From Thioalkalivibrio sp. ALJ21 (GTDB lineage: Bacteria > Pseudomonadota > Gammaproteobacteria > Ectothiorhodospirales > Ectothiorhodospiraceae): a stretch of DNA of 64,000 bases. Numbering within the stretch: position 1 is the stretch's first letter; each line of letters starts with the position of its first letter. This document shows positions 1 through 64,000 of this stretch, piece by piece. A program made the position numbers and the translations under genes. The notes beneath the pieces were generated by a model, which saw nothing but the letters and a program-made list of their open reading frames with translations, did not search any database and had not been told where the DNA came from. The stretch is taken from NCBI RefSeq assembly GCF_000378605.1, contig NZ_KB905158.1, forward strand, positions 186,001 to 250,000, read 5' to 3'.

Positions 1-335
1 AAACGATCGCATTCAATGGGTGCGCCCCGGGGGATGGGGGCGATGAAGAGGACCTCTCCCACGAATCTTTCAGCCTCAACCGACTCAAGGACAGCCAACA
101 CTCACTCGAAGGTTTTTGCAAAACCGCCCGCAAGCCTTATGACTTGATGGTGTGCGCATCCCTGATCGTAGCGGAAGACCGCGCTCCTGGGGCCCTCCGC
201 ATCCGGTCGGATGGGGACCCTGGCGAATGGGCCCCCGCTCAGGCGTTTGCCGAACAGGTGCTGGGGCGCCCGCTCAAGATCCCCGGTGGCGTCTATCCGA
301 CCCCGACACCGAGAACGATCCGGAGGGGCCCGTGA
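1..335 (+). CDS. C-terminal part of an unrecognised protein (cut by window edge)
   Basis: An open frame runs in from the left edge (codons in phase with base 3) and ends at a TGA at 333-335. Only about 110 C-terminal residues are visible, ending in T-I-R-R-G-P, so it lacks the terminal [R/K]-x-R-x-R-[L/M/I] tag of the genes that follow. The stop overlaps the GTG start of the next gene in a GTGA arrangement, which suggests translational coupling and a shared operon. I recognise no domain in the visible part. An internal ATG at 144 could also start a short product, but the frame is open throughout, so a longer upstream gene is more likely. Confidence 0.6.
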   Translation, partial: TIAFNGCAPGDGGDEEDLSHESFSLNRLKDSQHSLEGFCKTARKPYDLMVCASLIVAEDRAPGALRIRSDGDPGEWAPAQAFAEQVLGRPLKIPGGVYPTPTPRTIRRGP

Positions 336-1285
336 CGGCGCCTCTCGACTCCTGCATTGACCGGCTGCTTGCCGGCGAGACGCTTTCCTGCCAGGTCTCG
401 GGAATCATCGAGGTCTTCCCGTTTGCGGATGATCCCGATCTCCTCGGGATCGTCAAAGGCATTCGATTTCCGAGTGATCAGGGCTTCTCCCCGCCTCAAC
501 AATCAACTGCAGACGAGCTCTTAACGCCGCTGGCGGAAGCGCTCTCCGCCCATCTGAACCGATCCCTTTCAACCAAAGGGGAGTCCCACTACGAGGGCGT
601 TTTCGATGTGTCGGTCGTTCGCGATGAGACAGCCGGCCTCAAACTCGATTTCGACCTCTCTCTGCGGGGCGAGCCCAAACCCAAGACCTATAACCTGGCT
701 CTCGATCTAGACGGCCTGAAGGAGGAATCGGCGCTTTGTCCGTTTATTCATGGCCGTGATTTTCGGGACCAGGGTTGGAGTGCGCTTTCCCGGCACTCCG
801 GACTCGATCTGATCCGTCTGGAGGAGGGCGAAGTGAGGGCGTATGCCCCGCACAGAGGCGAGATGGTCGATATCTCACCCCTGATCCAGCAGGCCTGTGA
901 CGCCTACCCGGATCTTCAGGCGCTCCTGCACGCATCCGTGGAGCACGACGTCCCTCTTGAACAATTCTTCAAGCTCGAGGGTCCTGCGCGGAACAATGCG
1001 GTGCATTTCTCCCGAGTAGCCGTGAGCGAAAAGGATCACGCCCCCCTGGAGTTAACCGTGACGCTCCATCAGCACGAGGCTGCTCCACTTCACCCGGTCA
1101 CTCGCGGAGAAAACGCCAATATGGCACCCGTGCACGTCGGCCGGTCTCGCCCGGACCGAATTCCCGAACTCCCGGGAAAGATCCCGGAGCTACTTTCGCG
1201 GATTCTGGCGCGCGACCTGCACCAGACTGCAGACTCGAGCGCCGCGCTAACTGAGCACTCCAGGCGCCCTAGGGCCCGACTTTGA
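332..1285 (+). CDS. Tagged hypothetical protein, family B
   Basis: This 317-residue protein of unknown function starts at a GTG preceded by CGGAGGGG at 321-328 and overlaps the previous stop. It is the first of four consecutive family B genes of almost equal length (317-319 residues). Shared features are an N-terminal helix of the form L-x3-L-x-x-G (here I-D-R-L-L-A-G-E) and a later segment F-[F/L/Y]-x-L-x-G-x-x-R-x-x-A (here F-F-K-L-E-G-P-A-R). The protein ends R-R-P-R-A-R-L, matching the tag found throughout the window. No signal peptide or membrane segment is seen. The tag codons AGG GCC CGA CTT TGA differ from those of its paralogues. Confidence 0.8.
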   Translation: MTAPLDSCIDRLLAGETLSCQVSGIIEVFPFADDPDLLGIVKGIRFPSDQGFSPPQQSTADELLTPLAEALSAHLNRSLSTKGESHYEGVFDVSVVRDETAGLKLDFDLSLRGEPKPKTYNLALDLDGLKEESALCPFIHGRDFRDQGWSALSRHSGLDLIRLEEGEVRAYAPHRGEMVDISPLIQQACDAYPDLQALLHASVEHDVPLEQFFKLEGPARNNAVHFSRVAVSEKDHAPLELTVTLHQHEAAPLHPVTRGENANMAPVHVGRSRPDRIPELPGKIPELLSRILARDLHQTADSSAALTEHSRRPRARL

Positions 1286-1292
1286 GGCTGAA

Positions 1293-2252
1293 ATGAGCGC
1301 ACATTCAGGCCCCACCCATACACTCGCCCTGGTCGCCCAGCACCTTCATGAAGGCGGCGCCGCATCCTTTCGTGCGCGCGTCGAAGTCAGCGATCCGGGA
1401 GGATTCCCTGAGTTGAAAGCACAGGGCCGGGCGCTTGCACTGCAACCGGCGCATGAGCGAAGCCTAGAGGCCATACCTCCCGCATCCTCTGATCCAGTCC
1501 CACAAGCTCTCGCCGCAGTCGCCAAGCCTTTGGTGGATTATCTTGGCGCAAAACAGCCTTTCGATTTCGACTATGCGTTCGCTGGATGGGTCGAGATCCG
1601 CCTCGATCCCTCGACCGGGGCGCTGGTCCTGGCGCATGAAGGCGAATTTCTCCTGAATCCGGCGGAGTCCTTGCAGCACGTCTCGATCTCACCGGGCCAC
1701 GCCGCCTACAGCGCCATGAACCACCTGATTGAACACTCAGGATCACGCTTTGCGCCGGGCGCCCTGATTCTGCGGGACGATGAGATCCGGGTTGAGCGAA
1801 ACCCTAACGGCGAACTCAGCATGCGCGTTCAAGGGGGTGGCGACCTCGATCTAGCCCGGGTCGCCCTTGAGTGCGGAAATCGTTCGCAGCTGCAGTCCAT
1901 TTTTGATGGCGTGCGCGACGGCGACCGTGAGTCATTCCTCAAACTGGAGGGCGCGGACCGATCCGGAGCCACCCACCCATCTCGAATCCAGATCGAACGG
2001 CATCGAGGCGGGGAGCTCCGGATGGTACTTGTGGTCGCGGAGCACCCCTGGGAGTCGCACCCGACTTCAAGCCTGACCCCGGGTTCTCTCGAACGGCCGC
2101 TGGCACTAACGCGGAACGAGATCGATCAAGATGAGGACCTTCAAGAGGACCTCGGCCCTCTGGTATCGAGTCTTCTGCATGCTTCCCTGAGCCGCGAGGT
2201 GCGCGACCCAGGTGTGGGCTCCCCCCTGGCTCGACCCCGTCCACGTATGTAA
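1293..2252 (+). CDS. Tagged hypothetical protein, family B
   Basis: This 319-residue protein of unknown function lies 7 bases after the preceding paralogue. The N-terminal region has L-V-A-Q-H-L-H-E-G-G, like L-A-R-H-L-M-A-G in the gene at 3222. The F-L-K-L-E-G-A-D-R-S-G-A-T segment matches F-Y-D-L-R-G-S-D-R-H-G-A-A there, followed in both by H-P-T-[S/A]-S-L. Those resemblances define family B. It ends A-R-P-R-P-R-M followed by TAA. No enzymatic motif is evident, and its neighbours give no function beyond membership of a tandem paralogue operon. Confidence 0.82.
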   Translation: MSAHSGPTHTLALVAQHLHEGGAASFRARVEVSDPGGFPELKAQGRALALQPAHERSLEAIPPASSDPVPQALAAVAKPLVDYLGAKQPFDFDYAFAGWVEIRLDPSTGALVLAHEGEFLLNPAESLQHVSISPGHAAYSAMNHLIEHSGSRFAPGALILRDDEIRVERNPNGELSMRVQGGGDLDLARVALECGNRSQLQSIFDGVRDGDRESFLKLEGADRSGATHPSRIQIERHRGGELRMVLVVAEHPWESHPTSSLTPGSLERPLALTRNEIDQDEDLQEDLGPLVSSLLHASLSREVRDPGVGSPLARPRPRM

Positions 2253-2266
2253 CCGGAGCACACTTG

Positions 2267-3220
2267 ATGCCGGAAGAGAGAACCGATTTTGAGCATTTTG
2301 TGGAGAGGCTCTGGAGAGGAGCGACCGTGCACGCCTCTTTCCTGGCCGACACCGGGACCGGCCTTGCTTACATAACGCATCCGCTGCCTGCCGAACTTGG
2401 CATCACCGACAGAAGGCCAAAGGATCCAGGCCATCAGCTACGCAGCGCCCTTGATGAGCTTGTAAAGGAGTCGATTGCCGCGGTTGGGGTCGACCCCGAC
2501 CGAGACCATTGGGAAGGCACGGCAGGTTTCTCCTTGACCCCTAATGGGTCGATTCAGGTTGCCTTAAGGGCTGACATTACGCCCCCTGCGCGGACTTCCT
2601 CTGCGTCGTCGCGTTATCCGATCCCAGCCTCGAATGGCGACAAGAGATGGCTGGCGAAGACCCTGGTTGAGATGGAACTGGGGGGGTACCCCACGCCGGA
2701 CGAAGACGAAATCATGGGGCAGTTCCCGATCCAGGTCGAACTGGACGATCTATACTTGCATACCCCAACGACCGGGCGGCGGGGCGCCCTTAAAGAGATC
2801 CGATCCCGATCTCTTGAAGGCCTGGACTTGCGCGAGCTGCTGCGAGAGCACCTGGATCTTGATCAGGCCATCATCAACTCCATGCAAATTCCGCAGAACG
2901 ATGCGGCCGAGTTCGGAGCCCCCAAAATCGAGTCCATCCGGTTTTCTGTGGAGGCCCCGCCGGAAGGCCTTGATCCGTATTTGGAGGCCGGCGACCTGTC
3001 ACTACGCATCGATCTGGACTACACGACCTGCGATTCGTCCATCACCCCTCGCAAGATCGATCAATCCCCAGCGGGCCCGGACAATCCCGTAATTCTGTCG
3101 CGCAAAGAGCTCACCAATCTGGCCCCCTTGATCCTGGCTGAGCTGAATCGACTGGCGGCAGCCTCGATTGCAAGTGAGGCGCAGCCAGCCTCCATCACCC
3201 GGGCTCGCCCAAGGCTTTGA
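2267..3220 (+). CDS. Tagged hypothetical protein, family B
   Basis: This 317-residue protein of unknown function uses the ATG at 2267 in preference to the TTG three bases earlier, because CCGGAG at 2252-2257 is well placed for it. The N-terminus has F-V-E-R-L-W-R-G-A, fitting the family B L-x3-L-x-x-G pattern. The central part is more diverged from its neighbours than they are from each other, with an I-E-S-I-R-F stretch and a D-L-S-L-R-I-D-L-D strand-like segment. It ends I-T-R-A-R-P-R-L. It is probably co-transcribed with the flanking paralogues. Confidence 0.8.
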   Translation: MPEERTDFEHFVERLWRGATVHASFLADTGTGLAYITHPLPAELGITDRRPKDPGHQLRSALDELVKESIAAVGVDPDRDHWEGTAGFSLTPNGSIQVALRADITPPARTSSASSRYPIPASNGDKRWLAKTLVEMELGGYPTPDEDEIMGQFPIQVELDDLYLHTPTTGRRGALKEIRSRSLEGLDLRELLREHLDLDQAIINSMQIPQNDAAEFGAPKIESIRFSVEAPPEGLDPYLEAGDLSLRIDLDYTTCDSSITPRKIDQSPAGPDNPVILSRKELTNLAPLILAELNRLAAASIASEAQPASITRARPRL

Positions 3221-3221
3221 C

Positions 3222-4175
3222 ATGAACCATCAAGAGGCTCACGAACCACTTCTCGATACACTCGCTCGCCACCTTATGGCCGGCCACGCATTCTCATTCT
3301 TCGCCAATGTTTCGGTTGAGGATCCGGAATCCAGGCCGCTGCTCAGCGGGTGGGGCCTCGATCTCGAGCTGCGCCCCTTGGACCTACGAAGCAATGAGGC
3401 ACCGGATGACGAGCGCTCCATACCCCTCCCGTCGGCCGTGCTCTCACTGGCGGAGTGCTTGGTGGAACATCAACCTGACATGCAGGCAACTCATCGGGAC
3501 TACATGTTCTCGGGCATGCTCCAGGTGGAGCGCCCGAAGGAGGGCGAGGGGTTGCTGATCCACCATATCGGCGAGATCGTTCCAGAGCCGGAGGAAACCG
3601 AATACCAGGTTTCCTTTCGGTACGGCGACCCGGCATACGAGAAAATCTCGGACATCCTGCGGCATTCGGCATCGCATGTCACACCCGGCGCCCGTACGTT
3701 TTCGGGGCAGGAATTGGCGGTCGAACACGACCCTGACAGCGGACGCCCCAGTCTCTCTGTTGCGGGCCACTCAAACATCGACCTGATTCCGATACTGGAG
3801 TCGGCTGGCGCTGGAGACCGTCTGAAACGGCAGCTCGAGCATCTGCAGGACCTAGATTGGACCGCATTCTACGACCTGCGAGGCTCCGACCGCCACGGTG
3901 CGGCCATCCCTTCCGTCTTGCGCCTGGAAAAGGTCCAGGGGGATGTCATCAGGATGACACTTAGGGTCGCGCAGCACGACGATAGAGCCCATCCCACCGC
4001 CTCTCTGGGGCCTGAGGCCAACACTCAACCTTTCCTGCTGACGGCGCGCATGGCCGAGAAGACGCACAGCGCCACGAATGAACTCGCTCCGCTGTTCGCG
4101 CGAGTGCGTCAGCAGGAGCTCAACAATGTTTCGGAGTCGACATGCGAGAGAACACGAACGCGGCCGCGCCTATAG
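3222..4175 (+). CDS. Tagged hypothetical protein, family B
   Basis: This 317-residue protein is the fourth of the tandem family B run. Its ATG lies one base after the preceding TGA. It is closest to the gene at 1293: both share an L-A-[R/Q]-H-L motif at the N-terminus, an H-[S/L]-x-S-x-[V/F]-x-P-G-A centre, a G-[A/S]-D-R-[S/H]-G-A segment and a C-terminal H-P-T-[S/A]-S-L-x-P motif. It ends R-T-R-T-R-P-R-L. The next small gene starts inside its last codons (4142), so the two overlap by 34 bases in different frames. Function unknown. Confidence 0.82.
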   Translation: MNHQEAHEPLLDTLARHLMAGHAFSFFANVSVEDPESRPLLSGWGLDLELRPLDLRSNEAPDDERSIPLPSAVLSLAECLVEHQPDMQATHRDYMFSGMLQVERPKEGEGLLIHHIGEIVPEPEETEYQVSFRYGDPAYEKISDILRHSASHVTPGARTFSGQELAVEHDPDSGRPSLSVAGHSNIDLIPILESAGAGDRLKRQLEHLQDLDWTAFYDLRGSDRHGAAIPSVLRLEKVQGDVIRMTLRVAQHDDRAHPTASLGPEANTQPFLLTARMAEKTHSATNELAPLFARVRQQELNNVSESTCERTRTRPRL

Positions 4176-4378
4176 GCGATCATCCGGCCACTCACGAAAT
4201 CGTACTGGGCATCGACACTCCGGAGTCCGACGCCTTTGCGAACTGGCTGCAAGCGCGCGGGCATACGGCCAAGCTTGGATATGGTGCTGGCAGCTATGTT
4301 GATGGCGCCTGGGTGCGCTCCGATGCCGGCGCTGCGTTCATCCTGGACCGCCTGTGGGCGGAATATAGTCGCGACTAA
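4142..4378 (+). CDS. Small hypothetical protein (78 aa)
   Basis: This 78-residue frame starts within the end of the preceding tagged gene and has a composition typical of coding sequence. It contains G-I-D-T-P-E-S-D-A-F-A-N-W-L-Q-A-R-G-H, a plausible helix, and ends in Y-S-R-D without the arginine tag. The overlap suggests translational coupling. I do not recognise a family. Confidence 0.5.
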   Translation: MRENTNAAAPIGDHPATHEIVLGIDTPESDAFANWLQARGHTAKLGYGAGSYVDGAWVRSDAGAAFILDRLWAEYSRD

Positions 4379-4487
4379 CCGACTTGAATCGGGCGATCTC
4401 TGGCAGCATCTCCAGATGGCCCGCTAGACAAAACAATATCACTCTGGATAATCTTCCAGAACACCATGACAAATAAGGAAACGGACG

Positions 4488-4790
4488 ATGGCCTCTACAA
4501 GAACAGAAGGAACCCACACCGGCGTCACCCAGGAAGCCTTCAAGGCTCAGTATCGTTCCCCGGGTGGCGCCACCATTGAGGTCCCGGTCGAAGCCGGCAT
4601 CGCCTGCATTCGCCTGGACGACCCTCAGGGTGGTCGATGGGTGCTGAATGATGACGCCTACGTGAATCGGACTATGGGGTCGTTTTATGGCTCAGAGGCC
4701 GAACACTACGGGGTCCCGGTCCCCGAAAAGCACGTCGGCCAGATCGAACCCGTCGCTGCTCCGGCCGCGCGCCGCGGCATGCGGATGTAA
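4488..4790 (+). CDS. Small hypothetical protein with a tag-like C-terminus (100 aa)
   Basis: This 100-residue protein has an ATG preceded by AAGGAAACGG. It contains a compact strand-rich segment (V-P-V-E-A-G-I-A-C-I-R-L-D-D) and ends P-A-A-R-R-G-M-R-M. That ending resembles the window-wide tag, with a basic pair, a penultimate Arg and a terminal Met, but lacks the usual Arg at the third-last place before the end residue. The upstream 110 bases are relatively AT-rich and could carry its own promoter. It does not match families A to E. Function unknown. Confidence 0.65.
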   Translation: MASTRTEGTHTGVTQEAFKAQYRSPGGATIEVPVEAGIACIRLDDPQGGRWVLNDDAYVNRTMGSFYGSEAEHYGVPVPEKHVGQIEPVAAPAARRGMRM

Positions 4791-4923
4791 TCGGGATCCT
4801 CTGACTGGGCATCGATACAATCGAGACCAAGAAGCGGGCGCTGGCGGACCAAGGCCGGGCTATGCCGCCCGCATCGGATAAGAGCCGCGACGCCCTGCAG
4901 ACGCCGCGGATCACGCCAGCCTA

Positions 4924-5484
4924 TTAGTCGTCTGGCTCTGTGCCATCAAACAGGGTGCATTGATCCTCCTCAGAAGGACAGATGAGCGCGCGCGAGGACC
5001 GAGCGGTAAAGCCCAGCATGGCGACTCGTGATCCCGGCGGGTAGATGTAGACGACCCCCAAGGGCTCGCCGACGTACGCAAGCTCCACCCCTGGCTCGAT
5101 CAGGTCCTCGGCCTCCCGGGTCATGGTCCCCAGCCTCACGTATTGCTCGACCGCGGGGCTCGTACCTTCGGGCTCGCAGATAACGGACAACCCCGGGTAG
5201 CCGCCCCAGGTATCGTCATTCCAGTGCTGCACGCTCTCGGCAATACAGCGATCGGTGAAGGCATCCGCGACCTCAGCCGGATGGGGCCGACCCATCATCC
5301 GCCTTGCCTCCGCGTAATCCCGGGTCAGGACCGCATCGTTCTTTTGGTGATGCTCGATGAAGGCATCGATCCCATCGGTCTCGCTGCTACAGCCTGAAAG
5401 GCCGATGGTCGCGATCAACCCGGCCGCAAGGATCCAGGGCAAGGGAGCGAGGGCTCGTCCATTTGATGGCTTCGCTGCTTTCAT
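4924..5484 (-). CDS. Putative lipoprotein downstream of the AbiE-like pair
   Basis: This 186-residue protein has a typical lipoprotein signal: basic residues near the start, a hydrophobic stretch around residues 16-30, and a lipobox L-S-G-C with Cys at about residue 32. It is therefore expected to be anchored in the inner or outer membrane after export. The body is polar with several further Cys residues and no recognised domain. Its ATG overlaps the stop of the upstream gene as ATGA, so it is probably translated as the third member of the toxin-antitoxin operon. A lipoprotein in that position is unusual. Confidence 0.75.
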   Translation of the reverse strand: MKAAKPSNGRALAPLPWILAAGLIATIGLSGCSSETDGIDAFIEHHQKNDAVLTRDYAEARRMMGRPHPAEVADAFTDRCIAESVQHWNDDTWGGYPGLSVICEPEGTSPAVEQYVRLGTMTREAEDLIEPGVELAYVGEPLGVVYIYPPGSRVAMLGFTARSSRALICPSEEDQCTLFDGTEPDD

Positions 5485-6098
5485 GATGCTTTTCTCTCCT
5501 TGTGCGGTTTCTGCTTCCTGACTTTTCTGAGATCTCCCATCAGCTCCTGGACGAGAATCTCGTCTTCGTCCTCCCAGTAGAGATCGCCTTCTTCAGGGGC
5601 CCAGCCATCCTGGTAGACCCACCGATCCGCAAGCGCCGCCGGCGCAGACAGGCGAGGAAGTCCTTCGCTGTCGGGCTCGAGATGGGCCTGCATCAGGGCA
5701 TACCAGGACCGAGGACGATGAACCGCTCGGGCCCGCTCCATTCTGGGCGCCCCCCTGCTGTGCAGTGACGCCACCTCAAGGGTCCGCGGACACTGAGTGA
5801 TCCAGCCGGCATCACGCAGAGGCCCAATGCCGATCTCGATCGCTGAAGGTACCGCGCTACGCACGGCCTCACGGTAGTGATTGTCCTCAGCATCTGGGTA
5901 GGCGGCGACATTGAAGTAGACCCCCGTGCGCCCACCAAGCGGCCGAATCCAGTGCCCCTGCGCCATGCGCCGAAGCATCGTCCGAGCCTGCGTTGGCTCA
6001 ACGCCCTGAACCCGAACAAAATCATTCAGGTGGAACCAGGGCGCCATCCTCAGCAGGCGGTCTTTTGTGGAGATGTATTTCACGACGATGGTTTCCAA
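5481..6098 (-). CDS. AbiEi-like antitoxin / winged-helix protein
   Basis: This 205-residue protein has an N-terminal region reading like a winged-helix domain (residues 20-60: F-V-R-V-Q-G-V-E-P-T-Q-A-R-T-M-L-R-R-M). A turn containing G-G-R-T-G-V-Y-F-N-V follows, as in AbiEi-type transcriptional antitoxins. AbiEi proteins repress their own operon and counteract the AbiEii nucleotidyltransferase. The assignment relies on fold-like features plus the adjacent AbiEii-like gene. The apparent start is TTG at 6098; a GTG slightly downstream is possible. The gene order, toxin first and antitoxin second, is the reverse of classical abiE operons. The C-terminus is Lys/Arg-rich but not tagged. Confidence 0.65.
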   Translation of the reverse strand: METIVVKYISTKDRLLRMAPWFHLNDFVRVQGVEPTQARTMLRRMAQGHWIRPLGGRTGVYFNVAAYPDAEDNHYREAVRSAVPSAIEIGIGPLRDAGWITQCPRTLEVASLHSRGAPRMERARAVHRPRSWYALMQAHLEPDSEGLPRLSAPAALADRWVYQDGWAPEEGDLYWEDEDEILVQELMGDLRKVRKQKPHKERKAS

Positions 6099-6108
6099 TT
6101 CCAGCCTA

Positions 6109-7119
6109 CTAGGGCCCCATTCGCCGCGGGCGAGGGGGTTCCGGGGCCAGCTCGGGCTTACTGCTCAAAAGGGTTTCGCAGAGCGCGCGAGCCTTGGCGT
6201 CCTCCTCGAGGGCTCGCCCGAGGTTGGCGGCAAAGGCCGATGCCGCCTTCTGGGTGTTCTCGACCCAGCTGCGGGCGAGGGCATCGACATCGGACGGGCT
6301 GTAGTGCTCCGGGAGAAAGGCCTCCAGCTCGTCCTTTGCGCCCTGGACGTGCTCGTCCACGTCGGCGCGGGCGAACGCTTCCATGCCCCGCTGATGTTCT
6401 CGGGCCGTGTCCAGGAGGTCTTGCGCCGTCCAGTCTGCCTTCGAGTAGAGCGAGGCACTCACGAAGTACCGCTCAACCATGGAATCCTGAGACAACGACT
6501 CCGTGAGGGTCGCCCGGTCCCGGCTCTCGTGCACGAGCCAGGCAATGTCGTGGACATCGCGATACTTCGTGCGCGGGCGCGCCGTGAGCGCAAACAGTTT
6601 GTCGGCGAGAATCGAGTCGGTATCCGCAACGGGGAAGGGCGTCGAATGGCCATCCGGACGCGCCAGCGGCCGCACCTGCGCATTGTATTCCTGGACCTTC
6701 TCGCGCTCGGCCGGCCAGTATTCAACCTTGGTCATGGCCTTGCCGAGGCGTCCGGCGACGGAATACTTGAACTCGAACAGCTCCAAGGGGTTGCCCTCGC
6801 GACCTACCTTCTCCTTCATCTCGACCTGGGCGCTGGCGTCCTCGGCCACAAACGCGGCCTCTACGCGCCGGCGGACCTTGCGCATCGTCTCGACCAGGCT
6901 ATTGCCGACCAGGTCCTGGCTAATCAGGAAATCGAGGTCCTCCGAGCGCCGCGGGCTCTGATGCCCCATGTGCAGTGCGGTACCGCCCTGAAACGCGACA
7001 TCATCCGGCGACCACTGCGTGACGCGCGCCAGGGCCTCGAGGACATAACTCTGGAGCCGCTGCCCCAGCTCCAGCTTTTCCTTCTGCGTCCAGTGCGTCG
7101 GCTTGGCGTTCCTTCCCAT
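6109..7119 (-). CDS. AbiEii-like nucleotidyltransferase toxin
   Basis: This 336-residue protein carries the hallmark AbiEii/AbiGii motif: F-Q-G-G-T-A-L-H-M at about residues 43-51, then R-R-S-E-D-L-D-F-L at about 58-66, where the acidic pair would bind metal. A second conserved stretch, I-L-A-D-K-L-F-A-L, lies near the middle, followed by K-Y-R-D-V-H-D-I-A-W-L. Members of this family are type IV toxin-antitoxin or abortive-infection nucleotidyltransferases that modify tRNA or similar targets. The ATG is preceded by GAGGGG. A perfect 20-base palindrome lies about 40 bases upstream, so autoregulation is likely. The C-terminal 100 residues are helical and less conserved. Confidence 0.85.
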   Translation of the reverse strand: MGRNAKPTHWTQKEKLELGQRLQSYVLEALARVTQWSPDDVAFQGGTALHMGHQSPRRSEDLDFLISQDLVGNSLVETMRKVRRRVEAAFVAEDASAQVEMKEKVGREGNPLELFEFKYSVAGRLGKAMTKVEYWPAEREKVQEYNAQVRPLARPDGHSTPFPVADTDSILADKLFALTARPRTKYRDVHDIAWLVHESRDRATLTESLSQDSMVERYFVSASLYSKADWTAQDLLDTAREHQRGMEAFARADVDEHVQGAKDELEAFLPEHYSPSDVDALARSWVENTQKAASAFAANLGRALEEDAKARALCETLLSSKPELAPEPPRPRRMGP

Positions 7120-7157
7120 TACTCGGCCCCTCTTGTCTGCGCCTTATTCTGCAAATA

Positions 7158-7177
7158 AGTGTACAAATTTGTACACT
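7158..7177. promoter_or_regulatory. Perfect 20-bp palindrome, probable operator of the AbiE-like operon
   Basis: The sequence AGTGTACAAATTTGTACACT is its own reverse complement. It is flanked on both sides by direct copies of CTGCAAAT (7149-7156 and 7180-7187). It lies upstream of the minus-strand toxin gene at 7119 and is the most symmetrical site seen in the window. The winged-helix antitoxin of the same operon is the natural candidate to bind it. Confidence 0.7.
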
Positions 7178-7235
7178 AAACTGCAAATTATTGCCGACAC
7201 CCAATATGGATCCAATGGAGCCAGGTCTAGGGTTC

Positions 7236-7901
7236 TTAGGGGCAGTCTCCGGCCAGGGCTCGGGCGCGCGCCCATCGCTCGGGGTCGAAACACTGAAGAC
7301 GCTGAATCCGCGGCTCGAGGTCTTCCCATTCCCGGCGCGCGAGCACCATGAACGCTTCCTTGGCGAGTCGGTTGTAGGCGTCAATGACGGGAATGACCGC
7401 GGCATTGGTCTGCCGCCTCATTCGGAGCGCCTTATCAATCGCGGCTTCATACGAGATGGGGTTGCGGGAGGTCGCGAACGGAAAGCGTGCTTTGCGCACA
7501 CCCCCGGTTTCCGGGCAGCGGTAGTGAAGATCCACGCGCTCGCCCTTTTTGGTCGGCACCCGATAGATTCGCATGTATCCGGTATTGCTCCGGGTGGCAT
7601 CGTCTTCCGTTCTCGGGTGGTCGATGGCGATGTATTTGGCGCGAAAGGGGAGAGCCTTGCACAACGCGTTGCGGATCGAGATCGCTTCCCTTAGCGCATC
7701 CACGCCCTCGCCATATACGACCTCCTTGTGAAGCCGATCCTTGCGCTCGTCCCACATCGCAACCTGGAACCGGTTGGTGAGCTTCGAGATCGAGTGAAAC
7801 GGGCACCCTGGCGTCGCATCCTCGGTTGGATGCCATCCGATGCGATCGAAGATTGCGTGATCGGCCGGGCAGGGCGCAACGGGGCGGGGCACGGCTTCCA
7901 T
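7236..7901 (-). CDS. Hypothetical protein (221 aa)
   Basis: The frame is open farther upstream, but the ATG at 7901 is preceded by AGAGGA six bases away and avoids overlap with the divergent promoter region, so it is chosen. The protein has no signal peptide. Notable stretches are a C-P-A-D-H-A-I-F segment near the start, a helix rich in Arg and Lys, and a C-terminal W-A-R-A-R-A-L-A. It does not end in the tag. I recognise no family. It stands alone between the AbiE-like operon and the divergently transcribed tagged gene at 8012. Confidence 0.65.
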   Translation of the reverse strand: MEAVPRPVAPCPADHAIFDRIGWHPTEDATPGCPFHSISKLTNRFQVAMWDERKDRLHKEVVYGEGVDALREAISIRNALCKALPFRAKYIAIDHPRTEDDATRSNTGYMRIYRVPTKKGERVDLHYRCPETGGVRKARFPFATSRNPISYEAAIDKALRMRRQTNAAVIPVIDAYNRLAKEAFMVLARREWEDLEPRIQRLQCFDPERWARARALAGDCP

Positions 7902-7925
7902 TTCGATTCCTCTACTGAGACCTGA

Positions 7926-7949
7926 CAGACATTCCGTAAGTGGTATTGT
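7926..7949 (+). promoter_or_regulatory. Probable promoter with the TAWGTGRTA motif
   Basis: CTGACA, a 16-base spacer and TATTGT read toward the tagged gene at 8012. The spacer ends in TAAGTGG, a match to the TA[A/T]GTGATA motif that recurs at about 8953, 25909, 41476, 44785 and (minus strand) 49616, mostly upstream of genes. The element is inferred from sequence only. Confidence 0.5.
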
Positions 7950-8011
7950 ATGGGAATCTGTATCGGGCTGCATCTTCATGCCCCACCCAACGAGCCTGCG
8001 CGAGGTACGGC

Positions 8012-8923
8012 ATGCCCCAACCGAATGACTACTCGAAGCCCCTTGCGGATGCGCTGGAATCGTTCTCACCGTCTTCGGGGGTTCTCTGGATGTACCGTTC
8101 GCACTGCGAGCGGCTGATCAAGCCATTCGCACGCGAGATCAATGGGAACCGTGTAGAACCACCCCTTACCTTTCGCGGGGTCGCTGAGGCGGCGATGGCA
8201 GTAAATCCCCGCGCGAATCCGGGCGCCGCCCTCAATCTGACGGAGAAATACGAAGGCTTTCGGATGCGAGAGCTCGGGGGCTCCCGTGACGGGCGGGTGG
8301 TCTGCATCCACATCGACGCCGACACTCGCCCTGAATTTCATCTCCACCTCGCGATGGCTTACGGTCGCGTGCTGTGCCCGACTTTCCCGGTGCCCATGGA
8401 TTTGGTTTCCCGTAATGGCGAGGCCTATGACCTAACCATGTTCCGGGAGCCCTGCGGAAAGCGCGCAAATGGCAAGTTCCGCACTATCCAGCACCGCTAT
8501 GATCTATCCCCTCCATACGGCAAGAAGGGCGCTGCGCATTCGTCCATGGCACTGAACGCGATCGGCTCCGGCCTGGAGGCGACGGGCTGGGACTCCATCG
8601 ATCACGCGGCGACCCGTGGCGCTACTCCGGATGTGCGCGAGTGCGACTCCATGGCGGGGTTATGTGGATTCTTCGGCGTCACCGGCAGTGACGAACTCTT
8701 TCTTGCCAGGCAGACAGAGCGAGCGGTCTCGGAAATGCTGCGGCTGCATGAATCCATTCCGCCCGGCCTAGGTCCCAACCTGGACGAAAGCGACCTCGCG
8801 TTTAGGTCATCACTCCTTCATGTCTGCCAGGCGCATGCTGCCCAGGCGGATTTGAAGGATGTCGCTTTGCACGCCTCAGGTCGCTTAGAGCACCCCGTGC
8901 AGCGTGTTCGTATGCGGCTTTAG
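8012..8923 (+). CDS. Tagged hypothetical protein, family A
   Basis: This 303-residue protein starts at the ATG at 8012, with CGAGG about seven bases upstream. It shows the family A signature near residues 20-37: V-L-W-M-Y-R-x5-L-I-K-P-F. A later F-P-V-P-M-D-L-V corresponds to the L-P-x-x-V-P-x-D-x-V motif of its relatives. It is a distant member, with its own Cys-containing segment in the C-terminal half, and ends Q-R-V-R-M-R-L. No catalytic motif is evident. It is probably transcribed from the promoter at 7926 and is separated from the next tagged gene by its own intergenic promoter. Confidence 0.8.
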   Translation: MPQPNDYSKPLADALESFSPSSGVLWMYRSHCERLIKPFAREINGNRVEPPLTFRGVAEAAMAVNPRANPGAALNLTEKYEGFRMRELGGSRDGRVVCIHIDADTRPEFHLHLAMAYGRVLCPTFPVPMDLVSRNGEAYDLTMFREPCGKRANGKFRTIQHRYDLSPPYGKKGAAHSSMALNAIGSGLEATGWDSIDHAATRGATPDVRECDSMAGLCGFFGVTGSDELFLARQTERAVSEMLRLHESIPPGLGPNLDESDLAFRSSLLHVCQAHAAQADLKDVALHASGRLEHPVQRVRMRL

Positions 8924-8950
8924 GGGCCTGCCTGCTGACCCTTGAAAACC

Positions 8951-8967
8951 GTATGTGATATTGTTTA
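8951..8967 (+). promoter_or_regulatory. Promoter-like TATGTGATATTGT motif
   Basis: GTATGTGATATTGT resembles an extended -10 (TGA then TATTGT), and a CTGACC lies 18 bases before TATTGT. It reads toward the family C gene at 9068 and repeats the motif of 7926-7949. This supports a shared promoter type for tagged genes. Confidence 0.5.
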
Positions 8968-9067
8968 TTCGACCTGAGAAGCAGGGCCGGCAAGAGACTT
9001 GGAATACGCGTTCTTACGCCCCTTCCTCGACCGGAAAGCGTCGCGTTTGTAGCGAAAAGGAGCCTCC

Positions 9068-9511
9068 ATGAATGACGGGACCAATCGCCCCGAAGAAATC
9101 ATCCGAACAGGGGAGGCCTTCAACCTTCTGGTCCACCTGGGGGACGAATACGACAACGCGGACAACCACCTGGTGGCGACCCAGGACCTGAACCTCACGA
9201 AGGAAATGAATCGCTACGTTCTCTCGCTAGCCGAAAGCGCGCTAGACCGCGGCGAGGATCCCTGTGAGCTCGACCCATTCGATGCCGAGGAATTCATTGG
9301 GTTCGTGAACTCGCTCGTTCGCCACGGGTTGGCCGAGCACCGCAATCCGCGAGCAATCTTTCTCAACGATACCGATGCCCCCTTCGGCCTAAGCACCATC
9401 AAATCACCAGAAGAGGCGGGTCGCCAGGTCCTGGAAAAACGGCGCCAGGCGCTCAACGAATCCGCGTGCGATGCCCCGAGCGCGCCAGCACGACCACGAC
9501 CACGGATCTAA
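9068..9511 (+). CDS. Tagged hypothetical protein, family C
   Basis: This 147-residue acidic protein has an ATG preceded by AAAGGAG. Family C is defined by this gene and those at 26442 and 27048. They share an N-terminal G-[E/D]-x-F segment, a Q-x-[L/F]-[N/D]-L-T motif near residue 40, a helix ending in A-x-x-A-L, and a C-terminal E-A-x-x-x-V-L-x-x-R-[R/Q]-x-A-L helix before the linker and tag. This one ends P-A-R-P-R-P-R-I. No known domain is recognised. A truncated copy follows immediately at 9525. Confidence 0.82.
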   Translation: MNDGTNRPEEIIRTGEAFNLLVHLGDEYDNADNHLVATQDLNLTKEMNRYVLSLAESALDRGEDPCELDPFDAEEFIGFVNSLVRHGLAEHRNPRAIFLNDTDAPFGLSTIKSPEEAGRQVLEKRRQALNESACDAPSAPARPRPRI

Positions 9512-9524
9512 TCAAGGGAGCGGC

Positions 9525-9632
9525 ATGAGCGACTTCATCATTCACAAAGGGTGCCTGTGCGAGATCAAGGCAGCGGAAGGGGCCGGGCCCGCCGCCAATG
9601 CGCTCGCTCGTGCGTGCCATCGGATGCAATGA
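9525..9632 (+). pseudogene. Truncated family C copy (35 codons)
   Basis: The short frame starts M-S-D-F-I-I-H-K-G-C-L-C-E-I. It aligns with M-S-E-S-I-I-R-K-G-D-L-F-E-I at the start of the family C gene at 27048, then diverges and stops after M-Q. An AAGGGAG lies upstream. Its TGA overlaps the ATG of the next gene (ATGA), so it may now act as a leader that couples translation of the gene at 9629. It carries no C-terminal tag. I read it as the stub of a deleted paralogue. Confidence 0.6.
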
Positions 9633-10525
9633 TGCCTTCGCCCCCCGATCGCTCGCCCTCCCAATCGAAGATCGCCATTGCGCGCGTCCCGTATGCCCTG
9701 TTTTCGAACGACTACCTTCTGAGCCAACCCGGCGGCGACAACAGCGAGGGCAATCGGCTTTGGATCTGGATGCAGCGCGAGAACTACGACTGGCTGATGG
9801 ATCCTTATCTCGCACAGAGCCCGGACCATCCCGACTGGTATGAGATGACGTCCCTTGGCGGGGGCCTGGATCCCGAAGACCCCGTTGGAGGCCCATCATG
9901 GATCGGGTCCAAGATTCGTCCCTGGCAAACGGAAAACGGCCGCGACCTGGTCATCCTCGAGGTCGCAACACCTAACGGCCTGATGAGGCCGAGCGCTCGC
10001 TCTCTGCCCACTTGTGTTCCGATCGACTGGGTCTCGGTGAGCCAGAACGACACGGTGCCGACTGGAAAAACGCAATCCATTTCGGTCTCTTTCGGTTCGG
10101 TCCGCGCCCCCGCGCTTGATAGCAAAGAGGTTTTCTTGCCTCATCTTGATATGCACTGGGGGCCAGAAAAGCTTCCCGGCCGGGTTCTGAAACTGGACGC
10201 CCAAACCGGCGAGGCGGATCTTTCGTGGTTCTACTCCCGCTCTCGCCAATCGATTTCGAATCAATCCGTATCAGCCGACCAGCTTTCCTTTGATTTGGGC
10301 ATGCAGAAAAGCGATATCGCGCTGACAAAACAGCCGCCGCTCACCCATCGCCGCCTGCTCGAAGCACAACAATCGAACGAGGCGGTCGATCCCATCCCAG
10401 CCCGATGGCTGGAGCATGCCGCCAACCTCAAGATCGCCCGGGACCTCCAGGGCGCCGCGAATGCCGCGGTAACTCCAGACGCGGCCGAGACCTCTGGGGC
10501 CACCCTCCGGAGGCCTCGGCTATGA
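9629..10525 (+). CDS. Tagged hypothetical protein, family A
   Basis: This 298-residue protein begins at overlapping ATG codons (9629/9632). The family A motif L-W-I-W-M-Q-R-E-x-Y-D-W-L-M-D-P-Y is near residues 40-56. It is closest to the next gene: both have P-D-x-P-x-W-Y after the motif and V-A-T-P-N-[G/S] followed by L-P-[T/R]-x-[V/I]-P-[I/M]-D about 60 residues later. It ends L-R-R-P-R-L. The start overlaps the family C stub and the stop overlaps the next ATG, so it lies in a tightly coupled run. Function unknown. Confidence 0.82.
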   Translation: MMPSPPDRSPSQSKIAIARVPYALFSNDYLLSQPGGDNSEGNRLWIWMQRENYDWLMDPYLAQSPDHPDWYEMTSLGGGLDPEDPVGGPSWIGSKIRPWQTENGRDLVILEVATPNGLMRPSARSLPTCVPIDWVSVSQNDTVPTGKTQSISVSFGSVRAPALDSKEVFLPHLDMHWGPEKLPGRVLKLDAQTGEADLSWFYSRSRQSISNQSVSADQLSFDLGMQKSDIALTKQPPLTHRRLLEAQQSNEAVDPIPARWLEHAANLKIARDLQGAANAAVTPDAAETSGATLRRPRL

Positions 10526-11409
10526 GCTGCCTGGACGATTGCATCCGGGTCACCCCAACCCTCAATGATTGGTTTTCCTCGTCTGACGAGATCCCATACT
10601 CAGCAGACGATCGCAAAGACCGGGCATGGATCTGGATGCGGCGCCATGAGTTCGATCTCCTGTTCGCGCCCTATGCGCAACCCGCCCCCGACCGCCCGGG
10701 CTGGTACCACTTATCGCCAGGAAGCGGAAACACAGAGGAATACCCCATCGCGGGCGCTGAATGGCTCGAGGCGGAATTCCGCGCCTGGCAGACGCTGAAG
10801 GCGGGCACGGTGGTGACCATTGAGGTGGCGACCCCGAACAGTGAGATGGCGAGTCTTTCGCTTCCCAGATCGATCCCAAGCGCGATCCCGATGGACTGTT
10901 TGAGCTACACACTCGAAGAATCTGGAAAGATGGGGCGGTTTTTCCTTGGCTGCCAACGAAATGCTCCGACTCTGGATTCGGATGGCTATCGAGACAGCTT
11001 CATCTCAATCCTGAGGACGGGCCCTCGCCCTTCGGAGATCCCCCTCATCCTCCCAAATAACTCTCGGACTGGGATGCTTCATCTCTCTAAGCTAAATCCC
11101 GCTTTCGCGTCCGAAGCCTCAGGTTGGGAGCGCGAAAACGTTCACGAAAACCTTCGGCTATTCCATGCGGTGGCCGACACACAGAGTCCAGACTTTCCGC
11201 TGGCGGAGCAGCCGCTTCCAAGTATTCGAGATCTTGCCCGCGTCGCGGAGCGAATGTCTCCCGAGCCCTCTCAATGGACCCTGGGCAAGCACTGGCTCGA
11301 GGATGCCTGCGCGCGCACCCTGTCGAGGGAACTCCAGGCGGCTGGCAATGCAGAAGTCGGCGCATCCGCAATCGCCGCACCGCGGCACTGCTCTCGCCCC
11401 CGGATGTAG
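10522..11409 (+). CDS. Tagged hypothetical protein, family A
   Basis: This 295-residue protein starts at an ATG that overlaps the preceding stop (ATGA). Residues 36-52 read A-W-I-W-M-R-R-H-E-F-D-L-L-F-A-P-Y, one of the clearest family A motifs. The downstream V-A-T-P-N-S and I-P-M-D segments match the gene at 9629, so the two are probably a recent tandem duplication. It ends H-C-S-R-P-R-M, a tag with Arg only at the second-last and fourth-last positions. No catalytic residues are recognised. Confidence 0.82.
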   Translation: MSCLDDCIRVTPTLNDWFSSSDEIPYSADDRKDRAWIWMRRHEFDLLFAPYAQPAPDRPGWYHLSPGSGNTEEYPIAGAEWLEAEFRAWQTLKAGTVVTIEVATPNSEMASLSLPRSIPSAIPMDCLSYTLEESGKMGRFFLGCQRNAPTLDSDGYRDSFISILRTGPRPSEIPLILPNNSRTGMLHLSKLNPAFASEASGWERENVHENLRLFHAVADTQSPDFPLAEQPLPSIRDLARVAERMSPEPSQWTLGKHWLEDACARTLSRELQAAGNAEVGASAIAAPRHCSRPRM

Positions 11410-11421
11410 AGCCGAATAATC

Positions 11422-12198
11422 ATGCAAAATCGCACCTCGACACCAGCGAAAGACGAGCTTCCTTTAATCGGCCCTCCCGAAGGCCCCGACCACACACCGA
11501 TCAAAGACGACGACGGGGGCGTCGCCTGGATCTTCATGCGGCGAGATGATTTCGAGCTGGTCGTGAATCCGTTCCTGTCCCCGCTGGGCGCAAGCGGCCG
11601 AGACCTGAATCGATGGAAACTCGCATTGGACCTGGGCGATGAGTTTCAGCCGGATCAACTGGGCCCGATTGGGCTGTTTCGCACCCATCATCCCGAGATC
11701 CAAGCACTCCGGGTATTCCCCTCATTCGCGCCCATCCGTGATACCTGGTCGCGTCTGCCAATCCGGGTGCCTTTCGATGTCGTCCAGAAGTATGCCCATA
11801 GGTCCATACGCCCAGCGCGGGGTGAAAACGGCGATCTACTCGGATTCAGTGCCAGAGATTCCCGCAAGCTCTCCCAGCGGGGAAAGAAGGATCAGCAATG
11901 GTTCTGCGAAGCCCTCAACGTCGGCTATCCTGCGATTGGGGCGTTCCGCACTCTCGGATATTCCAGAGACGCGATCCGGGCCCGTGTGGACCTCCCGCTG
12001 TATCCGGGGCTAACGCGTGAGGACGTTATCCAGATCATGGACAGGGCCAAAATGTACAGGGCCAAAATGGACATCGACAGCGCGCGCTCCCGGTGCCTGA
12101 GCCGCGTATTCGATGCGAGCAGTTGGCGCCAGGCGAACGCGCTCGCGGAGCAGGTTCCAGCTGCAGCAACCCAAACTCGAGCGAGGCCTCGCCTGTGA
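11422..12198 (+). CDS. Tagged hypothetical protein, family A
   Basis: This 258-residue protein carries V-A-W-I-F-M-R-R-D-D-F-E-L-V-V-N-P-F followed by L-S-P-L-G-A. It is plainly paralogous to the gene at 27493 along its whole length: P-P-[E/G]-x-P-[D/G]-H-T-P near the start, H-P-[E/D]-I-x-A-L-R-V-[F/Y]-P-S in the middle, D-T-W-[S/G]-R-L-P-I then V-P-[F/Y]-D-[V/L]-V-Q-K-Y, and the C-terminal D-x-x-R-x-R-C-L-[S/R]-R-[V/A]-F-D-A. It ends T-R-A-R-P-R-L. This pair is good evidence for block duplication between 9-14 kb and 26-29 kb. Confidence 0.85.
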   Translation: MQNRTSTPAKDELPLIGPPEGPDHTPIKDDDGGVAWIFMRRDDFELVVNPFLSPLGASGRDLNRWKLALDLGDEFQPDQLGPIGLFRTHHPEIQALRVFPSFAPIRDTWSRLPIRVPFDVVQKYAHRSIRPARGENGDLLGFSARDSRKLSQRGKKDQQWFCEALNVGYPAIGAFRTLGYSRDAIRARVDLPLYPGLTREDVIQIMDRAKMYRAKMDIDSARSRCLSRVFDASSWRQANALAEQVPAAATQTRARPRL

Positions 12199-13034
12199 TA
12201 GACCCGAACACAGTCGGCACCATGCGCGACCTGCATCCGCGTCAGCGTCTGAACCTTGATCACGTCATCGAGAGCCACCCGGCTGTGCACTGGTTCCTGC
12301 TCAAGGAAACCGATGCCGAAGTTCTGTTCGACCCCTTTATGGTCCGGGCGCCGGAGAAGGGACGCGGTCGCTTTAAGTTCGAAGATGGCACCGGGGCGCT
12401 GCATTGGCGGAAGACCCATATCGACTTCGCGCACCCCAACCAGGACTCCGAATTACGCTGGGTGCGCGCGGAGTATCCGCAACAGATGGTCTACACGGAT
12501 CCGGAAGAGGCCGAGAACCTCCACACGCTGCTTCTCAACGCCTTTCCTCTCGGTCTCTCCGTGGATTCCCTTCACGAAAAAGCCGTTCGTTGCCTGCGCC
12601 CGATCCAGAAAGAGGGCGGCTCATTACCGATAGGGAAGGCCGAAATTCCGATTCCCCTGAAGAGGATGCTGACCGGCGATCGAGAGCTATGCCTCCTCGG
12701 CAAAGACTGGATCGATCAGTTCCCGGAACAAGGGGTGGATCTTGAGAGGCACTTAGCACTCGGTCTGGAAATGGATCCTTTTGTCACGCGGGTGTACTCC
12801 GGAAAGGATCAGGTCTCACCAGATCTCGCGCCATCGTTTCGACCCGCGAATCTGAAGGACCGGGCGCCGCTTTCTCTGTCCGGGCTTGAAGCCTCCCTGG
12901 AGAAGCCAACGATTACATTTGGGCGACTCGCTCAGCCCTGGTTCGAAGGGGTGATGGTTCATATGCGACATCGCGCGTTGGCGGAGGAGGTCGCCGGACA
13001 ACCTCATCGATCGCGCGCGAGGCCCCGTCTGTGA
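12195..13034 (+). CDS. Tagged hypothetical protein, family A (divergent)
   Basis: This 279-residue protein starts at GTG 12195, overlapping the preceding stop as GTGA. The family motif is diverged but recognisable (V-H-W-F-L-L-K-E-T-D-A-E-V-L-F-D-P-F, about residues 29-46). The rest has F-P-L-G-L-S-V-D-S-L where relatives have L-P-x-x-V-P-x-D. It ends S-R-A-R-P-R-L followed by TGA that overlaps the next start. Function unknown; position and coupling imply co-expression with its neighbours. Confidence 0.8.
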   Translation: MIDPNTVGTMRDLHPRQRLNLDHVIESHPAVHWFLLKETDAEVLFDPFMVRAPEKGRGRFKFEDGTGALHWRKTHIDFAHPNQDSELRWVRAEYPQQMVYTDPEEAENLHTLLLNAFPLGLSVDSLHEKAVRCLRPIQKEGGSLPIGKAEIPIPLKRMLTGDRELCLLGKDWIDQFPEQGVDLERHLALGLEMDPFVTRVYSGKDQVSPDLAPSFRPANLKDRAPLSLSGLEASLEKPTITFGRLAQPWFEGVMVHMRHRALAEEVAGQPHRSRARPRL

Positions 13035-13915
13035 ACGCCTATCCACCGCTATCGGAGTTCTTTGATCTCCAGGGACAGGGGTTTTCGAAGAGCGCAGCTC
13101 TCGATCGTGAGGATCACGCTCGAATGAGCGCATGGATCTTCCTGCTGCGCGACGATTTCGAGCTGCTGTACCGGCCGCACCTGGATCCGGTCTCGGATGT
13201 GCGCTGGCGGATCGACCCGGCGCCCACCCCCTTTAGAGATCTGGACTTCGTCGACTACGAGTTTGCCGTGTATGCCGCCCCCAATCCCGGACAAATCGCG
13301 ATCCACCTAGAGGAAACACAGCGGGACGGGCCGGCCGACTGGCTCCTGGATGCCCGGCTGGCGGGTATCACCAACCTCCCGCCGATCAACATGCAGGCAA
13401 TCGTTGTGACGCCATCCGGTACCGGCGGATCAGCTACGACATTGATGATGTCGCGACGGGCACCCGCGATCCAAGACTCATCCGACCCCGTGCTGATCGC
13501 CCGGCACATCAACGTTACATCAGAAACCGAGCAGTACGGCTGCTCCGTCGCTCCGGGGCCCGGGCTTTCCTGGCTGGATGAGAGCGTCCAAACCGGTACC
13601 TTTGACCCCGAGGACCTTTTTAGTCGCGCGAGTAGCACCCGGGCCGACCACAGCTCCAAATGGACCCGCAAGGCCGGGGACTGGTGGAAGCGACCCTTGA
13701 GCGAATCATCGCCGCTCCAACGCCGGGACCTTGAGTGGCTCAAGCCCTTCGCAACCGGGGACTCGACGGCGGCACCCCCAGGAAGCTTCACCGAGTTTCA
13801 TCTGGACCCGGATTTTCTCGAAACCATCGATGCCCGAGCCCGAGCGCGGGCGCTGAGCAAGGTAGCGGATCGACAGACGACCATCCCGCGACCGTCTGCC
13901 CGGCCGCGGCTTTGA
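13031..13915 (+). CDS. Tagged hypothetical protein, family A
   Basis: This 294-residue protein starts at a GTG overlapping the preceding stop. It has S-A-W-I-F-L-L-R-D-D-F-E-L-L-Y-R-P-H near residues 35-52 and L-P-P-I-N-M in the middle. The gene at 28287 (V-F-L-L-R-A-D-F-E-A-L-I-Q-P-Y and L-P-P-I-Q-A) is its closest relative here. Each follows the 11422/27493-type member in its own cluster, although one extra gene lies between in the first cluster. It ends P-S-A-R-P-R-L. It closes the coupled run that begins at about 9.5 kb. Confidence 0.83.
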   Translation: MNAYPPLSEFFDLQGQGFSKSAALDREDHARMSAWIFLLRDDFELLYRPHLDPVSDVRWRIDPAPTPFRDLDFVDYEFAVYAAPNPGQIAIHLEETQRDGPADWLLDARLAGITNLPPINMQAIVVTPSGTGGSATTLMMSRRAPAIQDSSDPVLIARHINVTSETEQYGCSVAPGPGLSWLDESVQTGTFDPEDLFSRASSTRADHSSKWTRKAGDWWKRPLSESSPLQRRDLEWLKPFATGDSTAAPPGSFTEFHLDPDFLETIDARARARALSKVADRQTTIPRPSARPRL

Positions 13916-13990
13916 GACGTTGACCTTCGTCGTTGTGGCTCAGGACCGCAACGGTTTCTTTCTCGCGATGATCCGCCGCTTTCGCTCCCT

Positions 13991-14512
13991 TTAGTCATCC
14001 AGGAGGGTGTGATTACCCACGGGCTTCCAGAAAGGGCACTGCTCCCGCTGCATCCCGGGTTCAGCATGGATGCATTGATCGGAACGGTCCTCGTCGAGCA
14101 CACACTCTGGCAACACAACCCCTTCGATGTCGACCTCAACGTGGCACCCGCAACGATCCCCGGTCGCTTGCGGATGGGTGAAGGCGGCCTCCGGCTCTTT
14201 CGCATCCTGATCCTGTGAGTGCTTGGCCAGGGCCGCCAGAAACTCACGCACCCGCGGCATCACATACCGATCCCGAACCCGCTCGACCACCATGACGGAA
14301 CCGTTGTGGTGCTCCTCCCAGCGCCGCCAGCGGCGCTTGTGCAGCTCCAGGATGTCGCTGAACTGGTAGGTGTTCCACTCCACGCTTTGACCGGCGTCCC
14401 AGGACCAGTACCACTCGGCCGCGATCTCCTCGGCACTCAATGCGAGCAGGTCCTTGTCAAAGGAATCGGCCAGGTCCTCCATGACCGCCTTGATGTCGCT
14501 CTCGTCCACCAC
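13991..14512 (-). CDS. Hypothetical acidic protein (173 aa)
   Basis: This 173-residue protein has a helical N-terminal half rich in Asp/Glu and Trp (A-E-W-Y-W-S-W-D) and a C-terminal half with several Cys and His residues (D-R-C-G-C-H-V-E-V-D, then P-E-C-V-L, then C-I-H and C-P-F-W). It could bind a metal. It is not tagged. Read on the minus strand, it is downstream of the gene at 14535 and likely shares the promoter at about 15.0 kb. I do not recognise a family. Confidence 0.6.
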   Translation of the reverse strand: MVDESDIKAVMEDLADSFDKDLLALSAEEIAAEWYWSWDAGQSVEWNTYQFSDILELHKRRWRRWEEHHNGSVMVVERVRDRYVMPRVREFLAALAKHSQDQDAKEPEAAFTHPQATGDRCGCHVEVDIEGVVLPECVLDEDRSDQCIHAEPGMQREQCPFWKPVGNHTLLDD

Positions 14513-14534
14513 AGCAATACTCCTTTCTGTCGCT

Positions 14535-14939
14535 TTACGAGCGCGCTGGGCGCCGATCTTGTAGCGCGTTCACGAGGCGGGAAGCTGCATCCGTTTGTCG
14601 CAGCATTTCGATTACTTCCGGGGTCTCGGACTCGAGCGCATCGACCAGATCCACCGCATGCTGCACGAGAGGGTTGTTATTGACCGATTGATAACGCTCG
14701 TGGCGGGTGAGGGCGGCGCGCGCCTGACCCCACTCCTTAGGATCTTCCCACTCCGGGCGTCCGCCTTCGTCATCCGCCCACTTCTGCCCGCACTGGTCGC
14801 AGATCTCCCACAGCACGCCGCCGCGGTGGGTGTCCTCATGCATGCAGGTGTTGCGCTCGTCCCGCCGGAGCACTGCCTTGAGCGCCTCAGCAAGTTCGCT
14901 GTTGATCTCGCGAAGGGTCTGGATCTCTTGGTCACTCAT
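14535..14939 (-). CDS. Hypothetical protein with a CxxC/His zinc-like motif (134 aa)
   Basis: This 134-residue protein has a helical N-terminus, then C-M-H-E-D-T-H-R-G-G at about residue 32, and I-C-D-Q-C-G-Q-K-W-A-D-D-E-G-G. The C/H and CxxC pairs suggest a small zinc-binding unit. Similar motifs occur in plasmid- and phage-borne proteins of unknown role, from memory. It is the first gene after the repeated promoter at 14970-15019 and is probably followed by 13991-14512 in one transcript. Confidence 0.65.
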   Translation of the reverse strand: MSDQEIQTLREINSELAEALKAVLRRDERNTCMHEDTHRGGVLWEICDQCGQKWADDEGGRPEWEDPKEWGQARAALTRHERYQSVNNNPLVQHAVDLVDALESETPEVIEMLRQTDAASRLVNALQDRRPARS

Positions 14940-14969
14940 AGCGTGCGTCCTGATATCGGGTTGCGATGG

Positions 14970-15019
14970 ATATTATCGTAATACGTTTTCTTTTAACTTG
15001 TCAACCTCGTAGTCAACCC
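14970..15019 (-). promoter_or_regulatory. Repeated promoter/operator type P, copy 1
   Basis: Read on the minus strand: GGTTGAC, six bases, GGTTGACA, 15 bases, then TATTACG within CGTATTACG. The same arrangement recurs at 15631-15680, 17841-17886 and 62671-62720, with a weaker copy at 57311-57356. TTGACA would be the -35; TATTAC or the overlapping TTACGA would be the -10. The doubled TTGAC boxes, 11-13 bases apart, may be tandem promoters or a direct-repeat operator. It serves the gene at 14939. Confidence 0.6.
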
Positions 15020-15393
15020 TTCTCGAAAACCACGACCCAGTCGTAATCGCCTTCGTCGTTGTCTTGCATCTCGCACCGGATTGATGCGTTGCGGTATTTT
15101 TTGGGAACGATCATGGGGAACGCGGCGATCAGCTTGCGGACCTCGCGCACGTCCCATTGGTCGATGATCCTGTGGGCTTCACGCTCCATTTCCTGCGCTT
15201 GCTCCACGCAAAGCTCACGGTTTTTCGCGCTGGACGCCCCGAGGTCATTCAGTACACTCGGAAGCGCCTCGATCAATGCTGAAACGCTGAATCCTGAAGA
15301 AAACGGCGAGGTTACCTCGTGCCGAAAAATGGGTTGGAGGCCTTTTTCTTTCGCGGCCTCTTTCAGCTTCTCGAAGGGGATGATTTTCTGGCT
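15013..15393 (-). CDS. Hypothetical protein (126 aa)
   Basis: The ATG at 15393 (M-S-Q-K-I-I-P-F-E-K-L-K) is preferred over the longer frame. The 126-residue product is Lys/Glu-rich and helical, with a central region S-A-L-I-E-A-L-P-S-V-L-N-D-L and an end E-G-D-Y-D-W-V-V-V-F-E-K-G. It has no signal peptide and no tag. It is downstream of the small zinc ribbon gene, and its stop codon lies inside the next promoter. Family unknown. Confidence 0.65.
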   Translation of the reverse strand, partial: SQKIIPFEKLKEAAKEKGLQPIFRHEVTSPFSSGFSVSALIEALPSVLNDLGASSAKNRELCVEQAQEMEREAHRIIDQWDVREVRKLIAAFPMIVPKKYRNASIRCEMQDNDEGDYDWVVVFEKG

Positions 15394-15436
15394 CATGGCT
15401 TTCCTTTCTGATGGACGAGACAACAAGACACCCGAA

Positions 15437-15613
15437 TCAACCCTGCCGATTTTTCTTTTTCCCGCACTCGGGGCACTGCTTCAGGATGTGTCGAGATTCC
15501 CCGCCAGATCCGCAATCCGGGCATCGCCAGTGCAGCATCCCATCGCTCCGCACCAACACCCCGCAGCAGTTCTTGTATTGGAGTCGGCTGTGTCCAATCA
15601 CGGCGCACCTCAT
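15437..15613 (-). CDS. Small zinc-ribbon protein (58 aa)
   Basis: This short gene starts at ATG 15613 and ends at TGA 15437-15439. It encodes 58 residues with C-C-G near residue 16, C-P-D-C-G at about 31-35 and C-P-E-C-G-K at about 48-53, the two CxxC knuckles of a zinc ribbon. It ends in a basic tail K-K-K-N-R-Q-G. Promoter copy 2 begins about 20 bases upstream, so the transcript would have a very short leader. It precedes 15013-15393 on the same strand. Confidence 0.65.
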   Translation of the reverse strand: MRCAVIGHSRLQYKNCCGVLVRSDGMLHWRCPDCGSGGESRHILKQCPECGKKKNRQG

Positions 15614-15630
15614 GGCGTCTGGTTTCGATG

Positions 15631-15680
15631 AATATCATCGTAATACGTTTTCTTTGGCTTTGTCAACCTTGCCGTCAACC
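15631..15680 (-). promoter_or_regulatory. Repeated promoter/operator type P, copy 2
   Basis: On the minus strand: GGTTGAC, a short spacer, GGTTGACA, 15 bases, TATTACGATGAT. The 30 bases around CGTATTACG are almost identical to copy 1 (AAAGAAAACGTATTACGAT versus AAAGAAAACGTATTACGAT). The conserved core plus the doubled TTGAC suggest one regulator controls both. Confidence 0.6.
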
Positions 15681-15689
15681 GCTGTCAGC

Positions 15690-15940
15690 CGCGATCAAAT
15701 TCGTCTTCTTGTCCAGCAATTGGCCTACAAGGCGGGGTGGGCCGGGCGAGCCCTGGTTTCCCTCGACCCGGCGGATGAAGCGGCGGCCATGTGGCCGGCC
15801 GGATCCCGCTGCCCGTTCGGAACTGGGTGTGTCCGGCGTGCAGCACTGAGCACGATCGCGACGAAAACGCCGCGATCAACATCAAAGCCGCCGGGCTGGC
15901 GGTGCTCGCCCTTGGAGAGGACGTAAGATCCGCGACGTGA
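15690..15940 (+). pseudogene. TnpB (IS200/IS605-type) C-terminal relic, frameshifted
   Basis: One frame reads L-A-Y-K-A-G-W-A-G-R-A-L-V-S-L-D-P (from about 15720), typical of TnpB shortly before its zinc finger. A second frame from about 15806 reads [22 protein letters not shown], the zinc knuckle plus the conserved D-R-D-x-N-A-A-x-N-I ending. The C-x-x-C preceding this in intact TnpB is missing. The gene is therefore a decayed fragment with at least one frameshift and no visible IS ends. Confidence 0.75.
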
Positions 15941-16009
15941 TCGCGTCTAGGGCAGACCTCGATGAATTGGGAACCTCCGTCCGCATAGGCGGATAGCAGC
16001 CAATACTCA

Positions 16010-16882
16010 TCACCCTGTGGTGATCGGCTCCACGGCGAGCATCGCCTTCCCGGCTTGGGTGAGTTGATACCTCCCCGCTGAAAGGTGCCTGATAGCACCC
16101 TTGTCCGCCAATCTATGGATCATTGCCTGGCCTATGTCGTAGGTTCCATCGTCCTGCGTTGTCTGAACGAACCTCACAATAGCCATCGACTCGTCGTTAT
16201 CCAGCGCCGGCACAACCACATACCCCTCCGGCACGGCCTTGGTGAGCAACTCCGGGCTCTCGCCGCGCTGGTGCAGCATCATCGCGAGGTTGGCGATGTC
16301 CTGAAAATTCCCGGGATTCCCCTTACCGAGATGCTCAAACAGCATTCTGGCCAGCATCTCTCCTGAGCACTGCTCGGGGTCATCCCAACCGCCGCGACCT
16401 TTTTCACGGGCACCGGCCAGCTTCTCCTTCATCGCTGTCGCGAAGCGGTCCACGGCCGCGTCGTCAGGGTGTTGTGCTGGCGGGTTAGGCACGGCGGCCA
16501 GTGCGCACCTGTAGGCCCTCACAAAGTCCTGCCACTCACCGTCCTGCCGGTGTACAGGCCATTGGGCCATATTCTCCGGGATGCCCGTAGCCGCCGACGT
16601 CATTTTCGGGTCCGGCTCCATCGGCGCTACTTGCCACCCCGCCGGCAACCTCTGTGGTTGATCGTCTGGGCAAGGCTCGAATTTCTCCTGAAACTCGGCC
16701 GCATTGATCAACCACTGAGCGGCGTTGTCCGGATTCCGGGCGATCACGTCTCCGGGCCTGGGGCTTCCGTTCAGTTCGTCCTCCCGCGAGATACTGACTT
16801 TTCCGGCGAGATCTTCCCCTTCGATGTACGGGCGCACATCCACGATGGTCTTGCGGCGGTATTTCTTGAATGACTCGTCCAT
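16010..16882 (-). CDS. Hypothetical protein with winged-helix-like C-terminus (290 aa)
   Basis: The ATG at 16882 with AGGAG upstream is chosen over a longer frame. The 290-residue protein contains a segment G-D-V-I-A-R-N-P-D-N-A-A-Q-W-L-I-N-A-A-E-F in the first third. Its C-terminus, I-G-Q-A-M-I-H-R-L-A-D-K-G-A-I-R-H-L-S-A-G-R-Y-x-L-T-x-A-G, looks like a winged helix. The first part resembles plasmid proteins that carry an R-N-P-D-x-x-x-x-W-L-I segment. It is not tagged. It is the last gene of a minus-strand set starting at 17789. Confidence 0.6.
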   Translation of the reverse strand: MDESFKKYRRKTIVDVRPYIEGEDLAGKVSISREDELNGSPRPGDVIARNPDNAAQWLINAAEFQEKFEPCPDDQPQRLPAGWQVAPMEPDPKMTSAATGIPENMAQWPVHRQDGEWQDFVRAYRCALAAVPNPPAQHPDDAAVDRFATAMKEKLAGAREKGRGGWDDPEQCSGEMLARMLFEHLGKGNPGNFQDIANLAMMLHQRGESPELLTKAVPEGYVVVPALDNDESMAIVRFVQTTQDDGTYDIGQAMIHRLADKGAIRHLSAGRYQLTQAGKAMLAVEPITTG

Positions 16883-17013
16883 TTTTCTATCGCTCCTGTT
16901 CCTTTCGTTGCGCCTACTCCAGGGTCTTACCCCATGCCTTCCCAGCGTTGCCGGCGCTGGCGATCGCTCGGCCATCTGGCAGCTCGACCACATACCCTCG
17001 AATTCCGAGCGCC

Positions 17014-17325
17014 TCACGCTGGCGGAACCGGGGATTTCTCCAGGGCGTCGGCCTTGGGGGCGCGCCCGGCATTGGGCCGCGGGCGAACCCTATGCGCCCC
17101 GGTTCTCGCAGGACACCCATTCAGTTCCGGTTGCGCATCCACCATCTGGGCGACCTTCTCATAGTGCTCATCGCTAATCTCTTTCGGGAAATACTGGTCG
17201 TAGAAATAAAACCCAGCCCAGATGCACAAGAACAGCGCAAGGAGCTGGTTGAGCGAATTACGAAGAGTCTCGGATAGCGTCGGCTCTTCGATTCGAATAC
17301 ATTGAGACTCCGCTGCTTTATTCAT
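17014..17325 (-). CDS. Small single-pass membrane protein
   Basis: The ATG at 17325 overlaps the stop of the upstream membrane gene as ATGA. The 103-residue product has one membrane segment, L-N-Q-L-L-A-L-F-L-C-I-W-A-G-F-Y-F-Y (about residues 25-42), then an Asp/Glu-rich part. The C-terminal third is Pro/Arg-rich and looks unconstrained. A different minus-strand frame (16914-17120) over the same DNA ends in a convincing strand-rich stretch, so a frameshift near 17100 is possible. Function unknown. Confidence 0.55.
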   Translation of the reverse strand: MNKAAESQCIRIEEPTLSETLRNSLNQLLALFLCIWAGFYFYDQYFPKEISDEHYEKVAQMVDAQPELNGCPARTGAHRVRPRPNAGRAPKADALEKSPVPPA

Positions 17326-17789
17326 TTCTCGCCCCGCTTCCACGCTGGGAGGGCACTGCCCGCTCGTTTTCCTCGATAGCTCACGACTTCAGCCGCAATC
17401 AACAGGATAATCAGAATGGCCGCAACGGATGCCGCCGGGGCCATCAGGAACGCCTGCGGCTCGGGCAACTGTAATTGCTGCCCATAGGCATTGAGCGACA
17501 TGAACCCAGCAGCAAAAATCAGTTGCACGTTCGCAAAGGTCAACCCGGTCAATAATGTACCTTCTGTATCCTTCCTGGAGCGTACGGGTTTTTTCTGCAT
17601 AAGCTCAGCGAGGCCGGCCACAACCATAAGCATGGCGGTGGCCCAGAAGACCGCCAGGGTCACAAGCAAGACCTCGAGGTTGCGCGGGATGTCTTCGTCG
17701 TTAAGGTGGATGTCAAGGGCTCGAAGTGACACGATCAATCCGAGTGCCGCGAACAGCAGGGCTTGTCCGCCAACCTTCCATTTCGTCAT
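17322..17789 (-). CDS. Four-helix membrane protein (155 aa)
   Basis: This 155-residue protein has four clear hydrophobic segments: near the start (A-L-L-F-A-A-L-G-L-I-V), around residues 38-60, around 90-105, and near 120-140 (S-V-A-A-I-L-I-I-L-L-I-A-A). Between helices two and three is a basic cytoplasmic-looking loop, K-K-P-V-R-S-R-K. No family is recognised. Promoter copy 3 lies about 50 bases upstream, and the next gene is translationally coupled to it. Confidence 0.7.
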   Translation of the reverse strand: MTKWKVGGQALLFAALGLIVSLRALDIHLNDEDIPRNLEVLLVTLAVFWATAMLMVVAGLAELMQKKPVRSRKDTEGTLLTGLTFANVQLIFAAGFMSLNAYGQQLQLPEPQAFLMAPAASVAAILIILLIAAEVVSYRGKRAGSALPAWKRGEK

Positions 17790-17840
17790 TGTGCCCACCC
17801 GCCTCTATCGCTTTTTTCGTTTTCCTTATCTCTTATTGAA

Positions 17841-17886
17841 TGGTATTACGCTATCAATGCTGGTGTCAACCCATTCGTCAACTTAT
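17841..17886 (-). promoter_or_regulatory. Repeated promoter/operator type P, copy 3
   Basis: On the minus strand: GTTGAC, a 7-base gap, GTTGACA, 15 bases, TAATAC within GCGTAATACC. The doubled TTGAC and the CGTA-TAC core match copies 1, 2 and 4, though the spacer sequence differs. It drives the membrane-protein gene starting at 17789. Confidence 0.55.
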
Positions 17887-18229
17887 TAGGTAGATTTTGG
17901 GGTTTCCTGCTCGGCTCTATGGGCGCTCCCTCAGCCCTGAATGGCATCGAATTCGCCTAGCGCCAGACTGCACCCCTGCCGGGCCACGGAGCCCTGGTGG
18001 GCCGCGAGCAGGTGCTGGCGGCCAAGACTCAAGAGTTCAACGAGAAGATGGTGTACTTCTATGTGTCGAAAGACGCCACGCAGATGATGACCTTTCTCGC
18101 CAGCTGTTATCCTGATGGTGAGGCCATTATCAGCCCCTCGCCATCGCGGAGCCCTCGACCTAGGGGGTCGATGAAAACTGCGCTCAAGCAGGATCACCCG
18201 CAACACACCACCCATTCCGAGGTGCCCTT
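17887..18229. other. Intergenic stretch with possible coding relic
   Basis: This 340-base stretch has no convincing intact gene. A plus-strand frame from about 17997 reads V-L-A-A-K-T-Q-E-F-N-E-K-M-V-Y-F-Y-V-S-K-D-A-T-Q-M-M-T-F, which looks protein-like. It passes through S-P-S-R-S-P-R-P-R-G without stopping, so it may be the decayed end of an older gene. GAGGTG just before 18230 serves the next start. Confidence 0.3.
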
Positions 18230-19123
18230 GTGCGCAACCGAACACCGAACAACGTCCACCCGAGACCCCTGCACCATTCCGTGGCGGCCACGGATGACTG
18301 CCCATTGCACGACAACCCCCAATCCGGGTGGCTCTTCATGCACGCGACCGACAGCGAGCATCTGCTCGAGCGGTTCTGCCACCTTTCGCGATTGGAGCCG
18401 CCGCGATGGCGCTCATCGGCCCCGCAGCTTCACGAACTCTGGGCGGGGCGCGCGATCGAGTTCCTGGACAGCCCGCAACCGGGTATTCGGGTTGTTCGTT
18501 TTGAGATCGGGACCCACGAAAGCACACCCGATGACCGAGATGCCCGCGGGAGCGACGGGATCTTCCTTCATTCGCTGATCACGGCAATCCCGGGTGCGCC
18601 GGCACTGGATGCGCTTTTCAAAGACCAGGTCCTGGTGCAGCGGCCCGGCGAGGTCGAGGGCCACTATGCCTATGGTGTTGGAGGCTGGGTCATGGGGCAG
18701 CGCGATCCAGACATTCCGACCCAGAGCCCGCTCTCGCGGGATCCCTTTCGAAACTGGTTGCGGAAAGCCTGGGTCGACGGCGCCATGGATATTGATTCCA
18801 TGGACCGAGCGGTGGAGGAGGCTGAACCCAGCGTCAAAACGGTGCGCCACTTTCTGGGTACGGATTTGGGCGACCATCACGAAGTCACCAGCGGCTCCTT
18901 GCACCTATTGAGGTCAAGGCCGCGCGCGCTGGCGGACTTCATGAATTTTGCGGCATCCCCGCGCGCACAAAAACGGATGGATGATTCCGGCACGCGAGCA
19001 TGGCTGGAGGGGGAGGGCGGTGTCATCGAGACCCTAGTGGCGGACCGGAAGGTTGCCCTGGATTCGGCCGCGGAACTCCAGCACGCGGTACCCGATCCCT
19101 CCCGACGGCGGGCGCGACTCTAA
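18230..19123 (+). CDS. Tagged hypothetical protein, family A (divergent)
   Basis: This 297-residue protein starts at GTG 18230 with a GAGG upstream. Its family A motif, S-G-W-L-F-M-H-A-T-D-S-E-H-L-L-E-R-F, lies near residues 32-49. The rest aligns poorly with other members, but the length, the position of the motif and the ending S-R-R-R-A-R-L fit. It is followed by a second family A gene and a family E relic. The same A-A-E order occurs at 27493-29869. Confidence 0.78.
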   Translation: MRNRTPNNVHPRPLHHSVAATDDCPLHDNPQSGWLFMHATDSEHLLERFCHLSRLEPPRWRSSAPQLHELWAGRAIEFLDSPQPGIRVVRFEIGTHESTPDDRDARGSDGIFLHSLITAIPGAPALDALFKDQVLVQRPGEVEGHYAYGVGGWVMGQRDPDIPTQSPLSRDPFRNWLRKAWVDGAMDIDSMDRAVEEAEPSVKTVRHFLGTDLGDHHEVTSGSLHLLRSRPRALADFMNFAASPRAQKRMDDSGTRAWLEGEGGVIETLVADRKVALDSAAELQHAVPDPSRRRARL

Positions 19124-19220
19124 AGCGCAGCCTGAGGCTTGATCCCGGGAGGGGTCGATTGTCTGCATTTTGCGCATAAAGTATCATTAACGAAATAATT
19201 TCGTTCGCCAGCGGGCCTTT

Positions 19221-20108
19221 ATGCGCAACCCCCCAGTCAGCGACATCATGTATGCAGCTCAAAATCTCGAGATCAACGAGGCGCTGGTTTGGGTGGCTCC
19301 GGAGCACTACGAAAACCTGATCCGACCCATTGCGCTCGAGACCAATGGGCCGCAGCGGGCGCCGGCGTTTCATCTTGAGGATCTTGAGCCCCCTGTGCAG
19401 CACCCGTTGACCGACGACGATAAGCACTTTACCCGCAAGCACGGAACACTGGCCGCCACCCGAATTGCCACCCCGGAAGATGGGTCCCCTTGGGTGATTC
19501 GTCTCGCACTCCAGCACAACGAACGCGAACCCACCCGCCACCAATGGGACTATCTGCGCGCTTTTTTCTGCACCCTTCCAGTCCCCGTGGATGTGATTCG
19601 GCCCGCAACCGGGAGCACTCCTCAGCCGATGGCGGATTTGGACCTTCTCCTGCATCGGCGCGACCCCCTGATTGCGGGACGTTCGTTGGTCTCCTGCCTC
19701 ACTTCATCGCATAAAAGCTACTCGAGTCATCGGCTGGTTCAGGGTTTCCATTGCGCGCTCGAGAGCGGCGCCGGTTCCCTGGATCTCGAATCCTTGTGCC
19801 ATTACATGGACGAGCACCCACTTCAACCCCACAAGGGATGGCTGCGCCTGGGCCCGAGGCTTCGGGAATCCCTGAGAGTCGACTCCTTGCGGGAAGCCAG
19901 TCTTTCTTCTCAGCGAACGCAATCACTGGAGGACCTTGTCCAGATGGAAGCCTGGCGGGGGCTCTCCGGGCCCGGCACGCGCGTACGGATTATCGAAACC
20001 GCGGAGAACCTCGTTCAATCCTGCGTGTCACTGGCACGAGCGAGCGCGCTTCGATCGGAAGTCACCGCGCCACAGGCGACTGTTTCGCGGCCCCGACGAA
20101 GGATTTAG
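19221..20108 (+). CDS. Tagged hypothetical protein, family A
   Basis: This 295-residue protein shows A-L-V-W-V-A-P-E-H-Y-E-N-L-I-R-P-I near residues 24-40 and L-P-V-P-V-D-V-I in the middle. It is most similar to the gene at 8012: both have E-x-N-G after the first motif and F-P/L-P-V-P-[M/V]-D-[L/V]-[V/I]. It ends S-R-P-R-R-R-I. A Shine-Dalgarno sequence is weak, and a second ATG at 19248 is an alternative start. An AT-rich stretch with CATAAAGTATCATT lies upstream and may be the promoter. Confidence 0.8.
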   Translation: MRNPPVSDIMYAAQNLEINEALVWVAPEHYENLIRPIALETNGPQRAPAFHLEDLEPPVQHPLTDDDKHFTRKHGTLAATRIATPEDGSPWVIRLALQHNEREPTRHQWDYLRAFFCTLPVPVDVIRPATGSTPQPMADLDLLLHRRDPLIAGRSLVSCLTSSHKSYSSHRLVQGFHCALESGAGSLDLESLCHYMDEHPLQPHKGWLRLGPRLRESLRVDSLREASLSSQRTQSLEDLVQMEAWRGLSGPGTRVRIIETAENLVQSCVSLARASALRSEVTAPQATVSRPRRRI

Positions 20109-20114
20109 CACGCC

Positions 20115-20527
20115 ATGCCCATCAGCCCCGACGATAAAATGCTCCCGCTTGGCGGCTTCGTGGATCTTCTTTCCGAAGATGCCGATGCGTGGGCTCGCGA
20201 CTACCTGTTCGCGGCCATTGATGCGACCGAACCGCCGAGCGGGCCCGGAGAAGGCGCGCTAAAGCGCTTTTACGTCGGCGAGATCCAGTTTGCTGCACCG
20301 GATGCATCCAGCTCCAAGATCACCCGGTTTCTGTTTCGAATGCCCGATGCGTCGGAGAAGGGCGATTCTGTGCGCCTCCCGCAGCATCGGCTTCGCCCGA
20401 GCGCTACTTCAAAGACTCCGACGACCCGGCGGCCGGCTACATTCTTTCAAGCCTCACGCAAAAGGCTTTGAGCCAAGAGGTCGCCAGCACCGCCACCCAC
20501 CAACGGCGGTCGCGCGCTCGGATCTAG
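20115..20527 (+). pseudogene. Family E relic, internally deleted and frameshifted, tag still encoded
   Basis: The first about 85 codons (L-G-G-F-V-D-L-L-S-E-D-A-D-A-W-A-R-D-Y-L-F ...) align with the family E gene at 29192 (L-G-G-A-L-D-L-L-T-E-D-A-N-S-W-A-R). The original frame then runs to a stop at 20471. Another frame from about 20393 reads P-E-R-Y-F-K-D-S-D-D-P and ends R-R-S-R-A-R-I at 20527. It aligns with P-E-S-Y-F-G-Q-S-D-D-P and the tag of the 29192 protein. About 90 codons in between are missing. Confidence 0.8.
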
Positions 20528-20563
20528 CCCCCTCTGTAGCGTCTAGTTTCTTTGACTCTAGAT

Positions 20564-20590
20564 CGGTATAATGTCAATGAATCTATACCG
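20564..20590. promoter_or_regulatory. Inverted repeat, probable HipB-type operator
   Basis: CGGTATA (20564-20570) and TATACCG (20584-20590) form a 7-base inverted repeat separated by 13 bases. TATAAT-like and TTGACT sequences in the same interval could form the promoter of the pair at 20605-22191. The helix-turn-helix antitoxin is the expected binder. Confidence 0.55.
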
Positions 20591-20604
20591 TACTGGATTC
20601 CCCC

Positions 20605-20922
20605 ATGCGATTCCTTCCGCCGCCACCCTTGGTTAGCGCCATGCAACAAATGGGGGCCAACATCGAGATCGCCCGCAAGCGTCGACGCTGGACCGAGGCC
20701 ATGATGGCAGAGCGCGTCGGGGTCAGCCGGCAGACGTATTCCAAAATCGAATCCGGCGACCCCAGTGTAAGCTGGGGGGCGGTGGCGAGCGCGCTCTTTG
20801 TGCTCCAGATGACCGATCAGGTCTCGCAACTGGCGGCCCCGGAAAACGATCCCGTCGGGATGCACTTGAGCGAAGAAGATCTTCCGATGCGTGTCCGCCG
20901 CCCATCAAAAAGAGGCCGGTGA
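20605..20922 (+). CDS. hipB: HipB-like XRE-family antitoxin
   Basis: This 105-residue protein has an XRE helix-turn-helix at about residues 20-75 (I-E-I-A-R-K-R-R-R-W-T-E-A-M-M-A-E-R-V-G-V-S-R-Q-T-Y-S-K-I-E-S-G). It is followed by a short acidic tail and a basic end R-P-S-K-R-G-R. HipB proteins bind their operator and sequester the HipA kinase. The next gene, four bases away, is a HipA homologue. The ATG at 20605 lacks a good Shine-Dalgarno, and the ATG at 20641 is an alternative. Confidence 0.8.
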   Translation: MRFLPPPPLVSAMQQMGANIEIARKRRRWTEAMMAERVGVSRQTYSKIESGDPSVSWGAVASALFVLQMTDQVSQLAAPENDPVGMHLSEEDLPMRVRRPSKRGR

Positions 20923-20925
20923 GCC

Positions 20926-22191
20926 ATGGCGGCCACTGACCGAGAGATCGAGGTGTGGATCGACCTGATGGGAGACAACCGTCGTGTCGGTACCCTGCAC
21001 AGCACACTCCAGCGCGGCCGCAACCTGGTTCGATTCGAATACGATCCGTCCTGGATGCAGTCTTCGGTGGCCTTCGCCCTGGAGCCGCGCCTCCCGCTCG
21101 TCCAGGGGCCCCAGTACCCCGATGGCGGATACGCTCTGTTCCCGGTGTTTACAGATGCGGCCCCGGATCGCTGGGGGCGCTACCTGATTGCGCGCGCTGA
21201 ACAGTACGCGGCCGAACAAGAGGGTCGGGACCCGCGGGCGCTCATGGATATTGATTACCTGGTTGGATTGAGCGATCGACATCGAATGGGCGCCCTGCGG
21301 TTCCGAGATCCCGGTGCCGAGACCTTCCTGTCGGCGTCCCCGGAACCGATCCCTCCCGTCGCCCGGCTGCGAAAGCTTCAGGAGGCGGCCCGACACCTGG
21401 AATCCGATCGCGAGACTGCGGAAGATATCCGTTTACTCCTCGCGCCCGGATCGTCCCTGGGTGGCGCGCGGCCGAAAGCCGTCGTGGTGGATGAACGCGG
21501 CGATGAATGGATCGCTAAATTCGAGCGCGCCCAGGATCCACGCCCGATTCCCCGATGGGAGGCGCTCACGGCTCGGCTTGCCCACGAAGCCCGCATCCAC
21601 ACCCCCGACATCCAGATCATCGAAATCGATCAGCGGGGCATCTTCCTCTCCCGGCGGTTTGATCGCACGCGAAACAGTGAAGGCCGGGTGCCTTATGTCA
21701 GCGCGATGACCCTCTGCGGCAAACGCGACGGGGAGGAGGCGAGCTATATCGAGATCGCGCAGGCGATTCGACAGCACGGTGGGGCTGTTCAAGAAGACCT
21801 CGAGCAACTATGGCGCCGGATGGTGTTTAACGTCCTGGTGCGCAACACCGACGACCATCTGCGCAATCATGGGTTCCTGTGGAGCCGCGAGGAGGGCTGG
21901 CGCCTGGCCCCGGCGTTCGACATGAATCCAACGCCGCCCGAGGAGGGGGCACCGGTCCACGCCCTGGCGCTGGATGACCGCGGGGATCGTTCCTGCTCGA
22001 TGGATCCAGTGCGGCGATCGGCGGGGCATTTTGGGGTTTCGACACCGGCCGCGCGACAAATCGAGGACGACGTTCGTCAGGCGCTATCCAGGTGGTCCGA
22101 ACACGCCTCCAGCTTTGGGTTGAGTGCATCCGAATGCCGACGGATGGAGGGCGTGTTGCCGCAGTCCATGCAGCGTCGAAAACCGCGCTAA
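20926..22191 (+). CDS. hipA: HipA-family serine/threonine kinase toxin
   Basis: This 421-residue protein, close to the usual HipA length, carries the family's conserved elements. They are a glycine-rich S-S-L-G-G-A-R-P-K-A at about residues 175-184, the catalytic-loop segment N-T-D-D-H-L-R-N-H-G-F at about 306-316, and the metal-binding A-P-A-F-D-M-N-P at about 328-335. HipA kinases phosphorylate aminoacyl-tRNA synthetases or other targets and induce dormancy. The R-R-F-D-R substrate-binding segment is also present. No key residue appears missing, so it is probably active. Confidence 0.9.
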   Translation: MAATDREIEVWIDLMGDNRRVGTLHSTLQRGRNLVRFEYDPSWMQSSVAFALEPRLPLVQGPQYPDGGYALFPVFTDAAPDRWGRYLIARAEQYAAEQEGRDPRALMDIDYLVGLSDRHRMGALRFRDPGAETFLSASPEPIPPVARLRKLQEAARHLESDRETAEDIRLLLAPGSSLGGARPKAVVVDERGDEWIAKFERAQDPRPIPRWEALTARLAHEARIHTPDIQIIEIDQRGIFLSRRFDRTRNSEGRVPYVSAMTLCGKRDGEEASYIEIAQAIRQHGGAVQEDLEQLWRRMVFNVLVRNTDDHLRNHGFLWSREEGWRLAPAFDMNPTPPEEGAPVHALALDDRGDRSCSMDPVRRSAGHFGVSTPAARQIEDDVRQALSRWSEHASSFGLSASECRRMEGVLPQSMQRRKPR

Positions 22192-22215
22192 ACCACGCCC
22201 CGAGTTCAGGTCTCG

Positions 22216-22896
22216 CTACAGTCGCGGCCGCACCCGATGCGGCGCCTCAGCCGGCCGGGCTGCATCCGCCTTGCGCGCCAAATGAATTGCTCGGGCCCGG
22301 GAGAGCCCGTCGGCCATTGCACTCAACACCTGGCCAGCGTCTTTAAGATATTCATCATCGGTCAGCGCCGTTGGGTTGCGTTGCCGGTTTTCGATGAGTT
22401 CAATTTGACTCCTGGCCTCTTTCTCGCTTATCAGATTTAATCCACCCCTGCGCAGAAACCAGTTGGGCTCGGCACTCACGACCCGGGGTAACCCGGCACC
22501 CAGCGGGGCATACTGATTGCAGAAATCGGCCAGTTCGCATTTCAGTGATCGGCCCTCATAAAACCCGGCAGACTCCTGCACTCGGACATGGATGGAGTCC
22601 GCGGGCTCTTTGGGCGGTACGGCGGCGTAGACGCGGGCATGCGTTTGGCGGACGGCTTCTTTCGATACCGGGATCAATTCCGGGTTCGCCGCCGCGAAAG
22701 CGGTCCCGATCGTCCATGGCCGATCAAAATCCCCTGCATTCGGGTCGCGCTCCAGGCCTTCGATCTCTCCCCAGTACACCTGGGCCATTCGGATCCAGCG
22801 GGCAGCCGCTTGCTCATGCTGTTCGGCCTTCGGACTCATGAAGGCGGCCTCATCTTCGCCGACGACGTAGTAGGTCAGTTTTTCGCAGTCTGTCAT
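22216..22896 (-). CDS. Tagged hypothetical protein, family D
   Basis: This 226-residue protein is the last of five consecutive minus-strand family D genes. Family D shows an N-terminal A-A-R-[W/L]-I-R-M-A-[Q/E] helix (about residues 31-40), a middle A-F-x-x-A-N segment, and [A/D]-D-F-C-N-x-[Y/H]-A-P-x-x-x-x-L-P-x-V-V-S at about residues 120-140. A helical C-terminal part and a variable linker precede the tag. This copy ends H-R-V-R-P-R-L. AAGG lies eight bases before the ATG. No catalytic assignment can be made. Confidence 0.83.
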   Translation of the reverse strand: MTDCEKLTYYVVGEDEAAFMSPKAEQHEQAAARWIRMAQVYWGEIEGLERDPNAGDFDRPWTIGTAFAAANPELIPVSKEAVRQTHARVYAAVPPKEPADSIHVRVQESAGFYEGRSLKCELADFCNQYAPLGAGLPRVVSAEPNWFLRRGGLNLISEKEARSQIELIENRQRNPTALTDDEYLKDAGQVLSAMADGLSRARAIHLARKADAARPAEAPHRVRPRL

Positions 22897-22905
22897 TGCA
22901 TTACC

Positions 22906-23610
22906 TTAGAGACGCGGCCGGCGCGGGGCCGGGCGATCAACGTGACCGGCATTCTCGGCCACCTGATTCATCTCGTGGGCCTGCTCTTTATTGATCCCGG
23001 GGAGCCAGGCCTCGATGACCTTTTCGAGATCGCGTCTGTAGTGCTCTTCTTGTTCGGATTCGATCGCTCCACGGACCTTCTTGATCGCTTCGCGGGCGGC
23101 ATTGACTGGAAGCAACCAGGGGGCGCGATGTGCAGGCGGCGCCTGATTGCTCGTGCTGACCACACGAGGACACCCCATCGGCGCATGCGTATTGCAGAAA
23201 TCAGCAATCTCCAGGCGCTCGATCAAAACCTCTTGCTCCTGGCGATCAAAGACCAATACCTCCGTGTCGGACGTCCCCCCGCTTTCCGGGGGCTGGACCA
23301 GATAAAGCCACCGGGCTTCCTTGGCGACCGCATTCCCCTTGCTCGCGACGATCTTCGACCCCGCAACAACCGTCTCCAAATCGCCATTGGCCTTCTGAAA
23401 AGCGTCATGGAGCGTTGCCGTCCTCATGGTTTTCACCAGGCGTCGTGTCGGAGGGAAGGTGAAATCATGTTCGACCGCCAGCACCTCAGCTGCACGGATC
23501 AAACGGGCCGCGGATGCCGAGTGATCGCCGGTCTCCGAACCCACAAAGCTCCACTCCGGGGAGTGAATCCAGTACAGCGCGAGCTGATCGTTGGAGTAGG
23601 GTTCTGGCAC
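22906..23610 (-). CDS. Tagged hypothetical protein, family D
   Basis: This 234-residue protein starts at GTG 23610 with TAGGAG upstream. It has S-A-A-R-L-I-R-A-A-E-V-L near residue 35, H-D-A-F-Q-K-A-N-G-D-L in the middle and I-A-D-F-C-N-T-H-A-P-M-G-C-P-R-V-V-S near residue 135, so it is a clear family D member. The ending is P-A-P-R-R-P-R-L. It is nine bases from the next gene and most likely co-transcribed. Confidence 0.83.
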   Translation of the reverse strand: MPEPYSNDQLALYWIHSPEWSFVGSETGDHSASAARLIRAAEVLAVEHDFTFPPTRRLVKTMRTATLHDAFQKANGDLETVVAGSKIVASKGNAVAKEARWLYLVQPPESGGTSDTEVLVFDRQEQEVLIERLEIADFCNTHAPMGCPRVVSTSNQAPPAHRAPWLLPVNAAREAIKKVRGAIESEQEEHYRRDLEKVIEAWLPGINKEQAHEMNQVAENAGHVDRPAPRRPRL

Positions 23611-23619
23611 TTTGATCTC

Positions 23620-24253
23620 CTATAGCCGCGGCCGATTCCTGATCGGTGAAACGGGGCTCTCATCCGCAATCGAATGCATGGACTTCGCATTCAAACGCGC
23701 GAGCCCCGGGGACCAGGTATCAATCAGGTGCTGGTTGCGGGGCTGAACAGAATCCGAATGCGCCTTTCGCTTGGCCAGATGCTCAAGGAGCCGGCGGGCG
23801 AAGGCTTCCGTCACCAACCAGGGCTCGTATTCATCCATAGTCCCCTGGGATATCCGGGCAGACACGATACGTTGCTCGGGTCCGCCATCCGGCAAGTGCG
23901 CATTACAGAAATCATCGACCGGCTCGTTCAGCAGCACCCGATCCGATTCCGCTTTCGTGACATCAAGCACTCGGATGCGCATCGGGCCCTCATCCTTTTT
24001 AACCGGAAAGAAGGTTTGGGTTCGCCTTTTGAAAGCTCCTCGCGAATAGAACCCCAGGGTTTTTCTCCTTGGCGAGGCGACCGATCTCCAAAGGGTGAAC
24101 GTCCATGTAGGACTTGCTGATCTCCTGCGCAAGCCTCAGGTAACTTTGCGCAATGAGACCGTAATCGAGCCCGCTATCGGATAGGTAAGCTACGGACGAT
24201 TCTGCATTCCAGAAACTTACCAAGTGGTCATTATATTGGCGGTCATGATTCAC
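23620..24253 (-). CDS. Tagged family D protein with a +1 frameshift
   Basis: The GTG at 24253 overlaps the previous stop as GTGA and opens a frame with family D features, including A-R-S-F-Q-K-A-N-P-N-L-L, that ends at a TAA near 23998. The adjacent +1 frame continues immediately: V-K-K-D-E-G-P-M-R-I-R-V-L-D, then D-D-F-C-N-A-H-L-P and the end I-R-N-R-P-R-L at 23620. Together they give a complete family D protein of about 210 residues. The shift lies near CTTCTTTCCGGTTAAAAAGG. It may be a recent mutation, a sequencing error in the homopolymers, or programmed frameshifting. Confidence 0.7.
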
Positions 24254-24975
24254 AGCCGGAGCCTCGGGCGGGCAGGGGGTGCCGGCGCTGCCTGTTCGTC
24301 CGCGCACACCCGGTGCAACTGCCCGGCTCGCGCATGGATCACCGAAGGGCCCCAGGCCTGAACCAGACCCTCGATAAGCTTCTTCTGCCGCCTTAAATGC
24401 GGCGCGTCGAGATGACCTTCACTCAGCTTTTTCTCCGCGCTCGCAACGAGGCGGCTGGCGGTATCGAGCGTCAACAAAAACGGCTCCGAAAACTCAAGGA
24501 TCGACACCCCAGGCTGATAGCTGACAACGGTCGGCAGCCCCCATTCCCGTGGGGCATATTCATTGCAAAAATCCGCCAAATTGCGCTGAAAGCTCGGCAT
24601 CCATCTGGCTTCACCTTCGTATATGGCAAACGAGACAGGCAAAGGGGTGTCGGTATTAGGGATGAGGACCACATGATATTGATCTGCCCTTGTTCGCCTC
24701 TCCCTCCCTTTCTGTAAAGGCTCAACCTCTGTGTTGGCCCCAAGAAAGACATTCCCAGTAGACGGCAATGCATTTTTATGTGAGCCCCATACCGATTGGG
24801 TCTTGATCCATGCCTCCAGAAAGGCGTCGCCGTCCGGGGCCAGGCGCTCCATTTCCTGCGCCATTCGAATCAATCGGGCCGCGCTATCCGCCAGGCCATT
24901 GGGGCAATGGGCATAACCGTGGGCGCCTGCCACCCGGTAATCCACAGAGAAACCCCGATCGGCTCGTTCATCCAT
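24250..24975 (-). CDS. Tagged hypothetical protein, family D
   Basis: The ATG at 24975 follows GAGGAT at proper spacing. The 241-residue protein has S-A-A-R-L-I-R-M-A-Q-E-M near residue 30, L-A-D-F-C-N-E-Y-A-P-R-E-W-G-L-P-T-V-V-S in the second half, and a C-terminus P-P-A-R-P-R-L-R-L. A region of about 20 residues before the tag is Ala/Pro-rich, consistent with a flexible linker. Its stop overlaps the next gene's start. Confidence 0.83.
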   Translation of the reverse strand: MDERADRGFSVDYRVAGAHGYAHCPNGLADSAARLIRMAQEMERLAPDGDAFLEAWIKTQSVWGSHKNALPSTGNVFLGANTEVEPLQKGRERRTRADQYHVVLIPNTDTPLPVSFAIYEGEARWMPSFQRNLADFCNEYAPREWGLPTVVSYQPGVSILEFSEPFLLTLDTASRLVASAEKKLSEGHLDAPHLRRQKKLIEGLVQAWGPSVIHARAGQLHRVCADEQAAPAPPARPRLRL

Positions 24976-24979
24976 GTCG

Positions 24980-25558
24980 CTAGATCCTCGGGCGAGGGCG
25001 AGCGGTCGGGCTGGGGCCGGCCACTTCTTCACTCAGCGCATCCGCCTGGTGCTTTGCCAGCGCCGCTCGCCACTTGTGGGCGAGGCGGTCATAGCGGCCG
25101 GATTTGTTGTTGCCAGGCGACAGGCGCTCCATCTCCATGAGGATCTTGCGCGCATTATCAACGGTTGCTATCGAGGCCGTATCCGCGGGGCCATCGGGGT
25201 TCGCGAATTGCGCCTCCACTAGATAGGCGTGCTTCATCTGTTTCGCATGACTGTTGCAGAAAACGACGAGACTTTGCCGCAGATCCGGGCCCATCTGGAT
25301 CCAGTACCGCCCTCCGGCGTCGCGCGTGATCTCGCGAACCTGATCGAGGGCCGACGACGGCTTTTCAGGCGGCTCGGACTCGATATTGGCTCGAATGAAG
25401 GCGTAGGCAAGCCCGCCTTTTCGCCGGGACATCTCTCCGATGCCGTTGTCATCCACGGCACTCAAGGCATCGACCGCCTTGACGATCATTTTGGCCTCGG
25501 CCGCCGGACCGCAATGCGGAATCCCGATGTCGACGCCTTCGATTCGGTAATAGATCAC
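24980..25558 (-). CDS. Tagged hypothetical protein, family D (first of the block)
   Basis: The GTG at 25558, six bases after GGAGGG, is preferred to an earlier GTG. The 192-residue protein has A-K-M-I-V-K-A-V-D near residue 22, A-Y-A-F-I-R-A-N-I-E-S-E-P in the middle and L-V-V-F-C-N-S-H-A-K further on. It resembles the gene at 30891 more than its neighbours (both have [A/P]-F-I-R-[A/G]-N-[I/V]). It ends T-A-R-P-R-P-R-I. It opens the five-gene family D block, though a small membrane gene precedes it. Confidence 0.8.
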   Translation of the reverse strand: MIYYRIEGVDIGIPHCGPAAEAKMIVKAVDALSAVDDNGIGEMSRRKGGLAYAFIRANIESEPPEKPSSALDQVREITRDAGGRYWIQMGPDLRQSLVVFCNSHAKQMKHAYLVEAQFANPDGPADTASIATVDNARKILMEMERLSPGNNKSGRYDRLAHKWRAALAKHQADALSEEVAGPSPTARPRPRI

Positions 25559-25586
25559 TGGATACCCTCCCACTCCTTGGCCGGTC

Positions 25587-25871
25587 TCAGCTCAGCCCTT
25601 CTTTGCCCCTTCGGACTCGATCAAGGAGTCGACTCATTCTCAGCAGCTTCAGAAGACTCCCCGTCACGAAGGCGATGCTAGCGAAGGCAAACACGGAAAC
25701 GAGGGCCAGATAGTTCTGCAGTCCGCCAGACAGGACGAACCCACCCCTGTGCGCCTGCAAGCTCACAGCGATCAACGCCATCACGAGAGCCAGACTCATC
25801 AGCGCGAGACCGAAGGACAGATTGACCAGGGTCTCCAGTTTCTGATTCTTGATGCTGTCTTCGCCTTCCAC
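25587..25871 (-). CDS. Small membrane protein with two helices
   Basis: The longer frame begins inside a promoter-like sequence, so the GTG at 25871, with GGAG nine bases upstream, is favoured. The product has about 94 residues and two hydrophobic segments (L-S-F-G-L-A-L-M-S-L-A-L-V-M-A-L-I and Y-L-A-L-V-S-V-F-A-F-A-S-I-A-F-V) separated by a short polar loop, and a basic C-terminus. It is divergent from the membrane gene at 25960. Not tagged, family unknown. Confidence 0.65.
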   Translation of the reverse strand: MEGEDSIKNQKLETLVNLSFGLALMSLALVMALIAVSLQAHRGGFVLSGGLQNYLALVSVFAFASIAFVTGSLLKLLRMSRLLDRVRRGKEGLS

Positions 25872-25904
25872 GAATCTTGTCTCCTCGCCAAATTCCACGA
25901 AGAG

Positions 25905-25921
25905 TATCATATGTGATATTC
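25905..25921. promoter_or_regulatory. Partly palindromic TATCATATGTGATATTC motif between divergent genes
   Basis: The motif ATCATATGTGAT is nearly symmetrical and lies between the membrane-protein genes at 25871 (minus) and 25960 (plus). The plus-strand reading gives TATGTGATATTCT, the same -10-like element seen near 8951. It could serve either gene or both. Confidence 0.45.
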
Positions 25922-25959
25922 TTAACGCTCAACGATTAACCCCCGGTAGAGGCCATGCC

Positions 25960-26439
25960 ATGCGCACACCCCTATCTCCTGATCGGCCAGATGGAGACGA
26001 TCCGGCCGGCATTGGCTTTGCGATTGGCCGCCATCTTTTTCTTCTGGCAACCCTGCGCCACGGAGGCGCAGGCTTTCCACTCACCCCTCGTTATGGCTGG
26101 ATGCTCGTCATCCCGCTTCTTTTGGTGGCGGTGTTTCTCGCGCATCAGCGCCATACCATCCTGGGGGGAGGGGACGCGGACCTCCTGCAGTGGTTTAACG
26201 GCTTAGTTCTGTTTACCGCAGTGATTGCCTGGCTGGCCTGGCGGCTATTGGGCTCCAACCCTCTAGGCATCGGCTGCGCATACCTACTCATCAGCATCTT
26301 CGCTGACACGCTTGCGATCGGGGGCGGTCATTTCGCGGATATCGAGGTCCTGATTTCCGTTTACGAACTGATGATGATCGGGGCGCTCTTCCTGAATGCG
26401 TACTTAGCCCGTCGATCACTCGATGAAACGAGGATCTGA
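25960..26439 (+). CDS. Multi-pass membrane protein (159 aa)
   Basis: The ATG at 25960 is chosen, with TAGAGG upstream. The protein has about four hydrophobic stretches: around W-M-L-V-I-P-L-L-L-V-A-V-F, L-V-L-F-T-A-V-I-A-W-L-A, I-G-C-A-Y-L-L-I-S-I-F, and L-M-M-I-G-A-L-F-L. The remainder is short loops, including H-Q-R-H-T. There is no tag. The next gene starts three bases after its stop. A competing frame at 25955 has poorer composition. Function unknown. Confidence 0.55.
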   Translation: MRTPLSPDRPDGDDPAGIGFAIGRHLFLLATLRHGGAGFPLTPRYGWMLVIPLLLVAVFLAHQRHTILGGGDADLLQWFNGLVLFTAVIAWLAWRLLGSNPLGIGCAYLLISIFADTLAIGGGHFADIEVLISVYELMMIGALFLNAYLARRSLDETRI

Positions 26440-26441
26440 CT

Positions 26442-26885
26442 GTGGAGCCTAGCAGCCCTAATCGCGATCACGCCCTCAAGGCCGGTGACTGGTTTCAGCT
26501 CGAAACCGGCGAATACGCCGACCGAGCCTACGAGGGCCTGTTTCGCGCGCAGCGCGCATTCGATCTCACTCAGGTGGCCAACAGCTTTATGCGAGACCGG
26601 GCGGAGCGTGCGGTTCTGCACGATGAGCTGGACCCGAGAACACTCGGGGGATACGAGGCACACAAGGCCTTCTGCTCATTTCTGGAGTCCCGGGGATACG
26701 CCAAACGCCAGGAAGCACCGATCTTCAATCTCGGCAACGGGTGGGACGATTTCGCGCTGGCGACGATCACCCCATCCGAGGCCGCCCAGGAGGTCCTCCG
26801 CACGCGCCGGGATGCACTGACCCATGAGGTGGATGCCGAGGCGGTGGAGGCGGTTACGCGGCGGCGCAACCGGCTGCGACTCTAG
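26442..26885 (+). CDS. Tagged hypothetical protein, family C
   Basis: This 147-residue protein starts at GTG 26442. It has A-G-D-W-F-Q-L-E near residue 12, A-F-D-L-T-Q-V-A-N-S-F near 40, and a C-terminal E-A-A-Q-E-V-L-R-T-R-R-D-A-L helix, as in the genes at 9068 and 27048. It ends R-R-R-N-R-L-R-L. Both length and motif spacing match the gene at 9068. It is the first tagged gene of the 26.4-30.9 kb cluster. Confidence 0.82.
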   Translation: MEPSSPNRDHALKAGDWFQLETGEYADRAYEGLFRAQRAFDLTQVANSFMRDRAERAVLHDELDPRTLGGYEAHKAFCSFLESRGYAKRQEAPIFNLGNGWDDFALATITPSEAAQEVLRTRRDALTHEVDAEAVEAVTRRRNRLRL

Positions 26886-26947
26886 CCGCCCGAAACCCGT
26901 GCACCTCCCTTCAGAATCCGCCGCTTCCTCACGGAAACGACAGGCCT

Positions 26948-27034
26948 ATGACCGGCGAAACCAACGAATTGAGAGAGCGCGCCCAGGCGGGCGATGCCCC
27001 AAATCCGTCGGTACGCCCGCAGCCGCGGCTCTAA
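26948..27034 (+). CDS. 28-codon mini-gene ending in the tag
   Basis: A 28-residue frame starts at ATG 26948 and ends V-R-P-Q-P-R-L followed by TAA. The body (E-L-R-E-R-A-Q-A-G-D-A-P) resembles the A-L-x-x-R-x-x-A helix and linker that precede the tag in family C. It may be the surviving C-terminus of a deleted family C gene or a genuinely minimal tagged peptide. It sits between two family C genes. No strong Shine-Dalgarno is visible. Confidence 0.45.
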   Translation: MTGETNELRERAQAGDAPNPSVRPQPRL

Positions 27035-27047
27035 CCCAAGGAGAGAC

Positions 27048-27485
27048 ATGAGCGAGTCGATCATTCGCAAAGGTGACCTGTTCGAGATCGCCGTCGAGCA
27101 CGAGGAAGAACCCGCTGACACGCAGTACCTGCTGATCGCGAACCAAGACTTCAACCTCACTGAGGCCGCGGATGCGTACATGAAGGAGCGGGCACGTAAA
27201 GCGCTCGAGTCAACCGAGGAAGACTTCGATCTTATCTCGGAAAACGGAACCTCCCACGGAATGGAGTTTGGTGAGTACCTGCTCGCGTCTGGACTGAGCC
27301 GCGAAGCGGGCGCCCGCGTCTTCAGGGCCGTGAATGGTGACTTCGATTTCGCATTGTCGGGACTCACGGTTGAGGAAGCGAAACAGGCCGTTCTCAAAGA
27401 ACGCCAGCAGGCGCTCTGCAAGGTTGCGGAAGAGGGGGCTTGCAGCCCTGACCAGCCTTCGCGGCCAACACGGCCGCGGATGTAG
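27048..27485 (+). CDS. Tagged hypothetical protein, family C
   Basis: This 145-residue protein begins at ATG 27048 behind AAGGAGAG. It has I-I-R-K-G-D-L-F-E-I near the start, N-Q-D-F-N-L-T-E-A-A-D-A-Y near residue 36 and E-E-A-K-Q-A-V-L-K-E-R-Q-Q-A-L near the end, then a linker and P-T-R-P-R-M. The first 40 residues are the best match to the gene at 9068 and to the stub at 9525. It is strongly acidic apart from the tag. Confidence 0.84.
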   Translation: MSESIIRKGDLFEIAVEHEEEPADTQYLLIANQDFNLTEAADAYMKERARKALESTEEDFDLISENGTSHGMEFGEYLLASGLSREAGARVFRAVNGDFDFALSGLTVEEAKQAVLKERQQALCKVAEEGACSPDQPSRPTRPRM

Positions 27486-27492
27486 GGGCGCC

Positions 27493-28290
27493 ATGCGCAC
27501 GTCACCCCCGATCCCCCACCAGGACGATCTCCCGATGATCACCCCCCCGGGCGATCCCGGTCACACACCCTTCGCTGAGGATGACGGCAGAGTCGCCTGG
27601 CTCTTCATGCTTCGCGAAGACGCCGAGTTGATTTTGGACCCTTTCCTGTCGCCTATGGGGGCAAGGGGGCGCGAGCGCAACGCATGGAAGCTGGACACGG
27701 ACCTTGGATATCGGTTCCAGCCCGATGACCTGGGCGCGATCTCGCTGTTTCGTACGCGCCACCCGGACATCCGCGCCCTTCGTGTATATCCCTCGTCCCT
27801 GGATGTGCACGACACATGGGGCCGCCTGCCAATAAAGGTTCCGTATGACCTTGTGCAGAAGTATTCCTTCCGCGCTAGGCGCCCGGTTGGAACTGATGGC
27901 GTCAATTTGGCGAGCCAAGACACGACCACTACACCCAGAATGAGCTGGCGCTGGAGCACGCGCGCGCTCCGGCAAGACCGCAATGGGCCCAACGGCTGGT
28001 GGGGGCGGGTTCTGGAATTAGGGTACCCGGAGATTGAGGACATCCCGCATCCGAGGTCGTCGCCAAAAGAGATCGCGATGAATTGGTCTCGCGCTGATCT
28101 CCCGCTCTGCCCGCGGCTCACTCACGCCGATGTCGCGCTGGCAATGGAGAAGGCTCTCGCGAAAGCCGATTCCCCCCGTGCCCGGTGCCTGCGGCGCGCG
28201 TTCGATGCAGCCCGTGCGCGCCAGGCTCGGGATCTCGCTGAGCTGGCCACGGCGCCCCCCGCGCCCGCCCGCACGAGGGCCCGGCTTTGA
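27493..28290 (+). CDS. Tagged hypothetical protein, family A
   Basis: The ATG at 27493 gives a 265-residue protein that aligns over its full length with the gene at 11422. Shared parts are H-T-P near the start, V-A-W-[L/I]-F-M-[L/R]-R-[E/D]-D, P-F-L-S-P-[M/L]-G-A, F-R-T-[R/H]-H-P-[D/E]-I and D-T-W-[G/S]-R-L-P-I-[K/R]-V-P. The C-terminal R-C-L-R-R-A-F-D-A-A-R-A-R-Q-A helix leads to the end A-R-T-R-A-R-L. The degree of identity suggests duplication more recent than most family A pairs. Confidence 0.85.
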   Translation: MRTSPPIPHQDDLPMITPPGDPGHTPFAEDDGRVAWLFMLREDAELILDPFLSPMGARGRERNAWKLDTDLGYRFQPDDLGAISLFRTRHPDIRALRVYPSSLDVHDTWGRLPIKVPYDLVQKYSFRARRPVGTDGVNLASQDTTTTPRMSWRWSTRALRQDRNGPNGWWGRVLELGYPEIEDIPHPRSSPKEIAMNWSRADLPLCPRLTHADVALAMEKALAKADSPRARCLRRAFDAARARQARDLAELATAPPAPARTRARL

Positions 28291-29177
28291 GCGACCAGGA
28301 CCTCTATCCTCGTTTGGACGAATGCTTTGATCTCGAGGGCGCCGGGTTCGCTGCCTCGGCGCTGCGACAGGGCAGAGGGGTCGACGACTGGGTTTTTCTG
28401 CTGCGAGCGGATTTCGAAGCCCTGATCCAGCCCTACCTCATGGCAGTGGCAAACCATCAGTGGATCGCCGATCCCAGCCAGCTCGCGGAAGCACCCCACC
28501 CGCTGGACGGCCTGAGGTCGCTGGACCGAGCGGCATCCGTGTTTCGGCTCGAGGACCCGCGGGTGATGGCCATGCGTCTGACGCGCCCGGATCGCGACAT
28601 TCATGCCCCGGGCCCCGTGTCTGAAATCCTCTCGAGTCTGCCTCCCATTCAGGCGAACACCATCAAGGTTCTCCCGGGAGCGTTTACCGGAGAGGACCTC
28701 TCTTTTGGCTGGAAGCGCCGACCTGCGGGCGTACATGACGACCCGAAACAGCAGCGCCTGTCCGCAAGCGCCCGAACCTCGCGCGGTCGAGCGAGCCCGG
28801 TCTTTCCGACCATCCTCGCGGACATGGCTATCCACTGGATCAACCATCACGCGAGATCCGGCTCCTTTGAGGCACACGAACTTATCGAGCACATCCAGGC
28901 GCGAGCCCCTCAATCCGCCTGCTTTAGAGGTATCCAGGAGCCCATGCAATCGAAAAGCCTCGAGCTGGAAGAGAGTGAGCCGCTTGTTGCTCGAGATCTG
29001 AGCCGACTCCGTCACCAGGCCCTCACCAACCAGGATCGTTCCAAGGCGCAGCGGTTCTGGAACTTTGAAAGCTATCTGGCCGCGCTCGAGTCTCGCTTGC
29101 TGGCCAGGGAGATGAATGCGGCCGTCGACCAGCCCCGGAATGCGCGCGCCTCGTCAAAAACGAGGTCGCGCCTGTAG
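28287..29177 (+). CDS. Tagged hypothetical protein, family A
   Basis: This 296-residue protein starts at a TTG overlapping the preceding stop as TTGA. D-D-W-V-F-L-L-R-A-D-F-E-A-L-I-Q-P-Y occurs at residues 33-50, and L-P-P-I-Q-A-N-T-I in the middle matches the gene at 13031. It ends S-S-K-T-R-S-R-L, a variant tag with Lys in place of the first Arg. The gene before it also matches its counterpart upstream of the 13031 region, supporting duplication of a gene pair. Confidence 0.83.
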   Translation: MSDQDLYPRLDECFDLEGAGFAASALRQGRGVDDWVFLLRADFEALIQPYLMAVANHQWIADPSQLAEAPHPLDGLRSLDRAASVFRLEDPRVMAMRLTRPDRDIHAPGPVSEILSSLPPIQANTIKVLPGAFTGEDLSFGWKRRPAGVHDDPKQQRLSASARTSRGRASPVFPTILADMAIHWINHHARSGSFEAHELIEHIQARAPQSACFRGIQEPMQSKSLELEESEPLVARDLSRLRHQALTNQDRSKAQRFWNFESYLAALESRLLAREMNAAVDQPRNARASSKTRSRL

Positions 29178-29191
29178 CCCCCAAGGAAGAG

Positions 29192-29869
29192 ATGCCCATG
29201 CGATTCGACCAGAGCAACAACCAGGAACCCCTAGGCGGCGCCCTCGATCTTCTTACCGAGGATGCGAACAGCTGGGCGCGAGAGCATCTGTTTTCGGCCG
29301 TGGAGTCCGTAGCGGACGGCGGGTTCGATCCGGCCATCCTGAAATCGTCCTACATGGGCGAGGTCTCATTCCCCGCGGGCGACCCCGACTCCGCCTCGGT
29401 GACTCGGTTCTTGTTCCGGCTCCCGGGCCGAGGGGATCCGGGAATGCAATCGGCATTCTTTGAGATGACGGACTTTCTTGCCGACCACGGCGTCGTCTTT
29501 AGCGCGGTCGTTTCCGGGAGCGAGCCCGACAATCACGAAGAAGAGCCGACCATTCTCACAACCGGCCGATCTCGCCCGGATCACCACTTGATCGATCACC
29601 AGGAAGATTCGGTCAAAGGCCCCGGCTCCTGCTCGTTCTGCCTCGGTGACGCGCTCGAACTCGACTTCCTCAGGCCGTTTCCCATGTCCGCAGGGGACGG
29701 GCCCGGCCTGGCCTCGCTTGCGAAAGACCGCCCAAGCACGCCGGAATCCTATTTTGGGCAATCCGACGATCCCTGCGCGATCGCCATTGTTGCCGGGATC
29801 ACGCGCAAGGCAATGGCTGAGCAGGTGACTCCTGATCCGGGCGCGCACCGCTGCAGAGTCCGGATGTGA
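29192..29869 (+). CDS. Tagged hypothetical protein, family E
   Basis: This 225-residue protein is the intact member of family E. The ATG at 29192 is used because the relic at 20115 also begins M-P; an ATG at 29198 is better spaced from AAGGAAGAG. It has L-D-L-L-T-E-D-A-N-S-W-A-R near residue 16, V-T-R-F-L-F-R-L-P near 67, and a C-S-F-C-L pair near residue 150 that may bind metal. Its end, Q-S-D-D-P ... H-R-C-R-V-R-M, is recognisable in the relic. Function unknown. Its stop overlaps the next start. Confidence 0.82.
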   Translation: MPMRFDQSNNQEPLGGALDLLTEDANSWAREHLFSAVESVADGGFDPAILKSSYMGEVSFPAGDPDSASVTRFLFRLPGRGDPGMQSAFFEMTDFLADHGVVFSAVVSGSEPDNHEEEPTILTTGRSRPDHHLIDHQEDSVKGPGSCSFCLGDALELDFLRPFPMSAGDGPGLASLAKDRPSTPESYFGQSDDPCAIAIVAGITRKAMAEQVTPDPGAHRCRVRM

Positions 29870-30888
29870 CGGTGCCGGAAGAGTCCGCCCCCGGCCACCC
29901 CATGACCCCTCTGATGGAGGCCCTTTCTCGCGGGGGCGCCATACGTTACGAGGGGCGTTTTGGGCAGGTGGAGAACCCTCAGGTGAATGTCTCCCGCCTG
30001 GACGATATCGGGTGGCTTGATGGGGGCGATCTATCCCCTGGTCAGGCGGCAGCGGCGACCCGCGTTCTGGAGGCATTATTGGTCCCGCAGACCAGTCTGG
30101 CGTTGCCCGTCCTGCAGTCGCGCGGGGTGCTGCGGCTGCAAGCGGAAGACCCCTTGGATGTGTCGACCTCTGGCTGGTCGTGGGTACTGGATCACCAGAC
30201 GCGCCCCGGTCGCCTCCGCAGTCACCCGCGCAGGCATTCCAGCCGCCCGATCTCTTCTATGGACCCCGCGGTTTCCGGTCTTGCGGCCGCCGCTCCGATT
30301 CAGTCCCTAGCACGCTCTGCTGGCGATCCGGATCGACTGCTGCTTCGTTTGAAGTGGCACCTTGGGTCTCGCTACAGAGAGATCTGCAGCTACCCCAATA
30401 CGAGCAACCCACCGAACCCATGGGAGGTCCGTGAGCCAGCCCGTAGATTGACCGCTCTGAACACCAAGCTGGATGAAGGTCTCCGCGGCTTCTCACCCGA
30501 GACCTTCTTTGCTCGCCTGGTTGAGGCCGGCCATCTCAAGATCCCCGCGAGCATCACAACGATCCAGTCCGATACCGGCGATCCGGTTGAGGCACCGGGC
30601 ACGATGGTGCTGAACGAGCTCGAGCTGCTCTTCGAAAAGGACCCCAATGGGAACCCCCTGGGGTCTGTGGTGGTGGCCTGGAAGGTCACGGAGCATGAGT
30701 CGGCCGATACCTCCAGCGTCCCGGGTCACCTCTCAATGTCCTCCGACGCTCTCGCCAAGGCGGGGGTGAAGGGGGTGGAGGAGGCCTGCCGTAGCCTCGC
30801 CATTGGGAATCGAAGCAAGGCCTTGGCCGAAACCGCGCGCGAACCGCTAAGTGGAGCCAGCCACCGCAAGAAGCGCGTTCGGTTGTGA
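29866..30888 (+). CDS. Tagged hypothetical protein, family B (divergent)
   Basis: This 340-residue protein begins at GTG 29866 overlapping the previous stop. The N-terminus reads L-M-E-A-L-S-R-G-G-A, the family B pattern. The C-terminal region has a strand-helix arrangement similar to the genes at 0.3-4.2 kb but low identity. It ends H-R-K-K-R-V-R-L. It converges on the family D gene at 30891, with only two bases between the stops, which may limit read-through by antisense transcription. Confidence 0.75.
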   Translation: MTVPEESAPGHPMTPLMEALSRGGAIRYEGRFGQVENPQVNVSRLDDIGWLDGGDLSPGQAAAATRVLEALLVPQTSLALPVLQSRGVLRLQAEDPLDVSTSGWSWVLDHQTRPGRLRSHPRRHSSRPISSMDPAVSGLAAAAPIQSLARSAGDPDRLLLRLKWHLGSRYREICSYPNTSNPPNPWEVREPARRLTALNTKLDEGLRGFSPETFFARLVEAGHLKIPASITTIQSDTGDPVEAPGTMVLNELELLFEKDPNGNPLGSVVVAWKVTEHESADTSSVPGHLSMSSDALAKAGVKGVEEACRSLAIGNRSKALAETAREPLSGASHRKKRVRL

Positions 30889-30890
30889 CA

Positions 30891-31517
30891 CTACAGGCGA
30901 GGGCGCGACCTCACGGGCTCTGCCTGCTCATCGACCTGGGACTCCATCTCTTTCTTTCGCACGATCGCGAGGGAGGCCCACCAAGCGCCCGCTCGATCTA
31001 GAGAACTCTGGTGATTTACGTTTTCGGGCGGGAACTTCGCTGCGTCGAGCTCATAAGCGCGTGCTATCGCCTCGGCGGTCTCGTGCGTTGCCAATGTCAC
31101 CCGATTCGGTAGGCCAGATTCGCGAGCGATCACGATGTACGGTGTCTCGTTGTGGTCCCGGTGCGCATTGCAGAACTCGTGTAGCGGGGTGGGCGCAATG
31201 TCTTCTTCCATCCCGTCCCGATTAAGGCCACGAATCCAGGGCGTTCCATCCTCTGCAACAGACACCTCGTAATTCCAGGCGGCATCCTCATGACCTTCGT
31301 GCGCTCCGCCGCTGGCCATTTCCGCATCCACGTTCCCCCGAATGAAGGCAAAGGGCAGGCCACCTTTCCGCTGCTCCCGCGCATCCGGCGCCTTCGAATT
31401 AAAGACAGTATGGGCCTCGATCATGCGCACCATCCGTAAAGCCGCCCCTGAAGGGTAGTTATCGTAATGGCAGTAGAAGGTCGTGCCTTGTATGCCGTAT
31501 GTGGCCCGAGTGCCCAT
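30891..31517 (-). CDS. Tagged hypothetical protein, family D
   Basis: This 208-residue protein has an ATG behind AGGAGA. It carries G-A-A-L-R-M-V-R-M-I-E near residue 25, P-F-A-F-I-R-G-N-V-D near 55, and L-H-E-F-C-N-A-H-R-D-H-N-E-T-P-Y-I-V near 120, so it belongs to family D though it lies outside the five-gene block. It ends P-V-R-S-R-P-R-L, the same final seven residues (V-R-S-R-P-R-L) as the family B gene at 57443. Confidence 0.82.
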   Translation of the reverse strand: MGTRATYGIQGTTFYCHYDNYPSGAALRMVRMIEAHTVFNSKAPDAREQRKGGLPFAFIRGNVDAEMASGGAHEGHEDAAWNYEVSVAEDGTPWIRGLNRDGMEEDIAPTPLHEFCNAHRDHNETPYIVIARESGLPNRVTLATHETAEAIARAYELDAAKFPPENVNHQSSLDRAGAWWASLAIVRKKEMESQVDEQAEPVRSRPRL

Positions 31518-31749
31518 GCTGTCTCCTGAGATATCCGCAAGTCCGACGCTCCAAGCATCCAGGAACTCATTACTTGTTCTACGTCACCTGGATGCTCATA
31601 GGGTATCGGTTATGACGGATAGTATCCACACAAATTGCCGCTTAGAAGGATAGGATTCAGCCACTGAAGCCCGAAGATGCATGGGTTACAGGTCAATAGA
31701 TCCAGCCCACTGATATGGCCGCCCCGCGCCCTATTAACTTCAATTCGTA

Positions 31750-31778
31750 TTGTTTACGTATTGCGTTTGTAGTATAGT
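31750..31778 (+). promoter_or_regulatory. Promoter of the cytosine methyltransferase gene
   Basis: TTGTTT (31750-31755), a 17-base spacer and TATAGT (31773-31778) read toward the ATG at 31807. The preceding 230 bases (31518-31749) are AT-rich for the window and contain no gene I can support. Confidence 0.55.
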
Positions 31779-31806
31779 GTATTCATCGAAACAAGGGAGA
31801 AGGGAC

Positions 31807-33207
31807 ATGGCTGGTGGCGCGGTTATCTATTCGAAAATTGGCGAGCATCGAGGTCGGAAGCGGCTGTGGCTGGAAGGGGGGCATCTGGCTCGCGCTGGCA
31901 TCGAGCCGGGGCAGACGTTTGAGCTCTCCCCGCTGACTCGCAAGCCGGGCGGGGCCGCCCAAGGCATCACTCTTTCGTTTACTCCCGCCGGCGACCGGAA
32001 GGTTTACCAGCGCAAGAGGCGGGACCGCATCTTCCCAGTGATCGATCTTAAGCATGAGGAGATCGAGAAGATCCTGGGTGGCGCCGAGCGAGTGCGCGTG
32101 GTGGTCCAGAGCGGCCGCATCGAAGTAACCCTCCACCATCACGATGCCGCCACGCGGAACCGCTCCCAGACACTGAACGGCCGGATCGAGCGGGGCCTTC
32201 CCGTGCGAATTGGGTCGCTCTGCCATGGTGGCGGCGTGCTGGACCACGCCCTGCATAGCGGCCTCAAATCAGCTGGAATCGATTCAACGCTTGCATTTGC
32301 GAACGAGGTCGATGGCCACTACTTGAGTGCCTCCTTGGAGCGCAATCCGGTCTGGAGCGACAAAAGCGTCGCGATCGAATCCCCGATGCAGGAGATCGAA
32401 TGGGGGACCCTCCCGGCGATCGATCTCCTGGTGGCGGGTATCCCGTGCACTGGCGCATCCAAATCAGGCCGCACGAAAAACCGGCTCGCGAACGCCGAAG
32501 ATCACGAGACCGCCGGGGCCCTCTTTGTTTCTTTCTTGGCCGCCATTCAGTCGCTCAATCCGTCTGTGGTGATCTTGGAGAATGTCCCCGAGTACGGGAA
32601 CACGGTGAGTATGACGGTGATTCGCTCCGTGATGGCGAGCCTTGGGTACAGCTTGCACGAGTCCGTTCTAGATGGTTTCGAGCTGGGCGCTCTCGAGCGG
32701 CGGAAACGTTTCTGCCTTGTCGCCACGAACGAGGACATCCCGTTCGAATTCGGATCCCTTCGACCGATTCGTCAGCGCGAACAGCGGATTGCGGACGTGC
32801 TGGAGCCCATCGCCCTGAACGACCCCCGATGGAAGTCCTACGACTACCTCGCCAACAAGGAGGCGCGGGACAAGGCCGCCGGCAAGGGCTTTCGTCGGCA
32901 GCTCCTGACCGGCACCGAGTCCTCGCTCGGCACCATTGGTCGCGGCTACTACCGCGTGCGTAGCACTGAGCCCCAGATCCAGCACCCGGTCGACCCGAAC
33001 CTTTCGCGCCTGCTCACCCCGACCGAGCACGCCCGGGTTAAAGCGATCCCCGAGAAGCTGATTCACGGGCTGAACCCGACCCGCGCGCACGAGATCCTCG
33101 GCCAGTCCGTTATCCATTGCGCTTTCGAGGCAGTGGGGCGTCACTTGGGGCTTGCACTGAAAACGCTGGGCGCGCAGCAGCCCCTCCCGCTGGCGCATGC
33201 CTGCTAG
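31807..33207 (+). CDS. DNA (cytosine-5) methyltransferase with extra N-terminal domain
   Basis: This 466-residue protein starts at ATG 31807 behind GGGAGAAGGG. Residues 1-130 form a strand-rich domain (G-x-H-R-G-R-K-R-L-W-L-E-G) reminiscent of small AbrB-like folds. The catalytic part follows: a G-S-L-C-H-G-G-G SAM-binding turn near 140, the catalytic P-C of A-G-I-P-C-T-G near 211, I-L-E-N-V near 257, and E-R-R-K-R-F near 298. The C-terminus holds R-L-L-T-P-T-E-H and G-Q-S-V, which close the fold. C5 methyltransferases protect DNA from restriction. No cognate endonuclease is adjacent, so it may be an orphan. Confidence 0.88.
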   Translation: MAGGAVIYSKIGEHRGRKRLWLEGGHLARAGIEPGQTFELSPLTRKPGGAAQGITLSFTPAGDRKVYQRKRRDRIFPVIDLKHEEIEKILGGAERVRVVVQSGRIEVTLHHHDAATRNRSQTLNGRIERGLPVRIGSLCHGGGVLDHALHSGLKSAGIDSTLAFANEVDGHYLSASLERNPVWSDKSVAIESPMQEIEWGTLPAIDLLVAGIPCTGASKSGRTKNRLANAEDHETAGALFVSFLAAIQSLNPSVVILENVPEYGNTVSMTVIRSVMASLGYSLHESVLDGFELGALERRKRFCLVATNEDIPFEFGSLRPIRQREQRIADVLEPIALNDPRWKSYDYLANKEARDKAAGKGFRRQLLTGTESSLGTIGRGYYRVRSTEPQIQHPVDPNLSRLLTPTEHARVKAIPEKLIHGLNPTRAHEILGQSVIHCAFEAVGRHLGLALKTLGAQQPLPLAHAC

Positions 33208-33425
33208 GGCTCTGGAGCGATCAGGAGTCCATCCCCCCGCGGGGGTGGGCCGCTCGAAGCACCGGTTGCACTGGCTGGCGCCGGCCCCGGAAATGCTCGA
33301 ATGTGATGCATGACCGGATGCATCAAAAGATATGAAAGCACTTTGGAAGATTTCCTCAACTGTATGTATTCAGATCATTTATTGAGCGCTTGGCGTCAGC
33401 GCCAAGGCGCCCGGAGGACTCCCTC

Positions 33426-33956
33426 ATGAGTAAGCCCACCCTGTCATTCTCTTGGGGCGATCTGCGCCCCCTGATTGAGCACACCCGCAAGGCGGCGAAA
33501 TGGCAACCGACGTTTGCCGAGCGGATTGACTACCTGCTTCAGAGCGGGGAGGCGAAGAACGAAGACGAAGCCTTCCGGGTTTGCTCTGATCCCGAGCGCG
33601 ACTGGAGTGCGGCCGGGTCGCCGGGCATTTTCCTCGTGGGCGATCGCGGCGTGTATATGATGAGCAGCGGGCTGCCGGATCTGATCGACCCGGCGAAAGG
33701 ATCGCCCCATCGGCAGGTCGCCTACGCGAAAGGGGCGGACCCGGATGCCGATCCGGAGTGGTACGACCTAAAGGTCGCAACGTTTGGGGGTGACGACGGG
33801 GTCGACAAGATCCCACTGGACTTCTTTACGTCCGTTGAGGCGGAACACAGCCCCTCGGATGACGACTGGGTTCACGTCAGCTTCAGCCAGAACCGCATGG
33901 AGATCACGTTCGAGAAAGCGCGCCCGGTCAAGAAAGGGGGTCCAAGTGTTCGATGA
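33426..33956 (+). CDS. DUF3085-type protein
   Basis: This 176-residue protein has an ATG behind GGAGG. It has the features I associate with DUF3085: a helical N-terminus R-P-L-I-E-H-T-R, a central P-G-I-F-L-V-G-D-R-G-V-Y-M-M-S-S-G segment, V-A-Y-A-K-G-A-D-P, and A-T-F-G-G-D-D-G-V-D. The role of the family is unknown, but it is common on proteobacterial plasmids, from memory. Its end overlaps the PilZ gene by 11 bases. The C-terminal R-P-V-K-K-G-G-P-S-V-R is basic but not the tag. About 220 bases upstream (33208-33425) hold a GC-rich hairpin (CCCCCGCGGGGG) and no gene. Confidence 0.75.
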   Translation: MSKPTLSFSWGDLRPLIEHTRKAAKWQPTFAERIDYLLQSGEAKNEDEAFRVCSDPERDWSAAGSPGIFLVGDRGVYMMSSGLPDLIDPAKGSPHRQVAYAKGADPDADPEWYDLKVATFGGDDGVDKIPLDFFTSVEAEHSPSDDDWVHVSFSQNRMEITFEKARPVKKGGPSVR

Positions 33957-34263
33957 GCGCCGGAACTACCCGCGTGTCCCCATGCCCGCCGACGTCGCGG
34001 TCGAAACACCATCCGGATTGGTCTTCTCCCTGCGGACGCTGAATCTCTCGGAGGGCGGGGCATTCCTGAGTTGGTCCCACTACGATGAAGCGGAGATCCA
34101 CGCCGACATGCTGATGCTCCAACCGGAGGACCCTCTCAAGGTCCAGGTCTCTGGGGTGTTAGGCGACGGGGGCGAGCCGCCCAAAGTTCCCTCGCGAGTG
34201 GTTAGGGTGGCCGATGATGGGGTCGCTGTCCGCTTCGAGAGCGAACAAGGGGGCCTGCGGTGA
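33946..34263 (+). CDS. PilZ-domain protein
   Basis: The GTG at 33946, about six bases after GGGGG, starts a 105-residue single-domain protein. R-R-N-Y-P-R-V-P near the N-terminus and N-L-S-E-G-G-A at about residues 31-37 correspond to the PilZ RxxxR and [D/N]-x-S-x-x-G motifs that bind cyclic di-GMP. The C-terminal strand pattern ends V-A-V-R-F-E-S. It may act as a small c-di-GMP receptor. It overlaps both neighbours, so the three genes are co-translated. Confidence 0.82.
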   Translation: MFDERRNYPRVPMPADVAVETPSGLVFSLRTLNLSEGGAFLSWSHYDEAEIHADMLMLQPEDPLKVQVSGVLGDGGEPPKVPSRVVRVADDGVAVRFESEQGGLR

Positions 34264-34871
34264 GAACCACCCAAGTCGCGGGTCGCTTGCGTTCGTGCTT
34301 GAAGGCGCTACCGGCGGGCGCGCTCGTTCTATTTGCCAGCGCGTGCACGAGCCTTGACCCCGTCCATTCGGAAACGCATTCGATCGAAGGGGAGGGCCGG
34401 GATTCGCGCACCAGTATGGACGCTGGGCGCGCCCACCAGGGCGTAACAGACCCATCCGAGGTGGAGCTCATCCTCGCGATCGATCGATCCCGTCAGCCAC
34501 AATCCAGCCATTCCGGGCCGAATGACCTCCAGGGGTTCTTTGTGGGCGAGCGGAGCGGTTGCTCCAGCATCTCCGTCAAGAACCGAACCTATGGGCTCAT
34601 GAGTCATTACGATGTCTGCGGGGACCGCATTGTTCGGCGCCAGGAAATCGCGCCCGCGCGCCCCTCTGGCCCGTCGGATCGATCGGCCACTCGAAGCGCA
34701 TTGCAGGGGGCGCTGCTATACGGGACTGGGGAATCGAGGTATCAGCGGTATCGCTATGAGGCCATCCGCCTTGGGGTATCCGATTCACAGGGGTGCATGC
34801 CGGTGGGGCTACAGATTAGTTTCGACGGGCTGCTCGTTGACCGGCAGGTCGACCGGGTTTGCATGGATTGA
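34260..34871 (+). CDS. Putative lipoprotein (203 aa)
   Basis: This gene starts at GTG 34260, overlapping the PilZ stop. It has a basic N-terminus, a hydrophobic core and F-A-S-A-C-T-S with Cys near residue 29, a plausible lipobox. The mature part has four more Cys residues, including C-G near residue 120 and C-M and C-M-D near the end, suggesting disulfides in the periplasm. No domain is recognised. Location after PilZ hints at an envelope role. Confidence 0.65.
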   Translation: MRTTQVAGRLRSCLKALPAGALVLFASACTSLDPVHSETHSIEGEGRDSRTSMDAGRAHQGVTDPSEVELILAIDRSRQPQSSHSGPNDLQGFFVGERSGCSSISVKNRTYGLMSHYDVCGDRIVRRQEIAPARPSGPSDRSATRSALQGALLYGTGESRYQRYRYEAIRLGVSDSQGCMPVGLQISFDGLLVDRQVDRVCMD

Positions 34872-34932
34872 GGCCACCCCTGAAATTATCGGGGACACGC
34901 GGGCCAGATCGAGACATCAATAGGGGAGTTCG

Positions 34933-37713
34933 ATGGCAGTTAACCAGGGAAGGATTATGGGGGGGCTCGAGGAGGCCGTGACGGGCCCGGATGACGAGTT
35001 CATCTACCGTTTCCTCGACATCTACGGATTTCCGCGCGCGACTGTCACGCAGCTGAAGCAGGGGACCGGCAACCGCAACGCAGCCACCGAGCCCGGCGCG
35101 GTGGCCCTGAAGCGGAAGATCTACTTCCTCCCGGTTGCGCCCGGTGACGACATCCACGCAACGCACGAAGCCCTGCTGAAGTCGGGCCGTCTGGAAAAGC
35201 ACGACATCCGTTTCACCCTGGTCACCGACTTCAAGACGGTGCTCGGTTACGACCGCCGCCTGAACGACCCACTCGACTGCGGCTACACCGAACTCCACCG
35301 CAACTACGGTTTCTACCTGCCGCTGGCGGGTGTCGAGCGTGTTCGCATGCACACCGAGGCCATTGCGGACGAGAAGGCCGCGGACCGGATGGGGCGGCTG
35401 TGCGACCAGCTCCGGGACCGAAACCCAACCGAGACCCCGGACGAGATCCATCGCCTCAACGTCTTCATGGCGCGGCTGTTGTTCTGCCTGTTTGCCGAGG
35501 ACACCGGGATCTTCCGGCCCCATCAGTTCACCGAGGCCTTCCTGAGCCACACCCAGGAGGACGCCTCCGACGCACACGATTTCCTGCGGGCGCTGTTCCG
35601 GGTCCTGAACCAGCCGGAAACCTCCCGCGGTGACGACGTCCCTGCACACCTGGACGCATTTCCTTACGTCAACGGCGGCCTGTTCTCGAACGATCTTCCG
35701 GTTCCCGAGATGGGCGCCCGGGCCCGACGCCTGATCCGCGATGCCGGGAAGCTCGATTGGTCGCAGATCAACCCCGACATCTTCGGCTCAATGTTCCAGG
35801 CGGTCATCGATCCCTCCCAGCGCGGAAGCCTTGGCCAGCACTACACATCGGTCAGCAACATCATCAAGGTGCTGCGACCCCTGTTCCTCGATGAGATGTA
35901 CGCGGAACTGGAGAAGGCGAGGGGAAACCGGAGGCGGCTGAACCGGCTCCTCGAGCGCATTCACAGCCTCAAGGTGTTCGACCCCGCATGCGGCTCCGGG
36001 GCCTTCCTGATCATCGCCTACAAGCAGCTTCGCCGCCTGGAGATGGCGATCTTCGAGGCGATGGACGGACTGAACGGCAACGGGGCCGGTGAGCCCCTGG
36101 TGCCGGATGTTCAGAACGAGATGTTCGACCGCCCCGGGCAACAGCCACTCATGACGCAGCAGGGCCAAGGCGAAATCTTCATGTCCGGGATCCGTCTGGA
36201 GCAGTTCTACGGCATCGAGATCGACGACTTCGCCCACGAGATCGCACTGCTGTCGCTTTGGCTGGCGGAGCACCAGATGCACGCCGAGTTCGAGGAAAAG
36301 TTCGGTCATGCCGAGCCGATGCTGCCACTGAAATCCAGCGGGAACATCGTGCTAGAGAATGCTCTCCGGGTGGACTGGCGCACGGTCTGTGACCCCTCTA
36401 GCGCCGAGGTTTTCGTTTGTGGCAACCCCCCATTTCTTGGCGCCAATAGGCGCTCGGAAAGCCAAAATGCGGATATGGCGGCGGTTTTCTCGGGGTTTCG
36501 AACCTACCGCTATCTGGATTTCGTGGCCTCCTGGTTCTGGAAGGCCGCGCAGTACCTCCAGGGGACCTCGAACCATGCGGCGCTCGTGTCCACGAACTCG
36601 ATCTGCCAGGGGGTCCAGGTGGACATGCTCTGGCCGCCAATTTTGGGCCTGGGCATCAAGATCGAGTTTGCCTACCAGACCTTCCCGTGGAGCAATCACG
36701 CTAAGGGAAATGCCGGCGTTCACGTCATTGTCGTGGGCTTGAGCGCCGCCCCAGGCCCGAGGCGCCTATTCCAATTGACGAACCAGGAGTGGCGCGTCTC
36801 CGAGGTCAACAACATCAGCCCCTATCTTCTAGAGGGTGGCAATACCGTCGTGCGAGGACGGTCGCGACCGTTTCAAAACGCGGCGCCTCTCGTGTACGGA
36901 AACAAGCCGACGGATGGCGGCCACTTGCTGCTGTCTCCCGCAGAGAAAAAGGAGCTGGTACAGCGCGATCCCGCGGCCGCCCGGTGGATCCGCCGACTGG
37001 TGGGCGCGGAAGAATTCCTCAATGGACAGGAGCGATGGTGCCTATGGCTCAACGATGCCGCAGAAACCGATATTGAGTCGATGCCAATGATCGCGGAGCG
37101 TACGAGAAGGGTTCGCGAATTCAGACAGAAGAGCACGAAACAACACACCCGAGACCTCGCGAACACTCCCTCCGTCTTCGGCCAGATCCGACAAAACACA
37201 TTGCAGGATTATATCGTCGTCCCACGCGTAACATCGGAGCGGCGAGAGTACGCCCCAATTGGCTTTATGGATGGCTCCGTCATCGCCACGGATCTCGTCA
37301 ACATCATCCCCGGGGCCACCTTCTACGAGTTCGGCATCCTCTCGTCACGCATGCACATGGACTGGCTGCGGCTGGTTGGTGGACGCCTGAAGAGCGACTA
37401 CCGCTATTCCGCCAAGCTGGTCTACAACACCTTCCCGTGGCCGGCGCACACCCCCGCCCAACGCCAGGAGATCGAAGCGCTGGCGGAGGAGGTCTTGCTG
37501 TCTCGTGAGGACACCTTCGATCTCACGCTCGCGCAGATGTACGATCCCGACAAGATGCCGGATGGCTTGCGCCGCGCACATCAAGCTCTGGATGAAGCCG
37601 TGGAACGGCTCTTCCGAAAACGCCCGTTCCGCGACATGGCGGAGCGTCAGCAATACCTGCTTGCGCGCTACGCCGAGCTGGTCGAGGACGAACAGAGGAA
37701 GGGAGGCTCCTGA
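34933..37713 (+). CDS. MmeI-like (type IIG-related) DNA adenine methyltransferase, nuclease part degenerate
   Basis: This 926-residue protein starts at ATG 34933 behind GGGGAG. It has an N-terminal region ending in I-R-F-T-L-V-T-D-F that matches the tail of the MmeI nuclease domain, but no D-x(n)-E-x-K nuclease motif is visible before it. The methyltransferase core shows F-D-P-A-C-G-S-G-A-F near residue 346 and N-P-P-F near 498 (gamma-type, adenine-N6). The region from about 36360 to 37250 is probably the target-recognition part and has different base composition. It begins a three-gene cassette with a helicase and a GIY-YIG protein. Confidence 0.85.
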   Translation: MAVNQGRIMGGLEEAVTGPDDEFIYRFLDIYGFPRATVTQLKQGTGNRNAATEPGAVALKRKIYFLPVAPGDDIHATHEALLKSGRLEKHDIRFTLVTDFKTVLGYDRRLNDPLDCGYTELHRNYGFYLPLAGVERVRMHTEAIADEKAADRMGRLCDQLRDRNPTETPDEIHRLNVFMARLLFCLFAEDTGIFRPHQFTEAFLSHTQEDASDAHDFLRALFRVLNQPETSRGDDVPAHLDAFPYVNGGLFSNDLPVPEMGARARRLIRDAGKLDWSQINPDIFGSMFQAVIDPSQRGSLGQHYTSVSNIIKVLRPLFLDEMYAELEKARGNRRRLNRLLERIHSLKVFDPACGSGAFLIIAYKQLRRLEMAIFEAMDGLNGNGAGEPLVPDVQNEMFDRPGQQPLMTQQGQGEIFMSGIRLEQFYGIEIDDFAHEIALLSLWLAEHQMHAEFEEKFGHAEPMLPLKSSGNIVLENALRVDWRTVCDPSSAEVFVCGNPPFLGANRRSESQNADMAAVFSGFRTYRYLDFVASWFWKAAQYLQGTSNHAALVSTNSICQGVQVDMLWPPILGLGIKIEFAYQTFPWSNHAKGNAGVHVIVVGLSAAPGPRRLFQLTNQEWRVSEVNNISPYLLEGGNTVVRGRSRPFQNAAPLVYGNKPTDGGHLLLSPAEKKELVQRDPAAARWIRRLVGAEEFLNGQERWCLWLNDAAETDIESMPMIAERTRRVREFRQKSTKQHTRDLANTPSVFGQIRQNTLQDYIVVPRVTSERREYAPIGFMDGSVIATDLVNIIPGATFYEFGILSSRMHMDWLRLVGGRLKSDYRYSAKLVYNTFPWPAHTPAQRQEIEALAEEVLLSREDTFDLTLAQMYDPDKMPDGLRRAHQALDEAVERLFRKRPFRDMAERQQYLLARYAELVEDEQRKGGS

Positions 37714-37714
37714 T

Positions 37715-39814
37715 ATGCCCACAGACCTGATCCGCGTGGAGTACGGACGAACCGGAAAGAGCGCGAAGACGAACGAAATGGGGATGCGGGAGATGCAGGC
37801 GCGCGCCTTCGAATCCCGTGACCGGCAATACCTGCTGATCAAGGCGCCGCCCGCATCGGGGAAATCCAGAGCCCTGATGTTCATCGGCCTCGACAAGCTC
37901 GTGAACCAGGGAGTAGAGAAGGCCATTGTGGCGGTGCCGGAACGCTCCATCGGATCCTCGTTCAAGGACACGGCATTGTCGGATCGCGGATTTTTCGCGG
38001 ACTGGAAGGTGCGGCCGGAACACAACCTGTGCACGGCCGGCTCGGACTCGGGAAAGGTCGACGCTTTCTCGCGATTCATGGCCTCAAGGCCCAAGGCCCT
38101 CGAGGACCGCGCACTCGTCTGCACGCATGCCACCCTGCGATTCGCCTACGACCGCCTGGGCCCGGAGGCTTTCAACAGCGTTGTGGTCGCGATCGATGAG
38201 TTCCACCACGTCAGTGCCGATGAGGACAACCGCCTCGGCGCCCTGATCGACGGACTCATGCACCGGTCGACGGCCCATGTGGTGGCCATGACTGGGAGCT
38301 ATTTCCGTGGCGATACGGTCCCGATTCTCCAACCGGACGACGAGGAGCTGTTCGACAAGGTCACCTACACCTATTACGAGCAACTCAACGGCTACCAGTA
38401 TCTGCAGTCGCTGGGGATCGGATATCACTTCTACCAGGGGCGCTATCTCGATGCGGTGAAGGAGGTCCTCGATACCGATCGCAAGACCCTGATCCACATC
38501 CCCAGCGTGAATTCGGCCGAGTCGACCGCCGACAAGTACGGAGAGGTCGACGCCATCGTGGACGCCATCGGTGACGTGGATCACCAGGATCCAGAGACCG
38601 GTTTGCTGCATGTTCGGCGACGGACCGATGACCGCATCGTCAAGGTGGCGAACCTGGTCGAAGACGAGCTGAGCCACCGGACCCGCGTGATGGATTTCCT
38701 GCGCACGGTGTCCGAGCGCGAAGACGTGGATGTAATCATTGCACTGGGAATGGCAAAAGAGGGCTTTGACTGGCCCTGGTGCGAGCACGTTCTGACGATC
38801 GGCTACCGGCGCTCCATGACCGAGGTGGTCCAGATCATCGGGCGTGCGACCCGGGACGCCCCGGGCAAGACGCATGCGCAGTTCACGAACCTGATTGCGC
38901 AGCCGGATGCGGAAGACGACGACGTGAAACACGCCGTTAACAACATGCTCAAGGCCATTACGGTCTCGCTCCTGATGGAGCAGGTGATGGCCCCAACGTT
39001 TCGCTTCCGCCCCCGAGAGCCGGGGAACCGATTCCTGGCGGAGCCCGGCACCATTCAGATCGGCGATCCGGGAGGCCCACCGCCGAGCAAGAAGGTCCTT
39101 GAGGCCCTTAATTCGAGCGGGGACGACATCATCGCCGAGCTCCATCAGAAGCCGGAGGTGGCCACGGCTGCGATCGACCCGAGCATGGATAACGCCTACG
39201 CCAGCCAGGTGGAGCTGCCCAAAATCATTCGGCAGCGGCACCCGGATCTGTCGGAGGACGAGGTCGAGCAGGTGCGCGCCGGCATCCAGACTCAACTCAG
39301 CATCAATTCCCTGGGCGGCCTCGTGAGCGAGGAGGACCTCCCTCCGGGCGCGGAGATTGTCTCAGGGGACGACATCCCGATCCCGAACCCCGGGGAATCA
39401 AAGCCTCTCTCCGGGGATGGATATGACGAACCACCGGATGCCGACCGGCCAAAGCCACCCACGGGAGACCCCGGCGCCGGTACCCGGCAATTCGTCCAGA
39501 TGGGCAATAAGTTCGTGAACATCGAGGACTTGGACCTCGACATGATTGACCAGATCAACCCGTTCCGCGGGGCGTTCGAGGTCCTCTCGAAATCGGTCAC
39601 GGCTTCGATGCTCAAGACCATTCAGGACGTGGTCCGGGGGCGCCGGATCCAGATGAGCGAGGAGGAGGCTGTCGTGCTGTGGCCGAAGATCAAGGCCTTC
39701 AAGCGCGCGCATGACCGCGAACCCTCGATGCACGCCAGCGACCCCCTTGAGGTTCGCTACGCCGAGGCCCTGGCCTACATCCGCAACAAGAAGCGCGAGC
39801 GGGCACAGGCCTAA
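37715..39814 (+). CDS. SF2 DEAD/DEAH-like helicase of the modification cassette
   Basis: The ATG at 37715 lies one base after the methyltransferase stop, with AGGAAGGGAGG upstream. The 699-residue protein has motif I A-P-P-A-S-G-K-S at about 43-50, motif II I-D-E-F-H near 160, motif III-like A-M-T-G-S, motif V-like A-K-E-G-F-D-W-P and motif VI Q-I-I-G-R-A-T-R-D near 370. The C-terminal 200 residues are acidic and contain a helical module ending in A-L-A-Y-I-R-N-K-K. DEFH in place of DEAD/DEAH is seen in restriction-type helicases. It probably couples ATP hydrolysis to DNA translocation. Confidence 0.88.
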   Translation: MPTDLIRVEYGRTGKSAKTNEMGMREMQARAFESRDRQYLLIKAPPASGKSRALMFIGLDKLVNQGVEKAIVAVPERSIGSSFKDTALSDRGFFADWKVRPEHNLCTAGSDSGKVDAFSRFMASRPKALEDRALVCTHATLRFAYDRLGPEAFNSVVVAIDEFHHVSADEDNRLGALIDGLMHRSTAHVVAMTGSYFRGDTVPILQPDDEELFDKVTYTYYEQLNGYQYLQSLGIGYHFYQGRYLDAVKEVLDTDRKTLIHIPSVNSAESTADKYGEVDAIVDAIGDVDHQDPETGLLHVRRRTDDRIVKVANLVEDELSHRTRVMDFLRTVSEREDVDVIIALGMAKEGFDWPWCEHVLTIGYRRSMTEVVQIIGRATRDAPGKTHAQFTNLIAQPDAEDDDVKHAVNNMLKAITVSLLMEQVMAPTFRFRPREPGNRFLAEPGTIQIGDPGGPPPSKKVLEALNSSGDDIIAELHQKPEVATAAIDPSMDNAYASQVELPKIIRQRHPDLSEDEVEQVRAGIQTQLSINSLGGLVSEEDLPPGAEIVSGDDIPIPNPGESKPLSGDGYDEPPDADRPKPPTGDPGAGTRQFVQMGNKFVNIEDLDLDMIDQINPFRGAFEVLSKSVTASMLKTIQDVVRGRRIQMSEEEAVVLWPKIKAFKRAHDREPSMHASDPLEVRYAEALAYIRNKKRERAQA

Positions 39815-39818
39815 CCGG

Positions 39819-41048
39819 ATGCCTCGATACCGCTCCCTCGATGAGGTGCTTTCAGAGCCCGACGATCAAGGGCTCCTGGACGTCCGGGCGGCAGGCACCC
39901 AGCTGTCGCCATCAGACCGGATTCGCGATGCCTTTGAGGCCATCAACGCGTTCGTAGACACGCATGGCAGGGCCCCAACGAACGAAGGCGACCTGAGCGA
40001 AAAGACCCTGCATCGACGGCTGCAGCGGATTCGGGCCTCGAAAGGGGCCCATGAGAACCTCCTGAGTCTCGACCGGCATCACCTCTTGGGCAGTGACGGC
40101 GGCGAGGGGGCTCCATCCCGAGACGCAGCCTCGCACGCGGAATCCCTCGAATCCGACGTCGAGAACCTTGACGACATCCTGCTGGATGATGACCTCGGCC
40201 TCCTGGATCTTGGTGATGAGTCCATCCTCGCTTCGCGCTGCCCGGCAGGGGACCGGCCATCGGGGAATACACCTCCGGACGGCATTGCGCAGCGGCGCCC
40301 ATGCGAGGAGTTCTGGCGTTTCGAGCCCCTGTTCGAGCGGATGCGGAATCGACTCGAATCCGGCGATGCCGAAAGCCGTCGATTCCAGTACGAAACCAAG
40401 ATCGACGTGGGCGATTACTTCATCGTATATGGCTTGCTGTGCCTGGTGGACTCGGTGGCGGATCCGCGAATGGAGATCGACCCCGCCAACCCGCGCTTGA
40501 GGGTGGTGTTCGACAACGGAACCGAGACCAATCTGTTGAAGTTCTCGCTGGGCAAAGCCCTGTATGCCGACGAGAACGGCCGGCGCATCATCGACCCGGA
40601 CCTCGAGGCCGACCGCATGGCGGGCGTAAGCCATCACGATCACCGCAGCGGAACGATCTACATCCTTCGATCTCGCAGTCCGCACCCATCCCTGAAAGAA
40701 CACCGAGACCTCGTGAAGATCGGCTACACGGAAGGGGAGGTCGCGGATCGCATCCGCAACGCCGAGAACGACCCGGCCTTCCTCGAGGGGCCCGTGGAGG
40801 TCGTGGAGTCCTTTGCCTGCTACAACCTGGACCCACGGAAGTTCGAAGGCCTGGTGCACGGTTTCCTGGCCGACCGGCGCCTGGATATTCAGCTGAGGAG
40901 CAAGAAGGGGCGTGTATTCAGGCCGAGAGAGTGGTTCTCGGTGTCACCGCAGACGGCCGTTCAGGTCGTTGAGGCCATCGTCGACGGGAGCATCACCCGA
41001 TACCGCCTCGATCCGATCTCCGGACGCTTCCTCGCGCGCGAAAAATAA
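39819..41048 (+). CDS. GIY-YIG (T5orf172-like) nuclease-family protein
   Basis: This 409-residue protein starts at ATG 39819, five bases after the helicase stop. Its first 90 residues include H-G-R-A-P-T-N ... L-H-R-R-L-Q-R-I-R, a helical module similar to the helicase's C-terminus. A variable linker follows. The C-terminal 130 residues hold T-I-Y-I-L-R-S near residue 279, V-K-I-G-Y-T-E-G-E-V-A-D-R-I near 310 and a later F-E-x-L-V-H-G-F, consistent with the T5orf172 branch of GIY-YIG, where a Tyr and Glu replace classic residues. It could supply DNA cleavage for the cassette. Confidence 0.82.
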   Translation: MPRYRSLDEVLSEPDDQGLLDVRAAGTQLSPSDRIRDAFEAINAFVDTHGRAPTNEGDLSEKTLHRRLQRIRASKGAHENLLSLDRHHLLGSDGGEGAPSRDAASHAESLESDVENLDDILLDDDLGLLDLGDESILASRCPAGDRPSGNTPPDGIAQRRPCEEFWRFEPLFERMRNRLESGDAESRRFQYETKIDVGDYFIVYGLLCLVDSVADPRMEIDPANPRLRVVFDNGTETNLLKFSLGKALYADENGRRIIDPDLEADRMAGVSHHDHRSGTIYILRSRSPHPSLKEHRDLVKIGYTEGEVADRIRNAENDPAFLEGPVEVVESFACYNLDPRKFEGLVHGFLADRRLDIQLRSKKGRVFRPREWFSVSPQTAVQVVEAIVDGSITRYRLDPISGRFLAREK

Positions 41049-41112
41049 CACCCATCCCGGTCACCCCGGGCAAGACACTACACAACAGCCAACCAACCGA
41101 GATCCGACCAAC

Positions 41113-41448
41113 ATGAACGCATCCACATCGTCTTTCATTCGCACGATTGCCAAGGTCATTCATGAGTTCCGCAAGCACGACCCTCAGATGCCCATGCAGA
41201 CCGCGGCGATCTTTCTCGAGGTTGCTGCGCGACCCGGGATCACCATGAAAGATCTCGGGAGTCGGCTCGGCGTCGCCCAATCAACCTGCAGCCGAAACGT
41301 CTCCGCCCTCTCGAGAATGAGCCGAAACGACAACCCGGGACTCGATCTCGTAGAGGCCCGAGAGGATCCGTCTGAGCGGCGCAGGAAGCAGGTTTGGCTC
41401 ACGCCCAAGGGCAAGCTGCTAGCCCTTTCCCTGGAAGATGTCGGTTAG
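41113..41448 (+). CDS. Winged-helix (MarR-like) regulator, first of two paralogues
   Basis: This 111-residue protein starts at ATG 41113. It has a helical dimerisation-like N-terminus, then P-G-I-T-M-K-D-L-G-S-R-L-G-V-A-Q-S-T-C-S-R-N-V-S-A-L as the helix-turn-helix, and a wing E-R-R-R-K-Q-V-W-L-T-P-K-G-K. It shares most of these residues with the gene at 41597. The pair follows the methyltransferase/helicase/GIY-YIG cassette on the same strand and could regulate it or the downstream gene. Confidence 0.75.
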   Translation: MNASTSSFIRTIAKVIHEFRKHDPQMPMQTAAIFLEVAARPGITMKDLGSRLGVAQSTCSRNVSALSRMSRNDNPGLDLVEAREDPSERRRKQVWLTPKGKLLALSLEDVG

Positions 41449-41475
41449 CCGGATCCACGCGCTCCGACACCTTTT

Positions 41476-41486
41476 CATAAGTGATG
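41476..41486 (+). promoter_or_regulatory. Weak copy of the TAAGTGATA motif
   Basis: CATAAGTGATGGATA lies about 110 bases before the second winged-helix gene. It agrees with the core of the 7926, 8951, 25905 and 44784 sites (TAAGTGAT) but diverges afterwards. Confidence 0.3.
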
Positions 41487-41596
41487 GATAAACCACTCGG
41501 ATCGGGTAAGCTATACATTCGTCTCCTGCCTTTCTTATAGGTCAGGCCGTAATGTGGCTGTCGGGTTTTTGTGCCCGATTCCGAATGAGAACCAAC

Positions 41597-42016
41597 ATGA
41601 ACCAATCGCCATCCCGAATCATCGACAACCTTTTTCGAACGATCGCTGAATTCAGAAAATATGACCCCCAGCTGCCGATTCAGACCGCAGCCGTTTTCCT
41701 GACGGTGGCAGCGCGCCCGGGGATTACCATGCTCGACATCGGAAAGAAGCTGAATACCTCCCAGGCCTCCTGCAGCCGCAATGTTTCAGCGCTCTCGAAA
41801 TGGCGCCGCCAGGGATCCCCCGGGCTGGATGTGGTGGTCGCCAAAGAGGATCCGGCCGAACGCCGGCGGAAACAGGTGTGGCTGACCCCCAAAGGTGAGG
41901 ACCTGCTCAGGTCTATCCTGGATATCTACTCAGTCGACGATCACCAGCCCCCAATGCGAGAGGGCCCGATCATGGTCCGCGCCAACTCGATTGCTGAGCC
42001 TGAGGCCGCGCACTAA
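41597..42016 (+). CDS. Winged-helix (MarR-like) regulator, second paralogue
   Basis: The ATG at 41597 gives a 139-residue protein closely matching the preceding one: E-F-R-K-[Y/H]-D-P-Q-[L/M]-P-[I/M]-Q-T-A, P-G-I-T-M-L-D-I-G-K-K-L-N-T-S-Q-A-S-C-S-R, then E-R-R-R-K-Q-V-W-L-T-P-K-G. It has about 25 more C-terminal residues. Differences in the recognition helix (A-Q-S-T versus S-Q-A-S) suggest different operator preferences. Tandem duplication is the likely origin. Confidence 0.75.
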   Translation: MNQSPSRIIDNLFRTIAEFRKYDPQLPIQTAAVFLTVAARPGITMLDIGKKLNTSQASCSRNVSALSKWRRQGSPGLDVVVAKEDPAERRRKQVWLTPKGEDLLRSILDIYSVDDHQPPMREGPIMVRANSIAEPEAAH

Positions 42017-42073
42017 TCCCTCCGCAGCCTGGCGACTCTGCCATGCGGACCCGAACTCATGAGGACGACAGTA

Positions 42074-42505
42074 GTGAAAAAATGGATTTTCGGCCTGACC
42101 TCAGCGGTCGCGCTCTCTTTCTCCGCGGCCGCATCTGCAGGCCACCCCATCATGGCCGAGTGCACCCTGACGGACCAGAACGGAGTGGTCGACTCCGTCA
42201 TGTGGAATCTGCCGTCGCGGGACGCGAGCCTGCGCGGGATCCCGCCCAACTTTGTCTCCGTCAGTGAGATCCTTGGCAACAAGACGGGGTGGATCTTGTC
42301 CATCGACGATCACGACGAAGGCTACAAGCTCAACGCACTGGTGCCCGATGTGGTCGGCTCGGAGATCCACGAGGTCGAGTACGTCATCATCGTAGGCACG
42401 GATAACGACAGGGTGGGCTGGGTCCACTTCCGAGAAGTCGATGGCGATAACCGCGTGTACGCGATCTCCAAATTTCGCCCGGCACGGTGTGACATCATCG
42501 AGTAG
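42074..42505 (+). CDS. Secreted hypothetical protein
   Basis: The GTG at 42074, nine bases after GAGG, starts a 143-residue protein with a signal peptide (K-K-W-I-F-G-L-T-S-A-V-A-L-S-F-S-A-A-A-S-A, cleavage after A-S-A). The mature part has C-T-L and a C-terminal C-D-I-I-E, possibly one disulfide, and is strand-rich. No family is recognised. The ATG at 42059 is a less favourable alternative start. Confidence 0.65.
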   Translation: MKKWIFGLTSAVALSFSAAASAGHPIMAECTLTDQNGVVDSVMWNLPSRDASLRGIPPNFVSVSEILGNKTGWILSIDDHDEGYKLNALVPDVVGSEIHEVEYVIIVGTDNDRVGWVHFREVDGDNRVYAISKFRPARCDIIE

Positions 42506-42528
42506 ATCATCTTGATGAGGGGCACCCG

Positions 42529-42819
42529 GTGAAGCCGTCGACGTCCTACCGAAGACATCGCGAAGCCATACGGATGGTCGTAGAGCAGCACCATGCGAGA
42601 AACCCGCGCATTTTCGGCTCTGTTCTTCGCGGCCTAGACGGCGAGGGGAGCGACCTCGACCTCCTTGTAGACGCCACCGATGACACCAGCCTGCTGGATA
42701 TTGGGTGCATCCAGGCCGAGCTCACGGAGCTTCTTGGCGTTGAAGTGAACGTGGTTACGCCGGCAGCACTGCCGGAACGCTGGAGGCAGGATGTGCTCAG
42801 GGAGGCGGTACCAGTTTGA
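42529..42819 (+). CDS. MNT-type minimal nucleotidyltransferase
   Basis: This 96-residue protein starts at GTG 42529. It contains I-F-G-S-V-L-R-G-L-D-G-E-G-S-D-L-D-L-L-V at about residues 25-44, the G-S-x-x-R-G ... S-D-x-D-[L/F] signature of MNT domains with two catalytic Asp residues. MNT proteins often pair with HEPN toxins and neutralise them by AMPylation. No HEPN gene is adjacent here; the next gene is on the opposite strand. It may be an orphan antitoxin or act on another target. Confidence 0.8.
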   Translation: MKPSTSYRRHREAIRMVVEQHHARNPRIFGSVLRGLDGEGSDLDLLVDATDDTSLLDIGCIQAELTELLGVEVNVVTPAALPERWRQDVLREAVPV

Positions 42820-42824
42820 GACTG

Positions 42825-43511
42825 CTATTCGCTACACCGGCACAGGTGCTGGCTCGGGCTCCCGCATGCCTTGCACTTCTCCCAGGAATCCCCTTCATCC
42901 GCGGGACGCACCTTTGGCCTGTGGATGGACTTGATCTTCTCGATGATGGATTTCGCCAGATCGATTGACTCGGCGTCACCATCCATCAGCTTCTTCGCAA
43001 TGAGGTTGGCCTCGGTCTCGCTGAGCGCCACATACGAAGAAAACTGATCGGACAGCCCCTTCAGGTCGAGCTCGACCTGCTCCTTCTCGTTGCGAGCCCT
43101 TGCGAGGTCTTTAGACATCGCCTGCGCACGTCTCGACATCTCCGCCATTTCGGCTGTGAGGCGCTCCCTTTGATCGTTGGCGATATCGAGATCCCGCGTG
43201 GCGCGGTTTCGCCCCAGCTGCGCCTCGTCACGTTCTTTTCGGCAACGATCGAAGTCATGCTCGAGCTCGGTAACGCGCTTTTCCAGCTCATAGAGCTTCA
43301 GGTATTTCTTCCAGGCCCGCTCGTAATCGTTCCAGGGCTGAGCCTGGCCCTCTACCACATCGACGAAGTGGCGCTGCTCGGGCGTCCGGGGGCTTCTGAC
43401 CCCATACGTCAGCGCGTGAAAGAAATCGTGATGCTTCCGAACGATCTCCAACTCGAAATCGGTCAGCATCGACTGGGCAACTGACGATATAGCAATCGAC
43501 TGATGGGGCAT
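42825..43511 (-). CDS. Coiled-coil protein with DUF413-like N-terminus
   Basis: The ATG at 43511, six bases after AAGGGA, gives 228 residues. Residues 14-75 (D-F-E-L-E-I-V-R-K-H ... P-E-Q-R-H-F-V-D-V-V-E-G-x-A-x-P-W-N-D-Y-E-R-A-W-x-K-Y) resemble DUF413/MaoP-type proteins. A long coiled coil of about 100 residues follows. The C-terminus has C-K-A-C-G-S and H-L-C-R-C, which could bind zinc. MaoP acts in chromosome organisation in Escherichia coli, but a similar role here is only a guess. Confidence 0.6.
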   Translation of the reverse strand: MPHQSIAISSVAQSMLTDFELEIVRKHHDFFHALTYGVRSPRTPEQRHFVDVVEGQAQPWNDYERAWKKYLKLYELEKRVTELEHDFDRCRKERDEAQLGRNRATRDLDIANDQRERLTAEMAEMSRRAQAMSKDLARARNEKEQVELDLKGLSDQFSSYVALSETEANLIAKKLMDGDAESIDLAKSIIEKIKSIHRPKVRPADEGDSWEKCKACGSPSQHLCRCSE

Positions 43512-43641
43512 TCTCATTCCCTTGAATACCAATGGCCGCAGACGCCTTCTGGCGGCGGCCGCCAGAGTTAGGGCTCGTATCGACTATAGCCCAATTCCTG
43601 TGTGGGCTTGCCTACATGGCGACGACATCGCTCCGACCCCA

Positions 43642-44730
43642 TCAAGGGTGCACGCAGGCCTGGCCGCTCTCCTTGATGTCCTGCAGTCGACCCGCCCCAA
43701 TCCCCCGAACTCGATTCAGATCCGCCACCGATGCCCAGGGGCGCCCACTCTCGATCTCTGCCGCCCGGGCCTCGCCAATATGGGGGAGGGTGGTTAGGTC
43801 GGCCACTGATGCCTTGTTGAGATCAACGCAGCGTGCCCCTGCCTGCTCAACCAGCCTGGCCACCACGGGGTTGCGCAACTCGCTTCCTTCGAACAGGACA
43901 TAGACCGGGGCATGATCCGATACATGGCTTCGGGCCTTCTCATGGTCCCAATAGACCCCCGTGACCTCGCTGAGAATGACCGGGAACTGCAGGATCCCGG
44001 CGTCACCAAGGGGTAGGGTGTGGTCCAGCGGCACCCAGATATGGTCGTAGAGGTTCGCGTAACGACGGTCGTGCGTGGAGAGCGTGGTCGCCCCCTCGGT
44101 GATCAGCGGCTCGGCAACAGCCCGCATGGCGGACCACCCGTCATGGTGCGGCTGAAGATTGAAGTCCCCAAACAGAATGCGCTCGCGCTCGTACTCCGGC
44201 ATTACCTGCGCAAGCCAGTCCCAGTAATGCCGCAAGGCCTCAACCTCCGCCACTCGATCCGCAACGCGGTTGCCATAGGTAATGTGGACGTTGGCCGCGA
44301 GAAAGTGCTGGCCGGTGCCACGCGAACGGAATACCGCAGAGAACGGCTCCCTGGCGAATCGATCGGAATCATCGATGTAGGTCAACGCACCACCGACGTA
44401 CTCGGCCGAGTCCTCGCGCCAGATAAAGGCGTACTTCTCGCGATATGTGCTGCGGCCTAGCGCATCGGAGTACAGGACGCCCCATTCGGCGTCGGTCGCC
44501 TGCTCCAAGGTATCTCGTAGCCGGTAGATCCCCTCGGCGGTCATCACCTCTTGCACGGCGATGAAGTCGAATTGCGATGCGATCAGCGCGAGGGCGGAGT
44601 AGTCTTTCTGGTTGGCCCAGCCAAGATTTTGTATGTTCCAGCTTGCCAGGCGCAGATCCGCCATGGCGATCGATGGCAGCGCCACCAGAACTAAGATCAC
44701 GACTTGAAAAATTGCGCGCATTCCCTTCAC
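43642..44730 (-). CDS. Exported endonuclease/exonuclease/phosphatase-family nuclease with C-terminal HhH
   Basis: This protein of about 362 residues starts at a GTG after GGAGGG; an ATG at 44721 is an alternative. A signal peptide (V-V-I-L-V-L-V-A-L-P-S-I-A-M-A) is followed by the DNase I-like fold: L-A-S-W-N-I-Q-N-L, A-V-Q-E-V, L-F-G-D-F-N-L-Q, and S-D-H-A-P-V. The last 70 residues hold a helix-hairpin-helix pair (V-D-L-N-K-A-S ... L-P-H-I-G-E-A-R-A ... V-R-G-I-G) like ComEA. It should be a periplasmic or secreted DNase that can bind DNA. Confidence 0.85.
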   Translation of the reverse strand: MKGMRAIFQVVILVLVALPSIAMADLRLASWNIQNLGWANQKDYSALALIASQFDFIAVQEVMTAEGIYRLRDTLEQATDAEWGVLYSDALGRSTYREKYAFIWREDSAEYVGGALTYIDDSDRFAREPFSAVFRSRGTGQHFLAANVHITYGNRVADRVAEVEALRHYWDWLAQVMPEYERERILFGDFNLQPHHDGWSAMRAVAEPLITEGATTLSTHDRRYANLYDHIWVPLDHTLPLGDAGILQFPVILSEVTGVYWDHEKARSHVSDHAPVYVLFEGSELRNPVVARLVEQAGARCVDLNKASVADLTTLPHIGEARAAEIESGRPWASVADLNRVRGIGAGRLQDIKESGQACVHP

Positions 44731-44783
44731 GTTCCCTCCACGGGCTGGAATCCCATTCCCTTCTATGTGGTCCACTATTAGGC

Positions 44784-44800
44784 CATAAGTGATATACTCC
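44784..44800 (+). promoter_or_regulatory. Promoter-like CATAAGTGATATACT motif
   Basis: TAAGTGATATACT agrees with the TA[A/T]GTGATA element and would give an extended -10 (TGA, TATACT) reading toward the gene at 44832. It sits between divergent genes. Confidence 0.45.
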
Positions 44801-44831
44801 TGTCATAGTATGATAGGGAAGGCGGTGCTGC

Positions 44832-45263
44832 ATGCTCGAGACCAAAGGCGACTGCTGCGAAGCAGCAATCCACTATCTGGATTACCTCATTCACGTTCGC
44901 GGATTCGATCGGGGCGACCTGTATGTGGCTCACGGACTCGTCACCGGAACCGGGGGCGAGGTCGCCAATATGCGGTACGGGCACGCCTGGGTCGAGCACG
45001 CCAACGGCATCGTATTCGACTTTTCGAACGGCCACTCTTTTGTCGGGCCCAAGGATGCCTATTACCGGGCGGGCCAGATCGATCCGGAAGAAACCATCTT
45101 CTACAGCCACCTGGAAGCGCACAATGCGTGTATCGAGCACGGCACTTACGGCCCTTGGGACGACGCGCTCGGCGCGAAATGGATCCCGGAGGAGGTGCAG
45201 GACGCGCTCACCGAGCCGGCCATCACCCGCGAGGCGCCTCGACGCCGAGGCATGGCTCTCTAG
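44832..45263 (+). CDS. Hypothetical protein with a tag-like C-terminus (143 aa)
   Basis: This 143-residue protein has an ATG with GGGAAGG upstream. It contains paired Cys near the start (G-D-C-C-E-A-A), G-H-A-W-V-E-H near residue 52, and V-F-D-F-S-N-G-H near residue 61. The Cys/His arrangement resembles a papain-like transglutaminase core, but that is speculative. It ends A-P-R-R-R-G-M-A-L, like the ending R-R-G-M-R-M at 4790. It may be an atypical tag, because the penultimate Arg is Ala here. Confidence 0.65.
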   Translation: MLETKGDCCEAAIHYLDYLIHVRGFDRGDLYVAHGLVTGTGGEVANMRYGHAWVEHANGIVFDFSNGHSFVGPKDAYYRAGQIDPEETIFYSHLEAHNACIEHGTYGPWDDALGAKWIPEEVQDALTEPAITREAPRRRGMAL

Positions 45264-45330
45264 CGAAGGTGCGACGACACAGATCCGCTGAGCTATCATC
45301 CCGGGGAAACGAGACCGCAGGAGACCCCTC

Positions 45331-45381
45331 AATGCCGAGTCACGCCGTTAACCCCGACTGCCATCAGGCACCGAAGCCATG
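45331..45381 (+). CDS. 16-codon leader frame upstream of a small membrane gene
   Basis: ATG 45331 follows CAGGAGA and opens a frame of 16 codons, M-P-S-H-A-V-N-P-D-C-H-Q-A-P-K-P, stopping at TGA 45379-45381. The stop overlaps the next ATG (ATGA). It may serve as a translational coupler rather than encode a functional peptide. Confidence 0.4.
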
Positions 45382-45525
45382 ACCTTGGCTCTTTTCGCTT
45401 TCATTGCGCTGGGCGCCGGCGGGGTAATCACCCTAGCGTTGCATCTCGAGCGCCGAGATATCGAGGAGGCCCGCAGACTTCGCCGGACCTCTTCCGGCGG
45501 GGCGCCCCAAACCCCCGAGCGCTAA
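45379..45525 (+). CDS. Small single-pass membrane protein (48 aa)
   Basis: This 48-residue frame has one hydrophobic segment (L-A-L-F-A-F-I-A-L-G-A-G-G-V-I-T-L-A) and a basic C-terminal half (E-A-R-R-L-R-R-T). It overlaps the leader stop at its start and touches the convergent gene at 45522. It resembles short membrane proteins found on many plasmids. Confidence 0.5.
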   Translation: MTLALFAFIALGAGGVITLALHLERRDIEEARRLRRTSSGGAPQTPER

Positions 45526-46067
45526 CCGTACGGCGTACCTTCGAGGTCTTCCTTGGGGACAGTCTCGCCCCGGTTGTGACGGCGCAATGCGTCTGCGCGA
45601 TCCCATACCTCCTCCCCCGGATACCGCCGAATCAACGGATCGGGATCAATTCCCTCGATCGCCGCAAGATGCTTGCAAGCCGAGATCCAGGCGCCACGGT
45701 CCCCGTAGTCATTGACGGCAAATCGCTTCGTGTAGAGGCGTCCTTTTCGCATTAGGCGGACCGTGTAGAAACGATAGTGGATATCGCGACCCCATGAGCG
45801 ATCGTTGAAGGTGATGATGATCCCCTCAACAGGCGATAGGCCGTTGCTTTTTCGTTCCCGGCGCTTGCGCTCACGAGCCTCTTGCTGCGCCTCAATCAGT
45901 TCGCGATCGTAGGCTTCAGCCGCCTGGCGCGCTTCTTCAATTTCTTCTGGGGTGTCGCGGCCGACCTTCGCCGAAAACGTGCGATGGAATATCTGATTGT
46001 CGACGCTTCTGCGCACGACGAACCCATAGTTACCCCAGGGCGACTTCTCGATGGTGTAATCACGCAC
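45522..46067 (-). CDS. AP2-like DNA-binding protein
   Basis: This 181-residue protein starts at GTG 46067 behind GGAGAGG. The C-terminal half, I-H-Y-R-F-Y-T-V-R-L-M-R-K-G-R-L-Y-T-K-R-F-A-V-N-D-Y-G-D-R, has the strand pattern of AP2/ERF-like or integrase arm-type DNA-binding domains. The middle is a charged helix (E-A-R-E-R-K-R-R-E-R-K). A second, related strand set occurs at the N-terminus (Y-G-F-V-V-R-R-S). It is not tagged. It could bind plasmid DNA. Confidence 0.6.
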   Translation of the reverse strand: MRDYTIEKSPWGNYGFVVRRSVDNQIFHRTFSAKVGRDTPEEIEEARQAAEAYDRELIEAQQEARERKRRERKSNGLSPVEGIIITFNDRSWGRDIHYRFYTVRLMRKGRLYTKRFAVNDYGDRGAWISACKHLAAIEGIDPDPLIRRYPGEEVWDRADALRRHNRGETVPKEDLEGTPYG

Positions 46068-46099
46068 TTCTGGACCTCTCCAAGACCACGGCTGGCGGT

Positions 46100-46687
46100 C
46101 TACGATCTCGCAAACGCAAACAGAAGCCTGATATCGCGATGGTCGGCAGCGCGCAGGGCATCGACGTACCGTTGCCGTGTTTCGCCAGGGTCAACGAGAT
46201 TAGCCCGCCCCCAGGTGAACCGGGGGCGCCCCATCGAGACCAGCAACAGGTCGGTCGCCATACGCGCATGTCTGCCGTTTCCATTCGGGAAAGGATGGAT
46301 CGAAACCAGCCGGTGATGAAACCGCACGGCGACCTCATCCGGATCGTAGGTTCCATGCTCGACCCAGTACCGGCAATCGTCGATCAGCTGGCGAAGCTCG
46401 GGTGCGATGCGGTAGGCGTCAATCCCGATATTGCGTTCCGTCTGTCGGAATTTTCCGGCCCAGCGCCAGACCCGGTGAAACATGCGCTTGTGCAAGCCCC
46501 TCAGGAACCGCTCATCGAGCACATCGCGCGTGCGCGAAAACGCCCACTCCTCCGCTTCCAGGATGTTGTCTTGTTCCGCCTCGTTCAGCTCCGGACGCAG
46601 GGCGATATAGGACGGGATCAGGTCCTGCCGCTCTTCCTCAGTGAGCGGGGTGGAGGCATCGTCCTGGTCCTCCAGGGGATCCTTCAT
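46100..46687 (-). CDS. Mobile mystery protein B (Fic domain)
   Basis: This 195-residue protein has the length and motifs of mobile mystery protein B. I-H-P-F-P-N-G-N-G-R-H-A-R at about residues 130-142 is the Fic active site, with Asn in place of the usual acidic residue, as I recall for this family. Fic enzymes add AMP or related groups to targets. It overlaps the MmyA gene (start in the stop). The pair is characteristic of mobile elements and may be a toxin-antitoxin-like unit. Confidence 0.85.
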   Translation of the reverse strand: MKDPLEDQDDASTPLTEEERQDLIPSYIALRPELNEAEQDNILEAEEWAFSRTRDVLDERFLRGLHKRMFHRVWRWAGKFRQTERNIGIDAYRIAPELRQLIDDCRYWVEHGTYDPDEVAVRFHHRLVSIHPFPNGNGRHARMATDLLLVSMGRPRFTWGRANLVDPGETRQRYVDALRAADHRDIRLLFAFARS

Positions 46688-47151
46688 TCATCGTCCTCCC
46701 ACAGGTCCGAGCCCGCTTTTTCGAGAAGCCTCTTTGTCAGTCGCTTGAGCTGTTCTTCCTCATCGGCCCCGGTCACGCTCTGCGCCTCGAGCGCCATACT
46801 ATGGCTAGTCGACTGAAGGCGTTTCCTGGCCTCGGCTTTGGCGCGATCTTCCGCAAGCTCCTCGAGGGGTTTGCGAGGGACGAGCGTGTAGACCAGGCGG
46901 CAATCGAGCGCCTGCGCTGCTCGCTCCAGGCTGTCCAGAGTGATCGCTTTTTTCGCTTCCGCTTTCTCGATCGCGACCACTCGCGGCTGACTGACGCCGA
47001 GCCGCGCGGCAAGCTGGGCGGTGGTCATGCCAAGCGCTTCCCGGATGGCCTTGATCCAGCCGCGGGGAGGCGTCTGAGCTTGAGCATTCCCCAGCGCACC
47101 TAGCCGTTGGTCGAGTTTACGTCGGGCAGTCGCCCGGTCTTCAGCACGCAT
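46684..47151 (-). CDS. Mobile mystery protein A (XRE regulator)
   Basis: This 155-residue protein has a helix-turn-helix at about residues 40-90 (A-L-G-M-T-T-A-Q-L-A-A-R-L-G-V-S-Q-P-R-V-V-A-I-E). It is followed by A-L-D-C-R-L-V-Y-T-L-V-P, which closely matches mobile mystery protein A. It precedes and overlaps the Fic gene and probably represses the operon through the inverted repeats upstream (47153-47262). Confidence 0.85.
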   Translation of the reverse strand: MRAEDRATARRKLDQRLGALGNAQAQTPPRGWIKAIREALGMTTAQLAARLGVSQPRVVAIEKAEAKKAITLDSLERAAQALDCRLVYTLVPRKPLEELAEDRAKAEARKRLQSTSHSMALEAQSVTGADEEEQLKRLTKRLLEKAGSDLWEDDE

Positions 47152-47152
47152 G

Positions 47153-47262
47153 ACAATAATCTTTGCGTTATCGTTCGGAGAACAAATAATAGCATAAAGA
47201 TTATCAGCGCATCGTCAGATAATAGCGTTTACATTATTATCGATAGCGCGATTCAGCGTGCG
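47153..47262 (-). promoter_or_regulatory. AT-rich operator/promoter region of mobile mystery genes
   Basis: Repeated ATAAT-type boxes occur here: AATAATCTTTGCGTTAT near 47155 and its imperfect inverted copy ATAGCATAAAGATTATC near 47190-47206. A further GATAATAGCGTTTACATTATTATC follows near 47217-47240. The first pair forms a 17-base inverted repeat with a few mismatches. MmyA is the likely ligand. Confidence 0.5.
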
Positions 47263-47293
47263 CTGACCTACAATCTGGATCCCGATCGGCGCC

Positions 47294-47719
47294 TCAGCGT
47301 CGACGCCCAAGATCCTCCGCGACAAACCTTTGCGCCTCGTCCATCCACTCCTGCATCAGCTGCGGATTCTCGTGCGCGCGCTCACAGCGACCAACCTGGC
47401 GGCCTCGGTACATCGCCTTCAGGGCGGTCAACTGGTAACCCGATACACCCTGAATATCCGTCTCCCAGGCCTGCATTGCCGCCATGTAGAGGAGATGGTT
47501 CTCGGGCACCCCAAGATCCAGAGACCGGAGCAGTTCTTCTCGGGTTTGCGCTTCCGGCACCCGATTCAAACGATCCTCGATCGCGATTTCCGATACCCAG
47601 CGGATCTTGGAGCACAGCGGTTGCGAGGGCTCCATCGGCACCGCCGTCGATGCAAAGCCCCCCATCACTACGATGGCGAGTACGCCCATCCACCAACTAC
47701 GACGGGTTCGTTTTCTCAT
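47294..47719 (-). CDS. Exported hypothetical protein
   Basis: This 141-residue protein starts at ATG 47719 and has a signal peptide: R-K-R-T-R-R then W-W-M-G-V-L-A-I-V-V-M-G-G-F-A-S-T-A. The mature part is helical with two Cys residues (L-C-S-K and G-R-C-E-R). It ends D-L-G-R-R-R, basic but not the tag. No family is recognised. It is convergent or independent of the mobile mystery genes. Confidence 0.6.
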   Translation of the reverse strand: MRKRTRRSWWMGVLAIVVMGGFASTAVPMEPSQPLCSKIRWVSEIAIEDRLNRVPEAQTREELLRSLDLGVPENHLLYMAAMQAWETDIQGVSGYQLTALKAMYRGRQVGRCERAHENPQLMQEWMDEAQRFVAEDLGRRR

Positions 47720-47748
47720 CGATTTCCCCAATACAGACGCCTTGTTGA

Positions 47749-48498
47749 TCACAGCCGCGGGCGGCGTTTCGTGGCCGGCCGGGTGGGGGCCTGGTCCGCG
47801 AGCGCCTCGCCCTTGAGGATTTGCTGGCGTACGCCGTGAACCAGGTCACCGGGATCAGCTCGGTCAGCCAAGTGCTGCAGACGTTCCGCTAACGGCACCG
47901 AGGGAGGGTCCCGAAGACGATCGACCCTCCAGCCCTGAGCGCCATCATCTCGAGCAACCCGCTCACGAGTGGGCCGATTTGGATAGACGATGTCGACAGG
48001 GTGATTGTCATAGGGGATCGCCCCGCACAGCTCGTCCACCAGGTCGGCCACCTGAAAAACCGACCCGACCCCCTGCGATGCCAGGCGCTCCTGCACGGGG
48101 TACCTGGCAGCCCCCAGGCGTCGTTTCTGAGAAAAGTGACCATACCCCCTCATCGCGATCTGGACGCCTCGCCCAGGCCGCCATCGATAGGACTCGACTC
48201 CGTACACATGAAAGCAGGGTGGGGTGCCGCACTCTCCCGTTGGTTGCGCATACCCCGAAACGATGTCGAAATCGATGAGGCGAGACGCGACAAGAAAAGG
48301 GGACACGACCGACTCAAGATTCGAGATAGCCGCTGATGGCGATCGAGGCTGAATCGCCATCAAAGCTTCGGATCGCTCCACGGAGCAGGATCCACTCAGG
48401 ACCTCCTTGGCTTCCGGGCTGCCCGCCTGCACCAGGCTCTTCAGAAGCGACTCATCCTCAGCTCTAAAGAACGCGGCCGTGAAATTTTTGTGTGCCAA
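47749..48498 (-). CDS. Tagged hypothetical protein, possibly family D
   Basis: This 249-residue protein ends A-T-K-R-R-P-R-L. It has a helical N-terminus (E-D-E-S-L-L-K-S-L-V-Q-A-G-S), S-R-L-I-D-F-D-I-V, and V-D-E-L-C-G-A-I-P-Y-D-N-H-P-V-D-I-V-Y in the second half. That last segment could correspond to the F-C-N-x-x-A-P ... V motif of family D, with C-G for C-N. I regard the family placement as uncertain. It is followed on the same strand by an exported protein and preceded by another tagged gene. Confidence 0.75.
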   Translation of the reverse strand: MAHKNFTAAFFRAEDESLLKSLVQAGSPEAKEVLSGSCSVERSEALMAIQPRSPSAAISNLESVVSPFLVASRLIDFDIVSGYAQPTGECGTPPCFHVYGVESYRWRPGRGVQIAMRGYGHFSQKRRLGAARYPVQERLASQGVGSVFQVADLVDELCGAIPYDNHPVDIVYPNRPTRERVARDDGAQGWRVDRLRDPPSVPLAERLQHLADRADPGDLVHGVRQQILKGEALADQAPTRPATKRRPRL

Positions 48499-48548
48499 CC
48501 GACACCCCCGTTGATCGATCCTGGCTTTCCTCCGCCGCCCCCGGCGCT

Positions 48549-49580
48549 CTACATCCGAAGCCGTGGCCTTGGAGAGGACGAGGGGCCCGGCAACGCGCTT
48601 GAGACGGACTCGGACGCCGCCTGATGATTCTTCCTGATGCGCTCTTCCAGTATGTGGGCCTGAAGAACCTTGTGAGCCGGGGACCCATCGATGCCGGCGC
48701 CCAGGCTGATCGTTGTGTTGACATTACGCGGTTTGGGCTCGGCGGACTCCATGATCTCAATGCGCGCCGTCATCGGCATCTCGGCCGCTCCCCCGGGATG
48801 CTTCAGCGCGATGGCGCGAGCGGCGCGCTTGCCCGCCTGGTCGACTACATCCTGCTCCGAGGAAGCGAGAAGGCCCCCGATATCATCAACCTCCGGGAAA
48901 AGCCGCTGGGCCAGCGACTCCACGTATTGGCTGCCGAAAGAGCACCCAGCCGCGCCCTCAATAATGCGGTCACAGTCATTTTTCGAGGGATCGCTCGGGA
49001 TTGTGACCAGGAAGAAATCCGCTGCCTCTTCCCCGCGGCCCAGGATCGACACTTCCCACTGATCATCATCCGTTACGATTTCGAATGGCGGATAAGGCTC
49101 CCCCGATCTCCAGACGCCCCCAGCCTCGAGCGTCCTCTCTACGAACTGCTTAAGGGTGGCCAGAGGCCCTGAGCCGCCGGCGCCCGCGAAACTCACTTGG
49201 ACGCCCTGTGTTTCTTTGATCTCGAGATCCGGATCGTTTTCGCTCCAGTATCCGGCAGCGCGTAACCCGATCGAGTCGCCCTCTTCATGCCCGGAAGGTG
49301 GAAGGAAGGAAAACGTGAACTCACCCCGAGCGCCTTGATTGTCTTCCCAGCCGCTCCCCAGGATGTGTCTAACCCCATCATCCGCCATGTCCGTGACCAA
49401 ATTGAAGGCCTCAGGCGCCAGCTTGATTCGGTTCTTCGCCTCCCCGCCCAAGACTGCATAGACATCGCTTACGCTTCCATCGTCACCACCCCCGTAGAAC
49501 GCGGCCACAAAGGACGCGTCTCCGCGCGCAAACCGCGCCAGAAATTCGCTCTCGGAAAGCTCCTGTCGGCCTGGTGTCAT
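48549..49580 (-). CDS. Tagged hypothetical protein, family B (divergent)
   Basis: This 343-residue acidic protein begins M-T-P-G-R-Q-E-L-S-E-S-E-F-L-A-R-F-A-R-G-D-A, fitting the helix-Gly start of family B. The middle holds strand-rich segments (F-T-F-S-F-L-P-P; V-Q-V-S-F-A-G-A-G) and a C-S-F-G motif. It ends P-R-P-R-L-R-M. A promoter-like TTATGTGATACTGT lies about 30 bases upstream on the same strand, inside the terminator hairpin region of the previous gene. Confidence 0.75.
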   Translation of the reverse strand: MTPGRQELSESEFLARFARGDASFVAAFYGGGDDGSVSDVYAVLGGEAKNRIKLAPEAFNLVTDMADDGVRHILGSGWEDNQGARGEFTFSFLPPSGHEEGDSIGLRAAGYWSENDPDLEIKETQGVQVSFAGAGGSGPLATLKQFVERTLEAGGVWRSGEPYPPFEIVTDDDQWEVSILGRGEEAADFFLVTIPSDPSKNDCDRIIEGAAGCSFGSQYVESLAQRLFPEVDDIGGLLASSEQDVVDQAGKRAARAIALKHPGGAAEMPMTARIEIMESAEPKPRNVNTTISLGAGIDGSPAHKVLQAHILEERIRKNHQAASESVSSALPGPSSSPRPRLRM

Positions 49581-49609
49581 GAGTTTGATTCCCCTTGGGT
49601 GCCTCGCGA

Positions 49610-49654
49610 TAAAACTGGAACAGTATCACATAAGAAAAGGCCCCAGGTGGGGCC
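49610..49654 (-). terminator. Terminator of the HNH gene overlapping a promoter for 48549-49580
   Basis: On the minus strand GGCCCCACCTGGGGCC (49639-49654) is followed by TTTTCTT, a good intrinsic terminator five bases after the HNH gene's stop. The next bases, TTATGTGATACTGT, match the recurring promoter-like motif and read on toward the tagged gene at 49580. The terminator thus ends directly against the next promoter. Confidence 0.65.
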
Positions 49655-49658
49655 TCTC

Positions 49659-50228
49659 TCACTGCCAGCGGTCTTCGCGGTCCGGAACCATCCTCGATAG
49701 GTACGCATTCTGGTCCGCCAGGATCCGGCGATTCGCCAGGATTAGCGCCTCGGCCGTGTTCGGCGCAAAGGGGAGAGCGATCAGCTTGAGCCCGGCCTGC
49801 TCTGGCGTGCGCCCACCCTTGAGATCGGAGTTGCACCGGATGCAAGCGGTGGCCACGTTCGTCCAGGTATCGGGGCCACCTTGGCATCGAGGAACGATGT
49901 GGTCGCGTGTGAGTCGGCTCTCGCTATATCGGGATCCACAGTAGAGGCAGGTGTGCCGGTCCCGCGCAAAGAGCAACCGGTTCGAAAGGGGTGGAACCTT
50001 CCCACTCGGATCGCGATGCATGTCCCGGGTTGCGATAACCGGGTCGATCACCAAACGCGACCGCTCGCCGTTGCGAACACCACCCAGGACCGTGACATTC
50101 GACTCCCCTGTGCTCCAGAGCACGCGATCGGTGCAAATTAGCTCCGCAGCTCTTTGCCACGAAATCCACGCAATCGGCAGGCCCGCAGAATCCACGCGCA
50201 GGATGGGCGGGTGAGCAGGGGGTGTCAT
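49659..50228 (-). CDS. HNH endonuclease-family protein
   Basis: This 189-residue protein has an ATG behind AAAGGAG. It contains C-L-Y-C-G at about residue 92, then R-D-H-I-V-P, N-V-A-T-A-C-I-R-C-N, and K-G-G-R-T-P, the zinc-stabilised HNH pattern. Many such standalone proteins on plasmids and phages are of uncertain use: nicking, homing or restriction. The N-terminal 90 residues are unlike the nuclease and may bind DNA. Upstream (50229-50370) no gene is seen. Confidence 0.85.
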   Translation of the reverse strand: MTPPAHPPILRVDSAGLPIAWISWQRAAELICTDRVLWSTGESNVTVLGGVRNGERSRLVIDPVIATRDMHRDPSGKVPPLSNRLLFARDRHTCLYCGSRYSESRLTRDHIVPRCQGGPDTWTNVATACIRCNSDLKGGRTPEQAGLKLIALPFAPNTAEALILANRRILADQNAYLSRMVPDREDRWQ

Positions 50229-50370
50229 GTCACGCTCCTTTAGGTCATGTTCTCTTCTTGGGCTGAGGGGGCATCACGATCCCCAAACAAAAACGCACCC
50301 GGATCACCCGCCACGCGCGAAATGGCTGGCCGATGCCCGGGCACACGGACTTGGATCCACAGAATGCTGT

Positions 50371-50461
50371 TGGCGGAGAATCAGGGATTCGAACCCTGGA
50401 GACGGGGGTACCGTCTACTCCCTTAGCAGGGGAGCGCCTTCGACCACTCGGCCAATTCTCC
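50371..50461 (-). tRNA. tRNA-Ser (GCT)
   Basis: Class II cloverleaf with long variable arm; anticodon loop CTGCTAA; T-loop GGTTCGAATCC. Discriminator G and CCA are encoded. Last gene of the array in transcription order. Confidence 0.95.
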
Positions 50462-50467
50462 TTGAGC

Positions 50468-50558
50468 TGGCGGAGAGAGAGGGATTCGAACCCTCGAAGC
50501 AGGTTTGCTGCTTACACGCTTTCCAGGCGTGCGCCTTCGACCACTCGGCCACCTCTCC
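50468..50558 (-). tRNA. tRNA-Ser (GGA)
   Basis: Class II cloverleaf; anticodon loop CTGGAAA; CCA encoded. Six bases separate it from the next tRNA, so processing from one transcript is expected. Confidence 0.95.
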
Positions 50559-50926
50559 GGGTTGAAACGATGAAATAGGGGGATGACGACGCCAGCCTTT
50601 CCGCTTTTGGTTATCGGTTCAGGCGTCAGCCCATTCGGACTGAACTCGGTTGGCCCTGGCTCGGAGCTCGGTCGTTACCCCGGGCCCCAAAACCACTCGC
50701 TCCTGACCCCTGGACAGGGTGGGAGTTGGCAATCGACTCACCTATTGGCGTGAGCCGACCCGACGCCTGGGTTCCCCCGGCGCCAGACTGTGCCCAGCGT
50801 TCGATCTGGACGGGATTTTCACCGAGAGGCCAGCACCATAGGCTGTTGACTCGGCTACTGAACACCGCCATCCGGAATGAGCCCGATGAGCCGGGCATCC
50901 CATTCCGCATGGCGGGGCATCGAAAA
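50559..50926 (-). ncRNA. 368-base tRNA spacer rich in hairpins
   Basis: No gene is supported here. Several stems can be drawn: CTCAC/GTGAG near 50736-50753, CCCT/AGGG near 50714, CAGC/GCTG near 50831-50846. A long hairpin at 50865-50915 pairs CCGCCAT and CGGAATG with CATTCCG and ATGGCGG around an inner GCCCG/CGGGC. Its position between tRNA-Leu and tRNA-Ser suggests a processed structured RNA or a stabilising spacer. Confidence 0.45.
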
Positions 50927-51013
50927 TGGTGCGCAGGGCGGGACTCGAACCCGCACAGCCTCGCGGCCACTAGCCCCTCAAGCTAGCGTGTCTACCAATT
51001 CCACCACCTGCGC
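50927..51013 (-). tRNA. tRNA-Leu (GAG)
   Basis: Class II cloverleaf; anticodon loop TTGAGGG in a CTAGC/GCTAG stem; discriminator A with encoded CCA. Confidence 0.95.
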
Positions 51014-51020
51014 GCATACA

Positions 51021-51218
51021 TCATCGACGACCCGAATAGGTCGCCCGTTTGCTGCTCTCACCCTGATCGCCGCGAGAAGCGGCACTTTTTTCTCGCCGGG
51101 CCCGCTCCAAGAGCGCCCTCCGGCACCATGACGAAATCGTAACCCCGGCGATCTCGGCCGCCTGCCGGACTTCTTCGTTCTCGTAAGGCTGGAGACTGAT
51201 CGAAAGCTTCTTCCTCAT
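51021..51218 (-). CDS. Ribbon-helix-helix-like small protein (65 aa)
   Basis: This 65-residue protein lies between tRNAs, with a purine-rich GGGGG upstream. Its N-terminus, R-K-K-L-S-I-S-L-Q-P-Y-E-N-E-E-V-R-Q-A-A-E-I-A-G-V-T-I-S-S-W-C-R, has the strand-helix-helix pattern of ribbon-helix-helix regulators. The C-terminus is basic (S-K-R-A-T-Y-S-G-R-R) and could aid DNA or RNA binding. It is likely expressed with the tRNA transcript. Confidence 0.7.
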   Translation of the reverse strand: MRKKLSISLQPYENEEVRQAAEIAGVTISSWCRRALLERARREKSAASRGDQGESSKRATYSGRR

Positions 51219-51254
51219 GGCGTTGCCCCCTGCGTTTCGTTGCCGCTATGAAAT

Positions 51255-51343
51255 TGGCGGAAGTGGAGGGATTCGAACCCCCGGGCGAGATTCCCGCCTC
51301 CGGTTTTCAAGACCGGCGCCTTTGACCGCTCAGCCACACTTCC
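51255..51343 (-). tRNA. tRNA-Ser (TGA)
   Basis: Class II cloverleaf; anticodon loop CTTGAAA; discriminator G; CCA encoded. Confidence 0.95.
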
Positions 51344-51381
51344 AGATTTCGTGCACCCCCGCTTTCGCCAGGGTCGCTCAT

Positions 51382-51471
51382 TGGCGGAGAGAGAGGGATT
51401 CGAACCCCCGGGCGGGCTTCCCCGCCTCCTGTTTTCGAAACAGGCGCCTTCGACCGCTCGACCATCTCTCC
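51382..51471 (-). tRNA. tRNA-Ser (CGA)
   Basis: Class II cloverleaf; anticodon loop TTCGAAA; CCA encoded. With GCT, GGA and TGA this gives the four serine isoacceptors commonly found in gammaproteobacteria. Confidence 0.95.
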
Positions 51472-51478
51472 TGCATCG

Positions 51479-51564
51479 TGGTGGCCCCAGAGGGACTCGA
51501 ACCCTCACACCCATGGGGTAGCGAGTTTTGAGCTCGCCGCGTCTACCGATTCCGCCACAAGGCC
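51479..51564 (-). tRNA. tRNA-Leu (CAA)
   Basis: Class II cloverleaf; anticodon loop CTCAAAA in a GCGAG/CTCGC stem. The acceptor stem GGCCTTG/TGGGGCC contains three G-T pairs. CCA encoded. Confidence 0.92.
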
Positions 51565-51576
51565 TTGTTGATTCCG

Positions 51577-51837
51577 CTATTGATTCTGTGCCTCGTGGCG
51601 CTCCCGGCACTCGACGCACTGCCCCCACCCCCGGTCCGCACGCACTTTCGGCAGCGTATTGCCGCATTCCGCGCAAGAGGGCTTCCCGTCGATGTAGACC
51701 GGGGCAGGGTAGTCCGAGACGCGCTGGCGGATCTGCCGCGCACGCATCTCTTCGTCATACTCCATTTGTTCTGCCGTTTGATCGCAGGGGTCTGGCACCT
51801 GTTGATCCTCGCTGTGTCTGGGGCCGGTAATGCTCAC
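51577..51837 (-). CDS. TraR/DksA-type zinc-finger protein
   Basis: This 86-residue protein has a helical N-terminus (T-A-E-Q-M-E-Y-D-E-E-M-R-A-R-Q-I-R-Q) and a C4 zinc finger C-A-E-C-G-N-T-L-P ... G-W-G-Q-C-V-E-C near the C-terminus. That is the typical short TraR form found on plasmids and phages. TraR binds RNA polymerase and mimics DksA with ppGpp, lowering rRNA promoters and raising others. Its position inside a tRNA array is suggestive, because it could shift expression in favour of the element. Confidence 0.85.
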   Translation of the reverse strand: MSITGPRHSEDQQVPDPCDQTAEQMEYDEEMRARQIRQRVSDYPAPVYIDGKPSCAECGNTLPKVRADRGWGQCVECRERHEAQNQ

Positions 51838-51854
51838 CCGGTGCCGCTAAATGA

Positions 51855-51941
51855 TGGTGCGAACGGAGAGACTCGAACTCTCATGGGTTTTACCCCACTG
51901 GGACCTAAACCCAGCGCGTCTACCAGTTCCGCCACGTTCGC
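51855..51941 (-). tRNA. tRNA-Leu (TAG)
   Basis: Class II cloverleaf; anticodon loop TTTAGGT; discriminator A; CCA encoded. Confidence 0.95.
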
Positions 51942-51995
51942 TTTCTTATAAAATGAACAAACTATTTCTCGTAATCAGCTGATAATGCACGATTA

Positions 51996-52072
51996 TGGTG
52001 GGCCCACCAGGGCTCGAACCTGGGACCAACGAATTATGAGTTCGCTGCTCTAACCAACTGAGCTATAGGCCC
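51996..52072 (-). tRNA. tRNA with CAT anticodon (elongator Met or Ile2)
   Basis: Standard cloverleaf; anticodon loop CTCATAA; CCA encoded. It begins GGGCCTATAGCTCAG. Sequence alone does not settle whether the C34 is modified to lysidine (Ile2) or the tRNA reads AUG. Confidence 0.92.
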
Positions 52073-52117
52073 GGACTGGTCGACCGCGGCGCGCGGTGCG
52101 CAGCCTTCGGTTTTGTT

Positions 52118-52194
52118 TGGCGTCCCCGAGAGGAATTGAACCTCCAACCTGCGGCTTAGGAGGCCGCTGCTCTATCCGGTTGAGCTACGGAGAC
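52118..52194 (-). tRNA. tRNA-Arg (CCT)
   Basis: Anticodon loop CTCCTAA; discriminator G; CCA encoded. It reads AGG, which tagged genes use often in their C-terminal arginines. Confidence 0.95.
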
Positions 52195-52201
52195 AGTTGC
52201 A

Positions 52202-52277
52202 TGGCACCCCGGGAGGGACTCGAACCCCCAACTTGCGGTTTTGGAGACCGCTGCTCTACCAATTGAACTACCGAGGC
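52202..52277 (-). tRNA. tRNA-Trp (CCA)
   Basis: Anticodon loop CTCCAAA; encoded CCA end. The first acceptor pair is G-T. All other stems are regular. Confidence 0.93.
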
Positions 52278-52286
52278 GTGGAATTC

Positions 52287-52362
52287 TGGTGGGGCCTCGG
52301 GGGCTCGAACCCCGGGCCACGCGGTTAAAAGCCGCATGCTCTACCAACTGAGCTAAGGCCCC
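52287..52362 (-). tRNA. tRNA-Lys (TTT)
   Basis: Anticodon loop CTTTTAA; GGGGCCT acceptor; discriminator A; CCA encoded. Confidence 0.95.
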
Positions 52363-52367
52363 GAATA

Positions 52368-52443
52368 TGGTGTCCCTACGGGGACTTGAACCCCGGTTTC
52401 CGCCGTGAGAGGGCGGCGTCCTAGACCACTAGACGATAGGGAC
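52368..52443 (-). tRNA. tRNA-Glu (CTC)
   Basis: Loop CTCTCAC in a CCGCC/GGCGG stem, the usual Glu anticodon stem but with CTC rather than TTC; CCA encoded. It reads GAG only. Confidence 0.93.
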
Positions 52444-52450
52444 TGAATGG

Positions 52451-52527
52451 TGGCGCGCATAGGAGGACTCGAACCTCCAGCCTGCAGCTTAGAAGGTCGC
52501 TGCTCTATCCGGTTGAGCTACATGCGC
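52451..52527 (-). tRNA. tRNA-Arg (TCT)
   Basis: Loop CTTCTAA; discriminator G; CCA encoded. The anticodon stem GCGAC/GCTGC has one A-C mismatch and one G-T pair. With the CCT tRNA the array covers AGA and AGG. Confidence 0.9.
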
Positions 52528-52718
52528 AGGAACCTTTGGCCATCGGAGCCGTTTTCGATCCGGCCGCATGACTGCAGCGCGATGGAAAACGACTCCGGGC
52601 TCTTCCTCAGTTGCGCTTTCACTCGATTCCGGGCGCAGCGTGTCTTGGCTTGATGGGCATGCGATTTCGCCAGGATCGGCGATCGCGCCACAGGATTTCG
52701 CCGTTTGTTCGGCTTCAT
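52518..52718 (-). CDS. Small basic protein inside the tRNA array (66 aa)
   Basis: An ATG at 52718 follows GGAGG at ideal spacing and opens a 66-residue, strongly basic frame (K-P-N-K-R-R-N-P-V-A-R ... H-Q-A-K-T-R-C-A-R-N-R-V-K-A-Q-L-R-K). The stop lies ten bases inside tRNA-Arg (TCT). A nucleic-acid-binding role is plausible, as is a fortuitous frame. It is the only candidate gene in the 240-base gap. Confidence 0.45.
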   Translation of the reverse strand: MKPNKRRNPVARSPILAKSHAHQAKTRCARNRVKAQLRKSPESFSIALQSCGRIENGSDGQRFLRM

Positions 52719-52767
52719 GCTGACCTCCAGGGGAATGGGGCGCCTAATGCACCCGATCTCGGATTAA

Positions 52768-52842
52768 TGGCTGGGCCGGCAGGATTCGAACCTGCGCATG
52801 CCGGGATCAAAACCCGGTGCCTTACCGCTTGGCTACGGCCCA
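52768..52842 (-). tRNA. tRNA-Gln (TTG)
   Basis: TGGGCCGTAGCCAAG start typical of Gln; anticodon loop TTTTGAT; CCA encoded. Confidence 0.95.
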
Positions 52843-52845
52843 ATT

Positions 52846-52922
52846 TGGTGCCTGCGGGAGGACTCGAACCCCCAGCCGTCGGATTACAAATCCGCTGCTC
52901 TACCATTTCGAGCTACGCAGGC
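52846..52922 (-). tRNA. tRNA-Thr (TGT)
   Basis: Anticodon loop TTTGTAA; discriminator A; CCA encoded. The D arm is slightly irregular (AGCTCGAAATGG). Confidence 0.93.
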
Positions 52923-52999
52923 TCGCTTCAACCCTCAAGCCCGTCCGGAGCCGAATCGCTTTCGGGACCGAACGGAAGCCTGCGGCCTGTTGCTGAATT

Positions 53000-53076
53000 T
53001 GGTCGGGGAGGAGGGATTCGAACCCCCGACATCCTGCTCCCAAAGCAGGCGCGCTACCAGACTGCGCTACACCCCG
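53000..53076 (-). tRNA. tRNA-Pro (TGG)
   Basis: CGGGGTGTAGCGCAG start typical of Pro; anticodon loop TTTGGGA; CCA encoded. Confidence 0.95.
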
Positions 53077-53118
53077 AAACGCCGTCCTAATATGCGGGCC
53101 CCGGCGCGGACCCTAAAG

Positions 53119-53195
53119 TGGTCGGGATAGCTGGATTCGAACCAGCGGCCCCGCGCCCCCCAGGCGCGTGCTCTACCAAGCTGAGCTATACCCCG
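53119..53195 (-). tRNA. tRNA-Pro (GGG)
   Basis: Anticodon loop CTGGGGG; CCA encoded. Its first 23 bases overlap the end of the small gene at 53173-53436. Confidence 0.95.
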
Positions 53196-53436
53196 AAACG
53201 TGCAAATCATCTCCCATGCCGGCCCCGGTCACCCGCAGGCGCGACGCTTCAAAACCATCATGACCAACCGAACGCTCCTCAGCGATGCGGTCGACGTACC
53301 CACAGAGATACTCGTCGTGATCCTCGACACCCGCCGGGACGGTGACGATGAGGGTTCGAGGCATTGGCTGCCCAAAGGCGTCTTCATCGACATCCCAGAA
53401 GATCGGTTGGATACAGTATTTGCGCTCTTCACTCAC
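53173..53436 (-). CDS. Small hypothetical protein in the tRNA array (87 aa)
   Basis: The GTG at 53436, after GGAGGGCTCAGGG, starts 87 residues with convincing composition: Y-C-I-Q-P-I-F-W-D-V-D-E-D-A-F-G-Q-P-M-P-R-T-L-I-V-T-V-P. Its stop falls inside tRNA-Pro (GGG). Processing of that tRNA would cut the mRNA, so protein and tRNA production may compete. I do not recognise a family. Confidence 0.6.
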   Translation of the reverse strand: MSEERKYCIQPIFWDVDEDAFGQPMPRTLIVTVPAGVEDHDEYLCGYVDRIAEERSVGHDGFEASRLRVTGAGMGDDLHVSGYSSAW

Positions 53437-53463
53437 CCCTGAGCCCTCCCTGGTGGCGGTTGA

Positions 53464-53540
53464 TGGTTGCCCGGGCTGGATTTGAACCAGCGACCCCGCC
53501 CTTATCAGGGGCGTGCTCTGACCAACTGAGCTACCGGGCA
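53464..53540 (-). tRNA. tRNA-Ile (GAT)
   Basis: Anticodon loop CTGATAA; discriminator A; CCA encoded. Confidence 0.95.
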
Positions 53541-53562
53541 TGAAATCACGATCTGAACCGAC

Positions 53563-53648
53563 CATCCTGAAGGGTGCGCCCTAGAGCAAAGAGCGACCGT
53601 TCCTGGGAGAAGGGGCCAGTGATGTGTTAAGGCGCACCCTTCAGGATG
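53563..53648 (-). ncRNA. 18-bp perfect hairpin stem between tRNA-Ile and tRNA-Ala
   Basis: The 18 bases at 53563-53580 are exactly complementary to 53631-53648, enclosing a 50-base loop that itself can form CTGG/CCAG. In the transcript this would be a very stable hairpin. It may be a processing signal or small RNA. There is no T-run, so it is not a standard terminator. Confidence 0.55.
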
Positions 53649-53671
53649 TCGAGTCGTTTCGCGGTTGAAAT

Positions 53672-53747
53672 TGGTGGAGCCAGTCGGGATCGAACCGACG
53701 ACCCCCTGCTTGCAAAGCAGGCGCTCTCCCAGCTGAGCTATGGCCCC
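53672..53747 (-). tRNA. tRNA-Ala (TGC)
   Basis: Anticodon loop TTTGCAA; GGGGCCA acceptor; CCA encoded. Adjacent to tRNA-Ile (GAT), the same pair found in rRNA operon spacers, though in the opposite order. Confidence 0.95.
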
Positions 53748-53763
53748 GAATCTGCAGAACCAC

Positions 53764-53897
53764 CCAGGAGTACGCTTTAGCGTGGCGCGAGCCGTGCCCC
53801 CGGGATCCGTAATCCCGGTACTGAGCACCTGCCCCCACAGGTTCGCTCAGCCCCCTGTACACGGCCGCCTGTGCCGACAGCCAAAGCGCACTCCTGG
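53764..53897 (-). ncRNA. 134-base multi-stem structured RNA
   Basis: The ends pair over 15 positions with one mismatch (53764-53778 with 53883-53897). Inside, GCCGTG pairs with CACGGC and encloses two hairpins: CGGGAT/ATCCCG, and CTGAGC-ACCTG with CAGGT-TC-GCTCAG. A CTGT/ACAG hairpin lies near the 3' base on the plus strand. This nested architecture is far more ordered than a random spacer. It lies between tRNA-Asn and tRNA-Ala and would be transcribed with them. Confidence 0.6.
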
Positions 53898-53918
53898 ATG
53901 GACCTGCAACTGCTTGGT

Positions 53919-53993
53919 TGGCTGGCGTGGTAGGGATCGAACCTACGACCATCCGGTTAACAGCCGGACGCTCTGCCGCTGAGCTACACGCCA
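53919..53993 (-). tRNA. tRNA-Asn (GTT)
   Basis: TGGCGTG acceptor; anticodon loop CTGTTAA; discriminator G; CCA encoded. Confidence 0.94.
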
Positions 53994-54059
53994 TCCATTT
54001 CGATGCCTTCGGCGCGGTTCTGGCTTAGACGACCATCCGAGCGACGAAGGCGGATAAGG

Positions 54060-54145
54060 TGGAGGGTTCAGGATTTGAACCTAGGCTGGCAAGACAATCA
54101 CCGGTTTGCGCACGCCAGCCGACGAACCAACACGCCATCCCCTCC
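54060..54145 (-). tRNA. tRNA-like sequence with abnormal anticodon arm
   Basis: The acceptor GGAGGGG/ACCCTCC, a D-stem GGCG/CGTC with a GG-containing loop, and a T-loop TTCAAAT are present. The anticodon arm is anomalous: a GGCTGGC/GCCAGCC stem would enclose 23 bases, or a GCTGG/CCGGT stem a 10-base loop. The 3' end reads ACCT rather than ACCA. It may be a decayed tRNA, one with an insertion, or a tRNA mimic. Confidence 0.35.
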
Positions 54146-54181
54146 AGAGCGACCGCATTCGTTATGCAGTCACATGGAATT

Positions 54182-54255
54182 TGGAGCGGGTGATGGGAAT
54201 CGAACCCACACCATCAGCTTGGAAGGCTGAGGTTCTACCGTTGAACTACACCCGC
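54182..54255 (-). tRNA. tRNA-Gly (TCC)
   Basis: Anticodon loop CTTCCAA; discriminator T; CCA encoded. It is the first canonical tRNA of the array after the boxA leader. Confidence 0.95.
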
Positions 54256-54399
54256 AAACTTGGCCCCCTCCTGCGAGGGACGGCGCGGCACCACCCGCGC
54301 CGGAGTCCGGGGCGCCAATCACCATTCAGAGAATGGTCGGGGCACCCGCGTTCTCGGCCTGGTGAAGCCGATAAGACCTCACCTTTCTGCGAATCCAAG

Positions 54400-54412
54400 T
54401 TGTTAAAGAGCA
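54400..54412 (-). promoter_or_regulatory. rRNA-type boxA antitermination site in the tRNA leader
   Basis: The minus strand reads TGCTCTTTAACAA, identical to the boxA of enterobacterial rRNA operon leaders, where NusB/NusE (S10) bind the transcript to prevent Rho-dependent termination. It lies 145 bases before tRNA-Gly. A small hairpin CCATTC/GAATGG follows near 54320-54336. It would help a long untranslated tRNA transcript escape Rho. Confidence 0.75.
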
Positions 54413-54419
54413 GGCAACC

Positions 54420-54452
54420 AAAAAACCCCGGCGCCTCTCGGGCTCTCCGGGG
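54420..54452 (-). terminator. Intrinsic terminator-like hairpin just before boxA
   Basis: On the minus strand CCCCGG and CCGGGG enclose a 15-base loop and are followed by TTTTTT. It may end transcripts from 54754-55251. If so, the array's own promoter must lie between it and boxA, where none is obvious, or the array is read through from TTTACA-N17-TATCGT near 54675-54705. The stretch 54453-54753 has no supported gene. Confidence 0.55.
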
Positions 54453-54753
54453 TCTCTGTTTATTCAGAGTTCCTGGAGGCCCGCGGACCCCCAGCGAAGG
54501 AGGGTCTTAGTGCACTGAAATCCCAGCCTGTGATGGCTTTCTTGGATTCCTGGTTTCGGGTGACGGGTGACTCAACAGAGGCGCGCGCTGACCCAGGAGC
54601 CCTGTGGGCTCGAGAGCTGTTATCGCGCTACCTGCTTGTTGGGCCATTCCTGACTCCCGCGTATTCGATATAACTTACGATACCGACACGAAGATCAAAT
54701 GTAAATACTGTTCCGAAAAAAAATGGGACTTATACCTTTTCGGTTACGAGACC

Positions 54754-55251
54754 CTAACGGTCGTCGTCATCCGCCCAGAGGGCGCTGGCTTCTTCGAGGC
54801 GATCACGAACCCATCCACCGCCACCCAAATACTTCAGGATTTCGCGCTGGCGCTCGGTCATCCGGATCGAGACCGTGACCATCGGCCCTTCGTCATATCG
54901 CGGCTTGCGACCTTGCCCGCGCCCTGGACCTCCTCGACCCTTGAGTGCAGCATCCCCCAGGGGATCGGATCCGCTTTTCCAGCGCTTCGCGTACTCGCCC
55001 CCGGTGCCCAGGTTTTCCGCGTCACCCGAGCCCGCTCGCCGCACCACGGTGCCTCCGGCAATCAACACACGGGCGCCGTCGTCTATAGCATCAACGTCGA
55101 ACGAAGGGGCGGCTGGATCGACTTTGTGGTTATCAACAGAGAGTGACACCCCCACAAAAGCGACCCGCGGGGCGCCACTGCGCGCGTGGGGCCAGAACTT
55201 GCGGTCCTTCATGAAGGCCTTGAACTCGGATCCAGTCATCGTTGCGGTCAT
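54754..55251 (-). CDS. Hypothetical protein (165 aa)
   Basis: This 165-residue protein has M-T-A-T-M-T-G-S-E-F-K-A-F-M-K-D near the start, a V-A-F-V-G-V-S-L-S-V-D strand, and a glycine-rich basic linker (G-R-G-G-P-G-R-G-Q-G-R-K). It ends with a helical M-T-V-S-I-R-M-T-E-R-Q-R-E-I-L-K-Y-L-G-G-G-G-W-V-R segment that resembles small ribbon-helix-helix or HTH tails. An acidic end, A-D-D-D-D-R, closes it. Not tagged. Family unknown. Confidence 0.65.
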   Translation of the reverse strand: MTATMTGSEFKAFMKDRKFWPHARSGAPRVAFVGVSLSVDNHKVDPAAPSFDVDAIDDGARVLIAGGTVVRRAGSGDAENLGTGGEYAKRWKSGSDPLGDAALKGRGGPGRGQGRKPRYDEGPMVTVSIRMTERQREILKYLGGGGWVRDRLEEASALWADDDDR

Positions 55252-55293
55252 TGCATTTCCCTGTTGTGCAGTACGTGGTCGACTCGCCGTGGC

Positions 55294-56553
55294 TTAGGCG
55301 GCCAATACCGGCGCAACATCCTGCGCGCCGGCCTCGTTCGAAAAGAGCTCGGGGTTAAACCAGGTTCCACCCCGAGAGAAGCGGGCGCCTCCGGCAGCCT
55401 GCAGGTATTCACGCGTCAGATCCGTCGCGACCCATCGCCGCCCGAGGCGCTCGGCAACATTTGGCACCGTTCCTCCACCCGCGAACGGGTCTACCACCAA
55501 GTCGCCCACTCGGCTCAGGTACTGAATGAAGAAATCCACCAGCCTCTCCGGAAACATGGCCCCGTGGCGCGGCAGTCCGTGGCGGTCGCAATATCGGTGC
55601 ACCGATCGCGTACCAGCACATGCATGCCCCGCCTCGATTACGTTCTTGGGGATGCTGCCCTCCGTCTCCCGGCCAAAATTGCCAGGACGGAGCCGATAAG
55701 CCCCATCTCCGTAGTCTGCAGTACGCTGCTCCCCGCCCACCGCAATCAGATCAGACTGCCGGCGGGTGTGGGGCTGCAGCACACGACGGTTGTCGGCATC
55801 ACACTGAGCCGGATCATTCGTGAGCCAGTACACGGGCTCCCACGCCACGGCGAGCTGCTGGCGATTCTTGCAGGCCCAGTGCGTCGGCCCCGGGGGTTTC
55901 GAGCGATTCACCCAGGGAATCTCGTCCATTTTCCACAGACCCAGGCGTTCATTCAGCGCCAACACCATTCGCTCCCGGTAGAGAGAGCGCGCAGGCGAGC
56001 CGGCTTCGAAAATGTCATTGGAGACATTGAGCACAATCGACCCCCCGGGCTTCAGCGAACCAACGATAGGCTCCAGGGCCTCGCAAATGAAATCGATATA
56101 GCGCTCACCCCTCTCGTTGCCATAGGCCCGAGAATTCCTGAGGGGGTAGGGCGGTGACGTTACGCACAGGGTAACCGGCGCGTCTAGATCCGAGAATACA
56201 CTTCGGCAGTCCCCCAAGATCGCAACACCGAGCGAGGTCGAAAACGCGACCAGTGACGCTGACTGATCCGCCCACTGTGTGAGCTGACGGCGCCCCTTTC
56301 CCGTGAGCCGCCAAACACCGCGGCGCCCCTCCGTGCGCTCCAGCATGCGCCCATCCTTGAGCGTCTGCTGCACCCACCGGATTCGACGGTGGAGTAGGTT
56401 GCGTTTCACCCCCTTTTTTCCAACCGGCCCCATGTGCTGGAGAGGGTCCTCACCCAGAGCGCGGGCCACATCGGCATAAACGGCAGCGTTCTCGGCCTCT
56501 CCGCGACGCATGTAAGCAGACACCGTCGCCTGGAACAGGTCGAGCTGACTCAC
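55294..56553 (-). CDS. TSPPY-type DNA methyltransferase with winged-helix N-terminus
   Basis: This 419-residue protein starts at GTG 56553, overlapping the previous stop. Residues 1-110 form a winged-helix-like unit (L-G-E-D-P-L-Q-H ... G-R-R-G-V-W-R-L-T-G-K-G-R). The catalytic V-T-S-P-P-Y-P-L is near residue 136, and V-D-P-F-A-G-G-G-T-V near 365, the order of beta-class amino-methyltransferases. S-P-P-Y favours N4-cytosine, though N6-adenine cannot be excluded. No endonuclease is adjacent. Confidence 0.87.
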   Translation of the reverse strand: MSQLDLFQATVSAYMRRGEAENAAVYADVARALGEDPLQHMGPVGKKGVKRNLLHRRIRWVQQTLKDGRMLERTEGRRGVWRLTGKGRRQLTQWADQSASLVAFSTSLGVAILGDCRSVFSDLDAPVTLCVTSPPYPLRNSRAYGNERGERYIDFICEALEPIVGSLKPGGSIVLNVSNDIFEAGSPARSLYRERMVLALNERLGLWKMDEIPWVNRSKPPGPTHWACKNRQQLAVAWEPVYWLTNDPAQCDADNRRVLQPHTRRQSDLIAVGGEQRTADYGDGAYRLRPGNFGRETEGSIPKNVIEAGHACAGTRSVHRYCDRHGLPRHGAMFPERLVDFFIQYLSRVGDLVVDPFAGGGTVPNVAERLGRRWVATDLTREYLQAAGGARFSRGGTWFNPELFSNEAGAQDVAPVLAA

Positions 56554-57287
56554 GATGCATCCCCGTTCTCGCGCTTAGCGACGGGCGCCAGGAGATCGGT
56601 CCCGGCAACTGTGCCGGGCGCCAGGCCGATTTGCGCGCCCACAGCTCGCATATAGCCATCTACCTCGGTTTTGGCCTCATTCACCACCGTCTCCATGTAG
56701 GTGGCGAACTGCTTGTGCGAGAACTCCATGTTCCGGGGCGCATTGTCCAAACACGAGCGCATCCGATTGACGGCATCGCGGAGCCCTGTCTTGGGCACGG
56801 CGCGCCCTGCGCTCATCATGGATTCGATCTCGTCCAGCGCTTCAAGCGCCTCTTTGTACGAGGACTCCATGCTCTCCCGGGCTTCCCGGGTGTGGATCTC
56901 TCGAGCACGCTCCAGTCGCTCGATTCCAGGAACAAGGTGGCTATCCTTGTGTGAGTTCGGCGCTCGCGTCAGCGTCACAGGCGTCCCGCTCCCAAGACCC
57001 GAGCTCGACACGAGAGCTGCCCACTGAGACTCGGACATCTCGATTTCCACCAGAGGGGATCCCACGGTGTGCACCCAGTCCCGGTGAAGCTCACGATCCA
57101 GGGCGGCACGGCCAATCGACAGCCGAACAGTGTGCTGATGGTCGATTTCGGACTTGAAAAGGGGGCCGGATCCGCTCGTTCGCGTCACGGAGGCGACGCC
57201 GTATGCCGGGTGCGTGTGGCGGGTTCGCTCACGACTGGATCCGCCATCCACGCACTCAATCTTGGGTGGCTGTGAGTTAGCTGCCAT
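56550..57287 (-). CDS. Hypothetical plasmid/phage-type protein (245 aa)
   Basis: The ATG at 57287 with AGAGG nine bases upstream is chosen. The protein has a strand-rich N-terminal half including I-E-M-S-E-S-Q-W-A-A-L-V-S-S-S-G-L-G-S-G-T-P-V-T, a segment seen in many plasmid-borne hypothetical proteins, from memory. A long helical C-terminal half contains E-A-L-E-A-L-D-E-I-E-S-M. It overlaps the methyltransferase start and may work with it. Confidence 0.65.
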   Translation of the reverse strand: MAANSQPPKIECVDGGSSRERTRHTHPAYGVASVTRTSGSGPLFKSEIDHQHTVRLSIGRAALDRELHRDWVHTVGSPLVEIEMSESQWAALVSSSGLGSGTPVTLTRAPNSHKDSHLVPGIERLERAREIHTREARESMESSYKEALEALDEIESMMSAGRAVPKTGLRDAVNRMRSCLDNAPRNMEFSHKQFATYMETVVNEAKTEVDGYMRAVGAQIGLAPGTVAGTDLLAPVAKRENGDAS

Positions 57288-57310
57288 TGCTTCCATCCTC
57301 TCGTATTCTC

Positions 57311-57356
57311 GATATTAAATATCGTAATACAGAAACAATGGGTGCTGCAACCTTTA
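57311..57356 (-). promoter_or_regulatory. Repeated promoter type P, weaker copy
   Basis: On the minus strand GGTTGCAG, 15 bases and TATTACGATAT match the core (TTGAC-like box, N15, TATTACGAT) of the 14970, 15631 and 62671 sites, but the second TTGAC box is not evident. It is placed upstream of 56550-57287. Confidence 0.45.
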
Positions 57357-57442
57357 CTTTTCTCTCACCCTACAATCGATACCGCCTTCGTTCTGCCAGC
57401 CGCCGAGAAGACCCCGGGTGGCGCCCTGGGGGGCATTTGGAT

Positions 57443-58426
57443 CTACAGCCGCGGCCGTGACCGCACCTGGTTTGTCTGCGCTGGGACCTGAACGTTCATC
57501 AGGCGCCTGGCCCAGTCCTGCTTGAAGTGCGCGATGAACGGGTGCTCACCCCCATCGAGGGTGGAGCGTTCGGTGAAAATGGATTCCACTCGATTGATGT
57601 CGAGTTTGCTCGGCGGCTCATCAGGGTCGGATTCGGAGACCAAGGGCCCGGGATCACGCACCGAATAGTCCACCGAAACCAGAACGTGCCCGGCGCGCAA
57701 AGTATCGCCACCGATTTGGATCTTTTCGTATGAATAGCACCCCTCGGGCGTTTGGCAGCCACCCTCTGGGCTTTCGACACGCTGGCGCCCCTTCACGTCG
57801 TCCGCGATCTTGTAGCCGGCGGACAGGCGCTCAGGGATGACGGTTGCCACGCGATCCCGGATCTCTGGGGTGAAGGAGTCCATCGTATAAATATCGACCG
57901 GCTCGCTATAGGTATATGCGCGCTCTCCCGGGGATAGAATCTGGACGGTATTGCCTTGAGATGGGTTTCCCGGGAAAAGACGGACACGGAACTGTTCGCC
58001 CGCGGCCGCCTCCGGGAGCCGCATTTCAGCGCGCACCAAAGACACCAGCTCTCGAGCGATGGCGCCCACTTCTGGATCCTGCTCAACCCAGCCGCTCGAT
58101 TCGCGCCTCGGTTCGGGATTGGCCTGATGCGAAAACGCGACCTCAAATCGAGGTGGCGATTCAGCGTCCTCTCTGACGCTCTCCGGGTCGAGCCTCAGGG
58201 TTACTTCGAGCTGCTCTCGGCTCGCATCAATCCCGTTCAGATCCAAGTCTGACTGACTCAGCACGATGGCGCTCAACAGATCCGCCATTAACCCCTCGTC
58301 ATCAGGCTTCGACCAGGGCTCATCGGGACCGGATTCGAAGTGCATCATCGACGAATATTCCGAGATGATGGCCCGGACGGTGCCGCCCGCAGCCAGATGC
58401 TGAATTGATTGACGTACGAGATCCAT
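57443..58426 (-). CDS. Tagged hypothetical protein, family B (divergent)
   Basis: This 327-residue protein starts M-D-L-V-R-Q-S-I-Q-H-L-A-A-G-G-T, fitting the family B N-terminal pattern. It contains a G-G-C-Q-T-P-E-G-C segment with two close Cys residues, and I-N-R-V-E-S-I-F late in the sequence. It ends Q-V-R-S-R-P-R-L, identical over the last seven residues to the family D protein at 30891. It lies alone among untagged genes. Upstream bases 58427-58509 may contain a decayed tag-coding end. Confidence 0.78.
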   Translation of the reverse strand: MDLVRQSIQHLAAGGTVRAIISEYSSMMHFESGPDEPWSKPDDEGLMADLLSAIVLSQSDLDLNGIDASREQLEVTLRLDPESVREDAESPPRFEVAFSHQANPEPRRESSGWVEQDPEVGAIARELVSLVRAEMRLPEAAAGEQFRVRLFPGNPSQGNTVQILSPGERAYTYSEPVDIYTMDSFTPEIRDRVATVIPERLSAGYKIADDVKGRQRVESPEGGCQTPEGCYSYEKIQIGGDTLRAGHVLVSVDYSVRDPGPLVSESDPDEPPSKLDINRVESIFTERSTLDGGEHPFIAHFKQDWARRLMNVQVPAQTNQVRSRPRL

Positions 58427-58509
58427 TTTCTGTCCTGTAGCCGCGGCCGCTTCTCTCGAGCAGCCCTGGTTTCTTGTTCAGCCGCGCTGCAGCGACCTGG
58501 CCTGACAGA

Positions 58510-59142
58510 TCATCCGCCACTGGCCTCGAATGCGGATTCGACGCCTTCTCGTCGCGCGATAAGACGCCGGCGCTCCCGCCTTAGACGATTATTCTCGTCT
58601 TGCAGCTCGGCCGCTTTCTGGGTGATCCGCTGAATCTCCCGGTAGCGCCGATTGATCGATTCCGGATCTTCCAGGCGCGCCAGCAAATGGGCCATCAGCT
58701 CCTTCTCGAGCCTATCGTTGACCGGGTGCGCCCATTCCTCGTGCGTGGCCAGGTAGCGGTGATCGAGGGTGTGGCCCTGAAGCACTTTCAGGTGGCCGCG
58801 GGCATTGGCATGAATGAGCCCCCACCGGGGCGGGAGGTCATCGCGCCCGATGACACCTTCCGGGCACAGGTAGTAGCGATACCGCCCCATCCCGGATGCG
58901 CCACCATTGCGATGCTGCTTCTTCTGGTCCGCGAAAAAGTCGGCGCGCGATGTCTTGACCTCAACCAGTGTGGACCCCGGCCCGCCGGATCCGGGGTTGT
59001 AACGGTAACCCCAGGCATCCGCGCGCTCACCGGAAAAGACGCCGCCAACCTCCGAAAGAGCGATCGCACATCCAGGCCCCTTGCGACTGGCCGGCCGGCG
59101 TAGCCACTGGAGCGCCAGCTGGACCAAATCACCGTGGTTCAT
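58510..59142 (-). CDS. PD-(D/E)XK nuclease-like protein (MmcB-like)
   Basis: The ATG at 59142 overlaps the RNase HII stop as ATGA. The 210-residue protein shows E-R-A-D-A-W-G-Y near residue 36 and T-L-V-E-V-K-T-S-R-A-D-F near 52. These supply the D and E-x-K of a PD-(D/E)XK active site. They are followed by M-G-R-Y-R-Y-Y-L-C-P-E-G-V-I and P-P-R-W-G-L-I, as in MmcB-like repair or phage-associated nucleases. A C-terminal coiled coil of about 50 residues follows. Confidence 0.78.
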   Translation of the reverse strand: MNHGDLVQLALQWLRRPASRKGPGCAIALSEVGGVFSGERADAWGYRYNPGSGGPGSTLVEVKTSRADFFADQKKQHRNGGASGMGRYRYYLCPEGVIGRDDLPPRWGLIHANARGHLKVLQGHTLDHRYLATHEEWAHPVNDRLEKELMAHLLARLEDPESINRRYREIQRITQKAAELQDENNRLRRERRRLIARREGVESAFEASGG

Positions 59143-59729
59143 CGGCGCCCCGAGATTGCGCGCTGCACAGGCCTGTAACTGCGCCGATGTTCGGGGCACG
59201 GGCCGATGGCGCCCAATGCCTCCATGTGGTCTTTCGTGGGATACCCGGCATGGCAATCAAATCCGTAATCCGGATACTGCTCGTGCAGCTCGCTCATCCA
59301 CCGGTCGCGAGCGACCTTTGCGATGACCGATGCGGCACTGATCGCCAGAACGGAGCCGTCACCCTTGATGATCGCTTCGGCTGTCCAGGGCCCGTTGGGG
59401 GTGTGAGTGCCATCGACCAGAAGGTGATCAGGCGCACGATCGAGACCCTCGGCGGCGCGCGCCATCGCCAGCAGCGTCGCCCGATGGATGTTGAGCTCAT
59501 CGATCTCCGCGGCCTCCACCCGAGCAATCGACCATACGACACCGGGATGCGAACGGATCCGGTCTGCCTCCGACTCCCGACGCTTGGCAGAGAGCTTTTT
59601 CGAGTCCGTCAGGCGGCCCGCCTCAAAATCGTCGGGCAGGATCACGGCGGCGGCCATCACCGGCCCCGCGAGCGGACCTCGGCCGACCTCATCGACCCCC
59701 GCCACCACCCGCGCCGGAGACGCACTCAC
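59139..59729 (-). CDS. rnhB: Ribonuclease HII
   Basis: This 196-residue protein has the diagnostic G-V-D-E-V-G-R-G-P-L-A-G-P-V at residues 11-24, D-S-K-K-L near 42, a D-G-T-H segment near 105, and S-V-I-A-K-V-A-R-D-R near 134. The Asp/Glu residues for metal binding are in place. RNase HII removes ribonucleotides and RNA primers from DNA. It starts at a GTG overlapping the preceding stop. A copy on an accessory replicon suggests help with its own replication. Confidence 0.93.
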   Translation of the reverse strand: MSASPARVVAGVDEVGRGPLAGPVMAAAVILPDDFEAGRLTDSKKLSAKRRESEADRIRSHPGVVWSIARVEAAEIDELNIHRATLLAMARAAEGLDRAPDHLLVDGTHTPNGPWTAEAIIKGDGSVLAISAASVIAKVARDRWMSELHEQYPDYGFDCHAGYPTKDHMEALGAIGPCPEHRRSYRPVQRAISGRR

Positions 59730-60391
59730 GACCGGGCCCGCATCGCCGTTCTTTCTTGGAGATCCCGCGGCTCCAGCACCTTGCGAATGAGGGCGTTGGT
59801 TTCGGGCGCGCGGGCATCCGGCCCCTGCATTTCCGTTTCGAGCACCGCGCTGATCTCTTCCCAGTTTTCGTCCAGCCGGCCCCAGTGCTCACTGCGCGGC
59901 GCCAGCACATCGGTAATCGCTTGTCGGGCCTCCGGCAGGAGGGTCAGCAGCTTCGAGCAGCGCAAAAAATCACCTGCATCGTAAGGGTGGTTGAGGCTTG
60001 GACCCTCCTTTCGGGCGCCGGTACTGAAGTCCAACGCCTCGGCAACAGCCCGTGAAGATGCGCCCACGTCACCATGGCGGAACCAGAACCCCAGGCGCTC
60101 GTGGATGTCGGCACTTTTCTCCGGGCGGTCCGCCTGCGCCTGGCGATGCATGTGCGCCTGGCGGATCGAGATCGTGTTCGGGTCCCCAATTACGGCAAAC
60201 ATACCCATCTTGTGCGCCAACCCCGGGTCCATGACCCAGTCATCTTCACCATGGTGCAAAAGGACCTCCGAGAACACATGGGCCGGTACCGATTCCGCCT
60301 GAATCGCCATCAGGCCATCTTCCGCGCGCAGGATTTCATAGCCATCGCCACGCTCAACGGTCTCCATGCGCTCTCTCTCACTGCTCGCCAT
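59726..60391 (-). CDS. Hypothetical phage/plasmid-type protein (221 aa)
   Basis: The ATG at 60391 follows GAGGG. The protein has a strand-rich N-terminal part (V-S-E-V-L-L-H-H-G-E-D-D-W-V). It then has L-N-H-P-Y-D-A-G-D-F-L-R-C-S-K-L-L-T-L-L-P-E-A, a motif I associate with phage proteins of unknown function (H-P-Y-D-[P/A]-x-D-F-x-R-C). The C-terminal part is helical. It overlaps the neighbouring genes on both sides. Not tagged. Confidence 0.7.
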   Translation of the reverse strand: MASSERERMETVERGDGYEILRAEDGLMAIQAESVPAHVFSEVLLHHGEDDWVMDPGLAHKMGMFAVIGDPNTISIRQAHMHRQAQADRPEKSADIHERLGFWFRHGDVGASSRAVAEALDFSTGARKEGPSLNHPYDAGDFLRCSKLLTLLPEARQAITDVLAPRSEHWGRLDENWEEISAVLETEMQGPDARAPETNALIRKVLEPRDLQERTAMRARS

Positions 60392-61184
60392 AGGTCGCTT
60401 CCCTCTTCGTGTGTTCGTGCGCCTGCTGCGGCACCAGCTCGTCCCAGCGTGCCGCCAGCAGATCAAAATAGCGCTCGCGCTCCATGCCGCCGTAAAAACC
60501 GAGGGCCCAGGCGTCGTTGCACTCAATCAATGCGGTTTCACCATCCGCGGTTCGCGCCCAGTCCATGGCGTAGGCCCGCGGCAACCCGGGCCCTAGTCGC
60601 GCCAGCGCATCCCGGACCTGGCGCATATCAATGGCCGGCTCACTGCGATCTTCCAGATCGTCCGGCCCTGCATACGGCGCGACGCCCTCGATCTTTCCGC
60701 CCAGGACGTACACCCGGTATTCCGCTTGGAGCGGCGTAGCCAGCATTCCGGCAACCCAAACGGGCTGACCCGGATCCAGACCCTCGAGGTCACCAGGGGA
60801 GGCGACCACCCGGGCCTCGAAGGACTTGGTTTGCAACGGCTTCACGAACACGGTCCCGGTCTTCGAGGTCTCCTGTGCCTCTGCCAGCGTTTGGATCATC
60901 AGACGCCGGCGACAGTACGGCTGCAAACCCAGCGGGTAGTCGAGCGGCTCGGGCTCCATCACGCCGTTCGTCCGAAAGACCGCACGCAGCACCTCAACAC
61001 TCCCCACGACCATCTCGCCAGACGGAATGACCAGGTGGCCCTCGAGCACATCCTGACCCGAAAAGGCGCGGGTCTCGACGTCTCGTTTTCCCGTGATGCC
61101 AACCAGGTGGATGGCCGCGCTTTCAGCGGGCATGGGTCCGCCTTCATCGCTCTTCTGGATCCAGACCGTTCTCGAGGGCTTCAT
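60378..61184 (-). CDS. ATP-grasp domain protein (DUF4343-like)
   Basis: This 268-residue protein begins M-K-P-S-R-T-V-W-I-Q-K-S-D-E. It has V-F-V-K-P-L-Q-T-K-S-F-E near residue 122 (ATP-binding Lys), E-Y-R-V-Y-V-L-G-G-K-I-E-G-V near 155, and A-L-I-E-C-N-D-A-W-A-L-G-F-Y-G near 225 (metal-binding Glu/Asn). That order is typical of ATP-grasp ligases, and the sequence matches DUF4343 proteins from memory. The substrate is unknown. It is coupled to the YgjV-like gene upstream. Confidence 0.82.
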   Translation of the reverse strand: MKPSRTVWIQKSDEGGPMPAESAAIHLVGITGKRDVETRAFSGQDVLEGHLVIPSGEMVVGSVEVLRAVFRTNGVMEPEPLDYPLGLQPYCRRRLMIQTLAEAQETSKTGTVFVKPLQTKSFEARVVASPGDLEGLDPGQPVWVAGMLATPLQAEYRVYVLGGKIEGVAPYAGPDDLEDRSEPAIDMRQVRDALARLGPGLPRAYAMDWARTADGETALIECNDAWALGFYGGMERERYFDLLAARWDELVPQQAHEHTKREATYGEQ

Positions 61185-61726
61185 GGTGTCGATCTCGCGC
61201 TATCCGTGTCCGGTAGCGGGTTCCTGTTTTCTGCACTATCGATGTGATCGCGCCACATCGCGCGCAGATTGGCGGCCGACATCAAGCCTTCATTGATCAT
61301 TGCCACGATGCTTCCGACCAGGAGGGCGTTGGCGAAAAAGAGTCCGTGCCCCACCAGAAACAGCGCACGAACATGCAGGGTGTTGTGAAGGAGGCCGCCC
61401 ACCACGAAGACGATGGATCCCGCACCAACGACCCAGCCGGCCACGGACATCGACAGAGCACTCACGGCAAGGTAAATGCTGATCGCGATGCCGGCCCACA
61501 TCCAAGACGGCTTCGAGGCCACCAGCAGCATGTACGCCGAGGCCACCACCAGCAGCACACTGACCTCCGGGGTGCCGAGCAGATAGAAGTGCAAGCTCCA
61601 GAGCGCCATCGCGCCGGACAGCCCGCGGAACAGGGTGGGGCGCCAACGGGCCCCAAAGAGAAACCCGAACTGGGTGGCGCTGGCGGCAATGCCGGACAGC
61701 ACCACCAAGAGCATTGTCAGGTCCAT
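61181..61726 (-). CDS. YgjV-like membrane protein
   Basis: This 181-residue protein has five or six hydrophobic segments with small residues, including G-F-L-F-G-A-R, L-W-S-L-H-F-Y-L-L-G, and H-V-R-A-L-F-L-V-G-H-G-L-F-F. This matches the YgjV family of inner-membrane proteins of unknown function. Its stop overlaps the start of the ATP-grasp gene (ATGA). Confidence 0.65.
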   Translation of the reverse strand: MDLTMLLVVLSGIAASATQFGFLFGARWRPTLFRGLSGAMALWSLHFYLLGTPEVSVLLVVASAYMLLVASKPSWMWAGIAISIYLAVSALSMSVAGWVVGAGSIVFVVGGLLHNTLHVRALFLVGHGLFFANALLVGSIVAMINEGLMSAANLRAMWRDHIDSAENRNPLPDTDSARSTP

Positions 61727-61733
61727 ATCGAGC

Positions 61734-62090
61734 CTACAGCTTCATCCGTTCCGGCCCTGCCTCAGACACATCCGCTGGCGGGAACCCCGGGACCGGTTCA
61801 AACCCGTAGCTCGCCACGACATGGGCCTTGCGGTCCTCATCGACCAGAATGTGTCCAACCGAGATCGACATCATCCGATCCAGCCGCTCGATGGATTCAT
61901 TCGGGCCTGTGTTGCCTACCCAAAACGCACTCACAAGGCCTGTGGCATGCACGTTCGCCACATGGCGATACAGGCCCATCTCCACCGCCTCCTGGACATC
62001 GGCGTTCAGCATGGCCTTGGTAACGGCGTCAATGTGGGCTTTCGGCATTCCCTGGTCGAGAATCTCCGGCTGGTAGAGTTCGTACTTCAT
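61734..62090 (-). CDS. Hypothetical protein (118 aa)
   Basis: This 118-residue protein has M-K-Y-E-L-Y-Q-P-E-I-L-D-Q-G-M-P near the start, H-V-A-N-V-H-A-T-G-L near 43, and I-L-V-D-E-D-R-K-A-H-V-V-A near 80. Alternating strands and helices suggest a compact globular fold. It is eight bases upstream of the YgjV-like gene and likely leads this operon. Family unknown. Not tagged. Confidence 0.65.
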   Translation of the reverse strand: MKYELYQPEILDQGMPKAHIDAVTKAMLNADVQEAVEMGLYRHVANVHATGLVSAFWVGNTGPNESIERLDRMMSISVGHILVDEDRKAHVVASYGFEPVPGFPPADVSEAGPERMKL

Positions 62091-62173
62091 GCTCGCTCAC
62101 TGAATATTAAGGGTCACTTTCGACAACGAGATTACCCCACCCCTACGTCTTCGTACAGAGGCGGGGCAGGGCC

Positions 62174-62629
62174 TTACTGCGCGCGCCAAGTGCCATCTGA
62201 CTGGCGGCAGGCGCGGCCAGTGATCGCTTCCGCTTCCCCGCCCACCTGGCCGTAGACTCGGTACGTCCGACAGGGCTTGCCACCCGAGGACTGGTAGGTT
62301 CGAGTCGGTTGGGCACGAAACTCGCCGCCAGTGTTCGGGTTGCGCCACGCGACAGGACGGTTGTCCGGCTGCGTTTCCAGTGCACGCTGGACGTTGGCCT
62401 GGTCATTCTGGTCCATGCTCCGGCCCACCGAGCCCCCCACCGACGCACCCAGGAGGGTTCCCGCGATGGTTGCCGCGGTGTTCCCGCGGCCGTTTCCGAC
62501 CTGACTCCCGATGGCGCCGCCGGCGAACCCACCGAGGATCTGGCCGATCATCTCGTTGTTCGCGCTGGCAGGCTGGGCGCCTACAGCGAAGAAAACTACC
62601 CCGGCGATGACGATATGAATAGCACGCAT
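62174..62629 (-). CDS. Glycine-zipper outer-membrane-type protein
   Basis: The ATG at 62629 follows AAGGAG at six bases. A signal peptide (A-I-H-I-V-I-A-G-V-V-F-F-A-V-G-A-Q-P-A-S-A) precedes a glycine-zipper stretch (I-L-G-G-F-A-G-G-A-I-G-S-Q-V-G ... L-L-G-A-S-V-G-G-S-V-G-R) like the 17-kDa surface antigen/RcnB-type two-helix motif. The C-terminal domain includes C-R-T-Y and R-A-C-R-Q. It is expected in the outer membrane or periplasm. Promoter copy 4 lies about 45 bases upstream. Confidence 0.85.
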   Translation of the reverse strand: MRAIHIVIAGVVFFAVGAQPASANNEMIGQILGGFAGGAIGSQVGNGRGNTAATIAGTLLGASVGGSVGRSMDQNDQANVQRALETQPDNRPVAWRNPNTGGEFRAQPTRTYQSSGGKPCRTYRVYGQVGGEAEAITGRACRQSDGTWRAQ

Positions 62630-62670
62630 GAATGACTCCTTTTGGGTCTGTTCTGATCTCAATTCGATCT

Positions 62671-62720
62671 GTATCAATCGTAATACGATTTCTTTGATCC
62701 GTCAACTCAGACGTCAACCT
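62671..62720 (-). promoter_or_regulatory. Repeated promoter/operator type P, copy 4
   Basis: On the minus strand: GGTTGAC, six bases, GTTGACG, 14 bases, TATTACGATTGATA. The AAAGAAA-CGTATTACGAT core nearly repeats copies 1 and 2, although it is 47 kb away and serves a different type of gene (glycine-zipper protein). Confidence 0.6.
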
Positions 62721-62805
62721 TATCGGAGTAATACGAATTCATTGTAGTTTGATTTCGTGTTCGCTATATTGGGTCCATTATTCAGCCCCTCATGGAGCCC
62801 CCGGT

Positions 62806-64000
62806 ATGAGCATTAAAGAGATGCGCGATTCTGTCGTCGATCAGTTTCGAGGCCTGTATGAGCGGGGCGAGATCCTCGCCTTCGCGACCAGCTTCGGGAA
62901 AGACTCCACGACGACGCTGAACCTGGGTCTTGAGGCGGCTCTGGCATGCCGGGCCCAAGGGGGCGTGGTGCCCCCCATCTTGGTTCTTCACACCGACACG
63001 CTGGTGGAGAACCCGGTTGTGCGGACCTATGCCGACGCCATGATTGCGGGTCTCGAGATCTTCGCCGAGAAGCACGGTCTCGACCTTCGGGTTCGCGTTT
63101 CTACGCCATCCTTACTGTCCCAGTGGCCGGTGCAGGTCCTCTCCGGGCGCAGGCTGCCGACGTTTGCTAACCGGGCCCACCGAGCCTGCAGCATCGATCT
63201 AAAGCGGACGCCGGCCGAGAGGGCGCTAGCCGAAGCGCGGCGAGAGCTCAAGAAGGAGGGGGGCGACTCAACCCCGATCCTGATCCTGGGTACACGCACC
63301 GACGAGTCCGTTGGGCGCGCGATTCGAATGCGGGAGCGAGGGGAGGGCGCCCACGTCCAAGAGACCCTCGATCAAGAGGGCAAGGCCGTCCTGAAGCGGA
63401 CATTTGCTCCGATCGCCAACTGGTCCACGATCGATGTCTGGGAGTACCTCGCCCTTTGCGGCGAAGGCCGTCCGTTCGGCAGCTTCATGCACGATTTTGC
63501 CGAGACCATCGACCTGTATCGCGACTCCGGGAATGAGTGCGTCATCATCCAGGATGCGTCCGGAAATGCGCCGAAATCGGCATGCGGAAGTCGATTCGGC
63601 TGCTGGAGCTGCGGGGTCGCTGGATCCACGGACAAATCCATGGGGGCAATGCTGACCCAGCCCCAGTACGCGTTTATGCGTGGATTGAGCGACCTCAGAA
63701 ACTGGCTGGTGGCCACCCAAGGGGATTACTCGATCCGACGCTGGATCTCGCGCAAGCCACACGGGGACACCGGTTACACCTCGATCTTCCCCGCCGACTA
63801 CGACGCCAAAACGACACGCTGGCTACTGGCAGTGCTGATCTCGCTCGATCTCACGGAGGCCGACCGGGCTCGCGATTTCAAGCGTCGAGTGATGGCGGGA
63901 GGCGCCGAGGCCGACCCGGGTGTTCAGGGCATCCGCGCGTCCGCAGCCGACCCGGACCTCATCGAGAAGCGGGTGGCGATGTACATCGAGCGTATGCAGA
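62806..64000 (+). CDS. dndC: DndC-like PAPS-reductase-family protein (cut by window edge)
   Basis: The ATG at 62806 with GGAG eight bases upstream opens a frame that runs off the right edge (398 residues visible). It has A-T-S-F-G-K-D-S-T near residue 28 (the PAPS-reductase ATP-binding loop, with Phe in place of Gly), H-T-D-T-L near 60, C-S-I-D-L-K-R near 127, and S-R-F-G-C-W-S-C-G ... D-K-S-M near 265. The last stretch is the cysteine motif I associate with DndC, which acts in DNA phosphorothioation. Whether dndB/D/E or cognate nucleases follow cannot be seen. Confidence 0.82.
   Translation, partial: MSIKEMRDSVVDQFRGLYERGEILAFATSFGKDSTTTLNLGLEAALACRAQGGVVPPILVLHTDTLVENPVVRTYADAMIAGLEIFAEKHGLDLRVRVSTPSLLSQWPVQVLSGRRLPTFANRAHRACSIDLKRTPAERALAEARRELKKEGGDSTPILILGTRTDESVGRAIRMRERGEGAHVQETLDQEGKAVLKRTFAPIANWSTIDVWEYLALCGEGRPFGSFMHDFAETIDLYRDSGNECVIIQDASGNAPKSACGSRFGCWSCGVAGSTDKSMGAMLTQPQYAFMRGLSDLRNWLVATQGDYSIRRWISRKPHGDTGYTSIFPADYDAKTTRWLLAVLISLDLTEADRARDFKRRVMAGGAEADPGVQGIRASAADPDLIEKRVAMYIERMQ

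Follow-up and report, generated by a model that had tools for sequence, protein, structure and literature searches.

A DnmA-YeeB-YeeC-type gene trio in Thioalkalivibrio sp. ALJ21, a probable restriction-modification cassette split over three genes

What supplies the cutting activity when an MmeI-like protein has no nuclease site of its own? The question is raised by a locus in the 64,000-nucleotide stretch of Thioalkalivibrio sp. ALJ21 DNA analysed here (the window), in which three genes on the forward strand lie back to back with gaps of 1 and 4 bases. The first (34933-37713) encodes an MmeI-family gamma-class N6-adenine methyltransferase and target-recognition protein of 926 aa that is DnmA/YeeA-like, the second (37715-39814) a YeeB-like SF2 helicase/translocase of 699 aa, and the third (39819-41048) a YeeC-like T5orf172/GIY-YIG nuclease protein of 409 aa. 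The helicase and GIY-YIG genes start at the ATG codons at 37715 and 39819, the longer starts in the ORF list overlapping the preceding gene, and all three frames are open. A preliminary description had given these gaps and coordinates exactly, as the ORF reading confirms. Its statement that no described system has these parts fails, as DnmA-YeeB-YeeC has been known since 2009 or before (PMC7261158, PMC9973331).

As related in those two papers, Morgan et al. (2009) drew attention to MmeI homologues that lack the nuclease and have yeeB- and yeeC-like genes beside them, a type I-like restriction-modification (R-M) system was earlier suggested for the set, and the set was studied in 2020 and 2023. 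By the same published descriptions, the window trio has the protein types and gene order of DnmA-YeeB-YeeC in B. subtilis and V. crassostreae. The B. subtilis control genome matches MmeI_Mtase and T5orf172 (PF20473 and PF10544), and the trio family profiles also match the second and third proteins, helicase and GIY-YIG, in two Bacillota trios. The window carries a set of the DnmA-YeeB-YeeC type, another example of a group of presumed anti-virus genes that is widespread and has been described before but is poorly understood.

The cassette was taken as three genes because the neighbouring genes have no or only weak matches at the other loci analysed. When the ORFs of loci L032-L193 were searched, the tandem MarR-like genes that follow the trio, a DUF3085 gene, a small putative lipoprotein and a nucleotidyltransferase gave 0 matches at E 1e-4, and a C5 methyltransferase at 31750, which matches DrmMII at 2.3e-20 in PADLOC, gave three weak ones only (in L181, L173 and L156). 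As to a plasmid origin of the contig, megablast similarity was weak and a TraI_2 match lies on another contig; a 16S search in the same genome found nothing.

The methyltransferase and its vacated nuclease site

The methyltransferase matches all five MmeI Pfam domains (MmeI_N, hel, Mtase, TRD and C) above cut-off, with E-values of 2e-98 for MmeI_Mtase, 5e-78 for MmeI_TRD and 1e-19 for MmeI_N, and the solved MmeI structure (PDB 5hr4) matches it at E 2.6e-195. Motif I (FDPACGSGA) lies at residue 349 and NPPF at 498. In PADLOC the type IIG model matches at E 1.9e-290, with lesser matches to DISARM DrmMI (1.4e-42), MADS mad2 (5.5e-18) and PglX (6.3e-7).

The nuclease residues of MmeI are given as D70, E80 and K82 (PMC4833311). 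An intact site was sought by alignment with 20 ExK-bearing stand-alone relatives and is absent from the window protein: in the remnant of the PD-(D/E)XK core (residues 55-70, GAVALKRKIYFLPVAP, 35095-35142, forward strand) the three catalytic columns read A56, L66 and V68, which bears out the preliminary description on the missing D-E-x-K site. The site is present in 20/20 evaluable stand-alone MmeI-like proteins, whose fetched flanks hold no helicase or GIY-YIG matches, and ExK is found in 0/104 evaluable helicase-linked ones, the window protein likewise lacking it. Apart from the window protein, 110 rows carry the label trio, and the 104 are what remains of them once six gapped at the site are set aside; two rows (L185 and L191) are identical, and 7 of the 39 fetched class regions, in which the methyltransferase N-terminus is truncated or disrupted (L054, L056, L062, L065, L066, L068 and L069), were left out of the count. 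The label otherwise means helicase-linked, with the GIY-YIG gene out of view in a few such loci; the exceptions, L040 and L053, are 2 of the 12 class rows labelled trio and come from one fragmented genome, have no helicase match on their short contigs and were labelled because of their N-termini, GIY-YIG fragments sitting on other contigs of that genome. Without these two the count is 0/102. A methyltransferase tree was built by a quick method from rows of at least 700 aa, with all 17 stand-alone rows from the window's own class; it was rooted for drawing only and is therefore silent on loss versus gain of the nuclease.

Mapping of residues on the MmeI alignment places the specificity positions of the target-recognition domain (MmeI_TRD, residues 635-838, 36835-37446, forward strand) at K736, G750, Q751, Y655, K658, R765, D787, L788, R824, K820 and D822. 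From these the published MmeI code (PMC4833311) predicts 5'-(C/A)CGGmAG-3' as the site of the window methyltransferase, positions 1 and 2 being read by hand from the alignment; the B. subtilis DnmA site differs, being GACGmAG. CCGGAG occurs 1737 times on the forward and 1752 on the reverse strand of the genome, and the backwards pattern 2785 and 2591 times; these counts say nothing about function, since no simple expectation follows from methylation of a single strand.

The helicase, the GIY-YIG protein and their common module

The preliminary description's SF2 helicase with DEFH is confirmed by Pfam, where Helicase_C is above cut-off and DEAD and ResIII are below, and by the motifs GKS (motif I, residues 49-51), DEFH (161-164) and QIIGRATR (373-380). 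All 129 aligned family helicases agree at every residue that was checked in GKS, DEFH, TGS and QxxGRxxR. With motif I at residue 49, there is no space ahead of the motor for an N-terminal nuclease domain. A Foldseek search with the AF2 model returned SF2 helicases, HsdR of EcoR124I among them (rank 14, E 2e-8), while a solved-structure search with the helicase profile gave nothing useful and PADLOC matches were weak, the best being PbeA (E 5.5e-7), with DrmA at 0.013.

For the third protein Pfam likewise agrees with the T5orf172-type assignment made earlier (T5orf172 at 2e-13, MUG113 at 1e-14), and in PADLOC it matches only the candidate family PDC-S57 (E 3e-7). Its catalytic domain (residues 276-390, 40644-40988, forward strand) retains the GIY-YIG half-motifs with the Arg and Glu (Y281, K300-x-G302, R311 and E343), and G278, Y281, K300, G302, R311 and E343 are each invariant in 123/123 aligned GIY-YIG proteins. 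The canonical Tyr of YIG is thus replaced by Lys throughout the trio family, as it is in R.Hpy188I (PMC2630997), and the T5orf172 protein Odn is reported to cut DNA, for which it needs a Glu that is described there as the conserved Glu of GIY-YIG domains (PMC8263062). The AF2 model has 10-residue pLDDT means of 84 for residues 271-280 and 92-97 for 281-390. Foldseek against the PDB with the whole model gave no significant match (best E 0.027), its EF-P- and PWWP-like matches being insignificant and not used, and a sequence search of solved structures with the protein profile turned up no GIY-YIG member. A viral-contig scan with the window GIY-YIG protein alone yielded 8 pattern matches and 0 relatives by tblastn, and was replaced by helicase alignment.

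The preliminary description had also seen that the helical module at the end of the helicase resembles the start of the GIY-YIG protein, and this stands. Residues 645-693 of the helicase (39647-39793) and 28-75 of the GIY-YIG protein (39900-40043, both forward strand) align in hhalign at a probability of 94.2% and E 1.1e-7, whereas none of six control pairs exceeded 3.5%, and the two module profiles match each other both ways. In the AF2 model the GIY-YIG module contains two predicted helices, 31-49 and 59-73, and the module is found in the named Bacillota trios too.

Linkage of the three genes and two loci with a dead methyltransferase

Co-occurrence of the three genes, for which the preliminary description had suggested a neighbourhood search, is strong from three different anchors and the linkage is kept across phyla. 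Among 80 named helicase-anchored loci, 69 hold all three genes; in the remaining 11, which are cut by contig ends, one gene is out of view. The GIY-anchored search covered 369 class genomes and matched 13 of them; 12 of the 13 have the methyltransferase as well, and the thirteenth match is at a contig edge. Where in view, the neighbouring methyltransferase always belongs to the nuclease-less subgroup (evaluable rows). Nine named helicase loci have no methyltransferase in view; in 7/9 of these no piece of one occurs in the 1.2 to 2.4 kb that precede the helicase, so that it is not adjacent there, and in 6/9 the helicase is adjoined by a gene of the cargo families that elsewhere lie between methyltransferase and helicase. 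Such cargo (RhuM, YhcG, Fic, AlbA_2, AAA_15 and others) is present in 8 of the 10 representatives scanned and resembles the DarTG2 insertion described in a type I system (PMC12255303). In three IMG/VR loci (L163, L192 and L193) the helicase is shortened and no GIY-YIG gene occurs within at least 5 kb downstream. The trio helicase matches 261 plasmid records, and annotated plasmid trios exist, one with its methyltransferase annotated in pieces.

At two mobile-element loci, L173 and L181, the MmeI-like protein has lost both methylation motifs and kept the recognition domain, and the helicase and GIY-YIG motifs are intact. A double-headed HindV-like C5 methyltransferase travels in this cassette, adjoining the MmeI-like protein. 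The MmeI code predicts GRCGAC for these loci, a near match to the HindV/BsaHI family site GRCGYC, which suggests that the MmeI-like protein may serve there as a specificity subunit. The variant is known from these 2 loci only: a scan of viral contigs for more members gave these two again, 398 Pseudomonadota genomes yielded none in a strict search (E up to 1e-120) run without a positive control, and the best plasmid matches are about 31% identical.

A proposed mechanism, its rivals and the known systems

We judge it probable that the trio is an ATP-dependent R-M cassette with its three activities split over three genes. By family inference, the MmeI-like protein would recognise an asymmetric 6-bp site and methylate one adenine on one strand; on unmodified DNA it would act as the specificity subunit and engage the YeeB-like helicase, which would translocate on the DNA, and the YeeC-like GIY-YIG protein would replace the lost PD-ExK nuclease and cut. 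Because the mark is on a single strand, some sites are without it after replication, so that self-cutting is probably avoided by an extra requirement like that of type III and type ISP systems, which may be a pair of oppositely oriented sites or a collision during translocation. The shared module may dock helicase and nuclease onto a common partner, or both may bind DNA alike. The cassette is supported by the reciprocal ExK loss, the linkage, the invariant helicase and GIY-YIG motifs, the shared module, L173/L181, the cargo, and the greater sensitivity to some phages reported on deletion of dnmA or yeeB in V. crassostreae (PMC9973331). With nuclease-site loss reciprocal to helicase linkage and co-occurrence strong, the earlier proposal of a three-gene restriction-type cassette whose missing nuclease is supplied in trans is probably correct. 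A broader proposition, on which we are evenly divided, is that the trios form a distinct R-M architecture in which the MmeI-derived protein chiefly provides specificity, as a subunit, to a translocase and a GIY-YIG nuclease that are proteins of their own, the helicase/nuclease module is the common docking piece, and methylation is a replaceable add-on, protection in the L173/L181 lineage having passed to the HindV-like C5 methyltransferase, with one head per strand of the same asymmetric site.

Against the cassette we count the B. subtilis negatives, the GIY-YIG fold search, the Lys at the Tyr of YIG, the loci without an adjacent methyltransferase, L163, L192 and L193, and the confinement of the dead-methyltransferase variant to 2 loci. 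In the published B. subtilis accounts, dnmA deletion left plasmid transformation unchanged (PMC7261158), yeeB or yeeC deletion left killing and plating by three phages unaltered, the authors calling the set a relic (PMC9973331), and loss of methylation altered gene expression (PMC7261158, PMC9973331). These results would fit the view put forward for B. subtilis, an orphan epigenetic methyltransferase that works alone in gene regulation, the helicase and GIY-YIG genes being remnants of a restriction system that no longer functions. We think this unlikely here, because the window frames are open, the checked helicase and GIY-YIG motif residues are invariant across the aligned family, linkage across phyla is unexpected of relics, and L173 and L181 show the opposite, with methyltransferase motifs lost and helicase and nuclease motifs intact.

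Type IV systems with GIY-YIG nucleases exist, and the helicase and GIY-YIG protein could likewise act on modified phage DNA or DNA structures, the methyltransferase being an unrelated passenger; no type IV system was seen here for the trio family, and the neighbouring methyltransferase, where in view, always comes from the nuclease-less subgroup (evaluable rows), so that we consider this highly improbable. Equally improbable is a cryptic type IIL enzyme that still cuts through a nuclease site elsewhere in the methyltransferase: MmeI_N is still recognised by Pfam, and the N-terminal fold is therefore probably kept, but ExK is missing at the site in 104/104 evaluable helicase-linked members and DnmA had no endonuclease activity in Morgan et al. 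(2009), as cited in PMC7261158. Somewhat less unlikely, though still slightly behind the orphan methyltransferase, is a block on foreign DNA without site-directed cutting, by BREX-like exclusion or a cell-harming effector, with methylation as the self mark. The BREX methyltransferase PglX is described as doubling as a specificity factor (PMC11341690), the window methyltransferase has PADLOC matches to DrmMI, mad2 and PglX, far below the type IIG model, and cutting by the trio is itself a prediction; yet the helicase matches PbeA and DrmA only weakly, the third protein matches only PDC-S57, its catalytic set is invariant across the aligned proteins, and another T5orf172 protein is a proven nuclease (PMC8263062).

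Among known systems, DnmA-YeeB-YeeC has been taken for a defence system as well as for a relic, a question that the present findings make testable; in V. crassostreae, YeeB and YeeC are reported to have C-terminal stretches that are missing from those of B. subtilis (PMC9973331). DISARM is set apart by a DrmA match of only E 0.013 and no DrmB among the matches listed for the 4 proteins scanned in PADLOC, and membership of DISARM, BREX, type I, type ISP or type IIL was considered and is not claimed. The methyltransferase is homologous to the type IIL enzyme MmeI over the methyltransferase, recognition and C-terminal domains, but it lacks the D..ExK site and hence single-protein restriction, helicase and nuclease residing in separate genes. 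The helicase model shares the SF2 motor fold of type I EcoR124I HsdR, whereas the trio has no HsdS gene, its recognition domain being fused to the methyltransferase, and its motor is not preceded by a nuclease domain. In its proposed working the trio resembles type ISP (LlaGI and LlaBIII), described as combining nuclease, translocase, gamma-methyltransferase and recognition domain and acting from an asymmetric site (PMC3874165), although the trio has three ORFs instead of one polypeptide and a GIY-YIG instead of an Mrr-like nuclease. Odn (ICP1 Gp88), whose cutting is proven, shares the T5orf172 domain with conserved Arg and Glu but is stand-alone, with a RepA-like DNA-binding domain, and directed at a replication origin (PMC8263062). 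If confirmed, the trio would add to these an ATP-dependent R-M architecture divided among separate genes, in which a GIY-YIG protein cuts and the sequence of the recognition subunit reveals its specificity.

The three genes and their active sites

The genes follow one another on the plus strand with gaps of one and four bases, as the preliminary description had read them, and with no insert between the first two. They encode an MmeI-family methyltransferase of 926 aa (34933-37713), which carries all five MmeI domains of Pfam, an SF2 helicase of 699 aa (37715-39814), with Helicase_C above the Pfam cut-off and DEAD and ResIII below it, and a T5orf172/GIY-YIG protein of 409 aa (39819-41048) that matches both T5orf172 and MUG113. 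The top PADLOC model for the methyltransferase is the type IIG restriction-methyltransferase (E 2e-290), DISARM DrmMI being far weaker (1e-42), and the third protein has a hit to PDC-S57, a candidate family (E 3e-7). Among PDB entries, the methyltransferase matches MmeI (5hr4) with E 2.6e-195.

The catalytic residues of MmeI are V69-D70...E80-M81-K82 (PMC4833311). At the D-E-K columns the window's methyltransferase reads A-L-V, which upholds the earlier view that it has no visible nuclease motif. A search with this protein found homologues in 46 of 369 gammaproteobacterial genomes, and 39 regions around such matches, a subset of the total, were taken for comparison. Helicase and GIY-YIG homologues adjoin the methyltransferase in 10 of them; an eleventh (L054) has the helicase and stops within its gene, and 28 have neither homologue in the fetched flanks. 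An N-terminal alignment reveals that D..ExK is present in the stand-alone methyltransferases, i.e. those with neither neighbour, but absent from those of the trios. Across all loci, D-E-K is read in 20 of 20 evaluable stand-alone proteins and ExK is kept in none of the 104 evaluable helicase-linked ones, six more of which are gapped at this site and stand outside the 104. A maximum-likelihood tree of 120 methyltransferases of at least 700 aa groups all 17 of its stand-alone proteins in a single clade (SH-aLRT 100); being arbitrarily rooted, the tree does not give the direction of change at the nuclease site.

Judged by their motifs, the helicase and the GIY-YIG protein look intact. The checked helicase residues are unchanged in 129 of 129 aligned proteins, as are G278, Y281, K300, G302, R311 and E343 of the GIY-YIG protein in 123 of 123, where each alignment holds the window protein and ten members from its class regardless of length, every other helicase being no shorter than 600 aa and every other third protein no shorter than 360 aa, so that the sets cover copies of near full size. 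Lysine in place of the tyrosine of YIG is a variant described for R.Hpy188I (PMC2630997), and DNA cutting that needs the glutamate has been shown for Odn of phage ICP1, a T5orf172 protein (PMC8263062). The AF2 model of the helicase (mean pLDDT 76.1, pTM 0.63) resembles SF2 helicases including HsdR of EcoR124I in a structure search. The model of the GIY-YIG protein (mean pLDDT 83.7, pTM 0.49) gave no significant whole-chain match in the PDB, and its fold assignment is therefore based on Pfam and motifs.

Transfer of the published MmeI code (PMC4833311) through an alignment with MmeI predicts the site 5'-(C/A)CGGmAG-3' for the window's methyltransferase. Position 1 is ambiguous, being C by K736 where A would fit Q751; position 2 is read as C (Y655 and K658), position 3 as G (R765 and D787), position 4 as G (L788 with R824), position 5 as the methylated A and position 6 as G (K820 and D822).

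Co-occurrence and gene neighbourhoods

A neighbourhood search confirmed that the trio co-occurs. Scanning genome contigs with the helicase alignment gave at least 550 relatives, and the best 80 of these, which were kept, include Pseudomonadota, Bacteroidota, Actinomycetota, Planctomycetota, Spirochaetota and Campylobacterota as well as candidate phyla and one Methanosarcinaceae archaeon. The trio is complete in 69 of these best 80 loci; the methyltransferase is missing in nine, where the contig reaches no further than 2,406 bases upstream, and the GIY-YIG gene in two, with no more than 37 bases downstream. In seven of the nine the sequence ahead of the helicase is visible for 1.2 to 2.4 kb and holds no piece of a methyltransferase. 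The upstream gene in six of these seven is of the YhcG, Fic, AlbA_2 or RhuM type (weakly so in L117), cargo families that elsewhere lie between the methyltransferase and helicase genes, so that in these six loci the methyltransferase may lie beyond the contig end. Among 43 IMG/VR loci, 30 hold complete trios, nine are without a methyltransferase (at most 956 bases upstream) and four without a GIY-YIG gene, one of the four at a contig end; L163, L192 and L193, in which that gene is absent and the helicase is shortened too, look like broken copies. The GIY-YIG profile matches 13 of the 369 class genomes, and the methyltransferase is also present in 12 of them; in the thirteenth the match begins at a contig edge. 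Plasmid records matching the helicase number 261, with at least 80% of it covered in 147, and an annotated trio on Nitrosococcus oceani plasmid A shares, in gene order, 56, 63 and 47% identity with the proteins of the window trio.

The methyltransferase and helicase genes are at most 100 bases apart in 65 of the 105 loci having both and more than 100 bases apart in 39, and a single locus (L126) has its methyltransferase gene downstream of the GIY-YIG gene. Unrelated cargo genes recur in this spot (YhcG nuclease, RhuM, AlbA_2, Fic, Bro-N, AAA_15), with examples at L106:1520-2569, L125:7166-8830, L108:8451-8909 and, within the class, L060:10173-11231. Eight of ten representative inserted proteins scanned have Pfam matches, namely RhuM, SLFN_AlbA_2 with HATPase_c_4, YhcG/DUF1016, Fic (twice), Bro-N, AAA_15 and CoiA_N. 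Genes of the RhuM, Fic and AlbA_2 types also occur in hsd operons. The toxin-antitoxin system DarTG2 is located within a type I system (PMC12255303).

Directly 3' of the window's trio stand two tandem, mutually similar MarR-like genes (41113-41448 and 41552-42016, plus strand), for which a search at E 1e-4 of the ORFs in the collected loci L032-L193 gave no homologue. The window's accessory genes include a C5 methyltransferase (31750-33204), DUF3085 (33390-33953), a HipA-like protein (20926-22188) and an N6/N4 methyltransferase that matches Mrr_N weakly (55297-56553), and 21 tRNA genes are clustered within about 4 kb on the minus strand (50371-54255). Plasmid pTK9001 of Thioalkalivibrio sp. 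K90mix carries a short GIY-YIG gene (L195:8920-9351) with 79% DNA identity to the window's over 296 bases, no MmeI-type methyltransferase annotated alongside and no directly adjoining helicase; it is possibly the remnant of a close relative of the window trio. Acinetobacter baumannii plasmid records account for 17 of 60 among the helicase matches listed, only part of the helicase being matched (residues 4-167, about 4-160, or 155/172-694), and genes named ATPase/yeeB/yeeA, which may or may not be such pieces, are given in the literature as neighbours of blaOXA-23 in Tn2006.

A common module and a dead-methyltransferase variant

The proposed likeness between the helicase C-terminus and the GIY-YIG N-terminus was borne out by hhalign, which pairs helicase residues 645-693 with GIY-YIG residues 28-75 (probability 94.2%, E 1.1e-7); none of six control pairs taken from other segments exceeds 3.5%. 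With E up to 1, the helicase-module profile matches 25 GIY-YIG proteins and the GIY-YIG-module profile 55 helicases, and among the other ORFs of the loci there is no match except one weak 90-aa ORF. The module is also found in four named trios, Staphylococcus saprophyticus and Ligilactobacillus salivarius among them, where the helicase profile matches four of four helicases and the GIY-YIG profile four of four GIY-YIG proteins, the cross-matches being weaker (3/4 and 1/4). B. subtilis YeeB and YeeC are reported to be without some C-terminal stretches (PMC9973331), and the accessible DnmA-YeeB-YeeC literature makes no mention that we found of a module common to helicase and GIY-YIG protein.

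Two IMG/VR loci, L173:6378-13944 and L181:6380-14030 (also L196 and L197), hold a variant of the trio with a bearing on how it works. The MmeI-like proteins of L173 and L181 have lost both methylation motifs (motif I reads NPDSSSG and motif IV NTQY) and keep the recognition domain (250 and 237 bits), and their helicase and GIY-YIG partners have all checked motif residues. Identity between the two MmeI-like proteins is 62%, and the G+C of the loci is 0.54 versus 0.44. Besides the trio, the loci have in common a convergent C5 methyltransferase (83% identity), a small HTH gene of the Cro/C1 type and distant serine recombinases, any other ORF matches being frames overlapping these genes or the second match of the HTH gene. 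The C5 methyltransferase, a double-headed HindV-like enzyme, consists of two full catalytic halves, 53-54% identical within one protein and 51-58% identical to two plasmid methyltransferases that adjoin HindVP-family restriction genes. The HindV site is GRCGYC. BsaHI enzymes, which resemble the HindVP system, likewise have the site GRCGYC, and for HindVP itself no cutting was seen (PMC2413257).

The L173 and L181 MmeI-like proteins are identical at all 11 code positions, with I or V in the column of MmeI 752, a residue that contacts position 5. The MmeI code predicts GRCGAC as their site, with a single residue behind position 3 and two of three residues behind position 1. The near-match of this prediction to the HindV-type GRCGYC is suggestive, from two proteins compared after the HindV annotation was known and so not blind.

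Comparison with described systems

The preliminary description knew of no system with these parts, a statement that does not hold, as the gene set is in print (PMC7261158, PMC9973331) and the window trio is another copy of it. In the literature searched, for the most part short of full texts, we recognised no description of the common module or of the dead-methyltransferase variant. The best-supported mechanism, on the evidence of sequence, is the one first put forward, whereby the nuclease missing from the methyltransferase would be supplied in trans by the GIY-YIG protein. DnmA has the site GACGmAG and yeeB-yeeC as neighbours; a type I-like system was suggested for it earlier, and transformation was reported as unaffected (PMC7261158). 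For the B. subtilis set, conserved neighbourhoods are reported along with three phages that were unaffected, and Vibrio crassostreae mutants with raised phage sensitivity are cited in the same paper (PMC9973331).
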